From NCBI GenBank assembly GCA_007751255.1, contig CP036296.1, positions 806,001 through 870,000 of the forward strand: DNA of 64,000 nt. Reading direction: 5' to 3'. Below are positions 1 to 64,000 of this stretch, one piece after another. A model generated the notes under the pieces. The model was not told where the DNA came from. It did not search any database and saw only the letters and a program-made list of their open reading frames with translations. A program made the translations under genes and the position numbers. The DNA is from Engelhardtia mirabilis (lineage in GTDB: Bacteria; Planctomycetota; UBA1135; GCA-002686595). How positions within the stretch are numbered: the first letter of the stretch is position 1; each line of letters begins with the position of its first letter.

Positions 1-7
1 CTGCGCG

Positions 8-84
8 GATTCGACGGCTTCGGTGTAACCCGCGCCGTTGCTGTTCGTCACCCCTGGTGGGCGGGCGGGGGCCCGCGGTGGTTC
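8..84 (-). repeat. Dispersed intergenic repeat, copy A
   Basis: Read on the minus strand this copy starts with ACCACCGCGGGCCCC, followed by a second GC-rich tract, then GGGTGACG, then GGGTTACACC about 60 nt from its start. Related copies lie at 20533-20611 and 29023-29100, with a partial copy at 17496-17558. It sits about 110 nt downstream of the maf stop, in the same direction. The first part can fold as a GCGGG/CCCGC hairpin. Function unknown: it could be a mobile miniature element, a structured RNA or a terminator-like element. Confidence 0.6.
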
Positions 85-196
85 TTGGGGCGCTCACCCG
101 AGGCTTTCGAACGTCGCACGGGCAGCGCCGAAGCCCCGCAGGAGCCCCGCAGGAGCCCCCGAATTGGCCCGCGAACGGACCAGGTGCGTCCCCGCC

Positions 197-772
197 TCAG
201 GGCAGGTCGATCCCGAAATCACCCAGGATTCGAACCGTGGCAATCAAGGGCAGGCCGGTGATCGCGCTGTGGTCGTCGCAGGCGATCTGCTCGAACAGCG
301 CGATGCCGCGCTGCTCCAGCTTGTAGGCGCCGGCGCAGTCAACAGGGTCGTCGACGGCAACGTAGCGCTCGATCGCCGCGCGGGTGAGGGCACGCATGGT
401 CAGCGTCGCCACGTCAGTCCAGGCGCGGCGCTCGCCTCCGCGCTGGATCGCGACGGCGGTGACCAACCGGTGGGTGCGGCCCGCCAGGCGTTCGAGTTGG
501 GCGGCGGCCCGCGCGGGGCTGCCGGGCTTCGAGAGGACCTCGGAGTCCAGGGCGCAGACCTGATCGGAGCCGATCACCACGGCCTCGGGGTACAGCTCGG
601 CCACCGACGCCGCCTTGGCCCGGGCCAGTGTCTGGGCCAGCTCGCGCGGCTCGAGGCCGCGGGACTTGTAGGCGTCCTCGTCCACGTCGGGCGCGACACA
701 GTCGAACTCGAGACCCAGGCGCTCGAGCAGGGCGCGGCGGTAGGGCGAGGTGCTGGCGAGGATGATTTGCAC
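197..772 (-). CDS. maf: Maf family nucleotide pyrophosphatase (YceF-like)
   Basis: Cytoplasmic house-cleaning enzyme that hydrolyses non-canonical or modified nucleoside triphosphates to monophosphates. The 191-residue length is normal for the family. Visible motifs are the N-terminal phosphate-binding ASTSPYRR (residues 6-13), GSDQV with the catalytic Asp at about 70, SKPG (81-84), and the C-terminal AYKLEQRG and ITGLPL. The sequence pattern is nearer the YceF (7-methyl-GTP) branch than the dTTP/UTP branch, but this is inferred. It starts with GTG and diverges from the S41 peptidase gene across only about 70 bp, which must hold both promoters. The family call is secure; the exact substrate is not. 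Confidence 0.92.
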   Translation of the reverse strand: MQIILASTSPYRRALLERLGLEFDCVAPDVDEDAYKSRGLEPRELAQTLARAKAASVAELYPEAVVIGSDQVCALDSEVLSKPGSPARAAAQLERLAGRTHRLVTAVAIQRGGERRAWTDVATLTMRALTRAAIERYVAVDDPVDCAGAYKLEQRGIALFEQIACDDHSAITGLPLIATVRILGDFGIDLP

Positions 773-840
773 GGGCGGGCAGGATAGCGGTGCGCAAGGG
801 GTGGCGTGGCGCGGCGGCTCTGGCGAACATCGCCCGCGCC

Positions 841-2436
841 ATGAACCCCGCGCCCCGTCGTCTGACCGTCGCCCTGACCCTCGCCTGCTCCTTACTGAAC
901 GCGGGGTCGTCCAACGCCCAATCGGAGCCCCCGTCGCAGGGCCTCGCCGAGCTCTATCCCAGCGATCTGGAGCCGACCCAGCCGCCTGTTCCGATGGGCT
1001 GGAGCACCGGTCCGCAGCACGTCCACCGTGTTGCCGGCTTCCGCTTCGAGCGCGGCGAGCGCCTGGTGGTCGAGACCGGCCCGGGCCTGGTCACCGTCGG
1101 CGTCCACCCGGACGGTCCCCTGTGGGCGGTGCTCGAGCCGGACGAGCCCGGCGCGATCGCGGGCGAGCTGCCCGGCGCCGGAGAGCACGTGCGCTCGATC
1201 TTCATGCGCTTCCACCCGGCGGAGCTGGGCGCACTGGTCGCGGGCGAGGCACTCCCCGCCGGCGACGACGACTGGCGCTTTCGCTCCGCCGTACGCCTGG
1301 CGATGGCCAAGCAGGCCAACTCTTGGGCGATGCAGGGCATGCCCGTGGTTCCGGCGCGGGGAACCGTGGTCCTCGACTGCGAGACCCTGGAGGGGCCGCG
1401 ACGCTTCTACATGGTCCAGGGCGGCGGCGACGTCGAGTACCTGCCCGCCTTCGACACCATGGCCCTGCCGGTCGCCGCGCCGGTCGATCCCGCCGATGCG
1501 GCGGCGGCGTTCGACGAGCTGTGGGTGGCCTTCGACCGCGAGTACGCGATGTTCGGGCTGCGCGACGTGGACTGGAGCGCCCAGCGCGAGCGCTTTCGAC
1601 CGATCGCAGCGCAGTGCGAGACCGTCTGGGAGCTGGGCTGTGTGCTGAGCGCCCTCGTCGCGCCCCTCGAGGATCGCCACGCTTGGGTCAAGGTCGGCGG
1701 CGAGCTGGTGCCGCACGAGCTGCCGGCCCTGCGCTACAACGCGAACTTCAAGGCGGTCATGGCGGCGCTCGAGCCGATGACCCAGCCGCGGCGCGGGATC
1801 AACTGGAGCCGGACCGCGGACGACTTCGGCTATGTGAGTGTCTCGGCCCTGGACACGGCCGACCTGGTCGAGCACTTCGACCGCGCACTCGAGGAGTTGG
1901 GCGACACCCACGGCTTGGTACTCGACCTGCGCTTCAACAGCGGCGGCGACGAGACCCTGGCCCAGGCCATGGCCGGCCGCTTCGTCACCGAGCCGACGAC
2001 CTACGCGACCCAGCGCTACCGCGACGGGGAGGCCCACGACGACCTCGGCCCCTGGAGCGAGCGGGTGCTCGAGCCCCGCGAGTGGTGCTACCAGTCGCCG
2101 GTGGTCGTGTTGATCGGGCCGGCGGTGATGAGCTCCGCCGAGGGCTTCACGCTGATGCTGGGCGAGTGCCCTGGGGCGACCCTGGTGGGCGAGCCCACGG
2201 TGGGCTCGTCGGGCAACCCGCGCACCCTCGAGCTGGTTGGTGGGATCACCGCGACCGTACCCCGCTGGCTGGCGGCCGATGCACGCAAGCAACCCTTCGA
2301 AGGGCGGGGCATCGCCCCCGACGTGCTCGTGGCGCCGGAGCCGTCCGCGTTCACCGCCGCCGATCCGGTCTTCGAGCGCGCCCTGGAGCTCTTGCGCGCC
2401 GAGCCGGCGGACGCACGCCGGCCCGGCCGCCGCTGA
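841..2436 (+). CDS. Secreted S41 family peptidase (tail-specific protease-like)
   Basis: Probable exported serine peptidase of family S41. The ATG at 841 is preferred over an in-frame GTG at 790 because it gives a clean signal peptide (MNPAPRRLTVALTLACSLL). The C-terminal half has the S41 core: LVLDLRFNSGGDE, then VVVLIGPAVMSSAEGF with the nucleophile Ser at about 431-432, then a substrate loop of the VGEPTVGSSG type. The upstream half (about residues 30-230) is a beta-rich region without a recognised family; no PDZ domain is evident. It probably acts outside the cytoplasmic membrane on unknown peptides. Family confident, substrate unknown. Confidence 0.85.
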   Translation: MNPAPRRLTVALTLACSLLNAGSSNAQSEPPSQGLAELYPSDLEPTQPPVPMGWSTGPQHVHRVAGFRFERGERLVVETGPGLVTVGVHPDGPLWAVLEPDEPGAIAGELPGAGEHVRSIFMRFHPAELGALVAGEALPAGDDDWRFRSAVRLAMAKQANSWAMQGMPVVPARGTVVLDCETLEGPRRFYMVQGGGDVEYLPAFDTMALPVAAPVDPADAAAAFDELWVAFDREYAMFGLRDVDWSAQRERFRPIAAQCETVWELGCVLSALVAPLEDRHAWVKVGGELVPHELPALRYNANFKAVMAALEPMTQPRRGINWSRTADDFGYVSVSALDTADLVEHFDRALEELGDTHGLVLDLRFNSGGDETLAQAMAGRFVTEPTTYATQRYRDGEAHDDLGPWSERVLEPREWCYQSPVVVLIGPAVMSSAEGFTLMLGECPGATLVGEPTVGSSGNPRTLELVGGITATVPRWLAADARKQPFEGRGIAPDVLVAPEPSAFTAADPVFERALELLRAEPADARRPGRR

Positions 2437-2449
2437 GCCGGCTGCGAGT

Positions 2450-3790
2450 TCAGAAGCTCTGATTCAGGATCGTCAGTGCCGAGGGCGGCGCCAGGGTCAG
2501 CGCACCGCTCTCGACCTCGACCACCACGGCTTGCAGGGGCAGGGTCCCGCCCCCGAAGGTCGGATCCTGCAGGGGCACGGGGACCACTTGGATCGTCGAG
2601 CCCGTGGCGCCCAAGCTCCAGGGGCCGAGCACGGCGAGGGTGCTTGCGAGCACCAGGGGCGCCGGCTGCAGACCGAGGTCGAACCAGGCGGTGGCGGACC
2701 CCACCAGGGCCAAGCACACATCGCCGGGTTCGCCGCTGAAGGTCAGCCGCGCATTGGTCCCACCGCGCACGGGCGAGGTCACCACGAAGCTGCGCGCGCC
2801 GTGGTCCAGCTCCAAGACCTGATGGGCGGGCAGGCTGCCCACGGCCACGTGGACGCCGACGGCGCCGGGGACTCCACAGAAGCTGCCCCCGCCGCCGCCG
2901 GGCGCGGAGAAGTGGTCGCGCACCGTCAGGATGCTGGGCGCCATCTGGGCGAAGCTCACGTCCCAATCCACCAGGCGGATGCCGTTGCCTCCATTGCCCC
3001 CGTCGCCGCAGTTCTTGCCGGTGAACAGGTCGTAGTCCACGCCGCCGTAGCCGCCGAACCCGCCGTAGGTCTCGATCCCCGAAACGATCGCGGTGGAGTC
3101 GAACAGCCACAGCCCGTTGCCGCCCCAGCCGCCGCTCCACCAGTCGTCCTCGGGACCGCTGGCCCCGTGGCCACCGCGCAGCACGCTGTCGAGCACGGTT
3201 ACGTTGCTGGAGATGGCGTGGATCCCGTCGCCCCCGCTGTAGGGCTCGGCGAAGGGCCCGACGTTGGTGCCGTTGCCACCGATCGCCGAGCAGCGCGCAA
3301 TGACCACGTCGGCACAGTGCGTCAACCGCACGCCGTGGTGGCTCGGCAGGCCGAAGTCGAGGGGGCCGGGGGCCGCGGTCAAGGTGCAGTCCTCGATCCA
3401 CAGGCTCCCGGCGCAGTCGATGGCTGCCAAGGCCGATGTCTCGGCCTGGTCGGTCGACAGGCCACGGATCACGACGAGCTGCCCCGCCGGGAGGTTCGCG
3501 ACGCGCCACACGCCATCGGCCCTGACCGTTTCGTCCGACTCGCCGACGACGGTCATTCCCTTGCCGTCGATCGCGAACGAGCCGTAGAAGCCGCCCTTGA
3601 CCAGCACCACGTCCCCGCTCGCCGAGGCGTCGACGGCCGGCTGGATGTCGGTGAAGTCCACCCCCGGACCACCGTCGTCGTCGACGATCCAGACCTGACC
3701 GGCGGCGGCACCCTGGGCCAGGGCGACGCAGGCGAGGAGCGGTGCGAGGCGCGGTGCGCAGAGGCAGGGCGAGGCGGGGCGAGCGCGCAT
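2450..3790 (-). CDS. Secreted right-handed beta-helix protein, paralog 1
   Basis: A 446-residue exported protein. The start at 3790 gives a signal peptide (RLAPLLACVALAQGAAA). The first part carries the poly-beta-helix layout seen in pectate-lyase-like proteins: DIQPAVDA near the N-terminus, then repeated short strands, with glycine-asparagine turns such as GGNGTN and GGNGGNGI. The last 120 or so residues form a separate beta domain ending in LTILNQSF. The next gene (3880-5208) is a clear tandem paralog with the same architecture and shared blocks such as WRVANLPAGQLVV. No catalytic residues of polysaccharide lyases could be assigned. A surface structural or carbohydrate-binding role is plausible but unproven. 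Confidence 0.8.
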   Translation of the reverse strand: MRARPASPCLCAPRLAPLLACVALAQGAAAGQVWIVDDDGGPGVDFTDIQPAVDASASGDVVLVKGGFYGSFAIDGKGMTVVGESDETVRADGVWRVANLPAGQLVVIRGLSTDQAETSALAAIDCAGSLWIEDCTLTAAPGPLDFGLPSHHGVRLTHCADVVIARCSAIGGNGTNVGPFAEPYSGGDGIHAISSNVTVLDSVLRGGHGASGPEDDWWSGGWGGNGLWLFDSTAIVSGIETYGGFGGYGGVDYDLFTGKNCGDGGNGGNGIRLVDWDVSFAQMAPSILTVRDHFSAPGGGGGSFCGVPGAVGVHVAVGSLPAHQVLELDHGARSFVVTSPVRGGTNARLTFSGEPGDVCLALVGSATAWFDLGLQPAPLVLASTLAVLGPWSLGATGSTIQVVPVPLQDPTFGGGTLPLQAVVVEVESGALTLAPPSALTILNQSF

Positions 3791-3879
3791 GGTGGTGTCT
3801 CCCGGGTTGTCGGATCGGCGCCCGAAGGCGGGCGCCGCGGTCGTCGTCGCGGGGCGCGGCACACCGCACCCGGTACGTG

Positions 3880-5208
3880 TCACAGGCCCTGCTCGAGCAC
3901 GGTCAGGGCCGAGGGGCTGGCGAGGGTCAGGGCGCCGGACGCGGCCTCGAGCACGACCGCCTGCATGGGCAGGGTCGCGCCGCCGAAGCCGATCGCCTGG
4001 GTCGGGACCGGGACCGCCTGGATCGTCGTGCCGGACCCATCGAGCTGCCAGGGCCCGAGCACGATCGGCACGTCCGCCAGCACCAGGGGCGCCGGCTGAC
4101 CGCCGAGGTCGAGCCAGGTGGCGCCGCCAGAGGCCACGGCCAGCACCAGGTCGCCCGGCGCGCCCGCGAAGTTGAGCCGTGCATCGGTCCCGCCGCGCAC
4201 CGGCGAGTTGACGAAGAAGGTCCGCGCGTCGCCGGCCAGCTCGGTCACCGAGTGGGGTTTCTGGGGCGTGAGCGTGATCGGCTGGCCCGGGCTGCCCGCC
4301 GGCGCACACCAGGCCCCGCCGCCGCCGCCGGGCGTCGAGACCTGGTCGCGCACGGTCAGCACACTGCTGTAGGTGGCGGTGAATTCGGGGTTGTAGCTCT
4401 CGACGTAGATGCCGCTGCCGCCGTTGCCCCCGTAGCCGCAATTCTTGGTGCCGAACAGCGTGTCGTAGTCGACGTCGGCCCAACCGCCGTAGCCACCGTG
4501 GGTCTCGACCCCGGCCACCAATGCGTGGGTGGCCGACATCCGCAGCCCGTGACCGCCGATTGCCCCGTCCCAGGACTCGCCCAGGGGCGAGCTGGCGCCG
4601 TGGCCACCGGTCAGGACGCTGTCGACGACCGCGACGTTCGTGGCGAAACTGTCCACGCCGCTGCCACCTCCGAAGGGGTAGCCGAAGCTCCCCAAGTTCT
4701 TGCCGTTGCCGCCGCTCGCCTCGCAGCGTGCGATGACGACTTCCTTGCAGCGGTCGAGGCGAATTCCATGGTGCAGCGGCAGCACGCCGGTGAGGGGACC
4801 GTCGGACGCGGTCAGGGTGCAGTCCTCGATCCATAGGCTCCCCTCGCACGAAGAGGCGGACAGGCCCTGGGTGCCCGGGGTCCCGGTCTGCAGGCCGCGC
4901 AGCACCACGAGCTGGCCGGCGGGCAGGTTCGCGACCCGCCAGGTGCCGTCGACGTGGACCACCTGATCGGCGTCGGCGAGGACGGACAGGCCCTTGCCGT
5001 CGATCGCGAACGTCGCGTAGTCGCCGCCCCTGATCAGCACCACGTCACCCGGCGCAGCCACATCGACGGCCGGCTGAATGTCGAGGAAGTCGAAGCCGGG
5101 CGCCGCGGAGCCGTCGACGACCCAAACCTGGCCGGCGGCCGCGGTCGTGGCGAGGGCGATGGTGGCGAGGGCCGTGGTGAGGCTGGTGAGCACTACGGGA
5201 GCTTGCAT
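3880..5208 (-). CDS. Secreted right-handed beta-helix protein, paralog 2
   Basis: A 442-residue exported protein with signal peptide (TTALATIALATTAAA), closely related to the downstream gene at 2450-3790. It has the same order: GQVWVVDGSA near the mature N-terminus, DIQPAVDVAAPGDVVL, beta-helix rungs with GGNGGSGIY turns, then a C-terminal beta domain ending in ALTVLEQGL. The two genes are separated by 89 bp and are co-oriented, so they probably arose by tandem duplication and may be co-transcribed. The C-terminal domain resembles the tail of other secreted proteins of this genome type. No enzyme activity can be assigned from the sequence. Confidence 0.8.
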   Translation of the reverse strand: MQAPVVLTSLTTALATIALATTAAAGQVWVVDGSAAPGFDFLDIQPAVDVAAPGDVVLIRGGDYATFAIDGKGLSVLADADQVVHVDGTWRVANLPAGQLVVLRGLQTGTPGTQGLSASSCEGSLWIEDCTLTASDGPLTGVLPLHHGIRLDRCKEVVIARCEASGGNGKNLGSFGYPFGGGSGVDSFATNVAVVDSVLTGGHGASSPLGESWDGAIGGHGLRMSATHALVAGVETHGGYGGWADVDYDTLFGTKNCGYGGNGGSGIYVESYNPEFTATYSSVLTVRDQVSTPGGGGGAWCAPAGSPGQPITLTPQKPHSVTELAGDARTFFVNSPVRGGTDARLNFAGAPGDLVLAVASGGATWLDLGGQPAPLVLADVPIVLGPWQLDGSGTTIQAVPVPTQAIGFGGATLPMQAVVLEAASGALTLASPSALTVLEQGL

Positions 5209-5289
5209 TGGAATCGGCTAGAGCTGGCAGGGGGGAATGGGGTCGGCGCGGGCGGGAAGCCAGCCCGGTTGGTCGCCGCGGCGGGCGCG

Positions 5290-5803
5290 TTACGGGCGAC
5301 CTTCGCTGGGAGTTGCGGTGGGGTCGGGAACGATCGGGTCGGCGACGTGCCCTGGGGGGGGCGGCAGGTCGCTCGAGAGCTCGGCGGTGACCGGTCGAAG
5401 GGGCGTGGCGGTTCCCTCGAGCGCGGGACTTGGGGGGATCGGGGCGGCCGTGGTCGACGGACCCGCGGAATCGGAGGTTTCGAGGATCACGGCCGCGACG
5501 ATCGGCGCCGGGGGCCGAGGCGCGCGGCGCCCTGGCCGTCGATCTCCCAGCCGCGCAGGCTCACGCGCCCATCGGCGGGCAGGCTCTCGCTCCGGAGCCA
5601 CGCGTCGACGGTCGCTCGGGCGCCCGCGACCGCCAGGGTAGCTGGCCCTGGCCGTCCCGGAGTTGCGCCGTCGGGGCTCCCGCCGCCGACGAGCACCGCG
5701 TCGCCCAGGGAAGCCGCGCTGTCTGCGGCGGCGACGGGTCGATGAGCCCCCATTCCCACCCGAGGCCGTCGATCGTGGGGGCGGCGCGCTGCGAGCGGCC
5801 CAC
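5290..5803 (-). pseudogene. Frame-broken gene, unknown product
   Basis: No intact gene fits here, yet three successive minus-strand frames look coding (high-GC third positions, natural residue mix). An upstream frame reads TIDGLGWEWGLIDPSP. The next reads TVDAWLRSESLPADGRVSL and GWEIDGQG. A third reads VAAVILETSDSAGPST and runs to a stop at 5290. The last switch falls near the CCCCC run at about 5512. Either the gene is decayed or the assembly contains indels. No family is recognised. The reconstructed C-terminus is Pro/Ala/Thr-rich. Confidence 0.35.
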
Positions 5804-5847
5804 GGCCCTCGGTCGACACCCGCCGCCCCGCCGGCCATGATCGCCCC

Positions 5848-6765
5848 ATGCCCAGCCGACGCGACCTCCTGCGCGGCGCCCTCCTGTGCGCCGGTGCCCT
5901 GCCCCTCGCCGCCTGCGGTAGCACGCCCCAGCCGCCGGCGGGCGCGCCCCGCTACCGCATCTCCCTGGCCCAGTGGTCCCTGCACCGGGCGCTCCAGGGC
6001 GGCCGGCTCGACAACTTGGACTTTCCGCGCGTGGCGCGCGAGGACTACGGCATCGCGGGGGTGGAGTACGTCAACTCGTTCTTCCGTGACCGGGCCGAGG
6101 ACCTGACCTATCTGGGTGAGCTGCGTACACGCGCGGAGGGGTCGGGCGTGCGCAGCCTGTTGATCATGGTCGATGGGGAGGGAGCCTTGGGGGCGCAGGA
6201 CGACGCGGAGCGCGCGGCCGCGATCGCGAACCACCACCGCTGGATCCGCGCGAGCGCGTTCCTGGGTGGGCACTCGATCCGCGTCAACGCGGCCGGCAAG
6301 GGCGACCGCGACGAGCACTCCCGGCGCGCGGCGGACTCCCTGCACCAGTTGTGCGTGACCGGCGAGGAGTACGGCATCAGCGTGATCGTCGAGAACCACG
6401 GGGGCCCCAGCTCCGACGGCGCTTGGTTGGCCGAGACGATCCGGCGCGCGGATCACCCCGGCTGCGGCACCCTGCCCGACTTCGGCAACTTCGGCCTGGA
6501 GGACGGGACGCAGTACGACCGCTACCGCGGCGTGGCCGAGTTGATGCCCTACGCCAAGGCCGTCAGCGCCAAGAGCCACGACTTCGACGCCGCCGGCAAC
6601 GAGGTCCACACCGACTACCGGCGCATGCTGGATCTCGTGGTGGCCTCGGGCTACGACGGCTGGATCGGCGTCGAGTACGAGGGCAAGTCGCTGAGCGAGC
6701 CCGACGGCATCCGCGCGACCAAGGCCCTGCTCGAGCGCGAGTTCGCGCGGATCGAGGGGGCGTGA
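5848..6765 (+). CDS. Sugar phosphate isomerase/epimerase-like TIM-barrel protein, exported
   Basis: A 305-residue protein of the xylose-isomerase-like TIM-barrel (AP endonuclease 2) superfamily. The N-terminus has an Arg pair, a hydrophobic stretch and a lipobox-like LPLAACGS, so it may be Tat-exported and lipid-anchored. Metal-site motifs are in the expected order: VIVENHGG (Glu), PDFGNFG (Asp), AKSHDF (His) and GVEYEG (Glu). The substrate is unknown: planctomycete genomes carry many such enzymes, usually linked to sugar or inositol breakdown. A GH2-like gene begins 14 bp downstream on the same strand and is probably co-transcribed, which supports a carbohydrate role. Confidence 0.85.
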   Translation: MPSRRDLLRGALLCAGALPLAACGSTPQPPAGAPRYRISLAQWSLHRALQGGRLDNLDFPRVAREDYGIAGVEYVNSFFRDRAEDLTYLGELRTRAEGSGVRSLLIMVDGEGALGAQDDAERAAAIANHHRWIRASAFLGGHSIRVNAAGKGDRDEHSRRAADSLHQLCVTGEEYGISVIVENHGGPSSDGAWLAETIRRADHPGCGTLPDFGNFGLEDGTQYDRYRGVAELMPYAKAVSAKSHDFDAAGNEVHTDYRRMLDLVVASGYDGWIGVEYEGKSLSEPDGIRATKALLEREFARIEGA

Positions 6766-6779
6766 GGGCTGCGGGAGCG

Positions 6780-8729
6780 ATGGTGCGCGCGGCGCGCTGT
6801 GTGGCGCTCTGTGTGGTAGTGGCGTCGGTTCTGATGACCGGCCAGGCGCATGCGGCGCAACGGGAGATCGAACCCCTCGATCGCGGCTGGACCCATGTCG
6901 TGCTCGGAGGAGACGAGGCCACCGACGACTCCAGCCGCTGGACCCGGATCGACTTGCCGTTCGCCACCCTCGACCCGCGCGAACGAATCGTGCTGCGCCG
7001 TGAGTTGCGCGCGCCCGCGTCCCAGCGTGAGCGCCGAGCCCGCGTGCGGCTGTCGGCGGCCTCCGAGGTCGCGGAGGCCTTCCTCGACGGCGTGGCGCTC
7101 CGGGTGGAGGAACGCGGGTTCGACGTGATCCTGGAGTTGGGCAGCGACCTGTCCGACGGCGAGCGACACGAGCTCTTGGTCTTGTTCGGGTCGGGCGAGG
7201 GCGACCTTGCGACTGTCACGGGCGTGCCCACTGGCATCGCCGGCGGCGCCCGGATCGAGTACCTGGGGGAGCGCTTTCTCGAGCTGCGCAACGATCGCGA
7301 GACGCCGCCACTCGTTTGGAGCTGGCTCGATTCCGAAGCGCCCGTCCTGGAGCTGACTGTCGAAGTGGTCGAGCGCTTACCCGGCGCCGAGCCGCCGAGC
7401 CTGCGAGCGGTGTTGCTCGGCGAGGATCGAGCGGAACTCGCCAGTGCCGAGACCGTGGTGTCGCCGGACACGACCGCGCCCACGCCCGTGAGCCTGGCCC
7501 TCGCCGCGCCGAACATCGTGCCCTGGACGCCGGCGGACCCCCGGGTCTACGGCGTCGTCGTCGAGCTGAGCCGGGCTGGAGAGGTGGTCGACCGATGGAG
7601 CACGACCACCGCGCCCCGCAGGCCTCGGGACGGGGGCTACGTCGGCGGCAGCTACCAGGTCGGCTACGACCCGGCGTGCCTCGAGCCGGCCCTGAGCGAC
7701 TCGCCACTCGCGCGTCTATCGGCCCGAGCCCTGCGCAGGGATGCGGTGCGCCTGGGTCAGCTGGGGGCCGCCGTCTGGATGAACGCGGCCTCCGTCGCCG
7801 ATGAAGCCCTGCTCGTGGAGTGCGACCTACGAGGCATTGAAGTCGCTGTGGTCGCCTCCGAGGCGTTCCCGGTCGGGCGTCGCCGCGCGTTGGAAGCCTT
7901 GGCCCAGGCCCATCCGAGTGCCGTCATCGTGAACGAGCCACCCCTCGATCGCGATGGGCTGAGGACGCTGTTCGACCGCTTCGGCCCGACTCGGGCCGAC
8001 CGCTCGGCCGCCGGCTCCGATCGTAGGGAGCACGCGCGCTTGTTCGTCGAGGCGGCCCGAACGGCGACGAGCTCGAGCCTCGTTCCCGATGCCCTCGAGA
8101 TGGACGGCGGCGGCACCTTCACCTCCGATCGCCTGCCCACCTGGGCCTACCACCGCCTCCGCGCCGCGAGCGGCCAGCCCACGGCCTACGCCGCGGTCGA
8201 CTGGGCCGAGCTGGAGCTCGGCGGCGAGCTGACCGTCTACTCCAGCGGAGACGCGGTCGAGGTCTTCGTGGACGGCGAGTCACTCGGGCGGCGTCGGCCC
8301 TGGCGCGGGGTCGCGACGTTCGAGCGCGCGCCGTCCGCCGCCGAACAGGTCCTTGTGCGCTCCTGGCGCGGCGGAACGGTGCACGCGGAACGGGTGCTCT
8401 TGCGGCCGGGAGCCCCGGCGCAGATCCTGCTCCTGGCCGACGAGCTCGGCATCCCCCTCTCGGCCATCGAGCACGACCAGATCTGGGTCCACGCCCTCGT
8501 GCTCGACGGGCAGGGCACGGTCTGCACCGACTTCGACGGCGAGGTCGTCGTCTCCCTGCTCGGCGGCGGCGAGATCGTCGGGAGCGGCCGCCCGCGGGCC
8601 GAGGGTGGCGTCGCCAGCGTCGTCCTGCGCGCCACCGGACCCGACCCGATCCAACTCGCCGCATCGGCGACCGCGGTCGACGAACGCCTCGACTCGAACC
8701 GGCTGACGGTCGTCCCCGACGGCTTCTAG
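6780..8729 (+). CDS. Secreted GH2 beta-galactosidase-like protein, catalytic residues not found
   Basis: A 649-residue exported protein. The ATG at 6780 is preceded by GGGAG and encodes a signal peptide (CVALCVVVASVLMTGQAHA). The N-terminal region resembles the jelly-roll/Ig parts of glycoside hydrolase family 2. The C-terminal part resembles the DUF4982-like and Big-type Ig domains of GH2 beta-galactosidases: a block with VEVFVDGESLGRR, then an Ig block around VVVSLLGGGEIVG. The central region is too short and divergent for a normal catalytic barrel, and no Glu pair could be assigned. It may be a non-catalytic carbohydrate-binding relative. It follows the isomerase-like gene by 14 bp. Confidence 0.6.
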   Translation: MVRAARCVALCVVVASVLMTGQAHAAQREIEPLDRGWTHVVLGGDEATDDSSRWTRIDLPFATLDPRERIVLRRELRAPASQRERRARVRLSAASEVAEAFLDGVALRVEERGFDVILELGSDLSDGERHELLVLFGSGEGDLATVTGVPTGIAGGARIEYLGERFLELRNDRETPPLVWSWLDSEAPVLELTVEVVERLPGAEPPSLRAVLLGEDRAELASAETVVSPDTTAPTPVSLALAAPNIVPWTPADPRVYGVVVELSRAGEVVDRWSTTTAPRRPRDGGYVGGSYQVGYDPACLEPALSDSPLARLSARALRRDAVRLGQLGAAVWMNAASVADEALLVECDLRGIEVAVVASEAFPVGRRRALEALAQAHPSAVIVNEPPLDRDGLRTLFDRFGPTRADRSAAGSDRREHARLFVEAARTATSSSLVPDALEMDGGGTFTSDRLPTWAYHRLRAASGQPTAYAAVDWAELELGGELTVYSSGDAVEVFVDGESLGRRRPWRGVATFERAPSAAEQVLVRSWRGGTVHAERVLLRPGAPAQILLLADELGIPLSAIEHDQIWVHALVLDGQGTVCTDFDGEVVVSLLGGGEIVGSGRPRAEGGVASVVLRATGPDPIQLAASATAVDERLDSNRLTVVPDGF

Positions 8730-8914
8730 CCGTCGCGCGGCACGAGCGACGCTCGGCTCGGCGGCTTCGCGCCACGCGAGAGGTCGTACAGCCTCGAGCT
8801 CGAGCCGAGCGCCCGGGGCCGCTCGCCGATTGGATGCTCGCGGGGGAACCCGTCGCCGACGCGGGGGCACGTGGCTCGATTTCCCGTGCCAGGGCTGCCC
8901 GCAGCGCGAGCGCC

Positions 8915-10141
8915 TCAGAGGTGGATGGTGAGATCGAGGACCTCGTTGGGGATGGGCACGAAGGGCGTCGTGACGTGCCCAGCCCCGTGCACCCGCACCA
9001 CCGCCGTGGCACTCGGCGGAACGACCGGACCCACTCGCCAGACGAAGGTTCGAGGGTCCGATTCGCTGGCTTCGAGAGGTTCGATTCGCTGCATCGGGAA
9101 GGGGTTGGGTCCGTGCCTGTCGATGATCTCGTCGAAGATGACTTCCACCCGCCCCACCCGGTCGAGGTCGCCGACGAGGGTCAGGTTCACGGTGCACGTC
9201 TCGGCCGGAGTCATCTCCAATCGGACCCCGGTTGCGTCGCCTTCGGTGAGGTCCACCTCGACCGAGTGGGAGGGAGCGCTGGTGAGGGAGTCCACCCCGC
9301 TTCGATTCGAGTTCGGCGCGGCAACCGCCCCGAGCTGCATCGGTGGCAGGGACTCCAGGACGAAGGTCCCGTCCGCTGCGCTGGTGGTCTGTCTGAAGCT
9401 CGGACCAATGACGCGGTAGGGAGTCCCGTCGTGGTCACGCCGAGTGCCCCAGTAGTGTGCTTCGACGGGCGCGGAGGCGACCGGACGTCCCTCCGGGTCG
9501 GCGACCACCCCACGGATCGTCCGTGTCCCACGGAGCGCGTCGATGGAATGGGGCGTCGTGCCATGTACTTCGATCTCCTTCGGCGGCGGCCAGAGGTCCT
9601 CACCACCCCGCGCCTGGATCGTCACCAGGCCGTCGAACGGCAGCGAGATCGAGTAGAAGCCGTCTTCGTCCGACTCGTCTGCACGAAGGCGCTGACCTTG
9701 GTCCGCGGAGACCAAGATGTTCGGGACGGGGCCATCGAGACCGTTGACATAACCCTGGACCACTGCGACCTGATCCGCTTGCTCCCCGCCGGAGGCCTGG
9801 CGTGTTGCCGAGGGAGGGTCGGCTCTGCTCGCTCGTGCGTGAGCGTCAGCGTCCGAATCGACCTTGGCCTTGGTTTCCGCAGGGGCTTCTGATCCCAGCG
9901 CGGAGCGACCGACCTCGACGGCCGAAGTCAGTCCGACGAGAGCGGGGGTCCTCTCTCGACCGTCCGGGAGAGTTCTCGCTGACGCCGCACTCTTCTCGAT
10001 GCCGAGGTTCGTGATGAACACGAGCGCTGCGATGATTGCCGCAGATGCGATCGCTCCGGCGGCAAGAGTGCTTCGGCGCATGGGTAGAGGTCCGTTCAAG
10101 AGGAGGGCGATCGAGTCTGGGAGCTTGCGGCGTTGCCGCAT
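8915..10141 (-). CDS. Membrane-anchored protein with carboxypeptidase-regulatory-like (CarboxypepD_reg) domains
   Basis: A protein of up to 408 residues with one N-terminal membrane segment (AIASAAIIAALVFI) and a charged linker, followed by beta-sandwich repeats of the carboxypeptidase-regulatory-like type. The typical pattern VQGYVNGLDGPVPNILVSA, then DEDGFYSISLP, recurs as IRGVVADPEGRPVASAPVE, then SAADGTFVLESLP. A second possible start is the ATG at 10081, which puts the membrane segment at the very N-terminus. The gene is somewhat AT-richer than the flanking housekeeping genes and begins the accessory stretch. It is likely an extracytoplasmic structural or binding protein; ligand unknown. 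Confidence 0.7.
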   Translation of the reverse strand: MRQRRKLPDSIALLLNGPLPMRRSTLAAGAIASAAIIAALVFITNLGIEKSAASARTLPDGRERTPALVGLTSAVEVGRSALGSEAPAETKAKVDSDADAHARASRADPPSATRQASGGEQADQVAVVQGYVNGLDGPVPNILVSADQGQRLRADESDEDGFYSISLPFDGLVTIQARGGEDLWPPPKEIEVHGTTPHSIDALRGTRTIRGVVADPEGRPVASAPVEAHYWGTRRDHDGTPYRVIGPSFRQTTSAADGTFVLESLPPMQLGAVAAPNSNRSGVDSLTSAPSHSVEVDLTEGDATGVRLEMTPAETCTVNLTLVGDLDRVGRVEVIFDEIIDRHGPNPFPMQRIEPLEASESDPRTFVWRVGPVVPPSATAVVRVHGAGHVTTPFVPIPNEVLDLTIHL

Positions 10142-10521
10142 CCCGGTTCCGTAGGAGTGCGAGAACCGAACGAATAGACGCCAGTATTGAGTCGACCGAA
10201 CTCGAAGAAACTTCTAGGCCAAGGCTTGGATCTGAGACGCCCCGCGACGTCCGGATCAGCCCATCGACGACTCGGAGCCCATCGGGACGACGCCACGGGA
10301 GCCATCGCAGGGGTTGGGCCCTCTGGCCATCGACACCGTGCCTGACACCGACGAGTCGTCGGCCTCCGGTTCGAGCTGGTGGGACCCGGTGCCAGGGCAC
10401 CGATCGCGATCGGACCCGCTACGGCTCAGCGGAGGGGTCACCTGGAAAGTCGACTCGGCGGTGGATCGAACCGAGCTCGATCGGGGCAGCGCTTGCTGCT
10501 GCCGCGATCGAGCCCGATTGC
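10142..10521. other. Intergenic stretch without a recognisable gene
   Basis: About 380 bp between two minus-strand coding regions. Short open frames exist on both strands but none shows family motifs or a convincing start. No strong hairpin, tRNA or repeat was seen. It may hold the promoter of the 8915-10141 gene and decayed sequence. Confidence 0.4.
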
Positions 10522-10988
10522 TCAGCGCCTGATGGTGACCGTCAAGTCACGGCGCAGGTGGAAGCACACGCCGTTGTCGCGGCGGGCGTCGGTCAACAGG
10601 TAGCCGGATAGAGTCGCGCTCCCGCTGAAGCCGTCCGGTGCGCGCAGCTCGAGGTCCACCGCCCGGGTCTCGTCGGAGATGGCGACCGGCGGACCGGGCA
10701 GGTCGATCAGCACCTGCTCGAGGGCCCAGCCCTCGGGCAACGAGTCGGCGTCGAGCCAGACCCGCGCGGGGCCGGCCCCGTTGTTCCATTGGCCGCCGCC
10801 GGTTGCGGCGGGTGCGATCCACAGGTGCAGGCGCGCCACGCTGCGCTCGGGGTCGGCGTGCCCGGAACGCTCCTTTGGGCCAAGTGGATGAACACGGTCC
10901 AGCGCGAGCTCGAGAACCTTGCCCGCATCAGTCGTCTTGTTAGGGCCTCGGCCGCTACGGAGTCCCGCGCTCGGGGGGGGGCGTCATC
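10522..10988 (-). pseudogene. Orphan C-terminal fragment or frameshifted small gene
   Basis: The minus-strand frame ending at 10522 is clearly coding in its last 140 codons (for example ARLHLWIAPAATGG, then GFSGSATLSGYLLTD, ending DLTVTIRR). Its only ordinary start inside the frame is a GTG at 10839, which would cut off obviously continuous protein. The frame is closed upstream at 10984 by a TGA next to a run of nine C (10973-10981). If that run had eight C, an ATG at 10988 would open the whole frame, three bases after the upstream gene stops. The product resembles a beta-rich secreted-protein tail. Function unknown. Confidence 0.4.
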
Positions 10989-10990
10989 GG

Positions 10991-12469
10991 CTATTGCCCA
11001 CAGGCCTTCTCTACCGACTTGTACTCATGAAGGTCGCAGCAGGGCGCGCTACTCAGCAAGACGCCCTGGCAGCATACGTCGGACTGAGCGAGCTTGTAGG
11101 TGACGCTCGGATATAGCGGCACTGATATAAGCGAGATGCCGGCGATGCTGTGGTCCTGGTTGACCATGACGAACTTCACTGGGCCCTTCGAGCAGGGCAG
11201 GACGTCTTTTGCGATGGTCTTGCCCGATTCCAGCGTCGTTGTTACCGCCATCGTCGCCGTGCTCGTCGTGGCGCCACTCAACGTGCCTGTGAACTCTGAG
11301 CCGAGAGAGCCTTCGATGTCGACCAGGAATTTGGTGAGTCCACTACCCTTGAGGCCGAACTGGGCAGAGATGGTGTTGCTGATTCCAGCGGAAACCTTGA
11401 CGTCGAAAGTTGACCCCTTGGAGATGGTGTATGTCGGACCGGAGTAGGTGTCGTCGCATGCCTTGTCACCTTCGCCGAGCGTCGTGCATGACTTGGTCAT
11501 GTCAATCTCCGGGACCGAAGGGGTGGGCGGCCCCATTCCGCCATTCCCGGGCACGACGGGGCCAGAGTCAATCGGCGTGCCTACCAGAAAGCCGAGTTCG
11601 TCGAGATCGCCAACTACAGTCCACGAGCTCAGGCCGGGCACGCTCATCAGGAACGAGTTGTCGAGCACGTCGTAGTTGAAGCTGACTCCGGTGTGCTGGT
11701 ACCACTGTGAAGCTTGCGAATCGAGCCTCCACCCCTTCAGCCAGCTATTATGGCCCTCGGGTTGGGCCTCGATTGCCTTGAACGTATCCCGCACGTCTGC
11801 CACGCCGTATGCGTCTACCGGAAGTGATTGCCGATACTCGATGATGAACGGCGTTGCTGATGTGTCGATCGGCATGCCGTTCAGATCGAACAGCGCGACA
11901 TCGATTTGCATCTGCATGGAACTCCACCGAACGGACGCCAGGTCTCCTGACTTGTCCATCCCGCCGGCGCCGCGTGGGTGCTCGGTGAAGACAGCGGTGA
12001 ACGCATCCGGGAGAAGTTGCGGCTGATAGTGGAGCGTGGTGTCACCCAGCAGAAGTGCGTTGTAGCCCTGCAAGAAGCTCGTGACTGCCTGCGCGGACGA
12101 CCGCTCCTCAGAGTAGTCGCGGTATGCCTCCGCCACGAGCCATTGGGATTCACTGGGGTCTATCCATACCTCCTGGAAGTGGATGCCCTCTCCATCAACG
12201 CCAATCAGGGTCGGGACTAGAGCTCTCCCAGCCCACGGGACCACGATTGCGCCAGACCATTGGGTGTTCACCAGCGAGTACGGACTGTTGTGGCTCGTGG
12301 CGGGGAGCTCGGTCAGCCCACCATTCGGCTCCTCGACGTAGACCTTCGCGTTGGGCACGGCGGCCCCACGCTGGTCTTGAACCAGCACCTCGATGTAGGC
12401 TGCTCCGGTCGCTGCAACGACCGAATCACTGGACACCTGTGTTATTGCAAGCAGAAGCGTAAGTGCCAT
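10991..12469 (-). CDS. Secreted protein of unknown function, Cys-rich C-terminus
   Basis: A 492-residue product with a short hydrophobic N-terminus and an excellent ribosome site (GAGGAG, five bases before the ATG). Residues 25-110 look like a carboxypeptidase-regulatory-like beta domain (YIEVLVQDQRGAAVPNAKVY). The middle is unassigned. Residues 330-470 are Thr/Ser/Gly-rich and follow a Pro/Gly linker, and the C-terminus is Cys-rich (DVCCQGVLLSSAPCCDLHE). The gene is visibly AT-richer, with more mixed codon use, than neighbouring housekeeping genes. This suggests recent acquisition together with the nearby recombinase remnant. No function can be assigned. Confidence 0.65.
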   Translation of the reverse strand: MALTLLLAITQVSSDSVVAATGAAYIEVLVQDQRGAAVPNAKVYVEEPNGGLTELPATSHNSPYSLVNTQWSGAIVVPWAGRALVPTLIGVDGEGIHFQEVWIDPSESQWLVAEAYRDYSEERSSAQAVTSFLQGYNALLLGDTTLHYQPQLLPDAFTAVFTEHPRGAGGMDKSGDLASVRWSSMQMQIDVALFDLNGMPIDTSATPFIIEYRQSLPVDAYGVADVRDTFKAIEAQPEGHNSWLKGWRLDSQASQWYQHTGVSFNYDVLDNSFLMSVPGLSSWTVVGDLDELGFLVGTPIDSGPVVPGNGGMGPPTPSVPEIDMTKSCTTLGEGDKACDDTYSGPTYTISKGSTFDVKVSAGISNTISAQFGLKGSGLTKFLVDIEGSLGSEFTGTLSGATTSTATMAVTTTLESGKTIAKDVLPCSKGPVKFVMVNQDHSIAGISLISVPLYPSVTYKLAQSDVCCQGVLLSSAPCCDLHEYKSVEKACGQ

Positions 12470-12604
12470 GTCATCTCCTCTAGTGGGCAGGTTCGAGTGC
12501 TCGCGCAGTCAAACGACGGTGCCGCCGCCGTCAGGGAAGAATTCTCTTCTAACTCATCTCTTTCTCCGTCTCGGGAGCCTTGCCCGAGTGCGCCGGCTCC
12601 ATAG

Positions 12605-13663
12605 CTAGTGGAATCGCATTCTTGGGGCACGGGTGGCCTCGGTGTCGGTGTCAAGGGTTGAGTGTTCAAGCGGCCCATTCCGTCCAGCGCCGAGGGGGCG
12701 AGAGGTCGAAGAGGGGCGGAGCGCTCGTGCGTGCAGCCGAGGTTCGTTGAGGTACCGCTGCCAGGGGCAGAGCGTCGAGGAGATGTGGTTCATCTTGCTC
12801 TTATGGCTCCGCCCAGGGATCAGGTGCCCGTCGGCCTGGGCGCGCGCCTTGAACCTGATCAGGACCTCGCGCGCGGATTCCGGGCACCACTTCTCCTCGG
12901 TGACCCAGTTCTTCTTGGCATTGACCAAGCGCACCACGCACCGGCGCTCATCGTGGTTGTCGGCGACGAGGCGCGAGAGCTCTCCGTTGCGCAGCCCCGT
13001 CGGTGCCATGAACTCGATCAGGTCCAGTGCGAACTCACGCGAGGGCAGTGCGCCGCCCCCCCCAGTCCCCTGAGCCCCTCGGCCTTCGCGCGACGAATGA
13101 GCTCGAGCAACTCGTCGGGCTCGAAGAAGGGCATCTTCGGCGCGCTCTCGCGGATGGTCCTGGTTTCTTCTGGCCAGGCGATCTGGGCCGTCTTCGCGGC
13201 GGCTCTCAGGAGCTCGAGGTCGTGCCCTGCAACGGAGGACGGGGCTCGGCCGCCGGCGATGGCAGCGCCGATGAACCAGTTGATCTGCTCGACGGTGAGC
13301 CCCTCCGCCATCGGTGCGTTCGGCTCCCACGCGCGCATCAGAAACCTTGCAACGCGCTCGTATCCCGCGAGCGCGTACTCCCCCGGCAGACCCTCGCTGC
13401 CGCCTGCGCTCGATCGTGAGCGAGAGCGCGTCCTCGAGGGTCTCGACCTCGCCCACAGGGCGATCCCGCCTCAACCGAAGCCGAAGGTCGTCCCCATGCG
13501 GCGCCTCTTGAGTCTCTCGAGGGGGTCCAACGCGCCGTTTCCCGTCGACCGAGCACACCGCACGCCAGCGCCATCGGCCGGCAGACCAGACCGGTCGGAT
13601 GCCCGTGAGTTCACGACGCCACCGATGCTTCGTCGCTCTGTCGTGCCTGCCGTTGTTCCCCAT
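12605..13663 (-). pseudogene. Tyrosine recombinase (phage-type integrase) remnant, frameshifted and truncated
   Basis: Three minus-strand pieces assemble into the front part of a tyrosine recombinase. An N-terminal piece contains TLEDALSLTIERRRQR. A core-binding piece in another frame reads YALAGYERVARFLMRAW and EPDELLELIRRAK. The start of the catalytic domain reads FMAPTGLRNGELSRL, with the first catalytic Arg in its usual GLRxGEL setting. Frames change near 13390 and at the run of eight C at 13049-13060; one extra base there would join the pieces. The later HxxR and Tyr motifs are absent before the stop at 12605. The gene cannot encode an active integrase as written. Confidence 0.65.
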
Positions 13664-13849
13664 GGTGTGCTCCGAAGCGTAGCTGCGGGAGCCCAACGGC
13701 TTCTGATGGCCTGGGGAACAAGTGCTCCCTTCAACGCGTTGCGAAACATCGCTCGCATCGGTTGCAAGTCATTGCGCGCGAGCCGCTTCGCACAGCCTCT
13801 GCATTCGCCGGATGCTGTGCCACACGGGCACGCTGCGGCGGCAACCCGC

Positions 13850-14063
13850 TCACCCGGAGGCGATGTCCACCAGCAGGATCTTCCGGCCGCGGAAGTCGCG
13901 CAGGTCGACCACGGCGGAGCCGTCGATGGTCGGCAGGCGAAGGGCGGGGAAGGGCTCGGCCGTTGCGGCTTCGGGGACCGGCGCGTCGAGCGCGAGAGCT
14001 CCGGCGAGGGCGAAAGGGCGCGCAGGGTCGGGCCGATCTGGGCATCTCCGCGCGGGGGGGCGC
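13850..14063 (-). pseudogene. Truncated redoxin/TlpA-like gene fragment
   Basis: A minus-strand frame reads a signal-peptide-like ALAGALALDAPVP, then PALRLPTIDGSAVVDLR and DFRGRKILLVDIAS, and stops at 13850. This is the front end of an exported redoxin/TlpA-type thioredoxin fold, ending exactly where the active-site Cys segment should begin. The 5' end is also broken: a plausible ATG lies in a neighbouring frame near 14035. The truncation point borders the recombinase remnant and the AT-richer DNA, which suggests the gene was cut by an insertion or deletion event. Confidence 0.45.
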
Positions 14064-14213
14064 TCTCGAGGCTACGGCGTCGCGCGGCGATTACGACCAC
14101 GAGTGCCGGGCAAACGCGAGTTCCCTCCACAGGCCGAGTCTCGCCGTGAGCTGCGGGCCGGCGCCTCGAGCAGCTTGCCGCGCCCCCGGACCCAGGCTCG
14201 GCGTGGACGCGAT

Positions 14214-14957
14214 CTAGAAGTCCAACACCTCCATTCCTCGCAGGGGCCAGCGGCGGAGCGAGGCGATCACTTCGTCATCGAGCCGCTCGCCCTCGTCCGC
14301 TCGCGCCAACGAGTCGCGCGTCAATCGGCCGATCTGCCTCATCTGCCGGAGGTCATCGAGCAGAAGCAGCAGCGACAGCTCTTGCGAGTCGTTCACCTGG
14401 ACTTCCTCCAGTCTTCGCTCGACGCCTGGGGCGTTGATCCAGCGCGTGAGAGTCCCGTCGATCCAAAGGGATGTCTCGCTGGGGAGGTTCTCGAACGACT
14501 GATCGAAGCGCTGGAGTTCCACGCGGCCGTTCGCTCCTTCTCGGCTGAAGATGGAGTTCGTCAGGTCCGCGAACAGGAGCTGGGCGCTGCTCGCGAGGTG
14601 CACGTGGGCTCGGATGTACTGCCCAGCCATGAGCAGTTCCCCTCTCGTGAGCTCGGAGAAGGGTGATTCCGGCGCCTCGACCACTGGCTGGTCGGGTAGC
14701 GGCGTCAGTGTCTCTTCGACGACGGCCGTGTCCCTGCGAGGGACGACTCGAGTCGGCAGTTTCAGGTCCTCGGACACCACGGTCCTGGGGCGGCCGCCAA
14801 GAGGGTGGTCAGGAACTGCTGCTGGTCGGTCAACGGGTGGGACGGGCCTGCCGATGGCCCTGCCGGAGACGACGCCGCAGGCGAAGATCGCGACGCCAGC
14901 GAGGAGCTGGCGAAGGTTCACTGACCCGGCGTTCGATGCGTTGCCATTCGATCCCAT
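14214..14957 (-). CDS. Single-pass membrane protein of unknown function
   Basis: A 247-residue protein with one N-terminal membrane segment (LLAGVAIFACGVVSG), a Pro/Arg-rich linker, and a charged, mostly helical extracytoplasmic part (about residues 95-247) rich in Leu, Asp and Arg. No family is recognised. It is the last gene of the AT-richer accessory stretch and is oriented with the other genes there. The 207 bp upstream, shared with the divergent SRPBCC gene, must hold both promoters. Confidence 0.6.
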   Translation of the reverse strand: MGSNGNASNAGSVNLRQLLAGVAIFACGVVSGRAIGRPVPPVDRPAAVPDHPLGGRPRTVVSEDLKLPTRVVPRRDTAVVEETLTPLPDQPVVEAPESPFSELTRGELLMAGQYIRAHVHLASSAQLLFADLTNSIFSREGANGRVELQRFDQSFENLPSETSLWIDGTLTRWINAPGVERRLEEVQVNDSQELSLLLLLDDLRQMRQIGRLTRDSLARADEGERLDDEVIASLRRWPLRGMEVLDF

Positions 14958-15164
14958 GCTCGACTCCGACCTCGGGGACTCCGCCGCACAAGCCGCGCCG
15001 GCCGATCCGGGGGGGCATCACAGGCTGCGCAGCGCGATGCGGCTAGGTACCCCTGGGCTTCCGTCGTGGCTACGGGGCCAATCCGGATTCGCGGAGCCGG
15101 CTCTCGCCGGGAGGTGGGACATTCCGAGCGGGCCCGGGCGCGGGAGCGGCTAACCTGGCGCGCG

Positions 15165-15776
15165 ATGAAGTGGGCCTGGGCGTTGGTGTTGTCGCTGTTG
15201 ATCGTCGTCGCTGGCGTCGAGATCGCGGGGTACTTCTTGCCCTCGCGGCTGGACGTGGAGCGCGAGGCGGTGATCGCTGCGCCGGTCGATTCGCTCTACG
15301 CCAAGGTTGCGGACCTGCAGGGCTGGGAGGAGTGGTCGCCGATCCTGGCCATCGGCGACGACCTGGAGACCGGCGTCGCGTTCCTGGGCCCGCCGTCCGG
15401 GCTCGGCGCGCAGATGGAGGTGCGCTTCGGCGACGTGCTGAAGGTGCTCTTCACGGTGGTCGAGGCCGAGGAGCCCATCCGCTTCGCCCTCAACTCGCGC
15501 TCGGGCGATCCGAGCGATGACCTCCTGGCGGGCAGCGGCTTCGAGGGCTGGGACGAGTTCGACCTGGAGGCTCTGGACGCGAGCCGCACCCGCGTGCGCT
15601 GGCGTCGGACCAGCAGCGAGGTCGACTCCTATTGGCTGCGGGTGATCGACACGGTCGCGGCCAAGCCCCAGGTGGCGTCTCAGCTCGAGGCCGGCCTGGT
15701 CGCCCTGGCCAAGGCCTGCGGCGCACCCGATCCCGAAGTCACCGAGCCCGAGCCCGAGCGCGCGAGCGGGGACTGA
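15165..15776 (+). CDS. Membrane-anchored SRPBCC (START/polyketide cyclase-like) protein
   Basis: A 203-residue protein. The ATG at 15165 is chosen because it begins directly with a membrane segment (WALVLSLLIVVAGVEIAGYF). The remainder fits the SRPBCC helix-grip fold seen in polyketide-cyclase-like proteins: VEREAVIAAPVDSLYAKVADL, then WEEWSPI, then a beta sheet and a long C-terminal helix. Such domains bind hydrophobic ligands in a deep pocket; many family members lack enzyme activity. The gene stands alone, convergent with the M28 peptidase gene. Ligand and partners are unknown. Confidence 0.75.
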   Translation: MKWAWALVLSLLIVVAGVEIAGYFLPSRLDVEREAVIAAPVDSLYAKVADLQGWEEWSPILAIGDDLETGVAFLGPPSGLGAQMEVRFGDVLKVLFTVVEAEEPIRFALNSRSGDPSDDLLAGSGFEGWDEFDLEALDASRTRVRWRRTSSEVDSYWLRVIDTVAAKPQVASQLEAGLVALAKACGAPDPEVTEPEPERASGD

Positions 15777-15803
15777 AGGCCTCGGCCCGGGAGATCTGTG
15801 GGC

Positions 15804-17324
15804 TCAGCGCGGCCTGCCGTCCACGGACTCGACCGGCTCTAGAGTCAGACCGTCGGTGCGCTCGAGGATCCGCAGGGTCAGGCGCACGATGCGCTCGAGC
15901 TTGTCGAAGTCGATGCGCTCGGGGAGGTCCGTCGGCTTGTGGTAGTCGTCGTGCTCCCCGGAGGAGAGGTACAGCACGGGAATCCGCAGCTCGCTGGCGA
16001 AGCTGTAGTGGTCCGACGCGCGCCAGTAGGAGTCCTGGGACACGATGTCCTCGAAGCCCTCGGTGCCCGCCAGCTCCGGCGCCAGGGCGGCGAAGGGGTT
16101 GAAGGCGGCGTGCTCGGAGGTGGGGGTGACCCACAGGGTCGCGGGAGCGTCGCGGCCGATCATGTCCATGTTGTAGGCCGCGCGCGGAGCGAGGCCCGCG
16201 GGCAGGCGCGGGTCGCGGCACCACATGGCCGAGCCCCACAGCCCGCTCTCCTCGCCGGAGACCCACAGGAACAGCACCGATCGTCCGTAGGCTCCCCGCG
16301 CCACGATCGCTTCGGCCAGGGCCAGGAGGCCGACGGTTCCCGAGGCGTTGTCGTCGGCACCGGGGTAGACCACGCCCTCGGCGTCGGTGCCCAGGTGATC
16401 GAGGTGGGCACAGAGAACGAGGACCTGGCTGGCGAGTTCGGGGTCGGTCCCACGCAGCAGGCCGGCGACATTGGGCGCGCTGGCGTCCTTGCGCGTCACG
16501 GCGCGGCGCTCGGCCACCCGCAGGTCCAGTCGCGTGCCCGGCGCAGGCGCCGCGTCGAAGCCGAGGGAGCTCAGCATCCACGTGCCCACCTCGCGATCGA
16601 CGAGCAGAACGGGTGCTCCGGTCCTGGCCTCCGGCGGCGCGCTGGTCGGGCTCGAGTAGCGCAACTTGCCCAAGCGCTCGAGGGAATCGGCGTAGCGCTC
16701 GGCGTAGGGCTCGCGCTCGTACTCGTTGCCCGGAGTGACCAGCACACCTGCCGCGCCCGCGTCGACCAGCCGTCGAATCGCGCCCGTGGTGCCGCGCCCG
16801 CTCTCGAACATCAGGGCCCAGGAACCGGTCAAGTCGCCGACCTCGTCGATGACCGAACGGGACCCGTCGCCAACGGCGACGACACCTGCGTCCACGTCGA
16901 CGTCGATCAGGTCCGAGCCACTGCGAAGGTAGGCGCCGTCGCCGAGCTGCAAGGTGCGCTGACCCTCCGGTGCGGTGATCGAGATCGAACAACGCTCGAC
17001 GTCGAGCTGCAGGCCGCTCAGGTCGAAGCGGTTTTGGTAACCGTCGGTCGTGCCGGGTTCGATCCCGAGTCGACGCAGGCGCGCTTCCACGTAGCGCGCG
17101 GCGAGCTCGAGCTCGGGGCTGGGGGTGCCGCGGCCACCGAGGGCCGGTCCGGCCAGAAAGTCCATGTCGGCGCGAATGGCGCGGTCGTTCACGGACTCGA
17201 GAGCCCGCTCCAGTGGGGTCGCAGAGGTGTGCGCGACGCTCTGCGGAGCGGCAGCGAGGTCCTGGGCTGCGGTCGGAGCGAAGAACAGGGCTGCGAGCAG
17301 GGGGAGCGAGGGGGCGGTGAGCAT
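15804..17324 (-). CDS. Secreted M28 family zinc aminopeptidase with PA-like insert
   Basis: A 506-residue exported metallopeptidase. All five expected zinc ligands and catalytic residues are visible: His307 in AHLDHLG, Asp324 in GADDNASG, Glu358-Glu359 in SGEESG, Asp387 in NMDMIG and His462 in YHKPTD. The region of about residues 130-260 fits a protease-associated-type insert. The signal peptide is PLLAALFFAPTAAQ. It likely trims extracellular peptides for nutrition. An eight-copy GGGCT tract lies 21 bp upstream of the start codon, within the promoter or leader. Confidence 0.9.
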   Translation of the reverse strand: MLTAPSLPLLAALFFAPTAAQDLAAAPQSVAHTSATPLERALESVNDRAIRADMDFLAGPALGGRGTPSPELELAARYVEARLRRLGIEPGTTDGYQNRFDLSGLQLDVERCSISITAPEGQRTLQLGDGAYLRSGSDLIDVDVDAGVVAVGDGSRSVIDEVGDLTGSWALMFESGRGTTGAIRRLVDAGAAGVLVTPGNEYEREPYAERYADSLERLGKLRYSSPTSAPPEARTGAPVLLVDREVGTWMLSSLGFDAAPAPGTRLDLRVAERRAVTRKDASAPNVAGLLRGTDPELASQVLVLCAHLDHLGTDAEGVVYPGADDNASGTVGLLALAEAIVARGAYGRSVLFLWVSGEESGLWGSAMWCRDPRLPAGLAPRAAYNMDMIGRDAPATLWVTPTSEHAAFNPFAALAPELAGTEGFEDIVSQDSYWRASDHYSFASELRIPVLYLSSGEHDDYHKPTDLPERIDFDKLERIVRLTLRILERTDGLTLEPVESVDGRPR

Positions 17325-17344
17325 GGTCGAGGTTGATTGGGGCG

Positions 17345-17384
17345 GGGCTGGGCTGGGCTGGGCTGGGCTGGGCTGGGCTGGGCT
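17345..17384. repeat. GGGCT pentanucleotide repeat, about 8 copies, upstream of M28 peptidase
   Basis: Eight uninterrupted GGGCT units followed by a G run, 21 bp upstream of the M28 peptidase ATG. On the gene's own strand the unit reads AGCCC. Because the tract is outside the reading frame, slippage would change promoter or leader spacing, not the protein. Confidence 0.85.
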
Positions 17385-17495
17385 GGGGGGCGGCGCTGCT
17401 GTCGGGCCGGCAGAGGCGCGGTGGCTCGGTCACGGGGCGGCGCAAACGTCGGACGGGGTTTCCTCCCGTGGACTCGCCCTTGGACCATCCCTAGC

Positions 17496-17558
17496 CCCCA
17501 CCCACCCTGGGGACGGACGGGGCCGCCCGTGGTTACACCACAGACCGCCGAAAATCGA
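17496..17558 (+). repeat. Dispersed intergenic repeat, partial copy D
   Basis: This copy carries the second half of the repeat: GGGGACGGACGG, then GGTTACACC, then an AAAATCG tail. It ends directly at the stop codon of the cytochrome-domain gene. The GC-rich first half found in copies A-C is not clear here. It lies on the strand opposite to both flanking genes. Confidence 0.45.
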
Positions 17559-18512
17559 TCACTCCTGGGCCGGCTGACCGTCCGCGGGCCAGCGCACGCC
17601 TGCATCGATCCAGGCGCGCAGCACGTCGACCTGCACCGAGTTCAACGGCGGCCCCTCGGAGGGCATGTGGTCTTCGTGGTCGATCGGTAGCACCACCCGT
17701 TCGATGATCGGACTGCCGGAGCCGTCGCCCGGGAAGGCCGCATAGCCGACATCGACGATCGCCGCTCGAGTGTCGAGGCGCAGGTCGCCCTTCTCCTTGC
17801 GTGGCCCGTGGCATTCGACGCAGCGGCTGCCGAGCACTGCGCGGGCCGCCACCGCCAGGGCCTCCGGATCGTCCGGGACGGAGAGCAGCGCGGCCGGTGG
17901 CGACGAGTGGGCCGGGTCGACCAGGGCGGGTTGCGGTGCGATCGGAGCTGCGCTCGCCCTGGAGTCGCTCGCGGGTTCGGACCCTTCGGACGAGTCAGCT
18001 TGCGCCTGCGCGCCGTAGAGCGCCCGGCGCAGGGGCCCGGTGATGTGGTCGGAGCCGTGCACGATCGCGCCGCCTTGGTGCCCCGCGAGCGACACCGCCA
18101 TGGCGGCGAGCAGCAGCAGGGTGCGGTAGAGGCGGCGAGCGCCGAGGCTCGGCCTCACCGCCGTCATCGCGCCCGGCAAGAGCGCGAGCAGCGCCAGGCC
18201 GGCAACCGTGACGCCGGTCCATCGGTGCCAGAGCAGCGCTTCGGCCATCGAAGAGCCGAAGTTCTCCCGGTCCGCCAGGGTCCACCCGCTGGCAGCGGAG
18301 GCGGCTGCCCCGAGGGCGCCGAGGATCAAGCACGCCAGGGCCGTGCTGGACGGACGAGCCTCCTCGTCGCGAACCAGGCCGCGGATCGTCGCCCCCGTCT
18401 CGAACAGCGCGGCCGCCAGGATCAGGGCCACGGGAAAGTGCACGACCGCGACGTGCAGGGCCGCGAGCAGGTCGAGCCATGCGTCGAGGGGAGTTCCGGT
18501 CGGCGAATCCAT
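17559..18512 (-). CDS. DUF2231-type membrane protein with C-terminal cytochrome c domain
   Basis: A 317-residue inner-membrane protein. The start at 18512 is chosen because it places the first helix of the DUF2231 domain right after MDSPTGTPLDAWLDLL. Four helices follow (for example HVAVVHFPVALILAAALF), with conserved His that may bind haem. After a charged linker, a c-type cytochrome domain has SRCVECHGP (CxxCH at about 231-235) and a distal Met-containing segment, EDHMPSEGPPL. This layout, a planctomycete-type cytochrome c attached to a membrane domain, suggests electron transfer at the periplasmic face. The partner is unknown. Confidence 0.85.
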   Translation of the reverse strand: MDSPTGTPLDAWLDLLAALHVAVVHFPVALILAAALFETGATIRGLVRDEEARPSSTALACLILGALGAAASAASGWTLADRENFGSSMAEALLWHRWTGVTVAGLALLALLPGAMTAVRPSLGARRLYRTLLLLAAMAVSLAGHQGGAIVHGSDHITGPLRRALYGAQAQADSSEGSEPASDSRASAAPIAPQPALVDPAHSSPPAALLSVPDDPEALAVAARAVLGSRCVECHGPRKEKGDLRLDTRAAIVDVGYAAFPGDGSGSPIIERVVLPIDHEDHMPSEGPPLNSVQVDVLRAWIDAGVRWPADGQPAQE

Positions 18513-18799
18513 GGTCGGCAGTCTAGTGTCCTGAATCCGAACTTCGGCGGGACCAGCCGGAGGCCGGGTCATCGCCGGCAAACGTGGGCCGACGACCCCT
18601 GCTTGCGGCAATGGTTGCAAGCGTGAGCGACATCGCCGGGAGTGGCCCGAGGTTGCTCGTGCTGCGGGGAGCTTCGGAGCCAGGACAGCCGTGACCCAGC
18701 CCAAGGGAAGGACGAGCGGCGCGCGTCGAGGTTGCAGGTGATCCGGCAGTAAGCTGCGGAACGGCCGGCACCCCGACGGCCTGCCAGGACCCGCTCACC

Positions 18800-20380
18800 T
18801 TGAAGCGACGACGACCCACCCCCTTCCGCCCGACGGCCCAGGCGCCGCTCGAGGCCCTGCGTCCGTCGGCGGCGGTGCTGCTCACCCGTGGCCTGGGGCC
18901 CGAGCTCGAGGTCTACCTGGTCCATCGCTCACCCAAGTTGCGCGCCTTTCCGGACACCTGGGCCCTGCCCGGCGGCGTGGTGGACGAGGTCGACGGCGAT
19001 CCCGCCCTTGGCGACCTGGACGTCTTCCGGCGCTGCGCGCTGCGCGAGCTGTTCGAGGAGACGGGAGTCGCCGGTCCTGGGCTGGCCCGGTCGATCGGCG
19101 ATCCGGGGCGTCGCGATGCCCTGCGCCGCTCACTGGTCCAGGGGCAGGATGAGCGGGACGGGATTCCGCACCCCACCGCTCCGGCGCAGTGGGCGCGGTT
19201 GGTGTCCTCGGTCGACGACGCGCTCCAGGGGCTCGAGCCGTTCTGCTGGACGGTCACACCGAATTTTCTGCCGCGCCGCTACCGCGCGCTCTACGTCCAC
19301 TTGGAACTGCCCGTCGGCGAGCAGCCGACGATCCACCCGGGCGAGCTCGAGGGCGGGGACTTCATGCGCCCTGCGGACGTCTGGCAACGCTGGCTCGCGG
19401 GCGAGATCAAGCTCGTCCCGCCGATCGTGTTCCTGCTCGAGTCCCTGCGCCGATCGGGCGGCGACCTGGAGCGCGCGAAGCGGGCCTGCGAGGCGCGCAG
19501 CGCCGCCGTGGATCGCGGCGCCCTGCACGTGGTGAGGCCCGTGCCCGGGATCGCCGTGGCGCCCCTCGCCACGCCGACGATTCCGCCCGCGACGACGACC
19601 AACTGCGTGCTGGTGGGGGAGCAGCGCGTGTGGATCGTCGATCCGGCGACCTACGACCACGACGAACGCGATCGGCTCCTGGCCCACCTGTCGGAGCTGC
19701 GCGGCAGCGGCGTGCAGCTCGCCGGCGTGCTGGTCACCCACCACCATCGCGACCACGTCGGCTCGGTCGGCGCCGTGGCGGACGTCTTCGGTCTGACCGT
19801 TCGCGCCCACGCGCGCACCCTCGAGCGCCTGCCCGCCGGCGATTGGCCGCGCGAGGCGATCGTGGATGGCGAGCGCATCGACCTCGGCACCGCGCCCGAT
19901 GGGAGCCCCGATTGGCACCTGCGCGCGCTGCATACGCCGGGGCACGATCTCGGCCACCTGGTCTTCCGCGAGAGCCGCTACGGCACGGTGGTGGCCGGCG
20001 ATCTGGTGTCGACCCTCTCGACGATCGTGATCGATCCGCCCGAGGGGCACCTGGCGACCTACATCGAGAGCATCCAACGGGTGCTCGGCGAGGATCCCGG
20101 CGCGATCATCCCCGCCCACGGTGGTGTCGCCCACGACGGAGCGCGCCTGCTCGAAGGCTTCCTGCGCCATCGCCGTCAGCGGGAGGCCAAGCTGCTGCGG
20201 GCCCTGGACGAGGGCGGCGCGAGCTCGGAGGAGGAGCTGGTCGGGAGCGTCTACGACGACGCACCCGAGGGCCTGCGCGCGCTGGCTGCACGATCGCTGG
20301 CGGCGGGGCTGGAGAAGTTGCAGGAGGAGGGGCGGGCGCAGGGCGACGGGGCCGGGCGCTGGACGCTCGTCCGAGGATAG
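18800..20380 (+). CDS. NUDIX hydrolase fused to LACTB2-like metallo-beta-lactamase
   Basis: A 526-residue two-enzyme fusion beginning with TTG. Residues 20-215 form a NUDIX domain: LPGGVVDEVD then RELFEETGV, with extra residues inside the Nudix box, as in NUDT19-like members. Residues 245-450 form a metallo-beta-lactamase fold with THHHRDH (313-319), HTPGHDLG (His382), AGDLV (Asp401) and PAHGG (His440). A winged-helix-like tail ends the protein, as in LACTB2-type RNA/thioester hydrolases. The two halves could act on linked substrates such as CoA or nucleotide esters; this is inference. Both active sites look complete. Confidence 0.88.
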   Translation: MKRRRPTPFRPTAQAPLEALRPSAAVLLTRGLGPELEVYLVHRSPKLRAFPDTWALPGGVVDEVDGDPALGDLDVFRRCALRELFEETGVAGPGLARSIGDPGRRDALRRSLVQGQDERDGIPHPTAPAQWARLVSSVDDALQGLEPFCWTVTPNFLPRRYRALYVHLELPVGEQPTIHPGELEGGDFMRPADVWQRWLAGEIKLVPPIVFLLESLRRSGGDLERAKRACEARSAAVDRGALHVVRPVPGIAVAPLATPTIPPATTTNCVLVGEQRVWIVDPATYDHDERDRLLAHLSELRGSGVQLAGVLVTHHHRDHVGSVGAVADVFGLTVRAHARTLERLPAGDWPREAIVDGERIDLGTAPDGSPDWHLRALHTPGHDLGHLVFRESRYGTVVAGDLVSTLSTIVIDPPEGHLATYIESIQRVLGEDPGAIIPAHGGVAHDGARLLEGFLRHRRQREAKLLRALDEGGASSEEELVGSVYDDAPEGLRALAARSLAAGLEKLQEEGRAQGDGAGRWTLVRG

Positions 20381-20532
20381 GGCCCCCGCAGATGGGCTCG
20401 GCCGCGAGGGGCAGGCGACGGGAGGTGGGCCGAATGCGGCTCCGGCGGCGGGTTCCATGGCGTCGCTGACGACCCGGCCGGTCCGTCGACGACCAGCGCG
20501 AGCGCTCGAATCGACTTCCAACGGGGCCCGTT

Positions 20533-20611
20533 AACCACCGCGGGCCCCCGCCCGCCCATTCAGGGGGACGGATGGGAGCCGCTTGGGTTACGCCTCATCT
20601 GGTGATTTTTC
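20533..20611 (+). repeat. Dispersed intergenic repeat, copy B
   Basis: Full copy within the 336-bp gap 20381-20716: ACCACCGCGGGCCCC, then AGGGGGACGGATGG, then GGGTTACGCC about 60 nt from the start, then an ATTTTTCG tail. It lies 152 bp after the NUDIX-lactamase stop and about 105 bp before the next gene. The rest of this gap holds no gene that I can see and presumably contains the promoter of the 20717 gene. Confidence 0.6.
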
Positions 20612-20716
20612 GCCCTCCAGAGCTCGCCACAGTCGGCGCTCACCGACCGACCCCACCCGTCGTATACGCTCCCCGACTCGCCCCGCCGGATCTTCGACCC
20701 ACCGCGTTGTTCCCCC

Positions 20717-21838
20717 ATGAGTGACTCACCCGCCGCCGACGGCCCCCGGCTCCGGCCCCTTGCTCTTCTGGCCCTCGCCTTGGCGTCGGTTTGGATCCTG
20801 ACTGGAGCGCTCTTCAAGCTGCTCCAGGGCTCGCCCGCCCTGCTGCCGAAGTTCATGCACGAGTTGCCGATCTCGGTGACCACGCTCTACCCCCTGGTGA
20901 TCGGCATCGAGCTGGCGATCGTGGGCTTCGCCTGGCTGCGGCCGCGCCAGGGTTGGGCGCTGATCGCGCTGCAGTACCTGGCCTTCTTCGGCGTGCTGGG
21001 GATCCAGATCGCCCGCGGCGAGGAGTCCTGCGGCTGCATGGGCAAGAACGTGAGCCTGGCGCCGACGACCATGTTGGCGATCGACGGCACCTTGTTCGCG
21101 TTGCTGCTGATCTCGCGGCCCTGGTCGGGGCTCGGGCGCTTCGTGATGCCCCTGCCGGTGGCCGCGATCGCGGCCATCGCGCTCTTCGCCCTGCCACACT
21201 TCGTGGGGCGCGGGCAGGCGATGGACCCCAGCCAGGTCCGGGCCATGCGCGAGGGCGCCTCGGGTGCCGGCATCGACAAGAGTCCCACGGCGGATCCCGA
21301 TGGCGCCGCAAGCCGCTCCCAGGACGAGGCGCAACAGATGGCGAGCGCCGAACCCGCGCCTGGATCGGCGAGCTCAGAAGCCGCGACCACGCACGGCGCG
21401 ACCCAACCGCAAGCCCCGGCCCCGTCGCCCGTCGAGGATGTCGACGAGGTCGTCGCGCCCGCGCAGGGCTGGACGATCATCGCGCCCGAGGACTGGGTCG
21501 GTAAGGACGTCTTCGACATCGACCTGGCCCAGTGGGTGGACGTCGCGAGCCTGCCCCTCGACGGCACCTGGATCCTGTACCGCACGACCTGCGAGCACTG
21601 CCGCGACCACCTGATCGACGTGACCAACGCCGACGACGGCTCTGAGCTGATCGGCTTGATCCGGGTGCCCGATCCCGGCGACTCGCCGGAGAACCGAATC
21701 GTCCACATCATGCCCCAGGGCGGTCACGTGATGCACGTGGAGCTGCCCCGCGGCGTCGAGTACGTGGTCACCACGCCGGCCGACGCCGAGATCATGGGCG
21801 GCGTGGTGCAGGCGGCGCGCGAAGGCATCGAGTATTGA
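20717..21838 (+). CDS. MauE/DoxX-like four-helix membrane protein with periplasmic thioredoxin-like domain
   Basis: A 373-residue inner-membrane protein. Residues 15-165 hold four membrane helices of the MauE/DoxX type, with a Cys pair in EESCGCMGKN (about 105-107) that is typical of MauE-like proteins. After an Ala/Pro/Ser-rich linker (170-245), the C-terminal part looks like a periplasmic thioredoxin-like domain with a CEHC motif (292-295). MauE-like proteins are linked to disulfide handling. Here the membrane and thiol parts are in one chain, suggesting a membrane redox relay for thiols. The next gene overlaps its stop codon. Confidence 0.75.
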   Translation: MSDSPAADGPRLRPLALLALALASVWILTGALFKLLQGSPALLPKFMHELPISVTTLYPLVIGIELAIVGFAWLRPRQGWALIALQYLAFFGVLGIQIARGEESCGCMGKNVSLAPTTMLAIDGTLFALLLISRPWSGLGRFVMPLPVAAIAAIALFALPHFVGRGQAMDPSQVRAMREGASGAGIDKSPTADPDGAASRSQDEAQQMASAEPAPGSASSEAATTHGATQPQAPAPSPVEDVDEVVAPAQGWTIIAPEDWVGKDVFDIDLAQWVDVASLPLDGTWILYRTTCEHCRDHLIDVTNADDGSELIGLIRVPDPGDSPENRIVHIMPQGGHVMHVELPRGVEYVVTTPADAEIMGGVVQAAREGIEY

Positions 21839-22941
21839 AGGCCAAGGACGTGGCCATCGACGACGACGGCGTGTTCAGCGCCAACTACGCCCAGGCGAGG
21901 CAGCGTTTTCTCGAGCTGGCAGCAGCCGCCACCATGCCGGTGGCGAGCTTCGAGCACCCCCTGCGCGGGCGGGAGGGCGAGGTCCTCGCGACCGACATCG
22001 TTCGATCGGGCCCGCCGGATGCGACGCGGGCCCTGGTCGTGACCAGCGCCACCCACGGGGTCGAGGGCCTGTGCGGGTCGGGCATCCAGTGCGCGCTGCT
22101 CGCCGACCAGTTCGCGGCTCGACTCCCCGACGGGGTCGCGCTCGTACTGGTGCACGCCCTGAACCCGTTCGGCTTCTCGTGGCTGCGCCGCACCAACGAG
22201 GACAACGTCGACCTGAACCGCAACGGCCGTGACTTCGGCCGGGCGCTCGAGCCCAACCCGGCCTACGAAGAGGTGCACGCGCTGCTCGTCCCCGGCGATT
22301 GGGGCGGCCCCGAGTTCGCCGCGGCCGAGCTGAAGATCGAGGCCTACAAGCGCGAGCGGGGCGAGCGGGCCTGGCAGGCGGCGGTGAGTGGTGGTCAGTA
22401 CACCCACCCCGATGGCCTCTTCTACGGCGGGCGCGAGGCGAGCTGGTCGAACCGCACGATTCGCGCCCTGTGCCGCGAGCACCTGGCCGGCTTCGAGCAG
22501 GTCGGCGTGCTCGACCTCCACACCGGTCTGGGGCCCCGCGGGCACGGCGAGTTGATCTACGCGCGCGAGCCCGGGGACTCCGAGCATCGGCGTCTGATCG
22601 AGTGGCTCGGTGACGATGTCACCAGCGTCGCCGACGGCTCCTCGACCTCGGCGCCCGTGGTGGGGACGATCGACGCCCTGTTCCGCGCGGAGCTGGGCCA
22701 GGACCGCGTCACCTTCGCCGTGATCGAGTACGGCACCCTACCGATCGACGAGGTGCTCGCGGCCCTGCGGATGGACAACTGGGTACACCTGCACGGCCAG
22801 GTCGATTCGGAGCTCGGCCGGGAGGCCAAGCGCCGGATGGTCGCGGCATTCGTGGGCGAGGACCCCGCGTGGCGACGCAGCGTCGAGCAGCGCGCCCGAT
22901 CGCTCGCCGAGCGCATGGCCGCCGGCTTGGCCGCGCTCTGA
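21835..22941 (+). CDS. M14-like DUF2817 family carboxypeptidase
   Basis: A 368-residue protein of the DUF2817 branch of zinc carboxypeptidases. Zinc-site residues are visible as SATHGVEG (His74, Glu77) and DLHTGLG (His). The substrate-side motif is NEDNVDLNRNG, and VIEYGT carries the likely catalytic Glu. There is no signal peptide, so it probably works in the cytoplasm on a small peptide or amidated compound. The proposed TTG start overlaps the upstream TGA by two bases (TTGA), implying translational coupling; a GTG at 21850 is an alternative. Confidence 0.82.
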   Translation: MKAKDVAIDDDGVFSANYAQARQRFLELAAAATMPVASFEHPLRGREGEVLATDIVRSGPPDATRALVVTSATHGVEGLCGSGIQCALLADQFAARLPDGVALVLVHALNPFGFSWLRRTNEDNVDLNRNGRDFGRALEPNPAYEEVHALLVPGDWGGPEFAAAELKIEAYKRERGERAWQAAVSGGQYTHPDGLFYGGREASWSNRTIRALCREHLAGFEQVGVLDLHTGLGPRGHGELIYAREPGDSEHRRLIEWLGDDVTSVADGSSTSAPVVGTIDALFRAELGQDRVTFAVIEYGTLPIDEVLAALRMDNWVHLHGQVDSELGREAKRRMVAAFVGEDPAWRRSVEQRARSLAERMAAGLAAL

Positions 22942-22966
22942 GGCCGGATCCGTCCCGCGGCCGGCC

Positions 22967-23185
22967 TCAGACTTCGGGGTCTTCCTCGGACTCCGCTTCG
23001 TCCGCGGGCGCTCCGTCGCCGCGACCGCGCCGACGCTCCACCGCGTCGCGCAGCAGGAACTCGATCTGGCCGTTGAGCGAGCGCAACTCCGTGTTGGCCC
23101 ACCGCCGCAGCTCCGCGTGGAGCTTCGGCGGCAGGCGCAGCAGGAAGGCCTTGCGGTCCTGCTTGGAGTCCGGTCGATCGGCCAA
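22967..23185 (-). CDS. Small ribbon-helix-helix (Arc/MetJ-type) protein
   Basis: A 72-residue product from a TTG at 23185, or slightly longer if a rarer start is used. Its core KAFLLRLPPKLHAELRRWA then SLNGQIEFLLRDAV is the beta-strand, helix, helix pattern of Arc-like RHH DNA-binding proteins, followed by an acidic tail. It begins 12 bp after the SPFH gene stops and is co-oriented with it. The pairing of an SPFH gene with this RHH type recurs in high-GC bacteria (from memory). It could autoregulate the pair. Confidence 0.75.
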   Translation of the reverse strand: MADRPDSKQDRKAFLLRLPPKLHAELRRWANTELRSLNGQIEFLLRDAVERRRGRGDGAPADEAESEEDPEV

Positions 23186-23196
23186 GCTCGCGCCGG

Positions 23197-24093
23197 TCAG
23201 TTGTAGAGACTGCCGGTGTTCAGGACCGGCTGGGCGCTCTCCTGGCTGCAGAGCACGACCAACAGGTTGCCCACCAGGGTGGCGCGGCGCTCGTCGTCGA
23301 GCTCGACCACGTCGCCCGCTTTTAGCAGCTCGAGGGCATCCTGGACCATGCCCACGGCACCCTCCACGATCTGTCGCCGCGCCGCGATGATGGCCTGGGC
23401 CTGCTGGCGCTGGAGCATGGCCGAGGCGATCTCCGGCGCGTAGGCCAGGTGCGAGATGCGCGCCTCGACGACTTCCACGCCGGCGCGCTCGAGCCGCTCG
23501 CCCAGGGCCACTTGCAGCTCGCCCGTGACCTGTTCGGTGTCGCCGCGTAGGGAGACCACGTCCGCGGACGTGTCGTGCTCGTCGTAGGGGTGGCTGCTGG
23601 CGAGCTTGCGCACGGCCGCCTCGACCTGGATGTCGACGTACTCCTCGTAGTCCTCGACGTCGAACATGGCTTGGGCCGTGTCTGCGATGCGCCAGACCAC
23701 CACGGCGCCGATCTCGATCGGGTTGCCGACCTGGTCGTTCACCTTGATTTTCTGGCTGGCCATGTTGTGGGCCTTGAGCGAGACCTTGTGCTTCGAGGTG
23801 AAGGGGTTGATCCACCAGAAGCCGTCGGTCCGCACCGTGCCCCGATAGCGACCGAAGAGCACCATCACCCGACTCATGTTCGGGTTGACGACGAAGAACC
23901 CGACCAGGGTGAGCAGGAAGCCCACCCCGCCCACGGCGGTGCCGAGCACGATCCAGCCCGTATTGCGGTTCGGGTCGAGCTGGGCGAGGGCCGTGATCAA
24001 GAGGGCCTCGGCGGCCACCAGACCGATCAGTACCGGCCAGCCGGACAGGGGGGAAAGGGAGCTCTCGGAGGAGCGGGGGCGGTTGTTTTCCAT
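23197..24093 (-). CDS. SPFH/Band 7 (stomatin/prohibitin-like) membrane protein
   Basis: A 298-residue protein with two N-terminal membrane segments ([18 protein letters not shown] and [18 protein letters not shown]). The SPFH domain follows from about residue 65 ([17 protein letters not shown]), with the typical [11 protein letters not shown], and then a long helical region ([18 protein letters not shown]). Such proteins oligomerise and organise membrane microdomains or protease complexes. It forms a likely operon with the small RHH gene downstream. The upstream region contains a 10-bp palindrome. Confidence 0.88.
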
Positions 24094-24134
24094 GGCGGTC
24101 TCGGTGGGGCGAGGTGAAGCCCCGGACTATCGGT

Positions 24135-24144
24135 GTGATATCAC
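24135..24144. promoter_or_regulatory. Palindrome GTGATATCAC upstream of the SPFH gene
   Basis: A perfect 10-bp palindrome 42 bp upstream of the SPFH start codon, in otherwise GC-rich DNA. It could be an operator, for example for the downstream RHH protein. There is no second copy within the same gap, so support is weak. Confidence 0.3.
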
Positions 24145-24306
24145 CGCGATTACGCCAGGGTGGTGGGTGCCCTTCTCACAATTCGCCTCCGGGGGGCTGG
24201 TCCGCCTCCTAAGCCCTTGTAGTTCTGGGGCTTGAGCCCGTGGCGCGGTGTCGGCGTTCGTACGGTGCCAGGCACCGAACCGCCGCCTACACCGCGCGGG
24301 CGGGGT

Positions 24307-27300
24307 TCAGTCGCTCGTGGCGGACTCGACCGCTTCGGCTCGCTCGAGGTCGACCTCGGCCTGCGGCGGCGCGGCGGCGCGGGGCAGGGAGCGCTCCAGA
24401 TAGTCGCGCAGGTGGCTCGCCAGGTCCGTCGCCGAGGCCGGGTCGAGGTCGTCGCCGGCCGCTTCGCGTGCCCGCGAGTCCTGCTCGTCGAGGGGCAGGG
24501 GGTGGCGGCGGTCGATGTGGCCGCGTTCGCTGAGCCAGGCGTCGAGCTGCTCCCGCTTGGCCTTCTTGAAGCGCTTGGCGCGCTCGTCGCGTTCGGCGCC
24601 TTCGACCTCGAGGGCTTCGATCAGTGCCGCGGGGTCGCCGTCCAGGTCGACCAACAGCGACTCGAGGTTGTCGATGAAGACCTCGGAGACCTCGCCCGAC
24701 GCCTCGAGTTCGGCGCGACCGATCTTGCGGCCGCGGCCGATGTGCCAGGCCTCGATCGCGGCCCGCGCCACGGCGACGCGGGCGCCGAGGCGCGTCGCAC
24801 GTTGCTCGTCGCCCAACGCCCGCGCGGCGCCGCCGCTGCGCGCGAGCTGCTCCCACTGGCCCAGGCTCACGATGCCCTGGCGCAGGAGCACCGCCAGCCC
24901 CTCGAGGTCGTCGCTGAGCAGGTGGAACAGGTGCAGGCGTCCCGCGTCCTCGAAGGCCGCCGGCAGGTGCGCGCCGATCTCCGCGGCGTACTCGCGCGGC
25001 GACTTGCCGTCGGGCTTCGGCACCGATCGCGCCGGCGTCATGGCCAGCTCGACGGCCTCGGCCACCGGCCGCGCCACCTCCTGGGCGCGGTCGATGTGGA
25101 CCACGCAGGGTTGCGGCTTGCCGGCCTCGCGGGCGATCTCGCGCCAGGCCACTTCGAGGGTCGGGTCGGCGCCCAGGTAGATCACCTGGCGATCGTCGGC
25201 GGCGATCTCGGCGATGGTCTCGACCATCGAGCGGATGCGCCCGGGATCGCTCATGGAGAAGACCTCGTCGAGCACGATCGGCAGGCGCTCGGCGCCCTCG
25301 CCAGTCTCGGCGAAGGCGATCCGCAGGGACAGCAAGAGCTGCATGCGCGTGCCGTCGGAGAGCTGCTCCAGGCCACGACGCACGCCGTCGACCACGTCCA
25401 AGGCCGCGAACTCGGGCTCGGTACCGCCCGCGTTGTCGACCAACAGGTCGTAGCGTCGATGGGTGAAGCGCGCGAACAGGTCCGCCGCGCGGTCGAGCAC
25501 GGCCGGCCGACTCTCGCGTTCGAACTCCTGTTCGACGTCGTCGAGCAGGAAGTCGGAGGCCAGGGCGTCGAAGCGCGCGTCGCGCGCCAGGGCCAGGTCC
25601 GAGCGGGCCTCGTCGCGCTGGGCCAGGGCCAACTCGAAGACGTCGTTGCGGCGCGCCTCCTCCAGCCGCGTGACGATGTCCTGGATCGAGTCGCGCAGGG
25701 TGTCGCGCCGCTCGGCGGAACGCATCAGCGCGTCCAGCCGCGGCTCGAAGCGCGCCTCGAGGGCGGCGTCCTCCAGCTCGGCCGGATCGATTCCGAGGGC
25801 GCGGGCGGCGGCCTGCGCGACCTCTTCCAGTCGCTCCAGGTCCTCGCGCCGGCGCCCCAGCTCGAGCTCCAGGTCGCGGCGCTTCTCGCTCCAGCGCTCG
25901 CGGTCCGCGGCGCGCAGGCCCAGCTCCTCGAGCCGCGCGACCAGCGTGGCGTAGCTCGGGGCGATCAGATCTCCAGCCGCCAACATTGCCACGGCGCCGT
26001 TGGTGGCGGCCTCGCGCGAAGTCGTCGCCGCGGCCAGGGAGCCGCGTTCCTCGGCGTGGCTCAGGCGCGCGTCGCGCCAGGCGACGCAGCGCCGCGTCCA
26101 CTCGAGCAGCTCGAGCCCCGCCGCCTCCGGCCGCACGCCGACGCGCTCGGCCCACTCCGCCAGCTCGCGGTCGAGCTCCTCGCGCCGCGCGCTCAGGCGC
26201 GCGCGGTCGGTCGACAGGCGCGCACGCTCGTTGGCCGTGGCCTCGGCGCGGCGCAGGCGCTCGCGCTGCTCGCGCAGGGTGCTGACGCGGTCGCGCACGG
26301 GGTGCTGCTCCCACACCGCCGGCCGCTGCAGGCCGCGCGCGCGGAAGCTCTCGATGGCGCTCTCGCGCTGCACCCTTGCCGGCGTCGCCGACAGGCGGCG
26401 TTGCCACTCGGCGACCATCACCGCCAGGGCCATGCCCGCCAGCAGGGCGAACCAAGTGGAGAACAGGGCGGCCGCGGCCACGCTCGCCAGGGCCACGACA
26501 CCGGCGGCTACGAGCACGCCCTGGGGCAGGGGCCGGTCGTCCACCGGCGCGGCCGCGAGCCAGTTCTCGAGGTCCTCGATCGAGCCGGCCAGGGTCTCGA
26601 CGCTCACGTCGCCGGCGATCGCTTCGGGCTCGCCGATGGCGGCCAGTTGGGCTTCGACTGCCTCGACCTCGCGGCGCACCCGCTCGCGCTCGGTCCAGAC
26701 CTCGTCCAGGTCACCGAAGGCCTCGATCGACGGCGGCGTGCCGGGCTCGTGCCCGAGCTCCTCGACGATCGACTCGAGCCGCGCCCGCGTGCGCTCGACC
26801 GCTTCGCGTGCGCGCCGCTCCTCGTCCTCGCGCTGGCGCAGGGACTCGAGGGTCACGCGCGCGGCGCTGAGGTTCGCGCTCGGCGGCAGGGGGCCCAGGG
26901 CGTCGATCGCGGTCAGGCGAGTGCGCACGTCCTCGAGTTGAGCCTCGCGCTCGGCGACTTCGCGGCGCACCGGCAGCAGCCGCTCGCGCGCGTCGCGCGC
27001 GCCCTCGATCGCGGCCCGGGTGGAGGCCAGCTCGCTCGCCGCGCGCTCCGCGGCCTCGACCTCGTCGCGCAGCTCCGACAGACGGTCTTCGTCGTCGGCC
27101 AGGTCGCGCAGGCCCTCCTCGACCCGTCGCAGTTGTTCCTTGGCCTCGCGCAGCTCCTGGGCCTCGTGCGCGCCGAAGCGCTGCCGGCGCGCGGCCTCGC
27201 CCAGGGCCTCGCGCACCGCCAAGAGGTCGAATCCACCGGCCATGGCGCGGCGCACCTCGGCCGCGAAGCGCGCCTCGGTGTCGCCGGCGGCGAGCAGGGC

Positions 27301-27627
27301 GCGCGCACCGATCGCGTAGCACTCCGCGCGCTCGCGCGTGGGCAGGTCGGGCCGCTTGACGAAGCTGCCGTTCAGGGTCCAGCGCACGCGCCCGCCGCGC
27401 TGTTGGGCGCGCAGCAGGCCGTCGACGGTCTCGAAGCGCCCGTCGAGCTCGGCGTGGCCGAGGTCGTCGTCGTGCTCGAACAGCACCTGTTCGAGGCAGC
27501 GGCGGAAGGTGCTCTTGCCCGACCCGTTGGGGCCCAGGAGCAGCACCACCGGCGCCGCGATGTCCTCGATCGTCAGGCCGTCGGGCAGGCCGGGGACGTC
27601 GCGGATCGAGAGCTGGCGGACCTTCAC
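24307..27627 (-). CDS. SbcC/YhaN-like SMC-type ATPase with mid-coil membrane hairpin and C-terminal extension
   Basis: A 1106-residue Rad50/SbcC-type ATPase. The Walker A motif GPNGSGKST is at 32-40, long Arg/Glu-rich coiled coils follow, and the second ATPase half has the QLSDGTRMQL signature and Walker B LPIVLDEVF (about 783-791). Two membrane segments (about 370-408, VLVAAGVVALASVAAAALF then WFALLAGMALAVMVA) replace the zinc hook, as in YhaN-type members. An extra region of about 265 residues after VVHIDRA (about 842) is unassigned and helical. It starts with GTG, overlapping the nuclease stop (GTGA). It probably forms a membrane-tethered Mre11-Rad50-like DNA-end processing complex. Confidence 0.85.
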   Translation of the reverse strand: MKVRQLSIRDVPGLPDGLTIEDIAAPVVLLLGPNGSGKSTFRRCLEQVLFEHDDDLGHAELDGRFETVDGLLRAQQRGGRVRWTLNGSFVKRPDLPTRERAECYAIGARALLAAGDTEARFAAEVRRAMAGGFDLLAVREALGEAARRQRFGAHEAQELREAKEQLRRVEEGLRDLADDEDRLSELRDEVEAAERAASELASTRAAIEGARDARERLLPVRREVAEREAQLEDVRTRLTAIDALGPLPPSANLSAARVTLESLRQREDEERRAREAVERTRARLESIVEELGHEPGTPPSIEAFGDLDEVWTERERVRREVEAVEAQLAAIGEPEAIAGDVSVETLAGSIEDLENWLAAAPVDDRPLPQGVLVAAGVVALASVAAAALFSTWFALLAGMALAVMVAEWQRRLSATPARVQRESAIESFRARGLQRPAVWEQHPVRDRVSTLREQRERLRRAEATANERARLSTDRARLSARREELDRELAEWAERVGVRPEAAGLELLEWTRRCVAWRDARLSHAEERGSLAAATTSREAATNGAVAMLAAGDLIAPSYATLVARLEELGLRAADRERWSEKRRDLELELGRRREDLERLEEVAQAAARALGIDPAELEDAALEARFEPRLDALMRSAERRDTLRDSIQDIVTRLEEARRNDVFELALAQRDEARSDLALARDARFDALASDFLLDDVEQEFERESRPAVLDRAADLFARFTHRRYDLLVDNAGGTEPEFAALDVVDGVRRGLEQLSDGTRMQLLLSLRIAFAETGEGAERLPIVLDEVFSMSDPGRIRSMVETIAEIAADDRQVIYLGADPTLEVAWREIAREAGKPQPCVVHIDRAQEVARPVAEAVELAMTPARSVPKPDGKSPREYAAEIGAHLPAAFEDAGRLHLFHLLSDDLEGLAVLLRQGIVSLGQWEQLARSGGAARALGDEQRATRLGARVAVARAAIEAWHIGRGRKIGRAELEASGEVSEVFIDNLESLLVDLDGDPAALIEALEVEGAERDERAKRFKKAKREQLDAWLSERGHIDRRHPLPLDEQDSRAREAAGDDLDPASATDLASHLRDYLERSLPRAAAPPQAEVDLERAEAVESATSD

Positions 27628-28952
27628 GCGTCACCCCCGTCCGCGGTGCCGCGGTTCTGGGCGAGCAGCGATTGCAGCGCCCGCCGCCCGCTGGCGACCA
27701 GGCGTCCGCGCAGGATCTCGTCGTCGTCGGGGCGAGCGAGTTCGTCCGGGAGCTGGCGCCAGGAAGCGTGGCGCGCCAGGTCGTCGGTCAATCGCTCGCG
27801 GGCCCGCGCGATCAGGCGCTGGCCCTCCTCGTCGCCTGATTCGAGCGCCATCAAGCGCCGCGCGAGCAGGCCCGGATAGCTCGAGTCGCCGGCCAGGCGG
27901 CGCAGGTCCACGGGGGCCGTGCTGCGGTCCTCGAAGGAGGTGATGAAGGTCGGGGTGACCTCGGCCGACAGTTCCTGGCCGATCAGCTCGCGGGTGGCCG
28001 CGCGCAGCTCGGTCCCGCGCTCCGTGTCGCCTTCGAGCACGACGCGCAGGGCCAGGGCGTCGACGCGCTCCAGCTCGTCGGCGGCGGCGGCCCGGAAGGC
28101 CGGCACGACCTCGCGCTCGAGCTGGCTGGCCAGGGCGTCGGCCAGGTCCGCGCCGGCGACGTCGGGCAGGCTGGAGACGTCGAGGGTCACCGTCTGGTAG
28201 CGCAGGGGCGCGAGTGGGACGTGCTTGAAGCGCAGGCTGTGCGGCCCCGCGACCTCGAGCAGCCAAGGTCCGTGGGGCCCGGGCTCGCCGGGATCGAGCC
28301 CGGCCACCGAACCGAGGTAGCCGATCGGCGCACCGCCGGCCAGGTCGTGGGGGCGATGCACGTGGCCGAGCACCCAGGCGTCGAGGCCGGCGTCCACCAG
28401 TTCGCCGCGGTTGACCGGCGCGTAGTTGCTGTCGCGCACGTCGAGGTCCGCGTGCAAGAGTCCGATCACGGCCTCGTCGCCCGGCCGCGCGCGTCGCCTG
28501 GGGAAGTCCGCCAGGGGCGAGTTGCGCTCCTCGCGACGTCGAAAGGACCAACCCCAGACGCGCACCGACGTTCCGCCCGCCGAGATCAGCGCCGACTGCC
28601 AGCGCTCCTCGCCCATCCCCAGGAGTTCGACCGCACCGATCCGCGCGGCCAGTCGGGGCAGGGCCTCGACGTCGTGGTTGCCGACCACCGCGATGACGCG
28701 GATCCCCGCGCCCACGAGGCGCGCGACGCCGCGCTCGAGGGCGGCGAAGGCGCGGAAGCGGTCCTCGATGCGTTCGACCACGTCGCCGGCCAGCAGCACG
28801 GCGGCCACCTTCTGCTCGAGAGCCAGGTCGACGGTGCGTTGCCAGGCGACCTCGGGGCCGAGGTCGGCGGGGTCGAGGCTGCTCTGGCGGGGGACGCGCG
28901 TCGGCCGGCGGCCGAGGTGCATGTCGCCGACGAGGACGAGGTTGACAGTCAT
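27624..28952 (-). CDS. sbcD: SbcD/Mre11/YhaO-like metallophosphoesterase exonuclease
   Basis: A 442-residue metallophosphoesterase. The start at 28952 gives the standard N-terminus MTVNLVLVGDMHLGR. The five phosphoesterase motifs are present: GDMHLG (Asp10, His12), LAGDVVE, VVGNHD, LHADLD and LGHVHRP. It is the nuclease partner of the downstream SbcC/YhaN-like ATPase, and the two genes overlap by four bases. Together they should act on DNA ends or hairpins during repair. The symbol sbcD is given by family; it may be closer to yhaO. A dispersed repeat (copy C) lies in its upstream gap. Confidence 0.85.
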   Translation of the reverse strand: MTVNLVLVGDMHLGRRPTRVPRQSSLDPADLGPEVAWQRTVDLALEQKVAAVLLAGDVVERIEDRFRAFAALERGVARLVGAGIRVIAVVGNHDVEALPRLAARIGAVELLGMGEERWQSALISAGGTSVRVWGWSFRRREERNSPLADFPRRRARPGDEAVIGLLHADLDVRDSNYAPVNRGELVDAGLDAWVLGHVHRPHDLAGGAPIGYLGSVAGLDPGEPGPHGPWLLEVAGPHSLRFKHVPLAPLRYQTVTLDVSSLPDVAGADLADALASQLEREVVPAFRAAAADELERVDALALRVVLEGDTERGTELRAATRELIGQELSAEVTPTFITSFEDRSTAPVDLRRLAGDSSYPGLLARRLMALESGDEEGQRLIARARERLTDDLARHASWRQLPDELARPDDDEILRGRLVASGRRALQSLLAQNRGTADGGDA

Positions 28953-29022
28953 GGATCGGGGCCGGGACGGGCGGCAGGACGGGCGGCAGAGGGTAGCAGC
29001 CGGCCGGCGCGAGGTGCGGGTA

Positions 29023-29100
29023 GCCACCGCGGGCCCCCGCCCGCCACGGGGAGGACGGATGGAATGGCACGGGGTTACGCCCTCGGATGGGAAGAATCGC
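29023..29100 (+). repeat. Dispersed intergenic repeat, copy C
   Basis: Full copy: CCACCGCGGGCCCC, then GGGGAGGACGGATGG, then GGGTTACGCC about 59 nt from the start, then a GAATCG tail. It fills most of the 154-bp gap between the Sua5 stop and the SbcD start. Both neighbours are on the minus strand, and the repeat is on the plus strand. Confidence 0.6.
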
Positions 29101-29106
29101 CTGTGG

Positions 29107-30090
29107 TCAGCCGGGCGCCGCGGCGCGTTGCAGTCGGTCGAGGACCGCGGACCAGGCCGGGGAGCGGGGCGGGAGCTCGACGATCAGGGAGCGACAACCG
29201 GCGGCGTCGGCGGCCCACAGGGCGGCGAAGAGGCCGGAGGCGTAGTGGCGCGGGTCGCGACCGAGGACCTGGGACCAGGCGACGGGGAGGTCCGGGCGGG
29301 CGTCGAGCAGCAGCAGGCCCGTGGGCCCGGGGGCGCGCCGGGCGGCGTCGGCCAGATCGACCGACTCGACCAGGCTCAGGCGCGCCGCCGGAGCGTAGTG
29401 GCGGCGATCTTGGCCGGGCGACGAGCGCTGGGCGTCGCCGGCCCCGTCGTAGGGCACGAGCTCCGGCAGGACCGCGCGCAGCTGCTCGAGGTCGACGGTG
29501 CCCGGGCGCAAGAGGCGCGCCGGCTCTCGGCTCACGTCGACCACCGCCGACTCGAGCCCCACGGCGCAGGGGCCCGCGTCGATCACGAGGTCGACCCGCG
29601 CGCCGAGGCTCGAGACCACGTGTTCGGCCCGCGTGGGGGAGACGCCCTGGGAGCGGTTGGCGCTGGGCGCGGCGACCGGGCGCCCCAGGCGGCGCAGGAT
29701 CGCCAGGGTGATCGCGCTGGCCGGGGCGCGCAGGGCCACGGTGGGTCCGCCGGCGGCGACGGCCGCGACGACGCTCGCGCCCCGCGGCACCACCAGGGTC
29801 ACCGGCCCGGGCCAGAAGGCTCGGGCCATGCGGTCGGCGGCCGCCGGCCATGTGCCGGCCACCGCGCGCGCCGCGCCCACGTCGGGCACGTGGACGATCA
29901 GCGGGTTGTGGGACGGGCGACCCTTGGCGGCGAAGATCCGCGCCACGGCGCGCTCGTCGTCGGCGCAGGCGGCCAGGCCGTAGACGGTCTCCGTCGGCAG
30001 GGCCACCAGCCCGCCGCCGGCGAGCACTTCCACCGCGCGCGCGATCGCCTCCGCGCCGTTGCCCTCGCCGACCTCGATCACCTCTGCCAT
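29107..30090 (-). CDS. tsaC: Threonylcarbamoyl-AMP synthase Sua5/YrdC
   Basis: A 327-residue enzyme that makes threonylcarbamoyl-AMP from Thr, bicarbonate and ATP for the t6A37 modification of ANN-decoding tRNAs. The YrdC core has LPTETVYGLA (31-40), AKGRPSHNPL (55-64), the FWPGPVTLV block and the APSANRSQG block. The extra C-terminal domain after RHYAPAARL marks the longer Sua5 type over the short TsaC type. It starts with ATG; upstream is the convergently placed end of the MORN-like lipoprotein gene on the same strand, 29 bp away. The function is secure from motifs. Confidence 0.93.
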   Translation of the reverse strand: MAEVIEVGEGNGAEAIARAVEVLAGGGLVALPTETVYGLAACADDERAVARIFAAKGRPSHNPLIVHVPDVGAARAVAGTWPAAADRMARAFWPGPVTLVVPRGASVVAAVAAGGPTVALRAPASAITLAILRRLGRPVAAPSANRSQGVSPTRAEHVVSSLGARVDLVIDAGPCAVGLESAVVDVSREPARLLRPGTVDLEQLRAVLPELVPYDGAGDAQRSSPGQDRRHYAPAARLSLVESVDLADAARRAPGPTGLLLLDARPDLPVAWSQVLGRDPRHYASGLFAALWAADAAGCRSLIVELPPRSPAWSAVLDRLQRAAAPG

Positions 30091-30119
30091 GGGCGGCGGA
30101 CGTTAGCAAACGGCGCCGG

Positions 30120-30923
30120 TCACGGGCCGGGCAGCGGCGACACGCGTGTGCCGCTGACGTAGATCCCGGAGACGTCCTCGAGCAGGCCGCCGTCGGCGTC
30201 CCAGTAGCGCCATTCCCCGACCGGCAGGCCGCGCTCGAAGTCGCCGGCGAACTGCAGCTGGCCGTCGGGGAAATAGGCCTTGGCCGGGCCCTCGGGCAGG
30301 CCGTTCACGAAGGACGTCGTGGCGCGGACGGTGCCGTCGCCGAAGTAGCTGGTCCAGACGCCGACGGCCTTGTCGTCCTCGTACTGGCCCTCGTCCACGC
30401 CCATGCTCGGGCCGAAGGCCTTGAAGGGGCCGTTGCGGACGCCGTCCTCGAACCAGGTCTCGCCGGTCTGGAGCCCGTCGCGGTCGAAGCTGCGCCACAG
30501 GCCGTGGCGCCGCCCGGCGGCGTACTCCCCGCGGCTGCGCGCTTGGCCGTTCTCGTAGAAGTCGATCCAGGAACCCTCGCGGACGCCGCCTTCGAACGTG
30601 CCCATGGACTCCGGGCGACCATTCGGGTGGCAGCGCAGCCAGGTGCCGGACAGCTCGCCGTCGTCGTAGTTGCGCTCGGCCAAGACCGTGCCGTCGGGGG
30701 CCAGCTCGCGCCACTGGCCGTCCTCGAGGCCGGCGCGGTAGTTGCCTTCGGTGGCCAGGCTCCCGTCGGGGTGGAAGGTGCGCCAGGGTCCGTCCGCGTG
30801 ACCGTCGACGATGCGGCCTTCGCTCCAGACGGTGCCGTCCGGGTAGTGGGTGCGGCGCAGGCCGTCGTCGCAGGCGCACAGGGTCAGGGCCAGCGCCAGG
30901 GCGATCGCAGCGCGGCGCTTCAT
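30120..30923 (-). CDS. MORN-like repeat lipoprotein
   Basis: A 267-residue lipoprotein with signal MKRRAAIALALALTLCAC (lipobox LTLCAC). The rest is about ten tandem repeats of the toxin-antitoxin YwqK/MORN type: HYPDGTVWSEGRIVDGHADG, then FHPDGSLATEGNYRAG, then HPNGRPESMGTFEGG. Each has a Gly-Trp-containing strand pair. Its start codon overlaps the sulfatase stop by four bases (ATGA), so the two lipoproteins are translated together. The repeats usually build an elongated beta sheet. Role unknown; possibly a partner or surface scaffold for the sulfatase-like enzyme. Confidence 0.82.
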   Translation of the reverse strand: MKRRAAIALALALTLCACDDGLRRTHYPDGTVWSEGRIVDGHADGPWRTFHPDGSLATEGNYRAGLEDGQWRELAPDGTVLAERNYDDGELSGTWLRCHPNGRPESMGTFEGGVREGSWIDFYENGQARSRGEYAAGRRHGLWRSFDRDGLQTGETWFEDGVRNGPFKAFGPSMGVDEGQYEDDKAVGVWTSYFGDGTVRATTSFVNGLPEGPAKAYFPDGQLQFAGDFERGLPVGEWRYWDADGGLLEDVSGIYVSGTRVSPLPGP

Positions 30924-32203
30924 TCGGCGTACCCGAGGCGCGAGAGGGCCTCGGCCTCGGCCGCCGAGAGGTCCGACGAGCCGCTGGGGGCCAGGCCGCG
31001 GCCGCGCGCGTGGGCCTCTGCCAGGCGCTGCTCCAACTCTGCGCGCAGCGCTGCCACCAACTCGGGTTCCTCGGCCGCGATGTCCCGCTGTTCCAGGGGA
31101 TCGGTGGCGAGGTCGAACAGGAGCACCTGCTGCTGTTTGCGATCGACGATCAGCTTGTGGGAACCGCGCCGGATCGCGTCGAAGGCGACGCCCAGCCGCA
31201 GCTCCGAGACCAGGGCGCGATCGGGACCAGCGCCGCCCGCGAGGATCGGAACCAGGCTGCGGCCGGGCAGGTCCTTGGGGATCGCCACGCCGCACAGCTC
31301 CAGCAGCGTGGGGAACAGGTCCAGGGTGCTGATCGGCTCGGTCACGCGGCGGGGCGCGTAGCCCGGAACGCGCAGGGTCAAGGGGACGCGCACGACCTCC
31401 TCGTAGAGGGTCTGGCCGTGGCCGTGGCTGCCGTGGTCGCGCCACTCCTCGCCGTGGTCGGCCACGAAGACCACCACGGTCTCGTTCGCCAGGCCCAGCT
31501 CGTCGAGGCAACTCAGCAGCGCGCCGATGTGGTGGTCGGTGAAGGCGATCTCACCGTCGTAGAGGTCGCGATCGGTCTCGGTGCCGAAGGGCTCGCTGAA
31601 GCCCTCGTGGGCCAGGTAGCTGTCGTGGGGGTCGAAGTAGTGGGCCCACAGGAACCACGGCCCGTCGTCGAACCTGTCGGCCGCGACCTTGGCCTCGATG
31701 AACGCGCGGGCCTTGGCGGTGACCTGGTCCGAGGTGATCGCGTTGTGGGAGTCGGCGATGAAGTTGACCAGGTCGTCGTCGAAGTGGGTGAAGCCCTGGT
31801 GCAGGCCGTACTTGACCCCGAGGAAGGTGTGGCTGGCGACGGCGGCGGTGTCGAAGCCGGCCGCGCGCAGGCGCTCGGCGAGGGTGTCGAAACCCAGGGG
31901 CAGGGAGCTCGCGAAGGTGTGGGTGTGGGTCGTCGACGGCAGCTCGCCGGTCATCACCGTGGCGAGGGTCGGCAGGGTCCAGGAGGAGGTCGCGTGGGCC
32001 TGCTCGAAGACCACGGAGGTCTCGGCCAGCCGCGCCAGGTTGGGGCTCGTGGGACGCCCGTACCCGTAGGGCTCCAGGGCGTCGGCGCGCAGGGTGTCGA
32101 CCGAGATCAACAGCAGGTTGGGCACCGGGGGCTCATCGGCCTCACAGCCGGTGAGGCACAGACCCGCGGCGAGGGCGGTGGTCAGGAGGCAGGCGCGCAG
32201 CAT
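30920..32203 (-). CDS. Sulfatase/alkaline-phosphatase superfamily lipoprotein, noncanonical nucleophile motif
   Basis: A 427-residue lipoprotein (lipobox LCLTGC, Cys20) of the arylsulfatase-like fold. Metal-site motifs are present: ISVDTLRAD (33-41), AHYFDPHDSY and FVADHGEEW. The usual formylglycine core C/S-x-P-x-R is replaced by SSWTLPTL (73-80), with Ser or Thr where the modified Cys should be and no following Arg. It may therefore be a phosphoester transferase or a noncanonical sulfatase, not a classic arylsulfatase. It probably acts in the periplasm on envelope or extracellular polymers. Co-translated with the MORN-like lipoprotein downstream. Confidence 0.82.
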   Translation of the reverse strand: MLRACLLTTALAAGLCLTGCEADEPPVPNLLLISVDTLRADALEPYGYGRPTSPNLARLAETSVVFEQAHATSSWTLPTLATVMTGELPSTTHTHTFASSLPLGFDTLAERLRAAGFDTAAVASHTFLGVKYGLHQGFTHFDDDLVNFIADSHNAITSDQVTAKARAFIEAKVAADRFDDGPWFLWAHYFDPHDSYLAHEGFSEPFGTETDRDLYDGEIAFTDHHIGALLSCLDELGLANETVVVFVADHGEEWRDHGSHGHGQTLYEEVVRVPLTLRVPGYAPRRVTEPISTLDLFPTLLELCGVAIPKDLPGRSLVPILAGGAGPDRALVSELRLGVAFDAIRRGSHKLIVDRKQQQVLLFDLATDPLEQRDIAAEEPELVAALRAELEQRLAEAHARGRGLAPSGSSDLSAAEAEALSRLGYAE

Positions 32204-32257
32204 CGCCGAGCATGTTAGCCGGCCCGCCGCGCCGCAGTTCGCCGGGGGAGGACTGGC

Positions 32258-32857
32258 CTACCAGAGCGGCTCGTGTCCGAGCGTCGACAGGGCCGTCTCG
32301 TCCTCGCGCTTGGTGAGGATCAGGTCGGCGTCCTCGCCGCTGCCCCCGGCCTTGCCGTCGGCTCCGAGGCTCTCCACCCGCACGGTCTCGCCCGACACGT
32401 CCGAGCGGTACTGCCAGGGGCGCCCCCAGGGGTCGAGCAGGCGACCGGAGCGGACGTTGCGCGCGGCGGTCAGCATCTCCAACAGAGGTGCTCGCAGAAC
32501 CCCGCCCCAGATGTTCTCGACTCCGATCCCGCTGCGATCCTCGTGGGCCAACGGCAGGGCGTTGAGGTCCTTCGGGAAGCGGCCGCCGTGGTCGGCGGCG
32601 AAGCGGTCCAGATCTCCGGACAGGGCCATCAGAAACTGGTGCCCGTGGTCCGTCGCCCGCTCTCCACTGTTGTGAAGCAGGTAGAAGCCCCTCAGCGAGG
32701 GGATCAGGATCGTGGCGCCGGTCAGTGCCGTGAGCACGATCTTCAGGAGGAGTCTCTTCAAGCTGGCGACCGTCGACGGAGGCTCCCCTCTCTTCGACCG
32801 GTCGGCCGAGGGAGTTGTGCCCTCTTGCGGGACTCGAACAGGTACACGGCCTGGCAA
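32258..32857 (-). CDS. Pseudopilin (GspG-like) domain membrane protein
   Basis: A protein of up to 199 residues with one membrane segment (KIVLTALTGATILIP) and a C-terminal GspG/type II secretion pseudopilin-like end: LLDPWGRPWQYRSD, then ESLGADGKAGGSGEDADL, the usual calcium-loop region. The classical prepilin cleavage site before the hydrophobic helix is not evident. The start is uncertain: GTG at 32857 gives a long basic leader, while TTG at 32761 starts right at the membrane segment. No other secretion genes are nearby. It is probably a stand-alone pseudopilin-like protein. Confidence 0.65.
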   Translation of the reverse strand: MPGRVPVRVPQEGTTPSADRSKRGEPPSTVASLKRLLLKIVLTALTGATILIPSLRGFYLLHNSGERATDHGHQFLMALSGDLDRFAADHGGRFPKDLNALPLAHEDRSGIGVENIWGGVLRAPLLEMLTAARNVRSGRLLDPWGRPWQYRSDVSGETVRVESLGADGKAGGSGEDADLILTKREDETALSTLGHEPLW

Positions 32858-33039
32858 GGTGTCGGCCGACTCGGGTGCAAGCCATCGATCGGGGTCCCCG
32901 CGGGTCCTAGACTCGGGATGGATCCGGAGTTAGTGCACCTCGACCTCTTCCGACGACGGGCGATGATCGATGTCGAAGGGGTTCCGCGCTCCCTGCGGCC
33001 TGCCTCCGCCCCCAACCCCAGCTCCCCGTCCCTCACCTG

Positions 33040-35460
33040 ATGTTCGCGATCCTCGCGACCCTGGCCCTCGCCGCGTTCCTGGCCCCATCGCTCACTCGAT
33101 GGGCTGGGCGGCGCTGTGGCTGGATCCTGGCTCTGGCGCCCGGCGCGGCCCTCGCCTACCTGGTCTCACGCCTGCCCGCGGTGATCGACGGGGAGACCTT
33201 CGACGCCACCGTCTCCTGGGTCCCCGCCCTGGACGTGTCGCTCGACCTGCGGCTCGACGGCCTGTCCATGGTCTTCGGCCTGCTGATCACGGCCATGGGC
33301 GTGGCCACGATGATCTACGCCGCCGCCTACATCGGCGACGACCAGCGGCTCGGGCGCCTGAACGCGACCCTCCTGGCCTTCATGCTGGCCATGCTCGGCG
33401 TGGTCCTGGCGGACGACGTGATCACGCTCTTCGTGGCCTGGGAGCTGACCGGCATCACCTCGTACCTGCTGATCGGCTACGACAACCACAAGTTCCAGGC
33501 GCGCCGCGCGGCCCTGCAGGCGCTCTTGGTCACCGGGCTCGGTGGGCTGGTGTTGCTGGTGGGGCTGACGATGCTGTCCTGGATCGCTGGCACGACGCAG
33601 ATGTCGGCCATGTCGGCGGCGGCGGGCTCGGTCCAGGGCTCGCCCCTGTACGGCGTCGTGCTGGCCATGGTGCTGGTCGGCGCCTTCACCAAGTCGGCCC
33701 AGTTCCCCTTCCACTTCTGGCTTCCGGGCGCGATGGCGGCGCCGACGCCTGTCAGCGCCTTCCTACACTCGGCCACGATGGTCAAGGCCGGGGTCTACCT
33801 GCTGGCGCGGATGCAGCCGGTGCTCGGTGGGACCGAGGCCTGGCACACGACCCTGGGCGTGGTCGGCGCGACCACGATGTTGCTCGGCGCCGTGATGGCC
33901 TTCCCCCAGCGCGATCTCAAGAAGATCCTGGCCTACACCACGGTCAGTGCCCTCGGCATGCTGACGATGCTGATCGGCATCGGCACCTCAGCGGCTCTGG
34001 TCGCTGCCATGGCCTACGTCGTGGTGCACGCGCTCTACAAGGGCCCCCTGTTCCACGTGGCCGGGATCATCGACCACGAGACCGGCACGCGCGAGCTGAG
34101 CTCACTCGGTGGCCTGCGCCGCACCATGCCGATCACGGCCGCGATCGCGGCCATGGCCGCCCTGTCGATGGCCGCGGTGCCGCCCCTCTTGGGGGCCTAC
34201 GCCAAGCAGTTGGTCCACGCGGCCGAGGGCGAGGCGACGGCGGCGGCCGGCTACATCTACTGGACGGCCCTGGCCACGGGCATCGTGACCACCTCGGTGG
34301 CGGTCATGCTGGCCGTGCTGCCCTTCTGGCGAGCGGGGCGCGAGACGCCCAAGCAGCCCCACGAGGCGCCGATCTCGCTGTGGCTGGGGGCCGGTCTACT
34401 CGCGACCTTGGCCCTGCTGCTCGGACCGGTCGCGGGGACGACCTTCCGACCGCTCGTGGACGCCGCCGCGCGGGTCGCGGGGGCCAGCCCGAGCGAGCTG
34501 CACGAGGAGACCTCGCTCGGGCTGGCCAGCACGTCCCACGCGGCCGAGCCCGCTTCTGCCGGTGCCCTCGAGGGCGCTGCCGATCAAGCCCACGCCGACG
34601 CCGACCACGGGGCCGAGCACGGCGAGCACGGCAGCGGGACGCTCTTGAAGCTCGTGACCATTGCCACCGGAGTGCTGCTGGTTTGGCGCCGGGACGCCCT
34701 GCTCGCCGCGGTCGCGCCGGTCGGAGGGCTGGCGCGCTTCGGGCCGGAGGCGGTCTACCGCCTGTCGGTGATCGGGCTCAAGTCCTTCTCCGGCGTCCTC
34801 ACGCGCTTCATCCAGAACGGTTACCTGCGTAGCTACATCTTCGTGGTGCTGCTCGCCACGATCGTGCTGGCCGGCTACCCGCTGTTCTCCGACCGCGCGC
34901 CCCTGCCGCCCTTGGCCGTGCTCGACATCAGGCTCTACGAGGGTCTGATCGTGATGGCCATGTTGATGGCGACCCTGTTCGCGACGGGGACAGACTCGCG
35001 CCTGGCGGCGGTGGTCGCCTTGGGCCTGATCGGGATCGGCGTCGCGATCAACTTCATGATCATGGGCGGGCCCGACCTGGCCATGACGCAGTTGGCCATC
35101 GAGACCCTCTCGGTCTTGCTGTTCGTCTTCATCCTGCACCGCCTCCCGCGCTTCGAGCACTTCACCTCACTGGCGGAACGTCGCCGCGACCTCGTCTTGA
35201 GCTTGATGGTCGGCGCCTTCTTCACCTCGCTGGTCTGGGGCATCGCCACCGAGGGCGGAGAGAGCGCCCTGTCGCCCTACTTCGCCGAGCACAGCCTGAG
35301 CGAGGGCAAGGGGCACAACGTGGTCAACGTGATCCTGGTCGACTTCCGCGGGCTGGACACGATGGGCGAAATCACGGTGCTGGCCGTGGCCGCGCTCGGT
35401 GTCTTCGGTCTGATGCGGCTGAACCTCGACAAGGAGAAGAAGAATGGCAAGGTGGCCTGA
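33040..35460 (+). CDS. mrpA: Mrp Na+/H+ antiporter subunit A (MrpA)
   Basis: An 806-residue polytopic protein, the first of a complete seven-gene Mrp operon. The N-terminal two-thirds is NuoL-like, with the conserved membrane Glu and Lys in [12 protein letters not shown] and [16 protein letters not shown]. The C-terminal part carries the MbhD/MbhE-like region typical of long MrpA ([16 protein letters not shown], then [15 protein letters not shown]). An acidic, His-rich loop (about residues 480-540) separates the halves. The complex exports Na+ in exchange for H+ and supports pH and salt tolerance. The mrpB start lies just after its stop. Confidence 0.93.
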
Positions 35461-35461
35461 G

Positions 35462-35875
35462 ATGGAGTCCGTGATCCTCTCGAGGGCGACCCGGCTGATG
35501 ATGCCGGTGTTGATCGTCTTCTCCGTCTTCCTGCTCTTGCGCGGCCACAACGCGCCCGGCGGAGGCTTCGTGGGCGGATTGATCGCCTCGACCGCCTTCG
35601 CGCTCCTGGCCATCTCCGACAGCGTCGACGTGGCGCGTCAGACCCTGCGCATCGAGCCGCGCCGCGTGATGGGCTTCGGCCTGCTGGTGGCCCTGTCGGC
35701 CGGCCTGATCGGCCTGCTCTCCGGCGGGTCGTTCTTCGAGGGCGTCTGGCCGGGGATCAAGCTGCCGGTGATCGGCAAGCTGGGCACGCCGATGCTGTTC
35801 GACATCGGCGTCTTCTTCGTCGTCGTGGGCTTCACGCTGACGGTCGTCTTCACCCTGCTCACCGAGGAGGACTGA
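35462..35875 (+). CDS. mrpB: Mrp Na+/H+ antiporter subunit B (MrpB)
   Basis: A 137-residue membrane subunit with the diagnostic [18 protein letters not shown] segment near the N-terminus and four predicted helices. The ATG at 35462 matches the usual family N-terminus. An earlier ATG at 35444, inside mrpA and with a good AAGGAGA ribosome site, would add six residues. Either start makes it directly coupled to mrpA. It stabilises the assembled Mrp complex and has no known separate catalytic role. Confidence 0.92.
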
Positions 35876-35880
35876 GCCTC

Positions 35881-36339
35881 TTGGTCACTTGGTTGGCAAT
35901 GTTGATCGGCGGGCTCTACGCCGCCGGTTTCTATCTGATGCTGCGCCGCAGCCTGATCAAGATCATCCTCGGCCTGGCGATCTTCGCCCACGGCGCGAAC
36001 CTGATGATCTTGGCGGCTGGCAACCCGCGGCGGGTCGACGTGGACGTCAAGATCCCGATCGTGCCCGAGGGCGCCGAGCAGTTGCTCCAGCCCTACGCGG
36101 ACCCCCTGCCCCAGGCCCTGGTGTTGACGGCGATCGTGATCGGCTTCGGCCTGCAGGCCTTCACCCTGGCCCTGGCCAAGTCGGTCTACGACCGCATGGG
36201 CGTCGACGACGTCGACGCCATGCGTGACCCCGACCTGACCGAGCCGCCGACCAGGCGCGACGCCCAGGAACTGGTCTCCCACGAGGAATTGGATTCCGTG
36301 GCGCCTGCGGCGCTGCCCGGCACGGCCGTGGGGAGCTGA
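35881..36339 (+). CDS. mrpC: Mrp Na+/H+ antiporter subunit C (MrpC)
   Basis: A 152-residue NuoK-like subunit with three membrane helices: YAAGFYLMLRRSLIKIILG, then ILGLAIFAHGANLMIL, then the conserved DPLPQALVLTAIVIGFG. It starts with TTG six bases after mrpB ends. The tail of about 40 residues after the last helix is charged and longer than in many homologs. It sits in order with mrpB and mrpD in the operon. Confidence 0.92.
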   Translation: MVTWLAMLIGGLYAAGFYLMLRRSLIKIILGLAIFAHGANLMILAAGNPRRVDVDVKIPIVPEGAEQLLQPYADPLPQALVLTAIVIGFGLQAFTLALAKSVYDRMGVDDVDAMRDPDLTEPPTRRDAQELVSHEELDSVAPAALPGTAVGS

Positions 36340-36345
36340 ATCGCG

Positions 36346-37851
36346 ATGGAAAACCTGCTCGTACTGCCGATCGTGATCCCGCTGGTGACTGCCGGCTTCT
36401 GCCTGCTCGCCTCGCGTCGGATTCGGTTGCAACGCAGTCTTTCGCTGTTCGGCATGGTGGCGTTGACGATCGCCACCTTGGCCCTGTTCGACGCGGTCCG
36501 CAGCGAGGGCATCCTGGTGATCCAGGCCGGCGCCTGGCCGGCGCCCTACGGGATCACACTCGTGGCCGACCGGCTCAGCGCGATGATGTTGCTCCTGAGC
36601 GCGATCGCGGGCCTGGCGGTGACCGCCTACGCCGGTTGGTCGGTGGGGGAGCGCCGTGAGCGCTTCCACTTCTACCCGCTTTTGCACGTGCTGCTGCTCG
36701 GTATCAGTGGCTCGTTCCTGACCGGCGACCTGTTCAACCTGTACGTCTGCTTCGAGGTCATGTTGATGGCCTCCTTCGTGCTCTTGTGCCTGGGTGGCGA
36801 GCGCGCGCAGCTCGAGGGCGGCGTCAAGTACGTGATCCTGAACCTGATCTCGTCGGCCATCTTCCTGACCGCGACCGGCCTGCTCTACGGCGCCGTCGGG
36901 ACGCTGAACATGGCCGACCTGTCGGTGCGGATCGCCCAGTACGAGAACCGCGAGGTGATCAACTCCCTGGCGATGCTGTTCCTGGTGGCCTTCGGCTTGA
37001 AGGCGGCCCTGTTCCCCTTCGCCTTCTGGTTGCCGGCCTCGTACCACACCCCGCCCTTTGCGGTCTCGGCGATCTTCGCCGGCCTGTTGACCAAGGTCGG
37101 GGTCTACGCGCTGCTGCGAGTGTTCACGATGCTGTTCGTGGGCGACCCGGACTTCACCCACACCGTCATTGGCATCCTGGCCGCCGCATCGATGGTCTTC
37201 GGCGCCCTGGCCGCCCTGTCGCAGAAGGACATCCGGCGCGTCTTCGCCTTCCAGATCATGTCGACGGTCGGCTTCATGGCCCTGGGCATCGCCCTCGGCA
37301 CGCCCCTGGCGATCGCCGCCGTGGTCTTCTACCTGGCGCAGGACGTGATCTTGAAGTGCAACCTGTTCATGCTCGGAGGCGTCGCCGACAAGCTGCGCGG
37401 CTCCGGCAACCTCGACAAGCTGGGGGGCTTCTGGAAGACCAAGCCCTTCTTCTCGATCCTGTTCCTGATCAGCCTGTTGACCCTGGCCGGGGTGCCGCCC
37501 CTGCCGGGTTTCTGGCCCAAGCTCGCGCTCCTGCGCTCGACGATCGAGACCGGTGAGGGTGTGCTCGTGGCAGCAGTCGTGCTCGCCGCCTTCTTGACTC
37601 TCTTCTCGTCCATCCGGATCTGGTCCGGTGGGATCTGGCGCGACGCGCCGCCGCCCGATCTCGAGCCGACCGACCTGGCGGAACGGGAGAAGGACGCGCG
37701 CTGGATGATGGTGCCCGCCGCCGGCCTGAGCGGCCTGCTGTTGGCCTACGCCCTCGCGGCCGGTCCCGTGTTCGACTACGCCGAGGCCGCCGCGGACCAA
37801 CTACTCAATCCGCAGGTCTACGTCCAAGCGGTGCTGGGGGAGGGCAACTGA
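36346..37851 (+). CDS. mrpD: Mrp Na+/H+ antiporter subunit D (MrpD)
   Basis: A 501-residue NuoM/N-like transporter subunit with about 14 helices. Key motifs are LYVCFEVMLMASFVLLCLG with the conserved membrane Glu, FGLKAALFPFAFWLPASYH with the conserved Lys, and SQKDIRRVFAFQIMSTVGF. These residues form the proton path shared with complex I antiporter-like subunits. The gene starts seven bases after mrpC and ends two bases before mrpE. Full length for the family, with no defects seen. Confidence 0.93.
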   Translation: MENLLVLPIVIPLVTAGFCLLASRRIRLQRSLSLFGMVALTIATLALFDAVRSEGILVIQAGAWPAPYGITLVADRLSAMMLLLSAIAGLAVTAYAGWSVGERRERFHFYPLLHVLLLGISGSFLTGDLFNLYVCFEVMLMASFVLLCLGGERAQLEGGVKYVILNLISSAIFLTATGLLYGAVGTLNMADLSVRIAQYENREVINSLAMLFLVAFGLKAALFPFAFWLPASYHTPPFAVSAIFAGLLTKVGVYALLRVFTMLFVGDPDFTHTVIGILAAASMVFGALAALSQKDIRRVFAFQIMSTVGFMALGIALGTPLAIAAVVFYLAQDVILKCNLFMLGGVADKLRGSGNLDKLGGFWKTKPFFSILFLISLLTLAGVPPLPGFWPKLALLRSTIETGEGVLVAAVVLAAFLTLFSSIRIWSGGIWRDAPPPDLEPTDLAEREKDARWMMVPAAGLSGLLLAYALAAGPVFDYAEAAADQLLNPQVYVQAVLGEGN

Positions 37852-37852
37852 G

Positions 37853-38323
37853 ATGCTGCTCGACACCCTCTTCATCGCCTTCGCGTGGGTGCTGTTCACG
37901 GGCGAGCCGACGCTGGTCAACTTCGGCTTCGGCGCCATGATCGGCTTCCTGTCGATGCGGTTGGTTAGCACCGACCGCACCCTGTCCTGGCGCTTCGTCA
38001 AGAAGACTCCGCAGTTCATCGGGCTGGCCCTCTACTTCTTCTGGGAGCTGGTGGTGGCCAACCTGAAGATCGCGCGGGCGGTCCTGGGGGATCCGTCGAA
38101 GCTGCAGCCGGCGATCATCGCCGTGCACCTCGACGTCGACGACGCGGACGAGATCGTGACCCTCGCCAACCTGATCACCCTCACGCCCGGAACGCTGAGT
38201 CTCGACGTTTCCACCGACCGCAAGACGCTCTACGTCCACTGCGCCGACTGCCCCGATCCCGAAGCCATGCGGCAGGAGATCAAGGCTGGCTTCGAGAAAC
38301 GGGTTTTGGGGGTGTTCGCATGA
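37853..38323 (+). CDS. mrpE: Mrp Na+/H+ antiporter subunit E (MrpE)
   Basis: A 156-residue subunit: two to three membrane helices followed by a cytoplasmic domain. The typical family run is ANLKIARAVL, then the segment from IVTLANLITLTPGTLSLDV, then YVHCAD. The ATG lies one base after the mrpD stop. Its own stop overlaps the mrpF start (ATGA), so translation is coupled along the operon. Confidence 0.92.
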   Translation: MLLDTLFIAFAWVLFTGEPTLVNFGFGAMIGFLSMRLVSTDRTLSWRFVKKTPQFIGLALYFFWELVVANLKIARAVLGDPSKLQPAIIAVHLDVDDADEIVTLANLITLTPGTLSLDVSTDRKTLYVHCADCPDPEAMRQEIKAGFEKRVLGVFA

Positions 38324-38604
38324 CGCTCGAGACGCTGATTCGATTGGGCGTGCTGCCCATGCTCTGCCTGGCCATCGTGCTGGCGTTCGTGCGCCTGTTG
38401 CGTGGACCCCAGTTGCCCGATCGGGTGGTGGCCCTCGACTTGCTGACATCGCTGCTTCTGGGACTGATCGTGTCCCTGGCGATCTACGACGAGAAGCCGA
38501 TCATGATGGACGTGGCCCTGGTCCTGGCCCTGGTCTCGTTCATCGGCACCATCGGTTTCGCCCGCTACTTGGAGATCCGCGCATGGCCTGGTCCGAAGTC
38601 CTGA
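38320..38604 (+). CDS. mrpF: Mrp Na+/H+ antiporter subunit F (MrpF)
   Basis: A 94-residue subunit with three membrane helices and the family motif RLLRGPQLPDRVVALDLLTS, with a conserved Asp in the second helix. It overlaps mrpE by four bases at its start and mrpG by 22 bases at its end. Normal family length. Confidence 0.92.
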   Translation: MTLETLIRLGVLPMLCLAIVLAFVRLLRGPQLPDRVVALDLLTSLLLGLIVSLAIYDEKPIMMDVALVLALVSFIGTIGFARYLEIRAWPGPKS

Positions 38605-39002
38605 CGGTGGTGCTGCTGGTGCCCGGGGCCGCGCTGATGCTGATCGGCGCGATCGGGGCGATCCGGCTGCAGGACACCTACCTGCGGATGTCCGCGACGT
38701 CCAAGGCCGCGACCCTGGGCGTGGTGCTGATGCTGGCGGCGGGGGCCGTGCACTTCGGCGACATGGGCACCTCCACCCGCGCGGTGGCGACGATGCTGTT
38801 CATGCTGCTGACCGCGCCAGTCGCGGCCCACATGATCGGACGCGCCGCCTACCTGGCCGGCGAGCCCCTGTGGGTCGGCACCCGCACGGACGATCTGAAG
38901 GGCATGTACGAGGAGGACAGCCTGGAGCTGGCCTCGCCGGAACAGAGGGTGCCGGACCCGACGGTGCCCGACGCGAGCGCGAGGGTGGCCGAGAAGGGCT
39001 GA
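38583..39002 (+). CDS. mrpG: Mrp Na+/H+ antiporter subunit G (MrpG)
   Basis: A 139-residue last subunit of the Mrp operon, with three helices and the family motif GAIGAIRLQDTYLRMSATSK near the N-terminus, then RAVATMLFMLLTAPVAAHMI. The C-terminal 40 residues are acidic and extend beyond the common family length. With it, all seven subunits mrpA-G are present in the standard order in under 6 kb. Confidence 0.92.
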   Translation: MAWSEVLTVVLLVPGAALMLIGAIGAIRLQDTYLRMSATSKAATLGVVLMLAAGAVHFGDMGTSTRAVATMLFMLLTAPVAAHMIGRAAYLAGEPLWVGTRTDDLKGMYEEDSLELASPEQRVPDPTVPDASARVAEKG

Positions 39003-39033
39003 CAGGCGGTCGCGCGCGGGTAACCTCTCGCGC

Positions 39034-39654
39034 ATGAAGAGCACCGTCCTCCCCGACCTCTACTACTCCGGCGTGTACCAGCCGGATCGCCGCATCGACT
39101 TCAACGGGTTCCTCTGGGCCCGCAGCGGCGGCGGGGTGCTGATCGATCCGATGTCCCTGGACGAGTCCCAGCTGGCGTTCGCGCAGGGCACGGGGTCGAT
39201 CGACTGGATCCTGCTCACGGGCTTCGACCACCTGCGCGCGGCGCCGGAGCTGGCGCAGCGGTTCGGGGCGCAGATCGCGGCTCCGGCGGGTGAGCGGGGT
39301 CGCTTCGGCGAGGCCGCGGACAAGGTCAGCCACTGGTTCGAGGGTCGCGACGGACTCCCCGGCGACCTGGGCCAGGTGATCGACGTGCACCTGCTCCACG
39401 GCGGCAAGTCGGAGGTCGAGGCGGCCTTCGTGCTCGAGCCCCTGCGCGCCGTGGTCTTCGGAGACCTGGTGCGATCCCACGAGTCCGGGCGCCTGCGCCT
39501 CTTGCCGGAGCCGAAGCTGAGCGACGGGGCCCGGGCCCTGCGCGAGGTAGCGCAGTTGCCGGGCCCCTTCGATGCGGTGCTGCTCGGGGACGGGGACAGC
39601 CTGTTCCGCGGGGCCCAAGCAGCTCTCGAAGAGTTGACGGCCGCCGCCCGCTGA
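39034..39654 (+). CDS. Metallo-beta-lactamase-fold protein lacking the HxHxDH motif
   Basis: A 206-residue protein with the outline of a small metallo-beta-lactamase-fold protein: FNGFLWARSGGGVLIDP, then an LLTGFDHLRAAPELAQRFGA strand-helix unit, then VVFGDLV and VLLGDGDSLF. The zinc motif HxHxDH is replaced by TGFDH, and the later His ligands are weak, so metal hydrolase activity is doubtful. It lies 31 bp after the Mrp operon and may be its own unit. It could be a binding or regulatory relative. The fold call is moderate. Confidence 0.6.
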   Translation: MKSTVLPDLYYSGVYQPDRRIDFNGFLWARSGGGVLIDPMSLDESQLAFAQGTGSIDWILLTGFDHLRAAPELAQRFGAQIAAPAGERGRFGEAADKVSHWFEGRDGLPGDLGQVIDVHLLHGGKSEVEAAFVLEPLRAVVFGDLVRSHESGRLRLLPEPKLSDGARALREVAQLPGPFDAVLLGDGDSLFRGAQAALEELTAAAR

Positions 39655-39699
39655 GGCTGGCGCCCGCGCACCCCGCTCCGTATCACTGATCGCCCCGCC

Positions 39700-41175
39700 A
39701 TGACTGACCGCATCTCCCACACCGTCCGCGTCAGCGCTGCCCCCGCTGGTCGCATCCTCGTCCTGCCTCTGGCCCGTTCCCAGTGGACCGGGCTGCTGGA
39801 GAATGGCCACGGCCTCTTGAACGGCGGCGACCACGCGATCCTGCGCGGGCTCTCCGAGCTCACGCGCTTCAAGGCCCAGCGCGGCACCCAGTTGTCCGCG
39901 CCGATCTCCGACGGGCGGCTCGTGATCGTTGTCGGGCTCGGGGACGAGACCCGCTCGGTGGCCCTGCGCGAGGCCGCGGCGAGCGCCCACGGGTTCCTGC
40001 CCGAGGGCGGCGGGGTCGAGTGGTCGTTGGTGGTGCCCGCGGCTGATCGCGAGGGCAGCAGCGCGGCCGATCTGATCCTGGCCGCGGCCGAGGGGCTCTT
40101 GCTGGGGCCCTACCGTTTCACCGCCAGCACGAAGAACGGGGTCGAGCATCCGGGCCCTTGCAACCTGGTGACGGATCGACCCGAGGCGGGCGCCGCCCTG
40201 GCCCAGGCCGTGGCCCACGCCGAGGGCATGGTGCTGACGCGGGACCTGGTCAACACGCCCGCGGCCGACCTGGGTCCGGGCGAGATCTCCGCCGCCGCCT
40301 GCGAGGTCGCCCACTGCTACGGCATGCGGACCACGGTCTACACCGGCGGCGAGCTACTCGAGCAGGGCTTCAACCTGACCCACCACGTGGGCAAGGCGGC
40401 CGACCGGCCCTCCACGGTGACGATCGTCGAGAACGGACCCGTCGGCGCGACGCCGCTCTTGGGCATCATCGGCAAGGGAGTGGCCTTCGACACCGGGGGA
40501 CTCGACCTCAAGACCGGCGGCTCGATGCAGCTCATGCGGAAGGACATGGGCGGCGCAGGCACGGTCATCGGTGCCCTGGAGACGATCGGGCGGCTGGGCT
40601 GCGAGCTCCCGTTCGTAGCCATCCTGCCCTCGGCCGAGAACGCCATCGGCCCCGGCGCCATGCGCCCGGGCGACGTGCTGCGGGCGGCAGACGGCACCAG
40701 TGTGGAGATTGGCAACACCGACGCCGAGGGCCGACTGCTGCTGGCGGACGGACTGATCGCCGCGCGCAAGCTGGGCGCGCCGCGCCTGCTCGACGTCGCC
40801 ACCCTGACCGGCGCGGCGCGGGTCGCCCTGGGCCCCGACGTGCCGGCCCTGTTCGGCACGGACGAGGCCCTGGTGGCCGACCTCCTGGAGCGCTCCCGCC
40901 GCCACGACGAGGATCTGTGGCGCATGCCCCTCGTGGACGCCTACGAGGCCTGGATCGACACGCCCTTCGCCGACGTCAACAACTCCGGCAGCGACCGCCG
41001 CGGCGGCGCCATCACCGCCGCCCTGTTCCTCAAGCGCTTCGCCAAGGACACGCCCTGGGCGCACATCGACCTCTACGCCTGGGAAGACCGCGGCAAGCCC
41101 GGCACCCCGCGCGGGGGCAACGGGATGGCGGTCCGCACGGTGGCCCAGATGGTGCTGGGCCTGGACCGGCTCTGA
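39700..41175 (+). CDS. pepA: Leucyl aminopeptidase, M17 family
   Basis: A 491-residue cytosolic M17 metallo-aminopeptidase that removes N-terminal residues from peptides. The catalytic domain has GIIGKGVAFDTGGLDLK (Lys259 near the metal site), the NTDAEGRLLLADGL signature (from Asn339), then FADVNNSGSDRRGGAITAALF. The N-terminal domain is of normal size. It sits 45 bp after the lactamase-fold gene and is followed by a long gap. It functions as a hexamer in characterised homologs. In some bacteria PepA also binds DNA; nothing here tests that. Confidence 0.93.
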   Translation: MTDRISHTVRVSAAPAGRILVLPLARSQWTGLLENGHGLLNGGDHAILRGLSELTRFKAQRGTQLSAPISDGRLVIVVGLGDETRSVALREAAASAHGFLPEGGGVEWSLVVPAADREGSSAADLILAAAEGLLLGPYRFTASTKNGVEHPGPCNLVTDRPEAGAALAQAVAHAEGMVLTRDLVNTPAADLGPGEISAAACEVAHCYGMRTTVYTGGELLEQGFNLTHHVGKAADRPSTVTIVENGPVGATPLLGIIGKGVAFDTGGLDLKTGGSMQLMRKDMGGAGTVIGALETIGRLGCELPFVAILPSAENAIGPGAMRPGDVLRAADGTSVEIGNTDAEGRLLLADGLIAARKLGAPRLLDVATLTGAARVALGPDVPALFGTDEALVADLLERSRRHDEDLWRMPLVDAYEAWIDTPFADVNNSGSDRRGGAITAALFLKRFAKDTPWAHIDLYAWEDRGKPGTPRGGNGMAVRTVAQMVLGLDRL

Positions 41176-41598
41176 GTCCGGTCCTTCGCCAGGAGTCGTT
41201 CCCCGACCTTTTCGGGAGCTGGTCCTTGGCCGTAGGCCCCGCCGGCGTTCGGCCGTGGGCGGGGAGTCCGACCCGGATCGGTGGTCGGGTGCTGCCCCGA
41301 CGACGGGAATAGCCCTACACGACCGACGTAGGGCCCGGCCGGCCGCGGCTCGCCGCCCGAGGCCCCTGGCCGTTGTTTCCGTGGGGCGCGAGCGCCCAGG
41401 TGGGTGCCCTCCGCCCGCGGACTGGACCGGGGCTTCGGTCCCATCCTTACCGAAAACGCGCAAATCCCTAGCCGGGCCTGATCTAGGCACGGCGTCCCGC
41501 GTCACTATCCTGTCGCCTCGATTCTCGACACGACCGTAGCCTCGCTCGGCGATCGACCGCTTGCACGATCGCCCGCTCGGACGCCCCGAGCCCCCGCC
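41176..41598. other. Long intergenic region upstream of olsB
   Basis: A 423-bp gap with no convincing gene. A short hairpin (CCCGA/TCGGG at 41202-41216) 27 bp after the pepA stop could be a terminator. Another symmetric element, GGGCGC-GA-GCGCCC, lies at 41384-41397. A less GC-rich patch (about 41440-41530) probably holds the promoter for the ornithine-lipid operon. No repeat copies were seen. Confidence 0.4.
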
Positions 41599-42438
41599 AT
41601 GATGGCCACCCCTATCCGATCCGACGACGCGACTGCGACGCCCAACGCCGTGCCTGGACCCGAACATGGCCTGCGCCGTCCGCCGGCGGTCGAGTTCGAG
41701 CTGGTGGAGCGCTACTACTCCGTGCGCGTGGCGCGCACCGTGGAGGAAGTGCTCGAGGCACAGCGGGTGCGCTACGAGGTCTTCAACGTCGAGCTGGGTG
41801 AGGGCCTGTCGACGTCCAGTTCGTCGATGCTCGACGCGGACGTGTACGACGAGCACTGCGACCACCTGCTACTCGTCGAGAAGACCAGCGGCGCGATCGT
41901 CGGTACCTATCGCCTCCAGACCGCCGCGATGGCCCGCGCCGGGTCGGGGTTCTACTGCGCCGGCGAGTTCGACCTCTCCGGGATCGGTGAAGAGCGCCTC
42001 GAGGACAGCGTCGAGCTGGGCCGCGCCTGCATCCTGCGCGAGCACCGCATGGGGCACGCCCTGTTCACCCTCTGGCGCGGCGTCGCGCGCTACGCCCAGG
42101 CCACCGGCAAGCACCACTTCTTCGGCTGCTGCTCCCTGACCGGCACCGATCCGCGTCTGGGCTTGATCGCCGCCCGTTGGCTCGAGGGGCGCGGGAAGCT
42201 GCACCCTGACGTCCGGGTCGAGCCGGTCGAGGGTCACGGCTGCTTCGGCGAGCCGGCCACCGAGGCCGAGGTCGCCGCCTTCGAACCCCCGAACCTCTTT
42301 GGCGCGTACCTGCGCTACGGGGTCCTGGCCTGTGGCCCGCCGGCCGTGGACCACGAGTTCGGGACGATCGACTTCCTGGTCCTGTTGGACACGAGGACCG
42401 TCGAGCCCCGCTTCCGGCGCCTGATCTTCGAGGGCTGA
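41599..42438 (+). CDS. olsB: Ornithine lipid synthesis N-acyltransferase (OlsB-like GNAT)
   Basis: A 279-residue GNAT-fold enzyme of the OlsB/hemolysin family. It is expected to acylate the alpha-amino group of ornithine with a 3-hydroxyacyl-ACP to give lyso-ornithine lipid. Visible family motifs are RYEVFNVELGEGL, then DEHCDHLLLVE, then VGTYRLQ, then ELGRACILREHRMGHALFTLW, then FFGCCSLTGTDP. The first 35 residues are a less conserved leader. An OlsA-type acyltransferase follows at once, which supports ornithine-lipid (phosphate-free membrane lipid) synthesis. It follows a long promoter-bearing gap. Confidence 0.85.
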   Translation: MMATPIRSDDATATPNAVPGPEHGLRRPPAVEFELVERYYSVRVARTVEEVLEAQRVRYEVFNVELGEGLSTSSSSMLDADVYDEHCDHLLLVEKTSGAIVGTYRLQTAAMARAGSGFYCAGEFDLSGIGEERLEDSVELGRACILREHRMGHALFTLWRGVARYAQATGKHHFFGCCSLTGTDPRLGLIAARWLEGRGKLHPDVRVEPVEGHGCFGEPATEAEVAAFEPPNLFGAYLRYGVLACGPPAVDHEFGTIDFLVLLDTRTVEPRFRRLIFEG

Positions 42439-42517
42439 GATCGACTCCGGGCCCGCCGCCACCGGCCGGCTGATCCTGCGTGGATCGGCCCTGGTCCTGA
42501 TCACGCTGAGCCAGTTC

Positions 42518-43210
42518 GTGGTCTGGACGTTGGTCGCGCCCTGCGCCTGGGCCCTGGGGCTGCGCCGGGCCTGGCGGGACCGCTGCGTGCACTGGTGGGG
42601 GAGCGCCCTGGTCGTGGCCCTCGGCATACGTGTCCGCCGGGTGGGAGAGATCCCGACCGGGGGCTGCCTGATCGTCTCCAACCACCTCTCCTACGTGGAC
42701 ATCCTGGTCCTGGCCTCCCAGCGGCCCCTGATCTTCCTCTCCAAGGCGGAAGTGGCCAGTTGGCCCGGGATCGGTTGGATGGCGCGGGCCGTCGGGGTCC
42801 TGTTCGTTCAGCGGGGGGACAAGCGCAGCCTGCCGGCCGTGGCGGCCCTCCTGGGCGCCGAGCTGGAGGCCGGTCGGGCCGTCGTGCTCTTCCCCGAAGG
42901 CACCAGCAGCCGGGGCGCCGAGGTGTTACCCTTTCGCGCTTCACTACTTGCGCCCGCGGCCGAGGGACAGGCTCCTGTTGCTTATGCAGCCTTGAGCTAC
43001 CGCACCCCGGAAGGGCATCCTGCTGCCAGCCAGTCCGTCTGCTGGTGGGGGGACATGACCTTCGCCGACCATCTGATCCGCCTCTTGAAGCTCCCGTACG
43101 TCGACGCGGAGATCCGCTTCGGCAGCGAGCGCTTCATCGATCGAGACAGGAAAGTCCTGGCCCAGCGCCTATGGCAAGCCGTGCAAGCACAGTTCGTTCC
43201 GGTGGCATGA
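42518..43210 (+). CDS. olsA: Lyso-lipid O-acyltransferase (OlsA/PlsC-like)
   Basis: A 230-residue or slightly longer PlsC-family acyltransferase with SNHLSYVDILVLA (the H(x)4D catalytic motif), FLSKAEVASWPGIG, then FPEGTSSRG. With the OlsB-like gene upstream it should complete ornithine lipids by acylating the 3-hydroxy group. The GTG at 42518 is the first ordinary start, but the same frame is open back to 42425 and reads RLILRGSALVLITLSQFV, which completes the first membrane helix. A rare start (CTG at 42470) or a missed base is therefore likely. Its stop overlaps the next ATG. Confidence 0.82.
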   Translation: MVWTLVAPCAWALGLRRAWRDRCVHWWGSALVVALGIRVRRVGEIPTGGCLIVSNHLSYVDILVLASQRPLIFLSKAEVASWPGIGWMARAVGVLFVQRGDKRSLPAVAALLGAELEAGRAVVLFPEGTSSRGAEVLPFRASLLAPAAEGQAPVAYAALSYRTPEGHPAASQSVCWWGDMTFADHLIRLLKLPYVDAEIRFGSERFIDRDRKVLAQRLWQAVQAQFVPVA

Positions 43211-43797
43211 GTGCCTCCCCCGAACGACGCGAGACCCTCCTCGCCGCCCAGAACGTGGTGGTGTTGGAGCAAGGGCTCGAGGTCTTCGAGCGCCTGGGTG
43301 GAACCTCCGCCGACGGCCGCTCCCTGGCGGCGCTGTATACGGCGGTGCCCGACGGTCTGACCCAGAGCGGCGTCGGCGGACACTTCCGTCACATCCACGA
43401 CTACTACCGCTGCTTCCTCGGCGGCCTGGAGTCCGGCCGCGTCGACTACGACCTGCGCGCGCGCGATCCCCGCTTCGAGACCGAGTTGGCCTACGCCGGC
43501 ACGGAGCTGCGCGGCACGATCGAACGCCTGTGCGAGATCGTCGGCCGCGACGATGAACTGGTCGTGAAGATGGACGAGGACCACAGCCCCGGTGCGCCGG
43601 ATCCGTGGTCGCGGTCGACGGTGATGCGCGAGCTGCGCTTCCTGCTCAGCCACACGATCCACCACTACGCCCTGATCGCCATGATCCTGAAGGTGCAGGG
43701 CTTCGACTGTGGCTCGGGCTTCGGCGTCGCGCCCTCGACCCTCGAGTACTGGGAGACTCGCACCTCGTGTGCACCGTCACCTGGGTCGGATCAGTAG
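43207..43797 (+). CDS. DinB family (DUF664-like) four-helix metalloprotein
   Basis: A 196-residue DinB-like protein. The His triad pattern is visible as HFRHIHDYYR near residue 60 and SHTIHHYALIA near residue 156. These four-helix proteins bind a metal and some act as thiol transferases; the substrate here is unknown. The start overlaps the OlsA stop (ATGA), and the end overlaps the next gene by 31 bases, so it is part of the same operon. No regulatory signal of its own is seen. Confidence 0.8.
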   Translation: MSASPERRETLLAAQNVVVLEQGLEVFERLGGTSADGRSLAALYTAVPDGLTQSGVGGHFRHIHDYYRCFLGGLESGRVDYDLRARDPRFETELAYAGTELRGTIERLCEIVGRDDELVVKMDEDHSPGAPDPWSRSTVMRELRFLLSHTIHHYALIAMILKVQGFDCGSGFGVAPSTLEYWETRTSCAPSPGSDQ

Positions 43798-44498
43798 GCG
43801 GCTTCGAGCTCTTCACCAACCGGGACGAGCTACGCACCAGGCCGCCCGCTCATCCGCCGCGGCTGCAGCACACCCCGAGCGGGCTGCGCTTCCTGGCGCC
43901 GGTCGATGAACAGGGGGGCGGCACGTGGATCGCCGCCAACGAGTGCGGCGTGGCCCTGTGCCTGCTGAACCACTACCAGGCGGCGCCCCTGCCGGCGGGG
44001 ATCCAGCCGCGCTCGCGCGGGTTGGTCGTTCAAGATCTGATCGATGCGAGCAGCTTGGACGAGGCCTTCGACGCCCTGCAGGCCATGGATCTGAGCGCGG
44101 TGCGTGGTTTTCGGCTGATCGGCCTCGAGCCCGGCGGCGATCCGCGCCTCGGTGCCTGGGACACCCGCTCCCTGGAGCTGCTCGCTGGCGACGCGGTGCG
44201 CGCGCCGCTGATCTCGTCGGGCTTCGACTACCCCGGCGTCGAGCGCGCGCGGCAACGGACCTTCGAAGAGCTGCAGTCCGAGCTGGGCGGCGTCAGCCCG
44301 CGGATGCTCGAACAGTTCCACGCCAGCGAGCGTCCCGAGCCCGGGCCCTACGCCGTCTCGATGACGCGCGACGACGCCTGGACCGTCAGCCACACGCGCG
44401 TGGTCGTCTCCGCAGACGCCGTCCAGATGCACTACCACAGCGGACGGCCGTCCGCCGGCGGACCGATCGTCTCCGAGCAGTTGCCGCTGCGGCCATGA
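43767..44498 (+). CDS. NRDE/TANGO2-like family protein
   Basis: A 243-residue protein of the NRDE (TANGO2) superfamily, recognised by an N-terminal Cys right after the start (MCTVTW, with Cys2) and by LFTNRDELRTR. The later GGGTWIAANECGVALCLLN is also typical. Members look like N-terminal-nucleophile hydrolases, and eukaryotic TANGO2 is linked to lipid and haem handling. It overlaps the DinB-like gene at its start and the fusion gene at its end (ATGA), so all are co-translated. The GTG start is chosen because it exposes the Cys. Substrate unknown. Confidence 0.78.
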   Translation: MCTVTWVGSVGGFELFTNRDELRTRPPAHPPRLQHTPSGLRFLAPVDEQGGGTWIAANECGVALCLLNHYQAAPLPAGIQPRSRGLVVQDLIDASSLDEAFDALQAMDLSAVRGFRLIGLEPGGDPRLGAWDTRSLELLAGDAVRAPLISSGFDYPGVERARQRTFEELQSELGGVSPRMLEQFHASERPEPGPYAVSMTRDDAWTVSHTRVVVSADAVQMHYHSGRPSAGGPIVSEQLPLRP

Positions 44499-47155
44499 GC
44501 CAGCGCTCTCGCGGTCGCGTACGTCGGGGACTGGTCGTCCTGGCCGGGATCTACGCGATCCTGCTCCTGGCCTCGCACGTCGTGCGCGCGGTGCGCGCGG
44601 AGTCGGTGCCGAAGCTCGGGCCGGCCCAACACGCGACCGAGCTGCACGAGGTCGAAGGTCAGCGGCGACTGGCTGCCACGACGCGCGTCGTCTACGAGGA
44701 CCACGGCCCGCGCGAAGGTGCGCCGGCGCTGGTCTGTCTGCACGGCAGCCCGGGCAGCCTGGGTGACTTCCGCGAGATGCTGCCGATCCTGTCGGAGCAC
44801 CTGCGCGTGATCACCGTCGACCTGCCGGGCTTCGGCAAGTCCGGCCTCGACCTGCCCGACTACTCGCTCGTCGCCCACGCGGACTACGTGGTGCAGCTCC
44901 TCGACCAGTTGGGCTTGGAGTCCGTGCACCTGCTGGGCTACTCCATGGGCGGCGGCGTCGCGCTGGAGTCGGCGGCCGAGCTCGGTCCCCGCGCGAAGTC
45001 GGTCACCCTGCTGGCGGGGATCGGCGTGCAGGAGCTGGAGCTGCTCGGGCAGTACTCGGTCAACCACGCGATCCACGGCCTGCTCCTGGGCGCGCTGACC
45101 CTCGTGCGCGAGGGCGTGCCGCACTTCGGCGCCTACGACGGGGCCTTCTTCGGCGTCCCCTACGCGCGCAACTTCTACGACTCGGACCAGCGGCCCCTGC
45201 GCGGGGTCCTGGAGCGGCTCGAGGTGCCGCTCCTGGTGATCCACGCCGAGAGCGATCCGCTGGTCCCGATCGCCGCGGCCCGGGAGCACGCGCGCATCGT
45301 GCCCCAGGCCGAGCTGCGGATCGTCCAGCCGGGGGCCGACGACCCGGCGGCCGCCGGCCCGCCCCCGGCGATCCGCGGGCACCTGTTGCCCTTCATGGAC
45401 GCGCCCCTGGTCGCGCCGATCGTGGCCGACTTCGTGGAGCGGGTCGAGGCCGGTCGGGCCACGGACCGCGCCCACGCCGACCCCGCGCGCGTGGCAGCGG
45501 CCGAGCGCCCGTTCGACCCTGCCGAGGCGCCGATCCAGGGCATGGGGCTGATCCTGGCCTGCGTGCTGATCGCCCTGGCGACCCTGGTCTCCGAGGACCT
45601 GACCTGCATCGCCGCCGGGGCGATGGTGGCCCAGGGTCGCATCGAACTGCTGCCCGCCGCCGCCGCCTGCTGGGCCGGGATCCTGTTCGGCGACATGCTG
45701 CTGTTCGGAGCCGGCCGCCTGTTCGGCTCGCGCGCCCTGCACCGCGCGCCGCTCAAGTGGGTCCTGACCGAGCGCGTTGTGACCCGCGCCGGCACCTGGT
45801 TCGAGCACCGCGGCCTGCCGGCGATCTTCCTGACCCGCTTCATGCCGGGCATGCGCCTGCCGACGTACTTCGCGGCCGGCGCCCTGCGCGCGAACTTCTT
45901 CCTGTTCGCCCTCTACTTCGCGATCGCCGCGGGCGTGTGGACGCCGATCCTGGTCTGGCTCTCGAGCCTGATCGGCGGCAGCCTCGAGGAGAACCTGGCG
46001 GTCTTCGAGCACGCCCTGCCGATGGCTCTGGTGGGGACGCTTCTGGTCGGGCTCTTGTTGGTCAAGGTCCTGATCCCCGCCACCACCTGGCGCGGACGCA
46101 GGCTCTTGGTGGGGTCGGTGCGCCGCAAGCTGCGCTGGGAGTTCTGGCCGCCCTGGTTCTTCTACCCGCCGGTGGTGCTGTACGTGATCTGGCGCGGCCT
46201 GCGCGCGGGCTCGCTGACGGCCTTCACCTCCGCGAACCCGGGCATCCCCGGCGGCGGCTTCGTGGGCGAGTCCAAGGCGCAGATCCTGGCCAAGCTCGAG
46301 GCGGCCGGGGATCCGATCCCGGCCTGGACCCTCTTGCCCGGCGCCGAGTCGGCGGGGGAGCGACTCGCGCGCGTGCGCGGCCTGATGGCGGAGCGCGGTC
46401 TCGGGTACCCCCTGGTGATCAAGCCCGACGTGGGCCAGCGCGGCTCCGGCGTACTCGTGACCGCGGACGAGGCCGAGGTGCTCGCCTACCTCGAGGCCAC
46501 CAACCTGGACCTGATCGCGCAGCAGTGCCTGGACGGCCCCGAGTTCGGCGTGTTCTACGCCCGCCGCCCCGGCGAGCCCACCGGCCGCGTGCTCTCGATC
46601 ACCGAGAAGCAGCTCGCCACCGTCACCGGCGACGGCGAGCACACCCTCGAGCACCTGATCCTGGCCGACGAGCGCGCCGTCTGCATGGCCCGCTACTACC
46701 TCGACAAGAACGCCGAGCGCGTCGACGACGTGATCGCTGCCGGCGAAGTGGTGGCCCTCGGCGACCTCGGCACCCACGCCCGCGGCGCGATCTTCCTCGA
46801 CGGCGCGCGCCTGCTCACACCGGCCCTCGAGGCCGAGGTCGACCGCATCGCGAAGGCCTTCGACGGCTTCTACTTCGGCCGCTTCGACCTGCGCGTACCA
46901 AGCGCCCAGGCCCTCTCCGAAGGCCGCGAACTCCGCATCATCGAACTCAACGGCGTGACCAGCGAGATGACCCACATCTACGACCCCAAGCACTCGGTCC
47001 TCGAGGGCTACCGCGTCCTCTTCGCCCAGTGGAGACTCTGCTTCGAGATCGCCGCCGCCAACCACGAGGCCGGCGAGCGCCGCCCGAGCGCCTTCAGCCT
47101 CCTGCGCGACTTCCAACACTACCGCCACCGCCAGGACGAGCATCGGGGGGGGTGA
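44495..47155 (+). CDS. Alpha/beta hydrolase - DedA - ATP-grasp triple-domain fusion
   Basis: An 886-residue single chain with three recognisable parts. Residues 1-35 contain a membrane segment. Residues 65-320 form an alpha/beta hydrolase with LHGSPGS oxyanion region, nucleophile GYSMGG (Ser150), acid in AESDPLVP (Asp254) and RGHLLPF (His296). Residues 345-530 form a DedA/SNARE-associated domain (FLTRFMPGMRLPTYFAAGA). Residues 545-886 are an ATP-grasp ligase-like domain (GYPLVIKPDVGQRGSGV, then RIIELNGVTSEMTHIYD). It ends the operon begun by the ornithine-lipid acyltransferases. Possible role: making or flipping an amino-acylated envelope lipid, by inference only. Confidence 0.85.
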   Translation: MSQRSRGRVRRGLVVLAGIYAILLLASHVVRAVRAESVPKLGPAQHATELHEVEGQRRLAATTRVVYEDHGPREGAPALVCLHGSPGSLGDFREMLPILSEHLRVITVDLPGFGKSGLDLPDYSLVAHADYVVQLLDQLGLESVHLLGYSMGGGVALESAAELGPRAKSVTLLAGIGVQELELLGQYSVNHAIHGLLLGALTLVREGVPHFGAYDGAFFGVPYARNFYDSDQRPLRGVLERLEVPLLVIHAESDPLVPIAAAREHARIVPQAELRIVQPGADDPAAAGPPPAIRGHLLPFMDAPLVAPIVADFVERVEAGRATDRAHADPARVAAAERPFDPAEAPIQGMGLILACVLIALATLVSEDLTCIAAGAMVAQGRIELLPAAAACWAGILFGDMLLFGAGRLFGSRALHRAPLKWVLTERVVTRAGTWFEHRGLPAIFLTRFMPGMRLPTYFAAGALRANFFLFALYFAIAAGVWTPILVWLSSLIGGSLEENLAVFEHALPMALVGTLLVGLLLVKVLIPATTWRGRRLLVGSVRRKLRWEFWPPWFFYPPVVLYVIWRGLRAGSLTAFTSANPGIPGGGFVGESKAQILAKLEAAGDPIPAWTLLPGAESAGERLARVRGLMAERGLGYPLVIKPDVGQRGSGVLVTADEAEVLAYLEATNLDLIAQQCLDGPEFGVFYARRPGEPTGRVLSITEKQLATVTGDGEHTLEHLILADERAVCMARYYLDKNAERVDDVIAAGEVVALGDLGTHARGAIFLDGARLLTPALEAEVDRIAKAFDGFYFGRFDLRVPSAQALSEGRELRIIELNGVTSEMTHIYDPKHSVLEGYRVLFAQWRLCFEIAAANHEAGERRPSAFSLLRDFQHYRHRQDEHRGG

Positions 47156-47689
47156 GCGCGCTAGAAACGCAACCGTCATGACGCGCGGCGCCGTCAAGAA
47201 CCTGGAGCACAACTTGTTGGCACGCCTGCCCAACGTCGCGGCGCCCCGCAGCCGAGCAAGGCCTACTGGGGCCTCGAGTTCCTGCATGAGGAGCCGCGCT
47301 GTCCCGGTGTCGTGGACCTCGACATCGACGGTCTGACCGGTGAGTGCTCGCAGCCGGACTCGCCAGATCTACAGCAGGTCCTCGTCGACCTGCGCGACCA
47401 ACTCCAGCGGCAGGCCGGGCCCTCGGCACCGAGGCCCCGATCCAGTCGTGCCGCATGCGGATCAGCGTCCGAGCGGCACCGAGCAGGGGCTGTGGATCAA
47501 GAAGGTCGCCGTCTCGGCGTCAAGCTCCTGCGATGTCGTCCTGGGGCGGGACTGAGATGCGCGGGGCCTTGCCGAGCCCTCAATCCAGATCGAGCGACTT
47601 GGCGGGGGGCGACAGCCGTTCCGTCCATGCTCGAGCGGGCGCTCGTTCCTATGGCGGCGAGTGGTTCAAGCGGCCGCCACGGAGGGTGC
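47156..47689. other. Intergenic stretch with possible gene remnant
   Basis: A 534-bp region with no intact gene. Short plus-strand pieces look coding in changing frames: one reads MTRGAVKNLEHNLLARLPNV from 47178, another reads AYWGLEFLHEEPRCPGVVDL near 47255-47315. They cannot be joined into one product, and no family is recognised. It resembles a decayed gene between the fusion-gene operon and the convergent ATPase gene. Confidence 0.3.
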
Positions 47690-48859
47690 TCAACCTGTGG
47701 AGACGAGAGTCATCGCCGCAGCCAGCGCCAACGCCTCGGTGCCCGACCCCAAGGGAAAGCGCTCTTCACCGGGATAAACGACGAAGCGGGCGTCGGCTTG
47801 CACGTCGTCGCAGGCCTGGTAGAAGCCCCGCGAGGGGCGCGGGTTCGCGCCGCGCTTGATCTCGAAGGCCCAGCGGCGGTGGTCGGGGAGGGTGATGAGC
47901 AGGTCGATCTCCGCGCCGGCGGAGGTGCGGAAGAAGTGGAACTGGCTGAAGAGCGGCGCTGCGGCGATGAGGTTCTCGATCACGAAGCCCTCCCAGCTGG
48001 CGCCGACGACAGGATGACCCAGCAATGTCTCGGTGTCGGCGATGCCTAACAGGGCATGCAGGAGCCCGCTGTCGCGAACGTAGAGCTTGGGCGAGCGCGT
48101 CAGACGCTTGCCGATGTTCGCGGTCCACGGCGCCAGACTTCGGACGAGCAAGAGGTCGACCAGGAGTGACAGGTAGCGATTGACCGTCCTCCCATCCAGG
48201 CCCACGTTGGCGGCGAGCTTCGCCGTATTGAGCGGTGAGCCCTGCAGGTGGGCGAGCATGGTCCACAGTCGGCGCAGGACCTCGGTCGGCAGGCGCGAGC
48301 CGAGTTGGGGAAGGTCGCGCTCGAGGTAGGTTCGCAGGAAGCCCTGTCGCCAGAGCAAGCTGTTGGCGTCGTCGGCGGCCAGGAAGCTGAGGGGGAAGCC
48401 GCCGCGCGTCCACAGGGAGGTGGTGCCAGTAGGCTCGCCCCCGACCTCGAGGGCGTCGAGGGGTGCGAGGTCGAGATAGATGATCCGGCCGGCGAGGCTC
48501 TCCGACGATTGCCGCAGGAGTGCCGGCGAGGCCGAGCCGAGGATCAGGAACTGGGCGTCGTTCTTGCCTTGTCGCCGACGATCGTCGATGACGCCGCGCA
48601 AGGTGCTGAAGAGCTCAGGTGCGTTCTGGACCTCGTCCAGCACGACCAACCGCCCCGCGGTCGAGGCCAGGTAGGCGTCGGCATCGCCGAGCTTGGCGCG
48701 GTCGCCCTCTCGCTCGAGGTCCAGGTAGGTGGCCCCCCGTTCGTCCGCGAGTTCGAGCGCCAGGGTCGTCTTGCCAACCTGGCGCGGGCCGAGAAGGGCC
48801 ACGGCGCTGTGGTTGGCGAGGAGGCCAGTCAGCAGAGGGCGTATCCGGCGGTCAAACAT
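47690..48859 (-). CDS. AAA_14 / DUF4143 family ATPase
   Basis: A 389-residue protein from the ATG at 48859; a TTG at 48895 would add 12 residues but lies inside an inverted repeat. The AAA_14 ATPase domain has the P-loop GPRQVGKTTLAL and Walker B RLVVLDEVQN, then the sensor-like LILGSASP. The C-terminal DUF4143 domain has GASWEGFVIENLI then FFRTSAGAEIDLLI, a restriction-nuclease-like core with conserved Glu, Asp and Lys. Such genes are common, mobile and poorly understood; nucleic-acid or defence roles are suspected. It stands alone. Confidence 0.85.
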   Translation of the reverse strand: MFDRRIRPLLTGLLANHSAVALLGPRQVGKTTLALELADERGATYLDLEREGDRAKLGDADAYLASTAGRLVVLDEVQNAPELFSTLRGVIDDRRRQGKNDAQFLILGSASPALLRQSSESLAGRIIYLDLAPLDALEVGGEPTGTTSLWTRGGFPLSFLAADDANSLLWRQGFLRTYLERDLPQLGSRLPTEVLRRLWTMLAHLQGSPLNTAKLAANVGLDGRTVNRYLSLLVDLLLVRSLAPWTANIGKRLTRSPKLYVRDSGLLHALLGIADTETLLGHPVVGASWEGFVIENLIAAAPLFSQFHFFRTSAGAEIDLLITLPDHRRWAFEIKRGANPRPSRGFYQACDDVQADARFVVYPGEERFPLGSGTEALALAAAMTLVSTG

Positions 48860-48860
48860 G

Positions 48861-48896
48861 CTTGCAAAAGCTACATCATCATGCGTCTTTTGCAAG
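48861..48896. promoter_or_regulatory. 10-bp inverted repeat adjoining the DUF4143 ATPase start
   Basis: CTTGCAAAAG at 48861-48870 pairs with CTTTTGCAAG at 48887-48896, separated by 16 bp. The inner arm ends one base before the ATG at 48859, leaving no room for a normal ribosome site. The element is far less GC-rich than its surroundings. It is best read as an operator over the promoter of a leaderless or autoregulated gene, or as a target site for the encoded protein. Confidence 0.7.
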
Positions 48897-48942
48897 GCTG
48901 AGAGGCCCCAGCCCTGGAACCGGCGGCGGCGACCTCTCCCCC

Positions 48943-50673
48943 TCAGGGCGCCGCCGGCAGCGGCTGGCCCGGGCTCCAGCCGCCGAGTCGCAGCGCGGCC
49001 AGGTACTCCAGCGTCCGCTCGCGCTCGGCGTGTGAGAAGAGCAGCAGCAGGTCGCCGGGTCGCGACCAGGCGAGGGCCTCGAGCACGCAGTCGAACTCCT
49101 CGCCGCCCTGGGCGATCGCCTCCGGCGGGGCGCCGGCGGCGAGTAGCTCGCGCTCGATCAAGGCCGTCATGGCGCCGGGCTCGCGGCCGCGCAGGTAGAC
49201 CTCCATCGACTTGATCAGGATGCGGTCGGGGCGCGCGGCCCAGGTGGTGCGGCAGAGCTCGGTCACCGAGGCGTCGTCGCGGTCGCCGGCTTGGCCCAGC
49301 AGGACCAAGAGTCGGTCGGAATCCATGCCCGCGGCCATCTCGAGCATCGCCCGCTGGCCGTGGGGGTTGTGGGCGAAGTCGACCAGGGCGGTGACGCCGC
49401 CGAAGCCGAAGACGTTGAGTCGGCCGGGGTTGTCGCCCGGGTCCAGGCCGAACGCGTGCAGGCCCTCGGCCATGGCGGCGTGGGGCAGGTCCAGGCCGTC
49501 GGCGATGGCGACGGCCGCCAGGGCGTTGGCCACGTTGTGAGTCGCCGCGCCGCCGAGGGTCGAGGGGATCTGGTCGACGCGGGCGATCTCCGTGCGCTCG
49601 TCACCGGAGTAGAGCACCAGCACGCCGTCCTCGAGCACGCAGGCCGAGCGCTCGCCGTCGGGGACGGCACCGAGGCCGCCGCAACTGAACCAGGTGCGCG
49701 GGAGGTCCAACTCGAGCCCGCCCTCGCGTACCAGGTCGTCGTCGGCGTTGAGCACTACGCGGCCGCCCGGACCCACGGCCTTGGCCACGGTCAGCTTGAT
49801 CTCGGCCAGGTCGCGCACGGTCCAGCAACCCCACTCGCCCAGGTGGTCCTCGGCCACGTTGAGCACGCAGGCCACATCGGCCGACTCGACGCCCAGCCCG
49901 CGACGGAACATGCCGCCGCGCGCGGTCTCGAGCAGCCCGATCTGAACTCGCGCGTCGCGCAGCACCGTGCGCGCGCCCCCGGGACCGGAGTAGTCGCCCT
50001 CGTCGAGGATCTCGTCGCCCACCCGGATCCAGTCGGTGGAGGACACCCCCGCGGTCAGGCCCGCGGCCTCGGCGATCGCGGCCAGCATGCGGACGGTGGT
50101 GCTCTTGCCGTTGGTCCCGGTCACGACGGCGGTCGGCACGTTCGTGACCTTCGACCACGGGACCTGGGCCACGTCCGGCGGCGCGGCGGCGGGCCACAGC
50201 CGGCAGCCGGCGCCGTGGCCCACGGAGACGGTGTCGTCGTCCACCAGGAAGGCGGCGCCGTGCTCCAGCGCCGCGGCGTGCAAGGCCAGCAGCGCCGGGC
50301 GAGCCTCGGCGGCGATCTCGCCCTGGACCCGGAGCAGCTCGCCCTCGAGGTCCGCCTGCTCCACCTCGCCCCCGTCGGCCAGGGCCCTGGCCGTGAGGCT
50401 CCAGGCCAGCTCGTTGACCTCGCAGGCGGCGTAGAGCGCGTCGATCGGCGCCTCCATGATGAGGCTCACGCCGTCGGGGTGGCGGCGGGCGTGCAGGGGC
50501 GTGCCGAGCCAGCCCACCGCGGCGGCGACCTCGGCCGCCACCGCGCGCCAGGCCGCGATCGCGCGCTCCTGGAGTTCGGGCGCGATCTCGAGCTCGAGGA
50601 TCGCCCCCGGCCGGTCGGTGTAGGGGTGCAGGCCGGTGATGCGCCGGGAGTCCCTGACGGTGGGGGAGGTCAT
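48943..50673 (-). CDS. Mur ligase family protein related to the C-terminal half of cyanophycin synthetase, no ATP-grasp
   Basis: A 576-residue protein of the Mur ligase family. An N-terminal domain (about 10-140) is followed by the ligase core with P-loop VTGTNGKSTT (about 184-191), LLETARGGMFRRGLG, LNVAEDHLG and DFAHNPHGQRAM. These blocks match the Mur part of the neighbouring cyanophycin synthetase (LETARGGLLKRGMG, LNIDADHLG, DYGHNP). The ATP-grasp half that adds Asp is absent. It lies 22 bp downstream of cphA in the same operon. It could ligate a second amino acid or a dipeptide, or modify the polymer. Confidence 0.85.
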   Translation of the reverse strand: MTSPTVRDSRRITGLHPYTDRPGAILELEIAPELQERAIAAWRAVAAEVAAAVGWLGTPLHARRHPDGVSLIMEAPIDALYAACEVNELAWSLTARALADGGEVEQADLEGELLRVQGEIAAEARPALLALHAAALEHGAAFLVDDDTVSVGHGAGCRLWPAAAPPDVAQVPWSKVTNVPTAVVTGTNGKSTTVRMLAAIAEAAGLTAGVSSTDWIRVGDEILDEGDYSGPGGARTVLRDARVQIGLLETARGGMFRRGLGVESADVACVLNVAEDHLGEWGCWTVRDLAEIKLTVAKAVGPGGRVVLNADDDLVREGGLELDLPRTWFSCGGLGAVPDGERSACVLEDGVLVLYSGDERTEIARVDQIPSTLGGAATHNVANALAAVAIADGLDLPHAAMAEGLHAFGLDPGDNPGRLNVFGFGGVTALVDFAHNPHGQRAMLEMAAGMDSDRLLVLLGQAGDRDDASVTELCRTTWAARPDRILIKSMEVYLRGREPGAMTALIERELLAAGAPPEAIAQGGEEFDCVLEALAWSRPGDLLLLFSHAERERTLEYLAALRLGGWSPGQPLPAAP

Positions 50674-50695
50674 CGTGATCGAGGTCGCGCCGCTG

Positions 50696-53497
50696 TCAGT
50701 CGGCCAACTCGTCATCCTCTTCCACCGGCGCCAGCAGCACACCGCGCTCGTCGTGGATGAAGTCGTCGATGCCGGGCAGCTCCATCTCGAAGGCCGTCGC
50801 CGCGGGCGCGGCTGGCTGGGGCGCGCTGACTGTGGGCTTCAGCTCCACTTCGCCTACGCTCTCGAACTCGGTCACCTGGCGCCAGGTGCGCTCGATCGCG
50901 TCGGCGAAGACCAGCAGCAGGTCGTCCGGGCGCGCCATGTCGAGGGCCGCGTCCACCGCTGCGACCTCGCGCTCGATCACGGTGATCTTCTGCTCCGGGA
51001 CGCCGTTCTCCAGCAGCGAATCGCGCAACAGGTGCGGCACCTCCAGGGGCCCGCGGCCGCGCGGGTTGTCGTCGCGGCGCACGATGTAGTGGTCGTAGTG
51101 CCCGGCCACGGAGCTGGCCATCTGCTCGATGTCCTGGTCGCGGCGATCTCCGGGAGCCGCCAGCAGGATCAACCGGCGTCCCTTGACGTGCAGTTGGTCC
51201 GTCAGGTGCACCATGGCCGCGATCGCGGCCGGGTTGTGGCCGTAGTCGACGATCACCTTGAAGGGGTGGTCGTCGTAGACGTTCATGCGCCCGGGGGCCT
51301 CGGCGAAGGTCGTGTCGAAGGTGCGTAGGCCGATGCGGATGTCGTCCAGAGTCGCGCCCATCGAGAAGGTGATGGCCGAGGCGAACAGCGCGTTCTGCAC
51401 GTTGTGGCGCGCCTTGCCGTCGATCGTGGCCGGGATCTCGTGGGTCCACAGGAGCGGGATGTGCGCCCCGTTGTCGTAGATCGTGATCATCTGGCCGCCC
51501 ATGCCCTCCTCGAGCACGACCGCCCTGCCGCCGGCACGGATGTGCTCCTTCACCAGCGGATGGGTGGGGCTCATGGTCACGTAGCAGATCTGCTCGGCGG
51601 AGGTGAACGAGGCCATGCGCAGGCAGTGCTCGTCGTCGGCGTTGAGCACGGCCGTGTCCTTGGCCACCTCGATCACCACCCGCTTGACGCGCGCGAGCTG
51701 CTCGAGAGTCTCGATCCCGCGCAGGCCCAGGTGGTCGGCGTCGATGTTCAGCACCGCGCCGACGTTGCAGCGCCGGTAGCCCATGCCGCGCTTGAGCAGG
51801 CCGCCGCGGGCGGTCTCGAGCACGGCGGTGTCCACGGACGGGTCGCGCAGCACCATGCGCGCCGCCGTCGGCCCGGTCATATCGCCCTCGACCGAGAGCT
51901 TGCCGTCGATGTACACGCCGTCGGTGGTCGTGAAGCCCACCCGGCGCCCGGCCATCTTCAGCACGTGGGCGGTCATGCGGGTCGTGGTCGTCTTGCCGTT
52001 GGTCCCGGTGATCGCGGCGATCGGGATGCGCCGCGGGCTGCCGGGCGGGAACAGCATGTCGATCACCGGCCCCGCCACGTCGCGCGGATGGCCCTCGCTG
52101 GGCGCCACGTGCATGCGGAAGCCCGGAGCGGCGTTGACCTCGCAGATGGCACCCTTGGTCTCCTTGTAGGAGCGGGTGATGTCCGTGGTCAGGAAATCGA
52201 CGCCGCACACGTCCAGGCCCACCGCCTTGGCGGCCCGCTCGGCCATGGCGCGGTTGTCGGGGTGGACCACGTCGGTCATGTCGACCGCGGTGCCGCCGGT
52301 GGAGAGGTTGGCGGTGGCACGCAGGAACTGGATCTGGCCCTGCTCGAGCACCGACTCGGGCTCCAGCCCGGCCTCGTTCAGCAGGCGTCGCGCCTGGTGG
52401 TCGATGTCGAGCTTGGTCAGGACCTTCTCGTGCCCGATGCCGCGGCGCGGGTCCTCGTTGGTGATCTCGACCAGCTCGGCGATCGAGTGCTTGCCGTCGC
52501 CGACGACGTGGCCGGGCACGCGCTTGCTGACCGCGATCAACTTTCCGTCGACGACCAACATGCGGTGGTCGAGCCCGCGGATGAAGGCCTCGACCAGGAT
52601 CGTGCGGCTGTGCTCGCGGGCCTTCTCGAAGGCCGTCAGCACCTGCTCGTCGGTCTCCAGGCCGATCGACACGCCGCGCCCGTGGTTGGCGTTGAGCGGC
52701 TTGACCACGACCGGGTAGCCGATGCGCCGCGCGGCGCGCACGGCGCGGTCGGCGTCGCGCACGATGCGCTGTTGGGGCACGGGCAGGCCCAGGTCGCCGA
52801 GGATCTGGTTGGTCTCCTCCTTGTCGGAGGCGATCTCGACGGCGATGTGGCGCGTCTCCGAGGTGATCGTGGCCTGGATGCGCTTCTGGTAGCGGCCGTG
52901 CCCGAACTGCACCAGGCTGTAGTTGTTGAGCCGCAGCCAGGGGATGTCGCGCTCCTCGGCGGCCTTGATCAGGGACGCGGTGCTGGGGCCGAAGGCCAGG
53001 CGCTGGGCGCGGCGAATGAAGGCGTCGCGCTCCTCGTCCCAGTCGAACGCGTCCTCGGCGTCCTTCGGCCGCAACTCCGCGGGCAGCAGCGAGAGGATCA
53101 ACTTCAGGGCCAGCTCACCGGCCTCGAGTCCGACCTCGGGCTCGTCGTAGTCGTAGACCACGTGGTACTGCCCGGGTGTGCCCGTGGAGCGCGTCTGCCC
53201 GAAGGACAGGTCGGCGCCGGCCAGGTTCTGGATCTCGATCGCGCAGTGCTCGAGCACGTGCCCCAGCCAGGTGCCTTCGTCCTCGCGCATGCGGCGCAGG
53301 AAGCCCCCGGGCTCGCCGTAGGAACAGCCGTGCTCTTCGAGGGTCGGAATCGCTTGGAGCAGCGCGTCGATCCACTTCGAACCTAGCTTGACCGTGGGCC
53401 ACTCCTCGAGCGCGCCGAGGTCGACGGTGAGGCCGATCAGCCGCCAGTTGGCGTAGATGTTCGGGCCGAGATAGACGGACTGGGAGACGATCCTCAT
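50696..53497 (-). CDS. cphA: Cyanophycin synthetase (CphA1-type)
   Basis: A 933-residue enzyme that polymerises Asp and Arg into the storage polymer multi-L-arginyl-poly-L-aspartate using ATP. The layout is complete: an N-terminal domain (1-160), an ATP-grasp region (about 210-490, with YPVVVKPLNANHGRGVSIGL) and a Mur-ligase-like C-terminal part from about 495 (ITGTNGKTTTTRM, then LETARGGLLKRGMG, then VDYGHNPAAI). The 60 or so residues at the C-terminus are an acidic, Pro/Ala-rich extension. Cyanophycinase and isoaspartyl dipeptidase genes lie just upstream in the same direction, giving synthesis and breakdown in one locus. Confidence 0.94.
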   Translation of the reverse strand: MRIVSQSVYLGPNIYANWRLIGLTVDLGALEEWPTVKLGSKWIDALLQAIPTLEEHGCSYGEPGGFLRRMREDEGTWLGHVLEHCAIEIQNLAGADLSFGQTRSTGTPGQYHVVYDYDEPEVGLEAGELALKLILSLLPAELRPKDAEDAFDWDEERDAFIRRAQRLAFGPSTASLIKAAEERDIPWLRLNNYSLVQFGHGRYQKRIQATITSETRHIAVEIASDKEETNQILGDLGLPVPQQRIVRDADRAVRAARRIGYPVVVKPLNANHGRGVSIGLETDEQVLTAFEKAREHSRTILVEAFIRGLDHRMLVVDGKLIAVSKRVPGHVVGDGKHSIAELVEITNEDPRRGIGHEKVLTKLDIDHQARRLLNEAGLEPESVLEQGQIQFLRATANLSTGGTAVDMTDVVHPDNRAMAERAAKAVGLDVCGVDFLTTDITRSYKETKGAICEVNAAPGFRMHVAPSEGHPRDVAGPVIDMLFPPGSPRRIPIAAITGTNGKTTTTRMTAHVLKMAGRRVGFTTTDGVYIDGKLSVEGDMTGPTAARMVLRDPSVDTAVLETARGGLLKRGMGYRRCNVGAVLNIDADHLGLRGIETLEQLARVKRVVIEVAKDTAVLNADDEHCLRMASFTSAEQICYVTMSPTHPLVKEHIRAGGRAVVLEEGMGGQMITIYDNGAHIPLLWTHEIPATIDGKARHNVQNALFASAITFSMGATLDDIRIGLRTFDTTFAEAPGRMNVYDDHPFKVIVDYGHNPAAIAAMVHLTDQLHVKGRRLILLAAPGDRRDQDIEQMASSVAGHYDHYIVRRDDNPRGRGPLEVPHLLRDSLLENGVPEQKITVIEREVAAVDAALDMARPDDLLLVFADAIERTWRQVTEFESVGEVELKPTVSAPQPAAPAATAFEMELPGIDDFIHDERGVLLAPVEEDDELAD

Positions 53498-53587
53498 GTC
53501 GAGTCGGGCAGGAGCGAACGCGGAGCCGCGGGCGAGTGCCTCGCCACGGGTCCTGGGAGAATGCGGATCCGCAGATCCGCGTCGGTT

Positions 53588-54427
53588 TCAGCGGGCGGCC
53601 GTCGGACGAGCCGCGCGAGCTTCGCGGGTCTGGGTGTTGTAGGTCCCGCCCTCGATCAGGATGTGCAGCCGGATCCCGATCAGGGAGACCGGCTCGGAAC
53701 GTTTGGCCGAGTCCATGGTCGAGGACTCCAATTCGGAGGGGTCGACGACCGTGATCGCGCCCGAGCCCACGACCTCGATGGTCTCGTCGGGCGCGATGAA
53801 GGCGGCCGTGTCCTCGTCCAGGCCCACGCCGGTGGCGAAGGGATTGAACGACAGGGCCGTCAACAGGCGCCCGAGGCGGTCGCGCTGGCGGAAGTGCTGG
53901 TCGACCAGGACCGTGCCGGTCAGGCCCAGGCCCGGCGCGAGCTGCACCATGTTGGCGTGGGGCGTGGGGCCCTCGTCGCCGAAGGCGATCATGTGCTCGG
54001 AGATGTAGGCCGCGCCGGCGGAGGTGCCGGCCACGTGCAGACCCTCCGAGTTGCGATCGCGCAGCATGCGGGCCACGGGCGTGCCGCCCAGGGTGGTCGA
54101 CAGGCGCAGTTGGTTGCCGCCGGTCATGAAGACGCCGTCGACCTCGCTCAGGACCTGCAGCCAGTCCTTGCGCGTGCAGTCCTGCCGGTTCTCGAAGGGC
54201 AGGCTGATGGCGCGGCTGACCCCCAGCTCTTCGAACAGCTCCACGTAGCGTGGACCGGTGTCCTCGAGGCGTGAAGCGGTGGGGATCACCGCAATGGTCG
54301 ACTTCTCGCCGCCGCAGCGGTCGACGAAGGCGCGCAGGATCTGCGGGTCGCGGTACTTTTCCTCCGCGCCCCCGATGGGGACGATCCAACCGCGCTTGGG
54401 ATTGTGAATGAAGTCTCTGGCGCTCAC
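53588..54427 (-). CDS. cphB: Cyanophycinase (S51 peptidase)
   Basis: A 279-residue serine peptidase that cuts cyanophycin to beta-Asp-Arg dipeptides. The nucleophile elbow HVAGTSAGAAY has Ser136; the family blocks IVPIGGAEEK, FMTGGNQLRLS and DQHFRQRDRLGRL are present. It starts four bases inside the end of the dipeptidase gene (ATGA overlap). Its product would be the substrate of that dipeptidase. Length and motifs are normal, and no signal peptide is seen, as expected for cytoplasmic granules. Confidence 0.94.
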   Translation of the reverse strand: MSARDFIHNPKRGWIVPIGGAEEKYRDPQILRAFVDRCGGEKSTIAVIPTASRLEDTGPRYVELFEELGVSRAISLPFENRQDCTRKDWLQVLSEVDGVFMTGGNQLRLSTTLGGTPVARMLRDRNSEGLHVAGTSAGAAYISEHMIAFGDEGPTPHANMVQLAPGLGLTGTVLVDQHFRQRDRLGRLLTALSFNPFATGVGLDEDTAAFIAPDETIEVVGSGAITVVDPSELESSTMDSAKRSEPVSLIGIRLHILIEGGTYNTQTREARAARPTAAR

Positions 54428-55626
54428 GGGGTCTCGGTTTCGAAGCTTCCTCGGCGCACGGGCAGGCTATCGAGCACGTGCCAGTGGCCGCCGGCCATCA
54501 CGTCGCGCACCGCGCCGTCGGCGTCCAGTGCGACCAGGTCGGCGTCACAGCCGACCGCGATCCGGCCCTTTCCATGCAAACGCAGGTGTCGGGCCGGGTT
54601 GAGGGTGAAGGGCAACAGCGCACGTTCCAGCGCCATGCCGCCGGCGTGCAGCTCCCGCAGGGTCGCGGGCAGGGTGCGCGAGTCGCCCAGGTCGAAGCCG
54701 GTCGGCGCGCCCTGGCGGTCGAAGCGCGGCAGGCAGCCGCCGCCGTCGGAGCTGACCGTCAGGCGCTCGTCGGGCAGGCCGCTGGCGAAATAGCGCTGGA
54801 TCGCGCCCACCGCCGGCAGCTCGTCCTCACCGTCCACGGTGGGGAAGGCGGTGACGTCTATCGTCGCGCCGCGCTCGGCCAGGGTCAGGGCCTCCTCGAA
54901 CAGGGCCTCGCGCCGGTTCACGTGGGTCGGGTGGTAGACCCGCGCGGGGATCTCGGCCTGGTCGAGGGCCGACCACAGGAGCTGGAGGCCGCGCTCCCCG
55001 TCGCCCAGGTGCAGGTGCAGAATGCCGGCCTTGCCGGTCATCAACCCACCCACGTGGCAGTCGCCCGCGATCCGCAGCAGCTCGTCGAGGGTCGGCTGGC
55101 TCGAGCGGTGGTCGCTGATCGCGATCTCGCCCGCGCCGAGGCACAGGTCCACGTGGGCGATGTCCTCGCGCACCGAGCCGAGCAGGGTGCGCGGCGGCAC
55201 GTGGTAGCCGCCGGTCCAGATCCAGGTCGAGAGCCCCTGCTCGCGCAGGGACCGCGCCGTGGCCAAGAGCTCGGCGATCGAGCGCGTGGTGTCGTCGGTC
55301 CCGAGCAGCCCCACGGCGGTGGTCACGCCGGCCGTGGTGTAGCGCGTCAGGGCGGGGGCGGGCACCCGCGAGGCGAAGCCGACCTCGCCGCCGCCGCCGG
55401 TCAGGTGGGCGTGGCAGTCGACCAGGCCGGGCACCAGCCGCGCGCCGCCCAGGTCCCGTTCGGTAGCGCCCAGCTCGGCCACGGACCGCGGACGGTCCGC
55501 GCCCATCCACAACACGCGGCCACCACCCACCAGGAGGTGGAGGCGGCCGAGGGGCTCGGGGGCGTAGACCTCCGCGTCGAGCAGCAGCTCGAGGGGGGGC
55601 GGGGAGGCTTGGAGGGGGGCGGCCAA
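54424..55626 (-). CDS. iadA: Isoaspartyl dipeptidase (IadA-like, M38 amidohydrolase)
   Basis: A 400-residue amidohydrolase. The metal motif is GLVDCHAHLTGGGGEVGF (His72, His74), close to the IadA pattern with the Gly run that binds the substrate carboxylate. Later blocks include the TAGVTTAVGLLGTD strand, the YHPTHVNRR segment (metal His) and VSSDGGGCLPRFD (catalytic Asp). It should split beta-Asp-Arg dipeptides released by cyanophycinase into Asp and Arg. It is the first gene of the cyanophycin operon and overlaps cphB by four bases. The promoter probably lies in the 64 bp upstream. Confidence 0.9.
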   Translation of the reverse strand: MAAPLQASPPPLELLLDAEVYAPEPLGRLHLLVGGGRVLWMGADRPRSVAELGATERDLGGARLVPGLVDCHAHLTGGGGEVGFASRVPAPALTRYTTAGVTTAVGLLGTDDTTRSIAELLATARSLREQGLSTWIWTGGYHVPPRTLLGSVREDIAHVDLCLGAGEIAISDHRSSQPTLDELLRIAGDCHVGGLMTGKAGILHLHLGDGERGLQLLWSALDQAEIPARVYHPTHVNRREALFEEALTLAERGATIDVTAFPTVDGEDELPAVGAIQRYFASGLPDERLTVSSDGGGCLPRFDRQGAPTGFDLGDSRTLPATLRELHAGGMALERALLPFTLNPARHLRLHGKGRIAVGCDADLVALDADGAVRDVMAGGHWHVLDSLPVRRGSFETETP

Positions 55627-55690
55627 GACTGCCCAGTCTAGCCGCTCCGGTCAGCGCGCGAGTGTGGGCACCGACGCGGGTTGGCCCGCT

Positions 55691-56008
55691 TCAGCCGTCA
55701 AGCCCACCGAGGAAGACCTTGGCCTCCTTGACCACCTGGAGGTCGCCCTTCTCCTGCGCCACCTCGATCGCCCGGGTGTAGGCCGTGCGCGCGCCGTCCG
55801 TGTCGCCGCCAGCCTCCAGGGCGCGGCCCAGCTCGCGCCAGGCGGCCGAGTAGCCGGGGTCGACCTCGACGCAGTGGCGCAGGTGAACGGCGGCGCGTTC
55901 GTGGTGCCCACCATCGAGCATCTTCCGCCCCAGGCCGTAGAGCAGCATGGTGTCGTCGGGTTCGCTCGCGAGTAGGGCCTCGAAGGGTGCGTAGGGGTCG
56001 TCGCTCAT
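55691..56008 (-). CDS. Small TPR-repeat protein
   Basis: A 105-residue protein made of about two and a half tetratricopeptide repeats: MLLYGLGRKMLDGGHHERAA, then AAWRELGRALEAGGDTDGAR. No signal peptide or other domain is present. Proteins of this type usually act as small adaptors. It lies 64 bp upstream of the cyanophycin dipeptidase gene and is co-oriented, so it could be part of that operon; nothing in the sequence shows a direct link. Confidence 0.8.
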   Translation of the reverse strand: MSDDPYAPFEALLASEPDDTMLLYGLGRKMLDGGHHERAAVHLRHCVEVDPGYSAAWRELGRALEAGGDTDGARTAYTRAIEVAQEKGDLQVVKEAKVFLGGLDG

Positions 56009-56102
56009 CGGACTTGCAATCGGGTTCGGTCGTGGTGGGGAGTGCGATGGCGTCGGCGGCGGATGGCGTCGGACTCCAACCGGGGCCGCATCGCGAACGG
56101 AG

Positions 56103-56127
56103 CCGGGCGGGGTGGGGCCCCGCCCGG
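56103..56127. terminator. GC-rich perfect hairpin
   Basis: A 10-bp perfect stem, CCGGGCGGGG and CCCCGCCCGG, with a five-base loop, in the gap between the TM2 gene and the TPR gene. There is no T-tract after it on either strand. It stands just beyond the UUCG hairpin at 56141-56156 and may reinforce termination of the TM2 gene transcript. Confidence 0.4.
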
Positions 56128-56140
56128 TACCACTGCGTTA

Positions 56141-56156
56141 CGGGCGCGAACGCCCG
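56141..56156 (-). terminator. UUCG-tetraloop hairpin after the TM2 gene
   Basis: On the minus strand this reads CGGGCG-TTCG-CGCCCG, an exceptionally stable six-base stem with a UUCG loop, nine bases after the TM2 gene stop. It likely ends or protects that transcript. No T-run follows. Confidence 0.5.
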
Positions 56157-56165
56157 ACCGACCTC

Positions 56166-56408
56166 TCAGCCGACCGAGCCGGGCTCCGTCCACATGAAGA
56201 CCTTGCGACCCTCGACGTCACGGAAGGAGCCCATGACGATCACGATCAGGTCGATCAGGGTCCAGATCCCGAGGCCGCCGAGGGTCACGATCATCAGGAT
56301 CGCGGTGCCGGTCTTCCCGACGTAGAAGCGATGCGCGCCGAAGCCACCGAGGAAGAAGCAGAGCAGGGTCGCAACGAGGCGGGACTTGTCGGAGATCGTG
56401 GTGCTCAT
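56166..56408 (-). CDS. TM2 domain membrane protein
   Basis: An 80-residue protein with two membrane helices and the TM2 signature: LLCFFLGGFGAHRFYVGKTG, then GGLGIWTLIDLIVIV. The start at 56408 gives the usual short polar N-terminus before the first helix. TM2 proteins are small, widespread and of unknown function. It is a lone gene with hairpins at its 3' end. Confidence 0.88.
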   Translation of the reverse strand: MSTTISDKSRLVATLLCFFLGGFGAHRFYVGKTGTAILMIVTLGGLGIWTLIDLIVIVMGSFRDVEGRKVFMWTEPGSVG

Positions 56409-56578
56409 GGGGCAGTCGGTATCAGTCGAAGGCGATGGTGAAGGATAGGGCTTCGGGCGGGTTCCGGTGCCCGGGTGGGCACTATCCGGAGAGGGTGCCG
56501 TTCGGAGGCCCGGTCGACGAGAACCGGCCGCTGGTCTCGTCATTTGCCACAGCGCCGCGGCGCCGAGAGCGCGATCCA

Positions 56579-56663
56579 GGGTCACTCGGCCGAACGAGTG
56601 ACACCAGGATCACGGGGCCGGATGAGTGACCCTCAGGTCACTGGGCGAGAAAAGTGAGCGTCA
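56579..56663. repeat. Three-copy 28-bp tandem repeat at the 3' end of an orphan gene
   Basis: Three units of 28, 29 and 28 bp at 56579, 56607 and 56636 share the pattern GGTCACtcGGCCGA then GAGTGACaCCA. The first unit contains a perfect dyad, GTCACTCG and CGAGTGAC, with a six-base spacer. The third unit contains the stop codon and last codons of the 56638-57210 gene. It may serve as a terminator, or have spread from the coding end. Confidence 0.55.
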
Positions 56664-57210
56664 GGTGGTACTTCAGATCCACCACGACCTCACTCCCGTC
56701 CATCAAGTAGTCGAGTTCCTCGGGCAGGGCGAAGCCCGGCTGTCCCTTGGCGGCCGAGAGGGGCAGCCAGTTGAACTGGGCTCCGGAAACGTTGCCGGTC
56801 GCCACCGTCAAGCCGTAGTTGATCACCAACACCCACTCGTCGAGTTCGGGGTCGTAGATCCAGCGGTAGCAGGTCGGATTGGAGCCTGCCGGAATCGGAT
56901 CGAACGTGATGCCGAAGTCCGCCTGGCGACTGTTGTAGGCGTTCAGGATTCGGTTGGCCGAAGTGGCCAGGTCCGCGGTCTCGGCCATGTTGGTTCCGTC
57001 GTTGACCGGAACGATCTGGCGCAGCTCCGACTGGTGCATGTCACCGAAGAGCTCCTCGAGGCCGGGGTCGTCACCGCCGTGAATCGCGGCGCTGAAGAAG
57101 CTGCCGGTCAGCTCGCGTTGGTCGGCCGAGAGCTTCGAGAAGGCCTGGCAGTAGGAGGGCGGGACATCGATCAGGATCGAACCCTGGGCGAGTGTGTACT
57201 GCTGGGGCAT
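56638..57210 (-). CDS. Protein of unknown function
   Basis: A 190-residue product with no recognised family, no signal peptide and no membrane segment. It begins with MPQQYTLAQGSILIDVPPSY. The middle has an HGGDDPGLEELFGDMHQSELR helix-like segment, and the C-terminal half reads like beta strands (YRWIYDPELDEWVLVINYGL, then VVVDLKYHLTLTF). It stands alone upstream of a 28-bp tandem repeat, with a plausible promoter in the 117-bp gap to the kinase gene. A DNA-damage or stress role cannot be claimed. An intracellular beta-rich protein is the most that can be said. Confidence 0.6.
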   Translation of the reverse strand: MPQQYTLAQGSILIDVPPSYCQAFSKLSADQRELTGSFFSAAIHGGDDPGLEELFGDMHQSELRQIVPVNDGTNMAETADLATSANRILNAYNSRQADFGITFDPIPAGSNPTCYRWIYDPELDEWVLVINYGLTVATGNVSGAQFNWLPLSAAKGQPGFALPEELDYLMDGSEVVVDLKYHLTLTFLAQ

Positions 57211-57327
57211 GTCGCCTTATTAGGGGGGTGGGTTGGCCCGAAGGATGGGCAAACGGGGGTCACGAATCCCCTTGGAGTTCGGCTACGCGGGTGCAGCCCG
57301 CGAATTCTGCCGGAGCTCCTCGGGTCC

Positions 57328-59547
57328 TCAGGCGTGGACGCTGCGCGCGCAGCGAAATCCGACGTCCGAGGAAGCCCCATCTTCGTGTTTGCGCCCCACC
57401 AAACGGAAGAGGTCTCCAAGGGAGTCCCCAGATGCGGCTCGGTGCCATGCGCCCGAGCGAACATAGCGCTCCCCGGCGAAGCCCGCCTTTCCGCCGTTCT
57501 TGCCCGAATAGATGAAGGGCGTGGCCGACCACTCGGCCACGTTCCCCACCAGGTGGAAGACCTCGCCGCCGGGGGAATGATCGCGCCCCGGGGCGCGGGA
57601 GGGCTCCGCGAACGCGATGTAGGCGTGGGCCGTCGAGGGCTTGCCGTCCACGTCGACGGAGACCGGGCGCCCCAGGACATAGGCCTGTTCCACGTCGATC
57701 GCGGCCGACGTCTCGAGCCACTCGTGGTCCCAGAGGGCCGCTCGGACGAACTCCAGGCGCGTTGGGAGCCGTTTTCCGGCCCAATTGGCGTAGGCCTCGG
57801 CGTCGGACCAGGCGACGTAGACCACGGGCAGGTCGTCCCAGTCCTCGCGCGGTGGATTCTTCCACAGTTCGATCCACGCCTGGGGCCAGTAGGGCAGGAC
57901 GTCGCGGCCCGTGGCCTCGAGGTAGGCGCGGAACTCCCTGTTGGTCACCGCGGCGGTGTCGAACTCGAAGGGCCCGACCTCGAACTGCTCCTCTTGGGCG
58001 AGGTTCAGCTCTGGGAAGACGAAGGCCGTCACCACACCGCCGGGGATCGAGACCATCGAGCTGCCGCGCCGCTCGAAGGAGACGTCGAGCTCGACGGTGG
58101 ACTCCGGTCGCAGCTCGCGCACGACGTCGACGCGCGCGCCGGTCCCGTCCTCCAGGTCGATCCGGAAGCGTCCTTCGCCGTCGTAGCTGCGAGGCTCGCC
58201 CGGAACCACTCGCCCGAGTTCGGAGGTGCCGCCGGTCGGCAGCAGCTCACCGTCGACCGGGGTCAGCCAGACCTTCGCGGGGGTCGAACCACCCAGCACC
58301 AATCGCGGAGCGCGGGCGGCCGCGGCCACTCGCCTCATGGCGCTGGCGCCACCGGCGGCCGCGGCCGCGCCCAGGAGCGCCGCGGCGGGCAGGGCCCGCA
58401 GCAGTGAGCGTCGATCCACCGAGCGAGCCCGCAGGCGCTCCACGACCGTGGGCGGGCGGGCGTCGACCTTGCGCCCCTCGACGAAGTTCTCGAGGTCGCG
58501 CGCGAATTCGCCGGCGGTCTGGTAGCGCTTGTCGGGCTCGCGACGCAGAGCCTTCATGCAGACCAAAGCCAGTTGGGCCGGAATCGCGGGTCCAACGCGG
58601 CCCACGTCCTCGACCGGCTTCTCGGCGATCGACAGCAGGATCTCGGTCAGGGTGTCGCCCACCGCCGGCGGCCTGCCGCACAGCACTTCGTAGAGCACCG
58701 CGCCCAGGGAGTAGACGTCCGAGCGCGCGTCGATCGGCCCCAGAGCCTGGACCGCCTGCTCGGGAGCCATGTAGTTGGGCGTACCGGCCAGGTCGCCGGT
58801 TCGCGTCAGGCCGCCCAGCTCCAGGTTCTTGGCCAGGCCGAAGTCGGTCAGCCGCGGCCGACCCTCACCGTCGATCAGCACGTTCTGCGGCTTGATGTCG
58901 CGGTGGATGATCTTGAGGCTGTGGCTGTAGTCGAGCCCGCGCGCGATGGCCGCGATCGTGCTCGCCGCCTGACGGGGGTCGCGCAGGTCCGGCTGGCGCG
59001 CCGAGGGCTGCTCGCGGGGCAACGACGCGAGCTGGTCGAGGTGCTCGCGCAGGCTGGGGCCGTCGACCAGCTCCATCGCGTAGTAGTCGCGACCGAGGGC
59101 GGTGCCGTAGTAGATGATCGGAACGATCGCCGGGTGTCGCAGGCGCGAGGCGGCGATGGCCTCGCGGCGAAAGCGCTCGGCGCTGCGGCGCAGGTCGTCG
59201 CCGGGCATCGGCGCCAGGATTTTGACCGCGACCTGGCGCGACATCGAGTGCTGCAGCGCGCGGTAGACGATCCCGGAACCTCCGCGACCGATCTCCTCGA
59301 GCAGCTCGAAGTCGTCCAGCCGCTCGCCGACGAGGCCCGCGGGCCGGATCTCGGCGTCGCTCTCGGCCAGGGACTGCGCGACCTCCGCGAAAGCCTCCTG
59401 GGCGCCCTCCAGCAGCTCCATGACATCGCCCGCGAGCTCGACGTCGCCTGCGGTGGCCTCGGCCAGGAAGGCGACCCGCTCCTCGGCCGGGCGCTCGAGG
59501 GCGGCGGCGAAGAGGTCGTGGATCTGGTCGGAGCGGCGTTCATTCAT
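57328..59547 (-). CDS. Ser/Thr protein kinase fused to formylglycine-enzyme-like (SUMF1) domain
   Basis: A 739-residue transmembrane kinase. A short N-terminal helical domain (1-60) typical of such kinases is followed by the kinase: GRGGSGIVYRA (88-98), AVKIL (Lys109), HRDIKPQN (215-222), DFGLAK (235-240) and APEQ. One membrane segment (about 385-410) follows, then a beta domain, then an FGE-like domain (TNREFRAYLEATGR, then GNVAEWSAT, then VGFRCAR). All kinase residues are intact, so it should be active. The FGE-like part is probably a ligand or sensor domain, not an oxidase. It overlaps the upstream cupin-like gene by four bases. Confidence 0.9.
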   Translation of the reverse strand: MNERRSDQIHDLFAAALERPAEERVAFLAEATAGDVELAGDVMELLEGAQEAFAEVAQSLAESDAEIRPAGLVGERLDDFELLEEIGRGGSGIVYRALQHSMSRQVAVKILAPMPGDDLRRSAERFRREAIAASRLRHPAIVPIIYYGTALGRDYYAMELVDGPSLREHLDQLASLPREQPSARQPDLRDPRQAASTIAAIARGLDYSHSLKIIHRDIKPQNVLIDGEGRPRLTDFGLAKNLELGGLTRTGDLAGTPNYMAPEQAVQALGPIDARSDVYSLGAVLYEVLCGRPPAVGDTLTEILLSIAEKPVEDVGRVGPAIPAQLALVCMKALRREPDKRYQTAGEFARDLENFVEGRKVDARPPTVVERLRARSVDRRSLLRALPAAALLGAAAAAGGASAMRRVAAAARAPRLVLGGSTPAKVWLTPVDGELLPTGGTSELGRVVPGEPRSYDGEGRFRIDLEDGTGARVDVVRELRPESTVELDVSFERRGSSMVSIPGGVVTAFVFPELNLAQEEQFEVGPFEFDTAAVTNREFRAYLEATGRDVLPYWPQAWIELWKNPPREDWDDLPVVYVAWSDAEAYANWAGKRLPTRLEFVRAALWDHEWLETSAAIDVEQAYVLGRPVSVDVDGKPSTAHAYIAFAEPSRAPGRDHSPGGEVFHLVGNVAEWSATPFIYSGKNGGKAGFAGERYVRSGAWHRAASGDSLGDLFRLVGRKHEDGASSDVGFRCARSVHA

Positions 59548-60845
59548 GATCGGAGGTCGAAACGGCGCCCGGGTCCCGAGCGAAGCGTCCGACCGCTCAT
59601 TTTTTGCCCGCGGACTCGATTGTGGGGCCGAGAGTCCCGCCGAAGGGCCACAGACAGCCCGTAGGTGGTTCTGGGGGAGGCACAGAAGACCGAATGGAGC
59701 GCCGTCGAGCCCAGGCCCTGGTTGGGCAGCACGATCGCGTCGCCCGGCTCGAGGACGGCCGCGTGGCCGCTGTCGGCCAGGAAAGCCGTGAAGGCGGGCC
59801 AGCCGTCGACCACCGGGCCGAAGCGCCCACAGCCGGGCAAGGCCAGCTCGGCCCGGGCGGCTCCCTGATCCGCGGCCAGGGTCGCCAGATCCGCCAGCTC
59901 GGGCTCCTCTTCATCGGCGAGGAACTCCTCCAGGCGCCGAACGAGGTCGGCGGACGAAATCGCCAGCCACGCGGTGCGCCCGACCAGTTGCGTGTAGAGC
60001 ACGCCGCGCTGGCCTTGGGAGTCGTCCCCCGAGAAGGCGTCGTGGTGGAACAGGGCGCCGCCCTCCGGCGCGTTCCAATAGGCGATCGCGCCGGTGGCCT
60101 GGAGCGACTCGTCGGCCGCCTCGCTGGCCCGCTCGATCAGGGCGCTACCGGGCCCGACCAGCCGCAGCTCGGGAATCGCCGCACGCCCCAGGGCCGCCGT
60201 GGCGCGGTGGCGCGGCTCGTCGTCGGAGGCGTCGTCCTCGCGCTCGGCCCCGAAGGCGAAGCGCAGGCGCAGGGAGGTGTCCTCCGGGTAGGTCGAGAGC
60301 CGCCCGGTCTTGACCCACAGGTCGTCGAAGCCGCCCTGGGTGTCGCGCACCAGAACCCGCGCCAAGTCGCGCTCGGGGTCGTAGAGCTCGTCGGCCGCGC
60401 CGATCACCTCGAAGCGCGCGGCCCGCCCTCCGAGCGAGCGTCGCAGCTCGGCTTCCAGGTCCTGCGGCGAGGAGACCTTCTGCCCCCGTCGCAGACCGGC
60501 GTGCAGCTCGTTGCGGGCCAGGGGCAGCTCCTCGGCCAGGGCGCCGCGCAACACGAACGGACGCGCCTCGCGCCAGCGCTTGCGCAGCTGCGAAGGACGC
60601 GGCAGGCGCCCCGCCGGTTCGAGCTCGGACGGCAGGGTGACCCACGTGCCGTGGTCGACCCCGCGGCGGCGCAGCTCGATCCGGGCCAGGGCCAGGGCCT
60701 CGATCGCCGCGACGCTGGCGGGGTCGTCCTCCTCCGACAGGGCCACCACCGGCGCCGCGCCCGGCAGCGGCGTGCGGCCCGCGTCCCCGAGGATCTCGTC
60801 GAGAAGGGCCGGGATCGAATCCGCGTCACTCTGGTCGCTGGTCAT
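59544..60845 (-). CDS. Cupin/JmjC-like protein, possible 2-oxoglutarate oxygenase
   Basis: A 433-residue cytoplasmic protein. The start at 60845 (MTSDQSDADS) is preferred over an ATG at 60890. Features fit a JmjC/cupin fold: RPFVLRGAL near residue 95, the LFHHDAF segment (possible HxD iron ligands), VLPNQGLGSTALHSVF (possible distal His), then a strand ending YGLSVALRR. It is co-translated with the kinase-FGE gene (ATGA overlap), so the two may act together; regulation of or by phosphorylation is only a guess. Confidence in the fold is moderate and in the enzyme activity low. Confidence 0.5.
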   Translation of the reverse strand: MTSDQSDADSIPALLDEILGDAGRTPLPGAAPVVALSEEDDPASVAAIEALALARIELRRRGVDHGTWVTLPSELEPAGRLPRPSQLRKRWREARPFVLRGALAEELPLARNELHAGLRRGQKVSSPQDLEAELRRSLGGRAARFEVIGAADELYDPERDLARVLVRDTQGGFDDLWVKTGRLSTYPEDTSLRLRFAFGAEREDDASDDEPRHRATAALGRAAIPELRLVGPGSALIERASEAADESLQATGAIAYWNAPEGGALFHHDAFSGDDSQGQRGVLYTQLVGRTAWLAISSADLVRRLEEFLADEEEPELADLATLAADQGAARAELALPGCGRFGPVVDGWPAFTAFLADSGHAAVLEPGDAIVLPNQGLGSTALHSVFCASPRTTYGLSVALRRDSRPHNRVRGQKMSGRTLRSGPGRRFDLRS

Positions 60846-60994
60846 GGACTCAGGATCCTGACGCGATCGGCCGTCGGCGCACAGACGCAAGCGGGGATCG
60901 CTCCCCGTCGAACGTGCCGGGGGCCGGCCGCCCGCGGGAAGTCTCCCGTCGGCGACCGGCCCCCGTGACCGGTTCGCGGATCAGCTCCCGGACT

Positions 60995-62656
60995 TCACTC
61001 GCCCAGGCACAGTCGCAGGCCATTGGTCAGCCGCAGGAGATCCAGGCCGCCGCCGAGGTTGACCGAGGCGCCCTGGGCGTAGAGGTCCGCGCCCGCCAGG
61101 GCCGGCAGGGCCGGAACGGTGAGCGCCAGCGAGCCGGGCGAACCGACCATCGGCACTTGCAGGGGCGCGGGGCTCAGCGCCACCAGCAACTCGCCCGCGA
61201 CGCCCAGGGGCACCCCGCAGGGACTACCCGGGATGACCGGCAGGGCCGACAGGAACAGGCTCGAGGCCTCGATCGCGAAGTCGCTGCCCGCGGCGTCGAA
61301 GACGATCGACTGACCCAGGGCGGGCGGCGCGCTGACCGTCAAGGTCATGGGGTTGCCGCTGCAGCCTGCGAGGACCTCGACGCCGGCTTCGAGGGTCGCG
61401 CTGAAGACGCCATTGCGGCCGTCGTCGAGCACGCCCCGGAACAGGATCCGCGTGCCGTCGGGCGCCATCGCGAAGCCGTCCTGGAAGGCGTACACGTCGA
61501 TGAACGTCGCCCCCTCGAAGGTCGTCAGCCCTTCGACCACGAGCGGCTCGTGGTCGATGAACAGGCCGTTGCGAAGGCCGCCGTCGAGCCAAGTGCCGAT
61601 CCACAGCACCTGCCCGCCCTCGTCGATCTGCAGCGGCGCGGTCTGGCTGAAGTTGAGGATCGTCGCGCCGGGAACGCCGGGCACAGGATCACCCGACTGC
61701 ACCAGCTTCTGACCGTTGACGGCGATCAGGTGCTCGGTGGCACTGTCGCCCGAGAGTTTGCCCTGGATCACCCAGTCGGCCTTCGAGTTGATATCCAGCG
61801 GCGCGTAGGAGAGGTCTTTCCAAGTGCGCCCGAGCAGCGGCGAGGGGCCGCCCTCCTGGACCACGGGCGTGCCGTTGATCAGGGCGCTGATCTCGAACGC
61901 CGCCGGGCCGCTGGCGTCGACCAACCACATGCAGATGCCGTTCTCGCTGATCGCCTTCGAGTGCGGGCCGCCGTGGATCGACTCGACCGACTGGGTGGCG
62001 CCGGAGGCCGTGGTCACGTTGTCGCCCGTCTTCGACATCAGCACGTCGACCAAGACTGAGCCCGCGTCGTCGAGGGTCATCAGGTGCAGCCCCTGATCGT
62101 AGACCGCGGCTGTGTTCGGATCGTCGACCGAGGCGTGCAGCAGGATCTGGTTGCTGCTGTTGTTCAGCACCTGGCTGAACGACGCCCAGAGCGCGCCCTG
62201 CCCGTAGGAAGTGGCCGGCGCGTTGTCGCCCGAGCGGAACAACTCGTGCCCGCCCCAGTGCACGATCTCGGCGTTGAAGCCGCCGGACAGGGGCCAGGTG
62301 TAAAGGTCACTGGCGAGCTTGCCCGTGTCGTCCAGGCTGAGCTGTCCGAAGCCGTTGAGGCCCGTGTCGAGCACGCCCGGGACAGGGTCGCCCTCGCGGT
62401 AGTAGACCGCTCCGTCGATCAGCACCACCGAGTTCGCGAAGGTGTCGGGGAAGCTGGTGTTGACCGCGATGGCCCAGTTGCCGTTGTCGTTGAGCGCCAG
62501 GTCGGTGATGCCGTCCACCAGTCCGATCCCGGCCACGGTGTCGTCCTTCAGCACCACGGGCTCGAAGACCCAGTCGCCGGCGGCGGCCACCGCGGCAAAG
62601 GGGCCGGCAGCGAATGCGGTGGCGACGGTCAAGCGACGTGCGGTTCTGCGGGACAT
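60995..62656 (-). CDS. Secreted beta-propeller-like protein of unknown function
   Basis: A 553-residue exported protein with signal peptide (LTVATAFAAGPFAAVAAA) and a ribosome site GGAG seven bases before the ATG. Most of it is made of short repeated units like NDNGNWAIAV, DDTGKLASDLY and NSKADWVIQG, with INGTPVV/IDGAVYY-type strands between them, as in seven-bladed-propeller-like repeats of secreted planctomycete proteins. The last 120 or so residues form a distinct beta domain (GSPGSLALTVPALPALAGA, then LRLTNGLRLCLG). It has no recognised enzyme motif. It likely lies on the cell surface or is released. Confidence 0.75.
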   Translation of the reverse strand: MSRRTARRLTVATAFAAGPFAAVAAAGDWVFEPVVLKDDTVAGIGLVDGITDLALNDNGNWAIAVNTSFPDTFANSVVLIDGAVYYREGDPVPGVLDTGLNGFGQLSLDDTGKLASDLYTWPLSGGFNAEIVHWGGHELFRSGDNAPATSYGQGALWASFSQVLNNSSNQILLHASVDDPNTAAVYDQGLHLMTLDDAGSVLVDVLMSKTGDNVTTASGATQSVESIHGGPHSKAISENGICMWLVDASGPAAFEISALINGTPVVQEGGPSPLLGRTWKDLSYAPLDINSKADWVIQGKLSGDSATEHLIAVNGQKLVQSGDPVPGVPGATILNFSQTAPLQIDEGGQVLWIGTWLDGGLRNGLFIDHEPLVVEGLTTFEGATFIDVYAFQDGFAMAPDGTRILFRGVLDDGRNGVFSATLEAGVEVLAGCSGNPMTLTVSAPPALGQSIVFDAAGSDFAIEASSLFLSALPVIPGSPCGVPLGVAGELLVALSPAPLQVPMVGSPGSLALTVPALPALAGADLYAQGASVNLGGGLDLLRLTNGLRLCLGE

Positions 62657-62921
62657 GGGCTGCTCCGGGGAGTGGGGGTGGCGATCGCTCGCACAGCAGG
62701 GGCGAGCACAGCTGGGACGGGGCGCCTCGCCGCGATCGCGACCGCGGCGAGGTAGGAGATTCTATCTGCCTGCGCGAAGGCCGTGTTCGACCGGGCATCG
62801 TGCCGCCGGCTCCGCGCACACGACGTCACCACGGATCGCAGTCCGCCAGACAGGGGGCCGTGGACCGGATCGGTCCACGGCCCCGCCGAGGCCTTCGCTG
62901 CGCGAAGTCAGCGGCGCCAGC

Positions 62922-64000
62922 TCACAGGGTCGTGAGCGGCACGACCTCGAGTCCACTCAACCACGGCTCGGCGCCGCCGGACGGCACGACGCCGGCCTGC
63001 AGCCAGATCTCGAGCCCCGACAGCGCGGGATTCGCCGGCAAGAGGTAGCTGTTGGTGACACAGCCCGGCCCGGCCACCACGTAGGAGTCAACCTGGAACG
63101 CACCCAGCGGATCGATCCACAGGGTCCCGAAGCCGACGTCGATCGCCGCTCGCCCCGGCGAGGTCCACAGCAGGGCCAGCGACGTCGCCTCCACGCAGGT
63201 CTCGATCTCGAGCGGCTTGCCGAGTGACGGCACTCGCTTCCAGGTCAGGTTCCGCGTGCGGTTGGTCCACAGGTGGTCGGGACCGCGTCCGCCGGTCGAG
63301 ATGAATCCCGGGGTGTAGGTGCCGTCCGCGGCCACGAAGAGGTCCTCGTCGCCGTCGCCGTCCACGTCGGCCAGGTCGAAGCCCCGGGCGCCGTTGGCGC
63401 CCCCCGGGAAGGCCGATTGGATCGGTGCTGCGAGGTTTCCACCGGTGTTGACCCACAGGTACCCGACGCCACTGCCGACGCCGACGAGGTCTTGGTCCCC
63501 GTCGAGGTCCACGTCCGCGAAGCGCAGGGCGTCCGTGACGATCTCGACCGGAGGCAGGAACTCGGTCGCCGTGAAGGTCGCTGTGCCGTCGTTCAGGAAG
63601 AGCCGATCGACGCCTGTGGAGTCGACGAACGCGTCGAGATCACCGTCCGCATCCACGTCGCCGAAAGCCACCCGGTTGGAGAACACCGCCGGGGTCGAGA
63701 GGGCACCCGCGTGGAGGGTGAAGCCGGCGCTGCCGTCGTTCAGCCAGACGCGGTCCGAGCCATCGGTGAAGCCGATCGGCGCCGATCCGGCACGGTTGGC
63801 GAAGAACGCGTCGACCGAACCATCCCCGTCGAGGTCGCCCAGGGCCAGGTCGTTCACGTTCATCAAGGGATTCGCGAACTGGGCGCCATCGACGGTGGTC
63901 GCACCACCGGGCTGCTGCAGCACGAGCGCCGTCGCCAGGTAGGGCGGCTGGGTGACCGTCGTGCCCGCAATCGCGTCGAGGTCGCCGTCGCCGTCCAGGT
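62922..64000 (-). CDS. Secreted FG-GAP/VCBS repeat protein, 5' part outside the window
   Basis: A partial gene running off the right end: the frame is open to base 64000, so the start is missing. It holds tandem FG-GAP-like calcium repeats: LDGDGDLDAIAG, then LGDLDGDGSVDAFFANR, then FGDVDADGDLDAFVDS, then FADVDLDGDQDLVGVG, then LADVDGDGDEDLFVAADG. After the repeats there is a C-terminal beta domain of about 110 residues ending LSGLEVVPLTTL, similar in style to the tails of the other secreted proteins in this window. Such proteins form integrin-like propellers that bind calcium. It is likely an extracellular adhesion or matrix protein. Confidence 0.88.
   Translation of the reverse strand, partial: LDGDGDLDAIAGTTVTQPPYLATALVLQQPGGATTVDGAQFANPLMNVNDLALGDLDGDGSVDAFFANRAGSAPIGFTDGSDRVWLNDGSAGFTLHAGALSTPAVFSNRVAFGDVDADGDLDAFVDSTGVDRLFLNDGTATFTATEFLPPVEIVTDALRFADVDLDGDQDLVGVGSGVGYLWVNTGGNLAAPIQSAFPGGANGARGFDLADVDGDGDEDLFVAADGTYTPGFISTGGRGPDHLWTNRTRNLTWKRVPSLGKPLEIETCVEATSLALLWTSPGRAAIDVGFGTLWIDPLGAFQVDSYVVAGPGCVTNSYLLPANPALSGLEIWLQAGVVPSGGAEPWLSGLEVVPLTTL

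Follow-up and report, generated by a model that had tools for sequence, protein, structure and literature searches.

Known systems for making and moving amino-acid lipids

The synthase domain of MprF, a lysyl-phosphatidylglycerol synthase plus flippase, uses aminoacyl-tRNA. In MprF, a cytosolic domain that adds to the head group shares one chain with a membrane domain, which carries the modified lipid to the outer leaflet (PMC2774229, PMC8131360). A fusion protein encoded in the 64-kb stretch of Engelhardtia mirabilis DNA analysed here (the window) would follow the same plan, with the difference that ATP-grasp replaces the synthase domain and DedA replaces the flippase, the proposed substrate being an aminolipid and not phosphatidylglycerol. 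No MprF-type domain appears in the list of six Pfam families matched by the fusion; the likeness is one of way of working, not of descent.

Ornithine-type lipids are made by the OlsBA, OlsF and OlsHI routes. In the planctomycete Singulisphaera acidiphila, OlsH and OlsI form a GH3 plus hydrolase pair (PMC12493201); the same paper lists taurine transfer as a modification and names both taurine-ornithine and serine-glycine as known head groups. The fusion differs from every one of these synthesis enzymes and accompanies all three routes. To our knowledge, few proteins have been described that add a further amino acid or taurine to aminolipid head groups or carry aminolipids across the membrane. 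Neither a description of the fusion nor a relevant paper linking ATP-grasp or DedA proteins to ornithine lipids or aminolipids was found in the open-licence literature.

Three domains in one chain

The fusion gene (44495..47155, + strand) is an uninterrupted open reading frame (ORF) of 886 amino acids with no internal stops, encoding a transmembrane helix, an alpha/beta hydrolase, a DedA/VTT domain and an ATP-grasp region, which confirms the original prediction that three activities are joined in one chain. Homologs sharing all three domains, whose search had been suggested, number 51 after removal of redundancy and span five bacterial phyla. Because this identical domain set recurs in single ORFs of several phyla, an assembly or frameshift artefact is ruled out. 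The 54 full-fusion loci counted below include three (L053, L077 and L092) outside the 51 proteins; L077 was left out as a copy of L050, and L054 was left out of the structure alignment on account of unknown residues. Five loci (L057, L060, L061, L063 and L089) gave no ATP-grasp match. DedA plus ATP-grasp occurs at four loci: L055, which begins at a contig end; L079, where the match in the genome (G285) has an in-frame stop; and the two clear cases, L083 and L084, the genome of the latter (G185) carrying a hydrolase-domain relative on a different contig. Rfam and tRNA scans of the 64-kb window returned nothing.

Hydropathy across the alignment places the N-terminal transmembrane helix at residues 12-30 (44528..44584, + strand), the helix of the structure model spanning residues 3-34. 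The hydrolase domain (residues 77-301; 44723..45397, + strand) is identified by Pfam, the alignment and Foldseek, with Abhydrolase_1 at residues 77-175 (E 1.5e-28) and Abhydrolase_6 at 79-301 both above gathering scores. Foldseek matched it to esterases and the membrane phospholipase 6i8w, and among the 50 matches listed for the full-length model there were hydrolase-fold chains and none to the DedA domain. The predicted complete Ser-Asp-His set is present in the window protein (Ser150, Asp254 and His296 in the alignment) but not across the family, where the nucleophile Ser is present in 39/51 proteins and lost in the other 12, which form one Bacteroidota clade. PlaF, the membrane-anchored phospholipase A of Pseudomonas, likewise carries its alpha/beta hydrolase behind an N-terminal membrane helix, and it matches by profile (residues 16-175) and by fold. 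However, PlaF is a stand-alone enzyme and is not the single best match by sequence or by fold.

The DedA membrane domain was likewise correctly predicted (about residues 345-533; 45527..46093, + strand). Its Pfam VTT/DedA match at residues 370-489 (E 1.9e-12) exceeds the gathering score (48.2 against 33.9 bits), and Glu367, Asp368, Arg448, Pro451 and Arg454 occur in 51/51 proteins. The VTT domain is shared with UptA-type C55-P flippases, yet the UptA-like NCBIfam match (residues 359-500) falls far under the cut-off of that equivalog model (43.4 against 250 bits).

The ATP-grasp region (residues 535-886; 46097..47152, + strand) was delimited by the structure model, Foldseek, a profile search of the PDB and conserved residues. 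Pfam ATP-grasp models gave no match to the whole window protein at E<=0.01; the domain itself scores best against RimK (15.3 bits against a cut-off of 21), a cut-off that some relatives exceed (30.3 bits in L140, 23.3 bits in L058). A cyanophycin-synthetase match in NCBIfam is weak (residues 634-723, 28 bits against a cut-off of 850). Among solved ATP-grasp enzymes, the profile search favoured 7ta5 (9e-9) and then 7wac (4.3e-8), covering only about 100 residues. The AlphaFold model of the region has a mean pLDDT of 92.7 and was matched by Foldseek, at best with E 6.7e-11 and a TM-score of 0.53 by query length, to cyanophycin synthetases, GshF-type enzymes and D-Ala-D-Ala ligases; against the PDB there were 476 matches at E<=0.001, with cyanophycin synthetase best, followed by GshF and Ddl. 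Carboxylate-amine ligases thereby have the nearest folds. With the ATP-grasp domain of cyanophycin synthetase (CphA), the likeness is one of fold and in part of sequence, but the fusion has neither the Mur-ligase domain nor the cyanophycin N-domain and has DedA and hydrolase domains.

Lys643, Glu683, Lys705, Arg796, Asp798, Glu817 and Asn819 are identical in 80/80 aligned rows, and Lys594 is kept in 79/80, with one gap. By analogy to D-Ala ligase, this Lys/Glu/Arg/Asp/Glu/Asn set is presumed to bind ATP and Mg. The confidently modelled fold, together with these presumed ligands, places the region in all probability within the ATP-grasp superfamily. An over-read weak match was dismissed on the strength of the structure, the PDB profile and some relatives, although Pfam alone would not suffice for the window protein. 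The predicted ligase-like domain is supported by the same fold model, profile and residues, and the loss of ATP-binding residues, which had been named as a refuting result, was not found, the seven presumed ligands being invariant. A conserved WEFWP-FYPP stretch opens the region in the alignment and is proposed to lie at the membrane. The charge pattern of the chain suggests that the hydrolase lies outside the cytoplasm, with ATP-grasp on the inner side.

A standalone ATP-grasp protein is encoded in 16 of 148 Bacteroidota genomes. A DinB-like gene lies near 9 of these 16 genes, accompanied in 7 of the 9 by a TANGO2-like gene. An OlsB-type gene is near none of the 16, hence the substrate of the standalone form need not be the OlsB product.

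The operon of the window

The operon runs in the order olsB-like, olsA-like, DinB-like, TANGO2-like and fusion. The OlsB-like N-acyltransferase (PF13444; 41599..42438, + strand) exceeds the cut-off of the GNAT Acetyltransf_5 model and reaches 146 bits against the NCBIfam OlsB cut-off of 350. Similarly, the OlsA-like O-acyltransferase (42518..43210, + strand; start uncertain, the frame being open about 31 codons further upstream) exceeds the Acyltransferase cut-off (PF01553) and reaches 140 bits against the NCBIfam OlsA cut-off of 300. Since these genes, like the OlsF-like genes described below, score below their cut-offs, the lipid may contain an amino acid other than ornithine. The predicted ornithine-lipid operon stands as regards the presence of OlsB-like and OlsA-like genes, with ornithine as a putative substrate.

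The DinB-like protein (43207..43797, + strand) matches Pfam DinB_2 below the gathering score (E 0.0037), and its His62, His149 and His153 are found in 42/42 aligned relatives. The TANGO2/NRDE-like protein (43767..44498, + strand) matches PF05742 above the cut-off (E 5.7e-11, 43.5 against 22.6 bits); its GTG start is followed by Cys2, which is kept in 23/27 relatives. It shares its Pfam family with human TANGO2, a protein of Cys-Ntn-hydrolase fold (PMC13044924), but is here a bacterial operon partner. This is the neighbour that the fusion gene was correctly said to overlap by four bases (ATGA, 44495-44498). Although the fusion does follow OlsB and OlsA in the same operon, the DinB-like and TANGO2-like genes, both conserved and left unmentioned by the original prediction, intervene.

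A complete cphA (50696-53497, - strand) lies close to the fusion. The cyanophycin cluster was taken as a neighbour of the ATP-grasp domain and not as its partner, because the genes are convergent and, among the neighbourhoods listed, the cluster recurs only in L064. A ferric-reductase/Rieske gene pair, possibly a lipid oxidase, stands beside olsB in several loci, with a patchy distribution.

Co-occurrence with aminolipid synthesis genes

Relatives were counted in genomes of three phyla, the phylum names of the Acidobacteriota and Bacteroidota samples resting on L036 and L047, using cut-offs set after the lists had been inspected. A strong OlsB had E<1e-50 in Planctomycetota and E<1e-40 in Acidobacteriota and Bacteroidota; the fusion was called by E<1e-100, E<1e-25 and ORF length in these three phyla, respectively. 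In Planctomycetota (294 genomes), 17/17 genomes with a strong OlsB have the fusion or its DedA-ATP-grasp part; in Acidobacteriota (199 genomes), 24/28 fusion genomes have a strong OlsB, the fusion sets of both phyla taking in DedA-plus-ATP-grasp-only proteins and fragments. All 13 fused genomes of Bacteroidota (148 genomes) have a strong OlsB. Fisher tests on this co-occurrence ignore kinship. A strong OlsB is found without the fusion in 11/35 Acidobacteriota and 4/17 Bacteroidota genomes.

Over the three phylum samples, 54 genomes have a strong OlsB together with the fusion or its DedA-ATP-grasp part. In 52 of them the two are no more than 4 kb apart on the same contig, a count that includes two contig-edge pieces (the fusion in G259 and an OlsB of 53 residues in G465), and in the remaining two they are on separate contigs. 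This agrees with the consistent co-occurrence expected from the original prediction, and homologs lying mostly away from lipid genes, the other refuting result it had named, were not found. An OlsA-like gene is near 37/54 full-fusion loci. At 11/54 loci the surrounding 9 kb contain no N-acyl synthase, though each such genome does encode one.

Twenty genomes have fusion or ATP-grasp relatives and no strong OlsB, a category that leaves out weaker matches, many in long OlsF-like ORFs (in G288, matches down to 5.5e-28 are uncounted). Ten of them have OlsF-like genes, none reaching its cut-off, and eight others have GH3, while G236 and G362 lack matches of both kinds (OlsF-like at E<1e-80, GH3). 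OlsF-like genes stand next to the fusion (L078), the DedA-ATP-grasp protein (L083) and the ATP-grasp protein (L091). Because GH3 is common in Planctomycetota (90/294 genomes), its mere presence is weak evidence, and only its adjacency in L081 and L082 was used, where the gene order is alpha/beta hydrolase, GH3, DinB, TANGO2 and fusion. Genes in the relatives' genomes were called with a simple codon-score caller, which performed poorly for L081, where ORFs were read directly. The hydrolases of L081 and L082 resemble OlsI (Sinac_1601) by superfamily and by their place beside GH3 only. That three unrelated synthesis routes adjoin members of the family is hard to explain unless the family acts on a shared product.

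Proposed function and alternatives

The link of the fusion to lipids is well supported. As far as can be judged from sequence, the predicted building, moving or trimming of a lipid linked to an amino acid is supported too. The reading preferred here, to which we give a probability of about one half, is that the fusion is an ornithine-lipid head-group ligase and translocator with an accessory periplasmic lipase-like domain. Observation covers the domain set, the conserved residues, the confident fold of the ATP-grasp region, the conservation of the operon and the co-occurrence. We infer the topology (from the charge pattern), the substrate and product, the flipping and its direction, and the roles of the hydrolase, TANGO2-like and DinB-like proteins. 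OlsB and OlsA of the same operon would build an N-acyl-amino-acid (ornithine-type) lipid in the inner leaflet, where the cytosolic ATP-grasp domain would dock through the WEFWP-FYPP stretch and activate a carboxylate as acyl phosphate, the simplest candidate being the free alpha-carboxyl of the aminolipid. Coupling of this carboxylate with an amino acid or a similar compound through its amine would lengthen the head group by an amide, a chemistry known from taurine-ornithine and serine-glycine lipids, and the fused DedA domain would bring the resulting lipid to the outer leaflet. The hydrolase domain, on the periplasmic side, might trim or transfer an acyl ester in most lineages, and the cytosolic TANGO2-like Cys-Ntn protein and DinB-like metal protein may be accessory, cutting or editing the same amide or supplying a co-substrate.

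The resemblance to PlaF (6i8w), whose profile match starts at the N-terminal membrane helix and is repeated by structure, could instead point to turnover and not to a new head group, as PlaF remodels membrane phospholipids with a periplasmic catalytic domain (PMC9132575). In such recycling, an inward flip of lyso- or diacyl aminolipid by DedA would be combined with removal of the piggyback acyl chain by the hydrolase in the periplasm (Lands-type remodelling), release of the amino acid by the TANGO2-like amidase, and re-ligation or scavenging by ATP-grasp. Human TANGO2 has a Cys amidase fold (PMC13044924), and characterised DedA proteins flip undecaprenyl phosphate (PMC12893004, PMC11474028). 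However, an ATP-grasp ligase is synthetic and its residues are the best kept, whereas the hydrolase has decayed in 12/51 proteins, and recycling appears unlikely. A soluble peptide or amino-acid conjugate, cyanophycin-like or glutathione-like and made by ATP-grasp with DinB and TANGO2 as partners, would suit the closest folds (cyanophycin synthetase, GshF and Ddl) and the standalone Bacteroidota gene, often beside DinB-like and TANGO2-like genes. DedA or LysE-type proteins would then do no more than export, and the OlsBA link would reflect shared envelope regulation; in the four downstream genes scanned, LysE scored above the Pfam cut-off in two and just under it in one, the fourth being unmatched. 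The fusion to a membrane domain and the adjacency to three unrelated aminolipid routes make this rather improbable, and the LysE-type neighbour in L138 itself weakly matches the lipid-addressing Sap family (E 0.0063).

The fused hydrolase might also be an O-acyltransferase or acyl editor, since OlsI, an alpha/beta hydrolase, was shown to be the ornithine-lipid O-acyltransferase of a planctomycete (PMC12493201), while ATP-grasp and DedA would serve an unrelated envelope lipid (polyprenyl or phospho-lipid), in line with the weak UptA matches of the VTT domain. This is very improbable: a separate OlsA-like gene exists in the window and near those 37 full-fusion loci, in L082 the OlsI-like hydrolase has its own gene and shows no close kinship with the fused domain (best E 0.21), and the hydrolase is degenerate in 12/51 proteins. 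The role of ornithine-lipid O-acyltransferase was rejected for the fused domain on the first two of these grounds.

Returning to the head-group ligase and translocator, a bolder version can be offered only tentatively, with prospects well short of even: a single protein would both attach a further amino acid or an amine to ornithine-type lipids and flip the product, an undescribed lipid of Planctomycetota, Acidobacteriota and Bacteroidota, and the TANGO2-like Cys-Ntn enzyme would edit the same amide. If true, the fusion would be an ATP-grasp analogue of MprF and the TANGO2 family would gain its first natural substrate class, N-acyl-amino-acid lipids.

Meaning for aminolipid biology

Aminolipids are widespread, and the fusion family provides an experimentally accessible candidate for the extension of their head groups and their transfer across the membrane. 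In addition, TANGO2-like proteins, whose human member causes disease, are put in a concrete lipid setting that is testable in bacteria. Taken together, the locus suggests an undescribed way of modifying and moving amino-acid membrane lipids.

Domain composition and operon of the fusion protein

The fusion is encoded by a single ORF of 886 residues (44495-47155, + strand, from the window translation) and contains an alpha/beta hydrolase domain (residues 77-301) and a VTT/DedA domain (residues 370-489), both above the Pfam cut-offs. The last third of the window protein's chain scores below every Pfam ATP-grasp cut-off (best as an isolated domain, RimK, 15.3 bits vs 21); some relatives pass the cut-off (30.3 bits at locus L140, 23.3 at L058). 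A profile of 24 relatives matched solved ATP-grasp enzymes over ~100 residues (7ta5, 9e-9; cyanophycin synthase 7wac, 4.3e-8). The AlphaFold model of this domain, built from the alignment of the 24 relatives (mean pLDDT 92.7, pTM 0.89), gave 476 structure matches at E<=0.001, among them cyanophycin synthetases, GshF-type enzymes and D-Ala ligases, the best having an E of 6.7e-11 and a TM-score of 0.53 by query length. Hence the union of three domains in one chain, as originally predicted, is borne out by Pfam for the hydrolase and VTT/DedA and by profile and model for the ATP-grasp domain. The full-length model has a mean pLDDT of 85.6 and a pTM of 0.55, and because of the latter it does not fix the domain-to-domain arrangement.

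The mean content of Lys/Arg versus Asp/Glu over 21 sequences is 2.5 vs 0.4 in residues 1-11, 1.2 vs 2.0 in 33-45, 5.5 vs 2.2 in 410-437, 0.6 vs 1.4 in 495-504 and 6.9 vs 1.0 in 528-550, a charge pattern which fits a hydrolase outside and an ATP-grasp domain inside. The hydrolase resembles PlaF in profile and fold, leading membrane helix included, and the catalytic domain of PlaF is periplasmic according to a passage of PMC9132575.

Five co-directional genes form the operon: OlsB-like (41599-42438, +), OlsA-like (42518-43210, +), DinB-like (43207-43797, +), TANGO2-like (43767-44498, +) and the fusion, the last four overlapping. OlsB and OlsA do lie upstream of the fusion in the same direction, as had been claimed, but the DinB-like gene (Pfam match below cut-off for the window protein) and the TANGO2-like gene (Pfam) stand between. 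Ornithine-lipid models are the best matches of both Ols proteins at scores below the NCBIfam cut-offs, and for this reason the amino acid of the lipid may be other than ornithine. The window OlsB has one match in its own genome. His62, His149 and His153 of the DinB-like protein are conserved in 42/42 aligned relatives, and Cys2 of the TANGO2-like protein in 23/27; for the remaining four the start may have been called at the wrong place.

Convergent to the operon lies a cyanophycin cluster (48943-55626, - strand) with a second CphA-like Mur-ligase protein (48943-50742), a complete cyanophycin synthetase (50696-53497), a cyanophycinase (53588-54427, TIGR02069 above cut-off) and, by eye, an amidohydrolase-like gene (54424-55626). 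Also by eye, an AAA/DUF4143-type ATPase gene is directly downstream of the fusion on the opposite strand (47690-48895, -) and a look-alike of a multi-subunit Na+/H+ antiporter operon is upstream (35881-39002, +).

Distribution and conservation of the family

Relatives were recovered from Planctomycetota, Acidobacteriota, Bacteroidota, KSB1 and Verrucomicrobiota. Six-frame scanning of 88 loci, some cut by contig ends, gave 83 with the ATP-grasp domain: 54 with hydrolase, DedA and ATP-grasp (53 without the duplicate, L050 and L077 being copies), four with DedA and ATP-grasp, four with hydrolase and ATP-grasp and 21 with ATP-grasp alone. Homologs with all three domains, which the original prediction proposed to look for, amount to 51 non-redundant called ORFs. 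DedA-ATP-grasp proteins lacking the hydrolase occur at L083 and L084 and as ORFs of ~540-590 residues in Acidobacteriota.

The planctomycete variants of L085-L088 (826-838 aa) have hydrolase and ATP-grasp and no recognised VTT (Pfam scan of 2/4), and upstream of them is a gene cluster whose one scanned member is a radical SAM protein. On a contig labelled Euryarchaeota (MAG), L058:4543-5460 is an ATP-grasp relative alone, with no OlsB match in the genome.

Lys643, Glu683, Lys705, Arg796, Asp798, Glu817, Asn819 and Glu824 are invariant in 80/80 ATP-grasp domains, and Lys594 is present in 79/80 (one gap); the first seven are the presumed ATP-binding set, whose absence had been named as evidence against the prediction. 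In DedA, Glu367, Asp368, Arg448, Pro451 and Arg454 are invariant in the 51 full proteins. The hydrolase Ser-Asp-His set, complete in the window protein (Ser150, Asp254, His296), is not kept throughout the family: the nucleophile position 150 is Ser in 39/51, Gly in 11 and Lys in one, the 12 without Ser150 being a Bacteroidota clade (L139-L150) in which the catalytic His is also absent in 11/12 and the stretch ~180-194 is still recognisable. No similar loss was seen in DedA (51 full proteins) or ATP-grasp (80 domains). Because catalytic residues are lost only in one clade's hydrolase, DedA plus ATP-grasp is regarded, from sequence, as the family core. In 11/12 of the L139-L150 loci, olsB is immediately preceded, on the opposite strand, by a gene of its own for an alpha/beta hydrolase of 259-269 aa with a GVSLG motif.

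Association with aminolipid synthases

Strong OlsB matches were defined, after the lists had been seen, as E<1e-50 in Planctomycetota and E<1e-40 in Acidobacteriota and Bacteroidota; the fusion sets of the first two phyla include DedA-ATP-grasp-only proteins and fragments. Among 294 Planctomycetota genomes, 17 have a strong OlsB, and in 17/17 the fusion lies 271-2181 bp from it on one contig; 16 of these have a fusion match of E<1e-100, and G259 has a 65-residue piece cut off at the final base of its contig. A further ten genomes lack a strong OlsB but contain the fusion or its DedA-ATP-grasp part. Among 199 Acidobacteriota genomes, 28 have the fusion or part, 35 a strong OlsB (11 without fusion) and 24 both, within 3.7 kb in 22/24 and on different contigs in G505 and G430. 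One of the 22, G465, is counted by a 53-residue OlsB piece at a contig end, a stronger OlsB match lying on another contig. Among 148 Bacteroidota genomes, 13 have the fused form, 17 a strong OlsB and 13 both, with OlsB 2.4-2.9 kb from the ATP-grasp part. Fisher P values, which ignore kinship, are 9e-19, 1e-18 and 2e-15, respectively. The consistent co-occurrence with OlsB anticipated for the fusion is therefore found, the two being adjacent in 52 of the 54 genomes with both and on different contigs in the other two, which argues against homologs lying mostly away from lipid genes.

Every genome of the 54 full-fusion loci has OlsB, OlsF-like or GH3. The synthase is <=9 kb away in 43/54 (41 OlsB-type, 2 GH3) and elsewhere in the genome in 11. 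Near these loci are DinB-like (32), TANGO2-like (18) and OlsA-like (37) genes.

In more than one phylum, olsB comes directly after two related genes, one of them for a Rieske-domain membrane protein resembling ferric reductases (scanned in L041) (L041:3273-4322, L065:4450-5520 and similar). In two loci of Bacteroidota, L049:10694-11392 (scanned) and L047 (by cluster), a gene for an MlaE lipid-transport permease comes after the fusion.

OlsF and GH3 were searched in 20 genomes with fusion or ATP-grasp relatives and without strong OlsB: ten have OlsF-like (E<1e-80, none up to the NCBIfam cut-off), eight GH3 and none both, with neither found in G236 (fragmented assembly) and G362. Across Planctomycetota, GH3 occurs in 90/294 genomes and OlsF-like in 26/294 at E<=1e-40. 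Because GH3 is frequent in the phylum, and OlsF-like less so, the argument is adjacency, not presence. An OlsF-like gene adjoins the fusion in L078, a DedA-ATP-grasp protein in L083 and an ATP-grasp protein in L091, and the order in L081 and L082 is alpha/beta hydrolase, GH3, DinB-like, TANGO2-like, fusion. The latter two share the GH3-alpha/beta hydrolase pairing with OlsH/OlsI of Singulisphaera acidiphila, a route shown in that organism according to a passage of PMC12493201. Four of the eight GH3 genomes belong to one genus (g21), with GH3 away from the fusion. A rapidly built tree of the 80 ATP-grasp domains places L078, L081, L082 and L083 in one planctomycete set of ten and splits 16 standalone Bacteroidota proteins from the others.

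These standalone domains (16/148 Bacteroidota genomes, L123-L138) have DinB-like nearby in 9/16 loci, with TANGO2-like near seven of those nine, and an OlsB-type gene near 0/16; a looser gene-call scan added a DinB at L138. Scans of four genes downstream of standalone domains gave a LysE-type translocator above cut-off in two, just below in one and none in one. Matches of OlsB/OlsF type occur in 10/16 of these genomes vs 32/119 other unfused Bacteroidota (P 0.008). The set of ATP-grasp, DinB and TANGO2 may thus predate the DedA fusion or be unconnected with it.

Proposed function

The usual reaction of ATP-grasp ligases is the coupling of a carboxylate with an amine, and ornithine lipids have a free carboxyl group. 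An ATP-grasp ligase would extend the aminolipid head group, with DedA as the putative translocator joined to it, and the TANGO2-like protein may cut or edit the amide. The simplest reading of the fusion, in which we infer everything from the substrate onward, is an aminolipid head-group ligase with a DedA translocator. Extended head groups, taurine-ornithine and serine-glycine, are known chemically (in a passage of PMC12493201), and TANGO2-like proteins have a fold in common with Cys amidases (in a passage of PMC13044924). Searches of open-licence papers gave no description linking a DedA/ATP-grasp fusion to ornithine lipid and nothing on taurine, ornithine lipid, ligase and dipeptide together; for ornithine lipid with ATP-grasp, the latter appeared only in one review's reference list. 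In function the fusion is proposed to parallel MprF, a protein that carries out the synthesis as well as the translocation of lysyl-phosphatidylglycerol (passages of PMC2774229 and PMC8131360), although the MprF domains are unrelated to those of the fusion.
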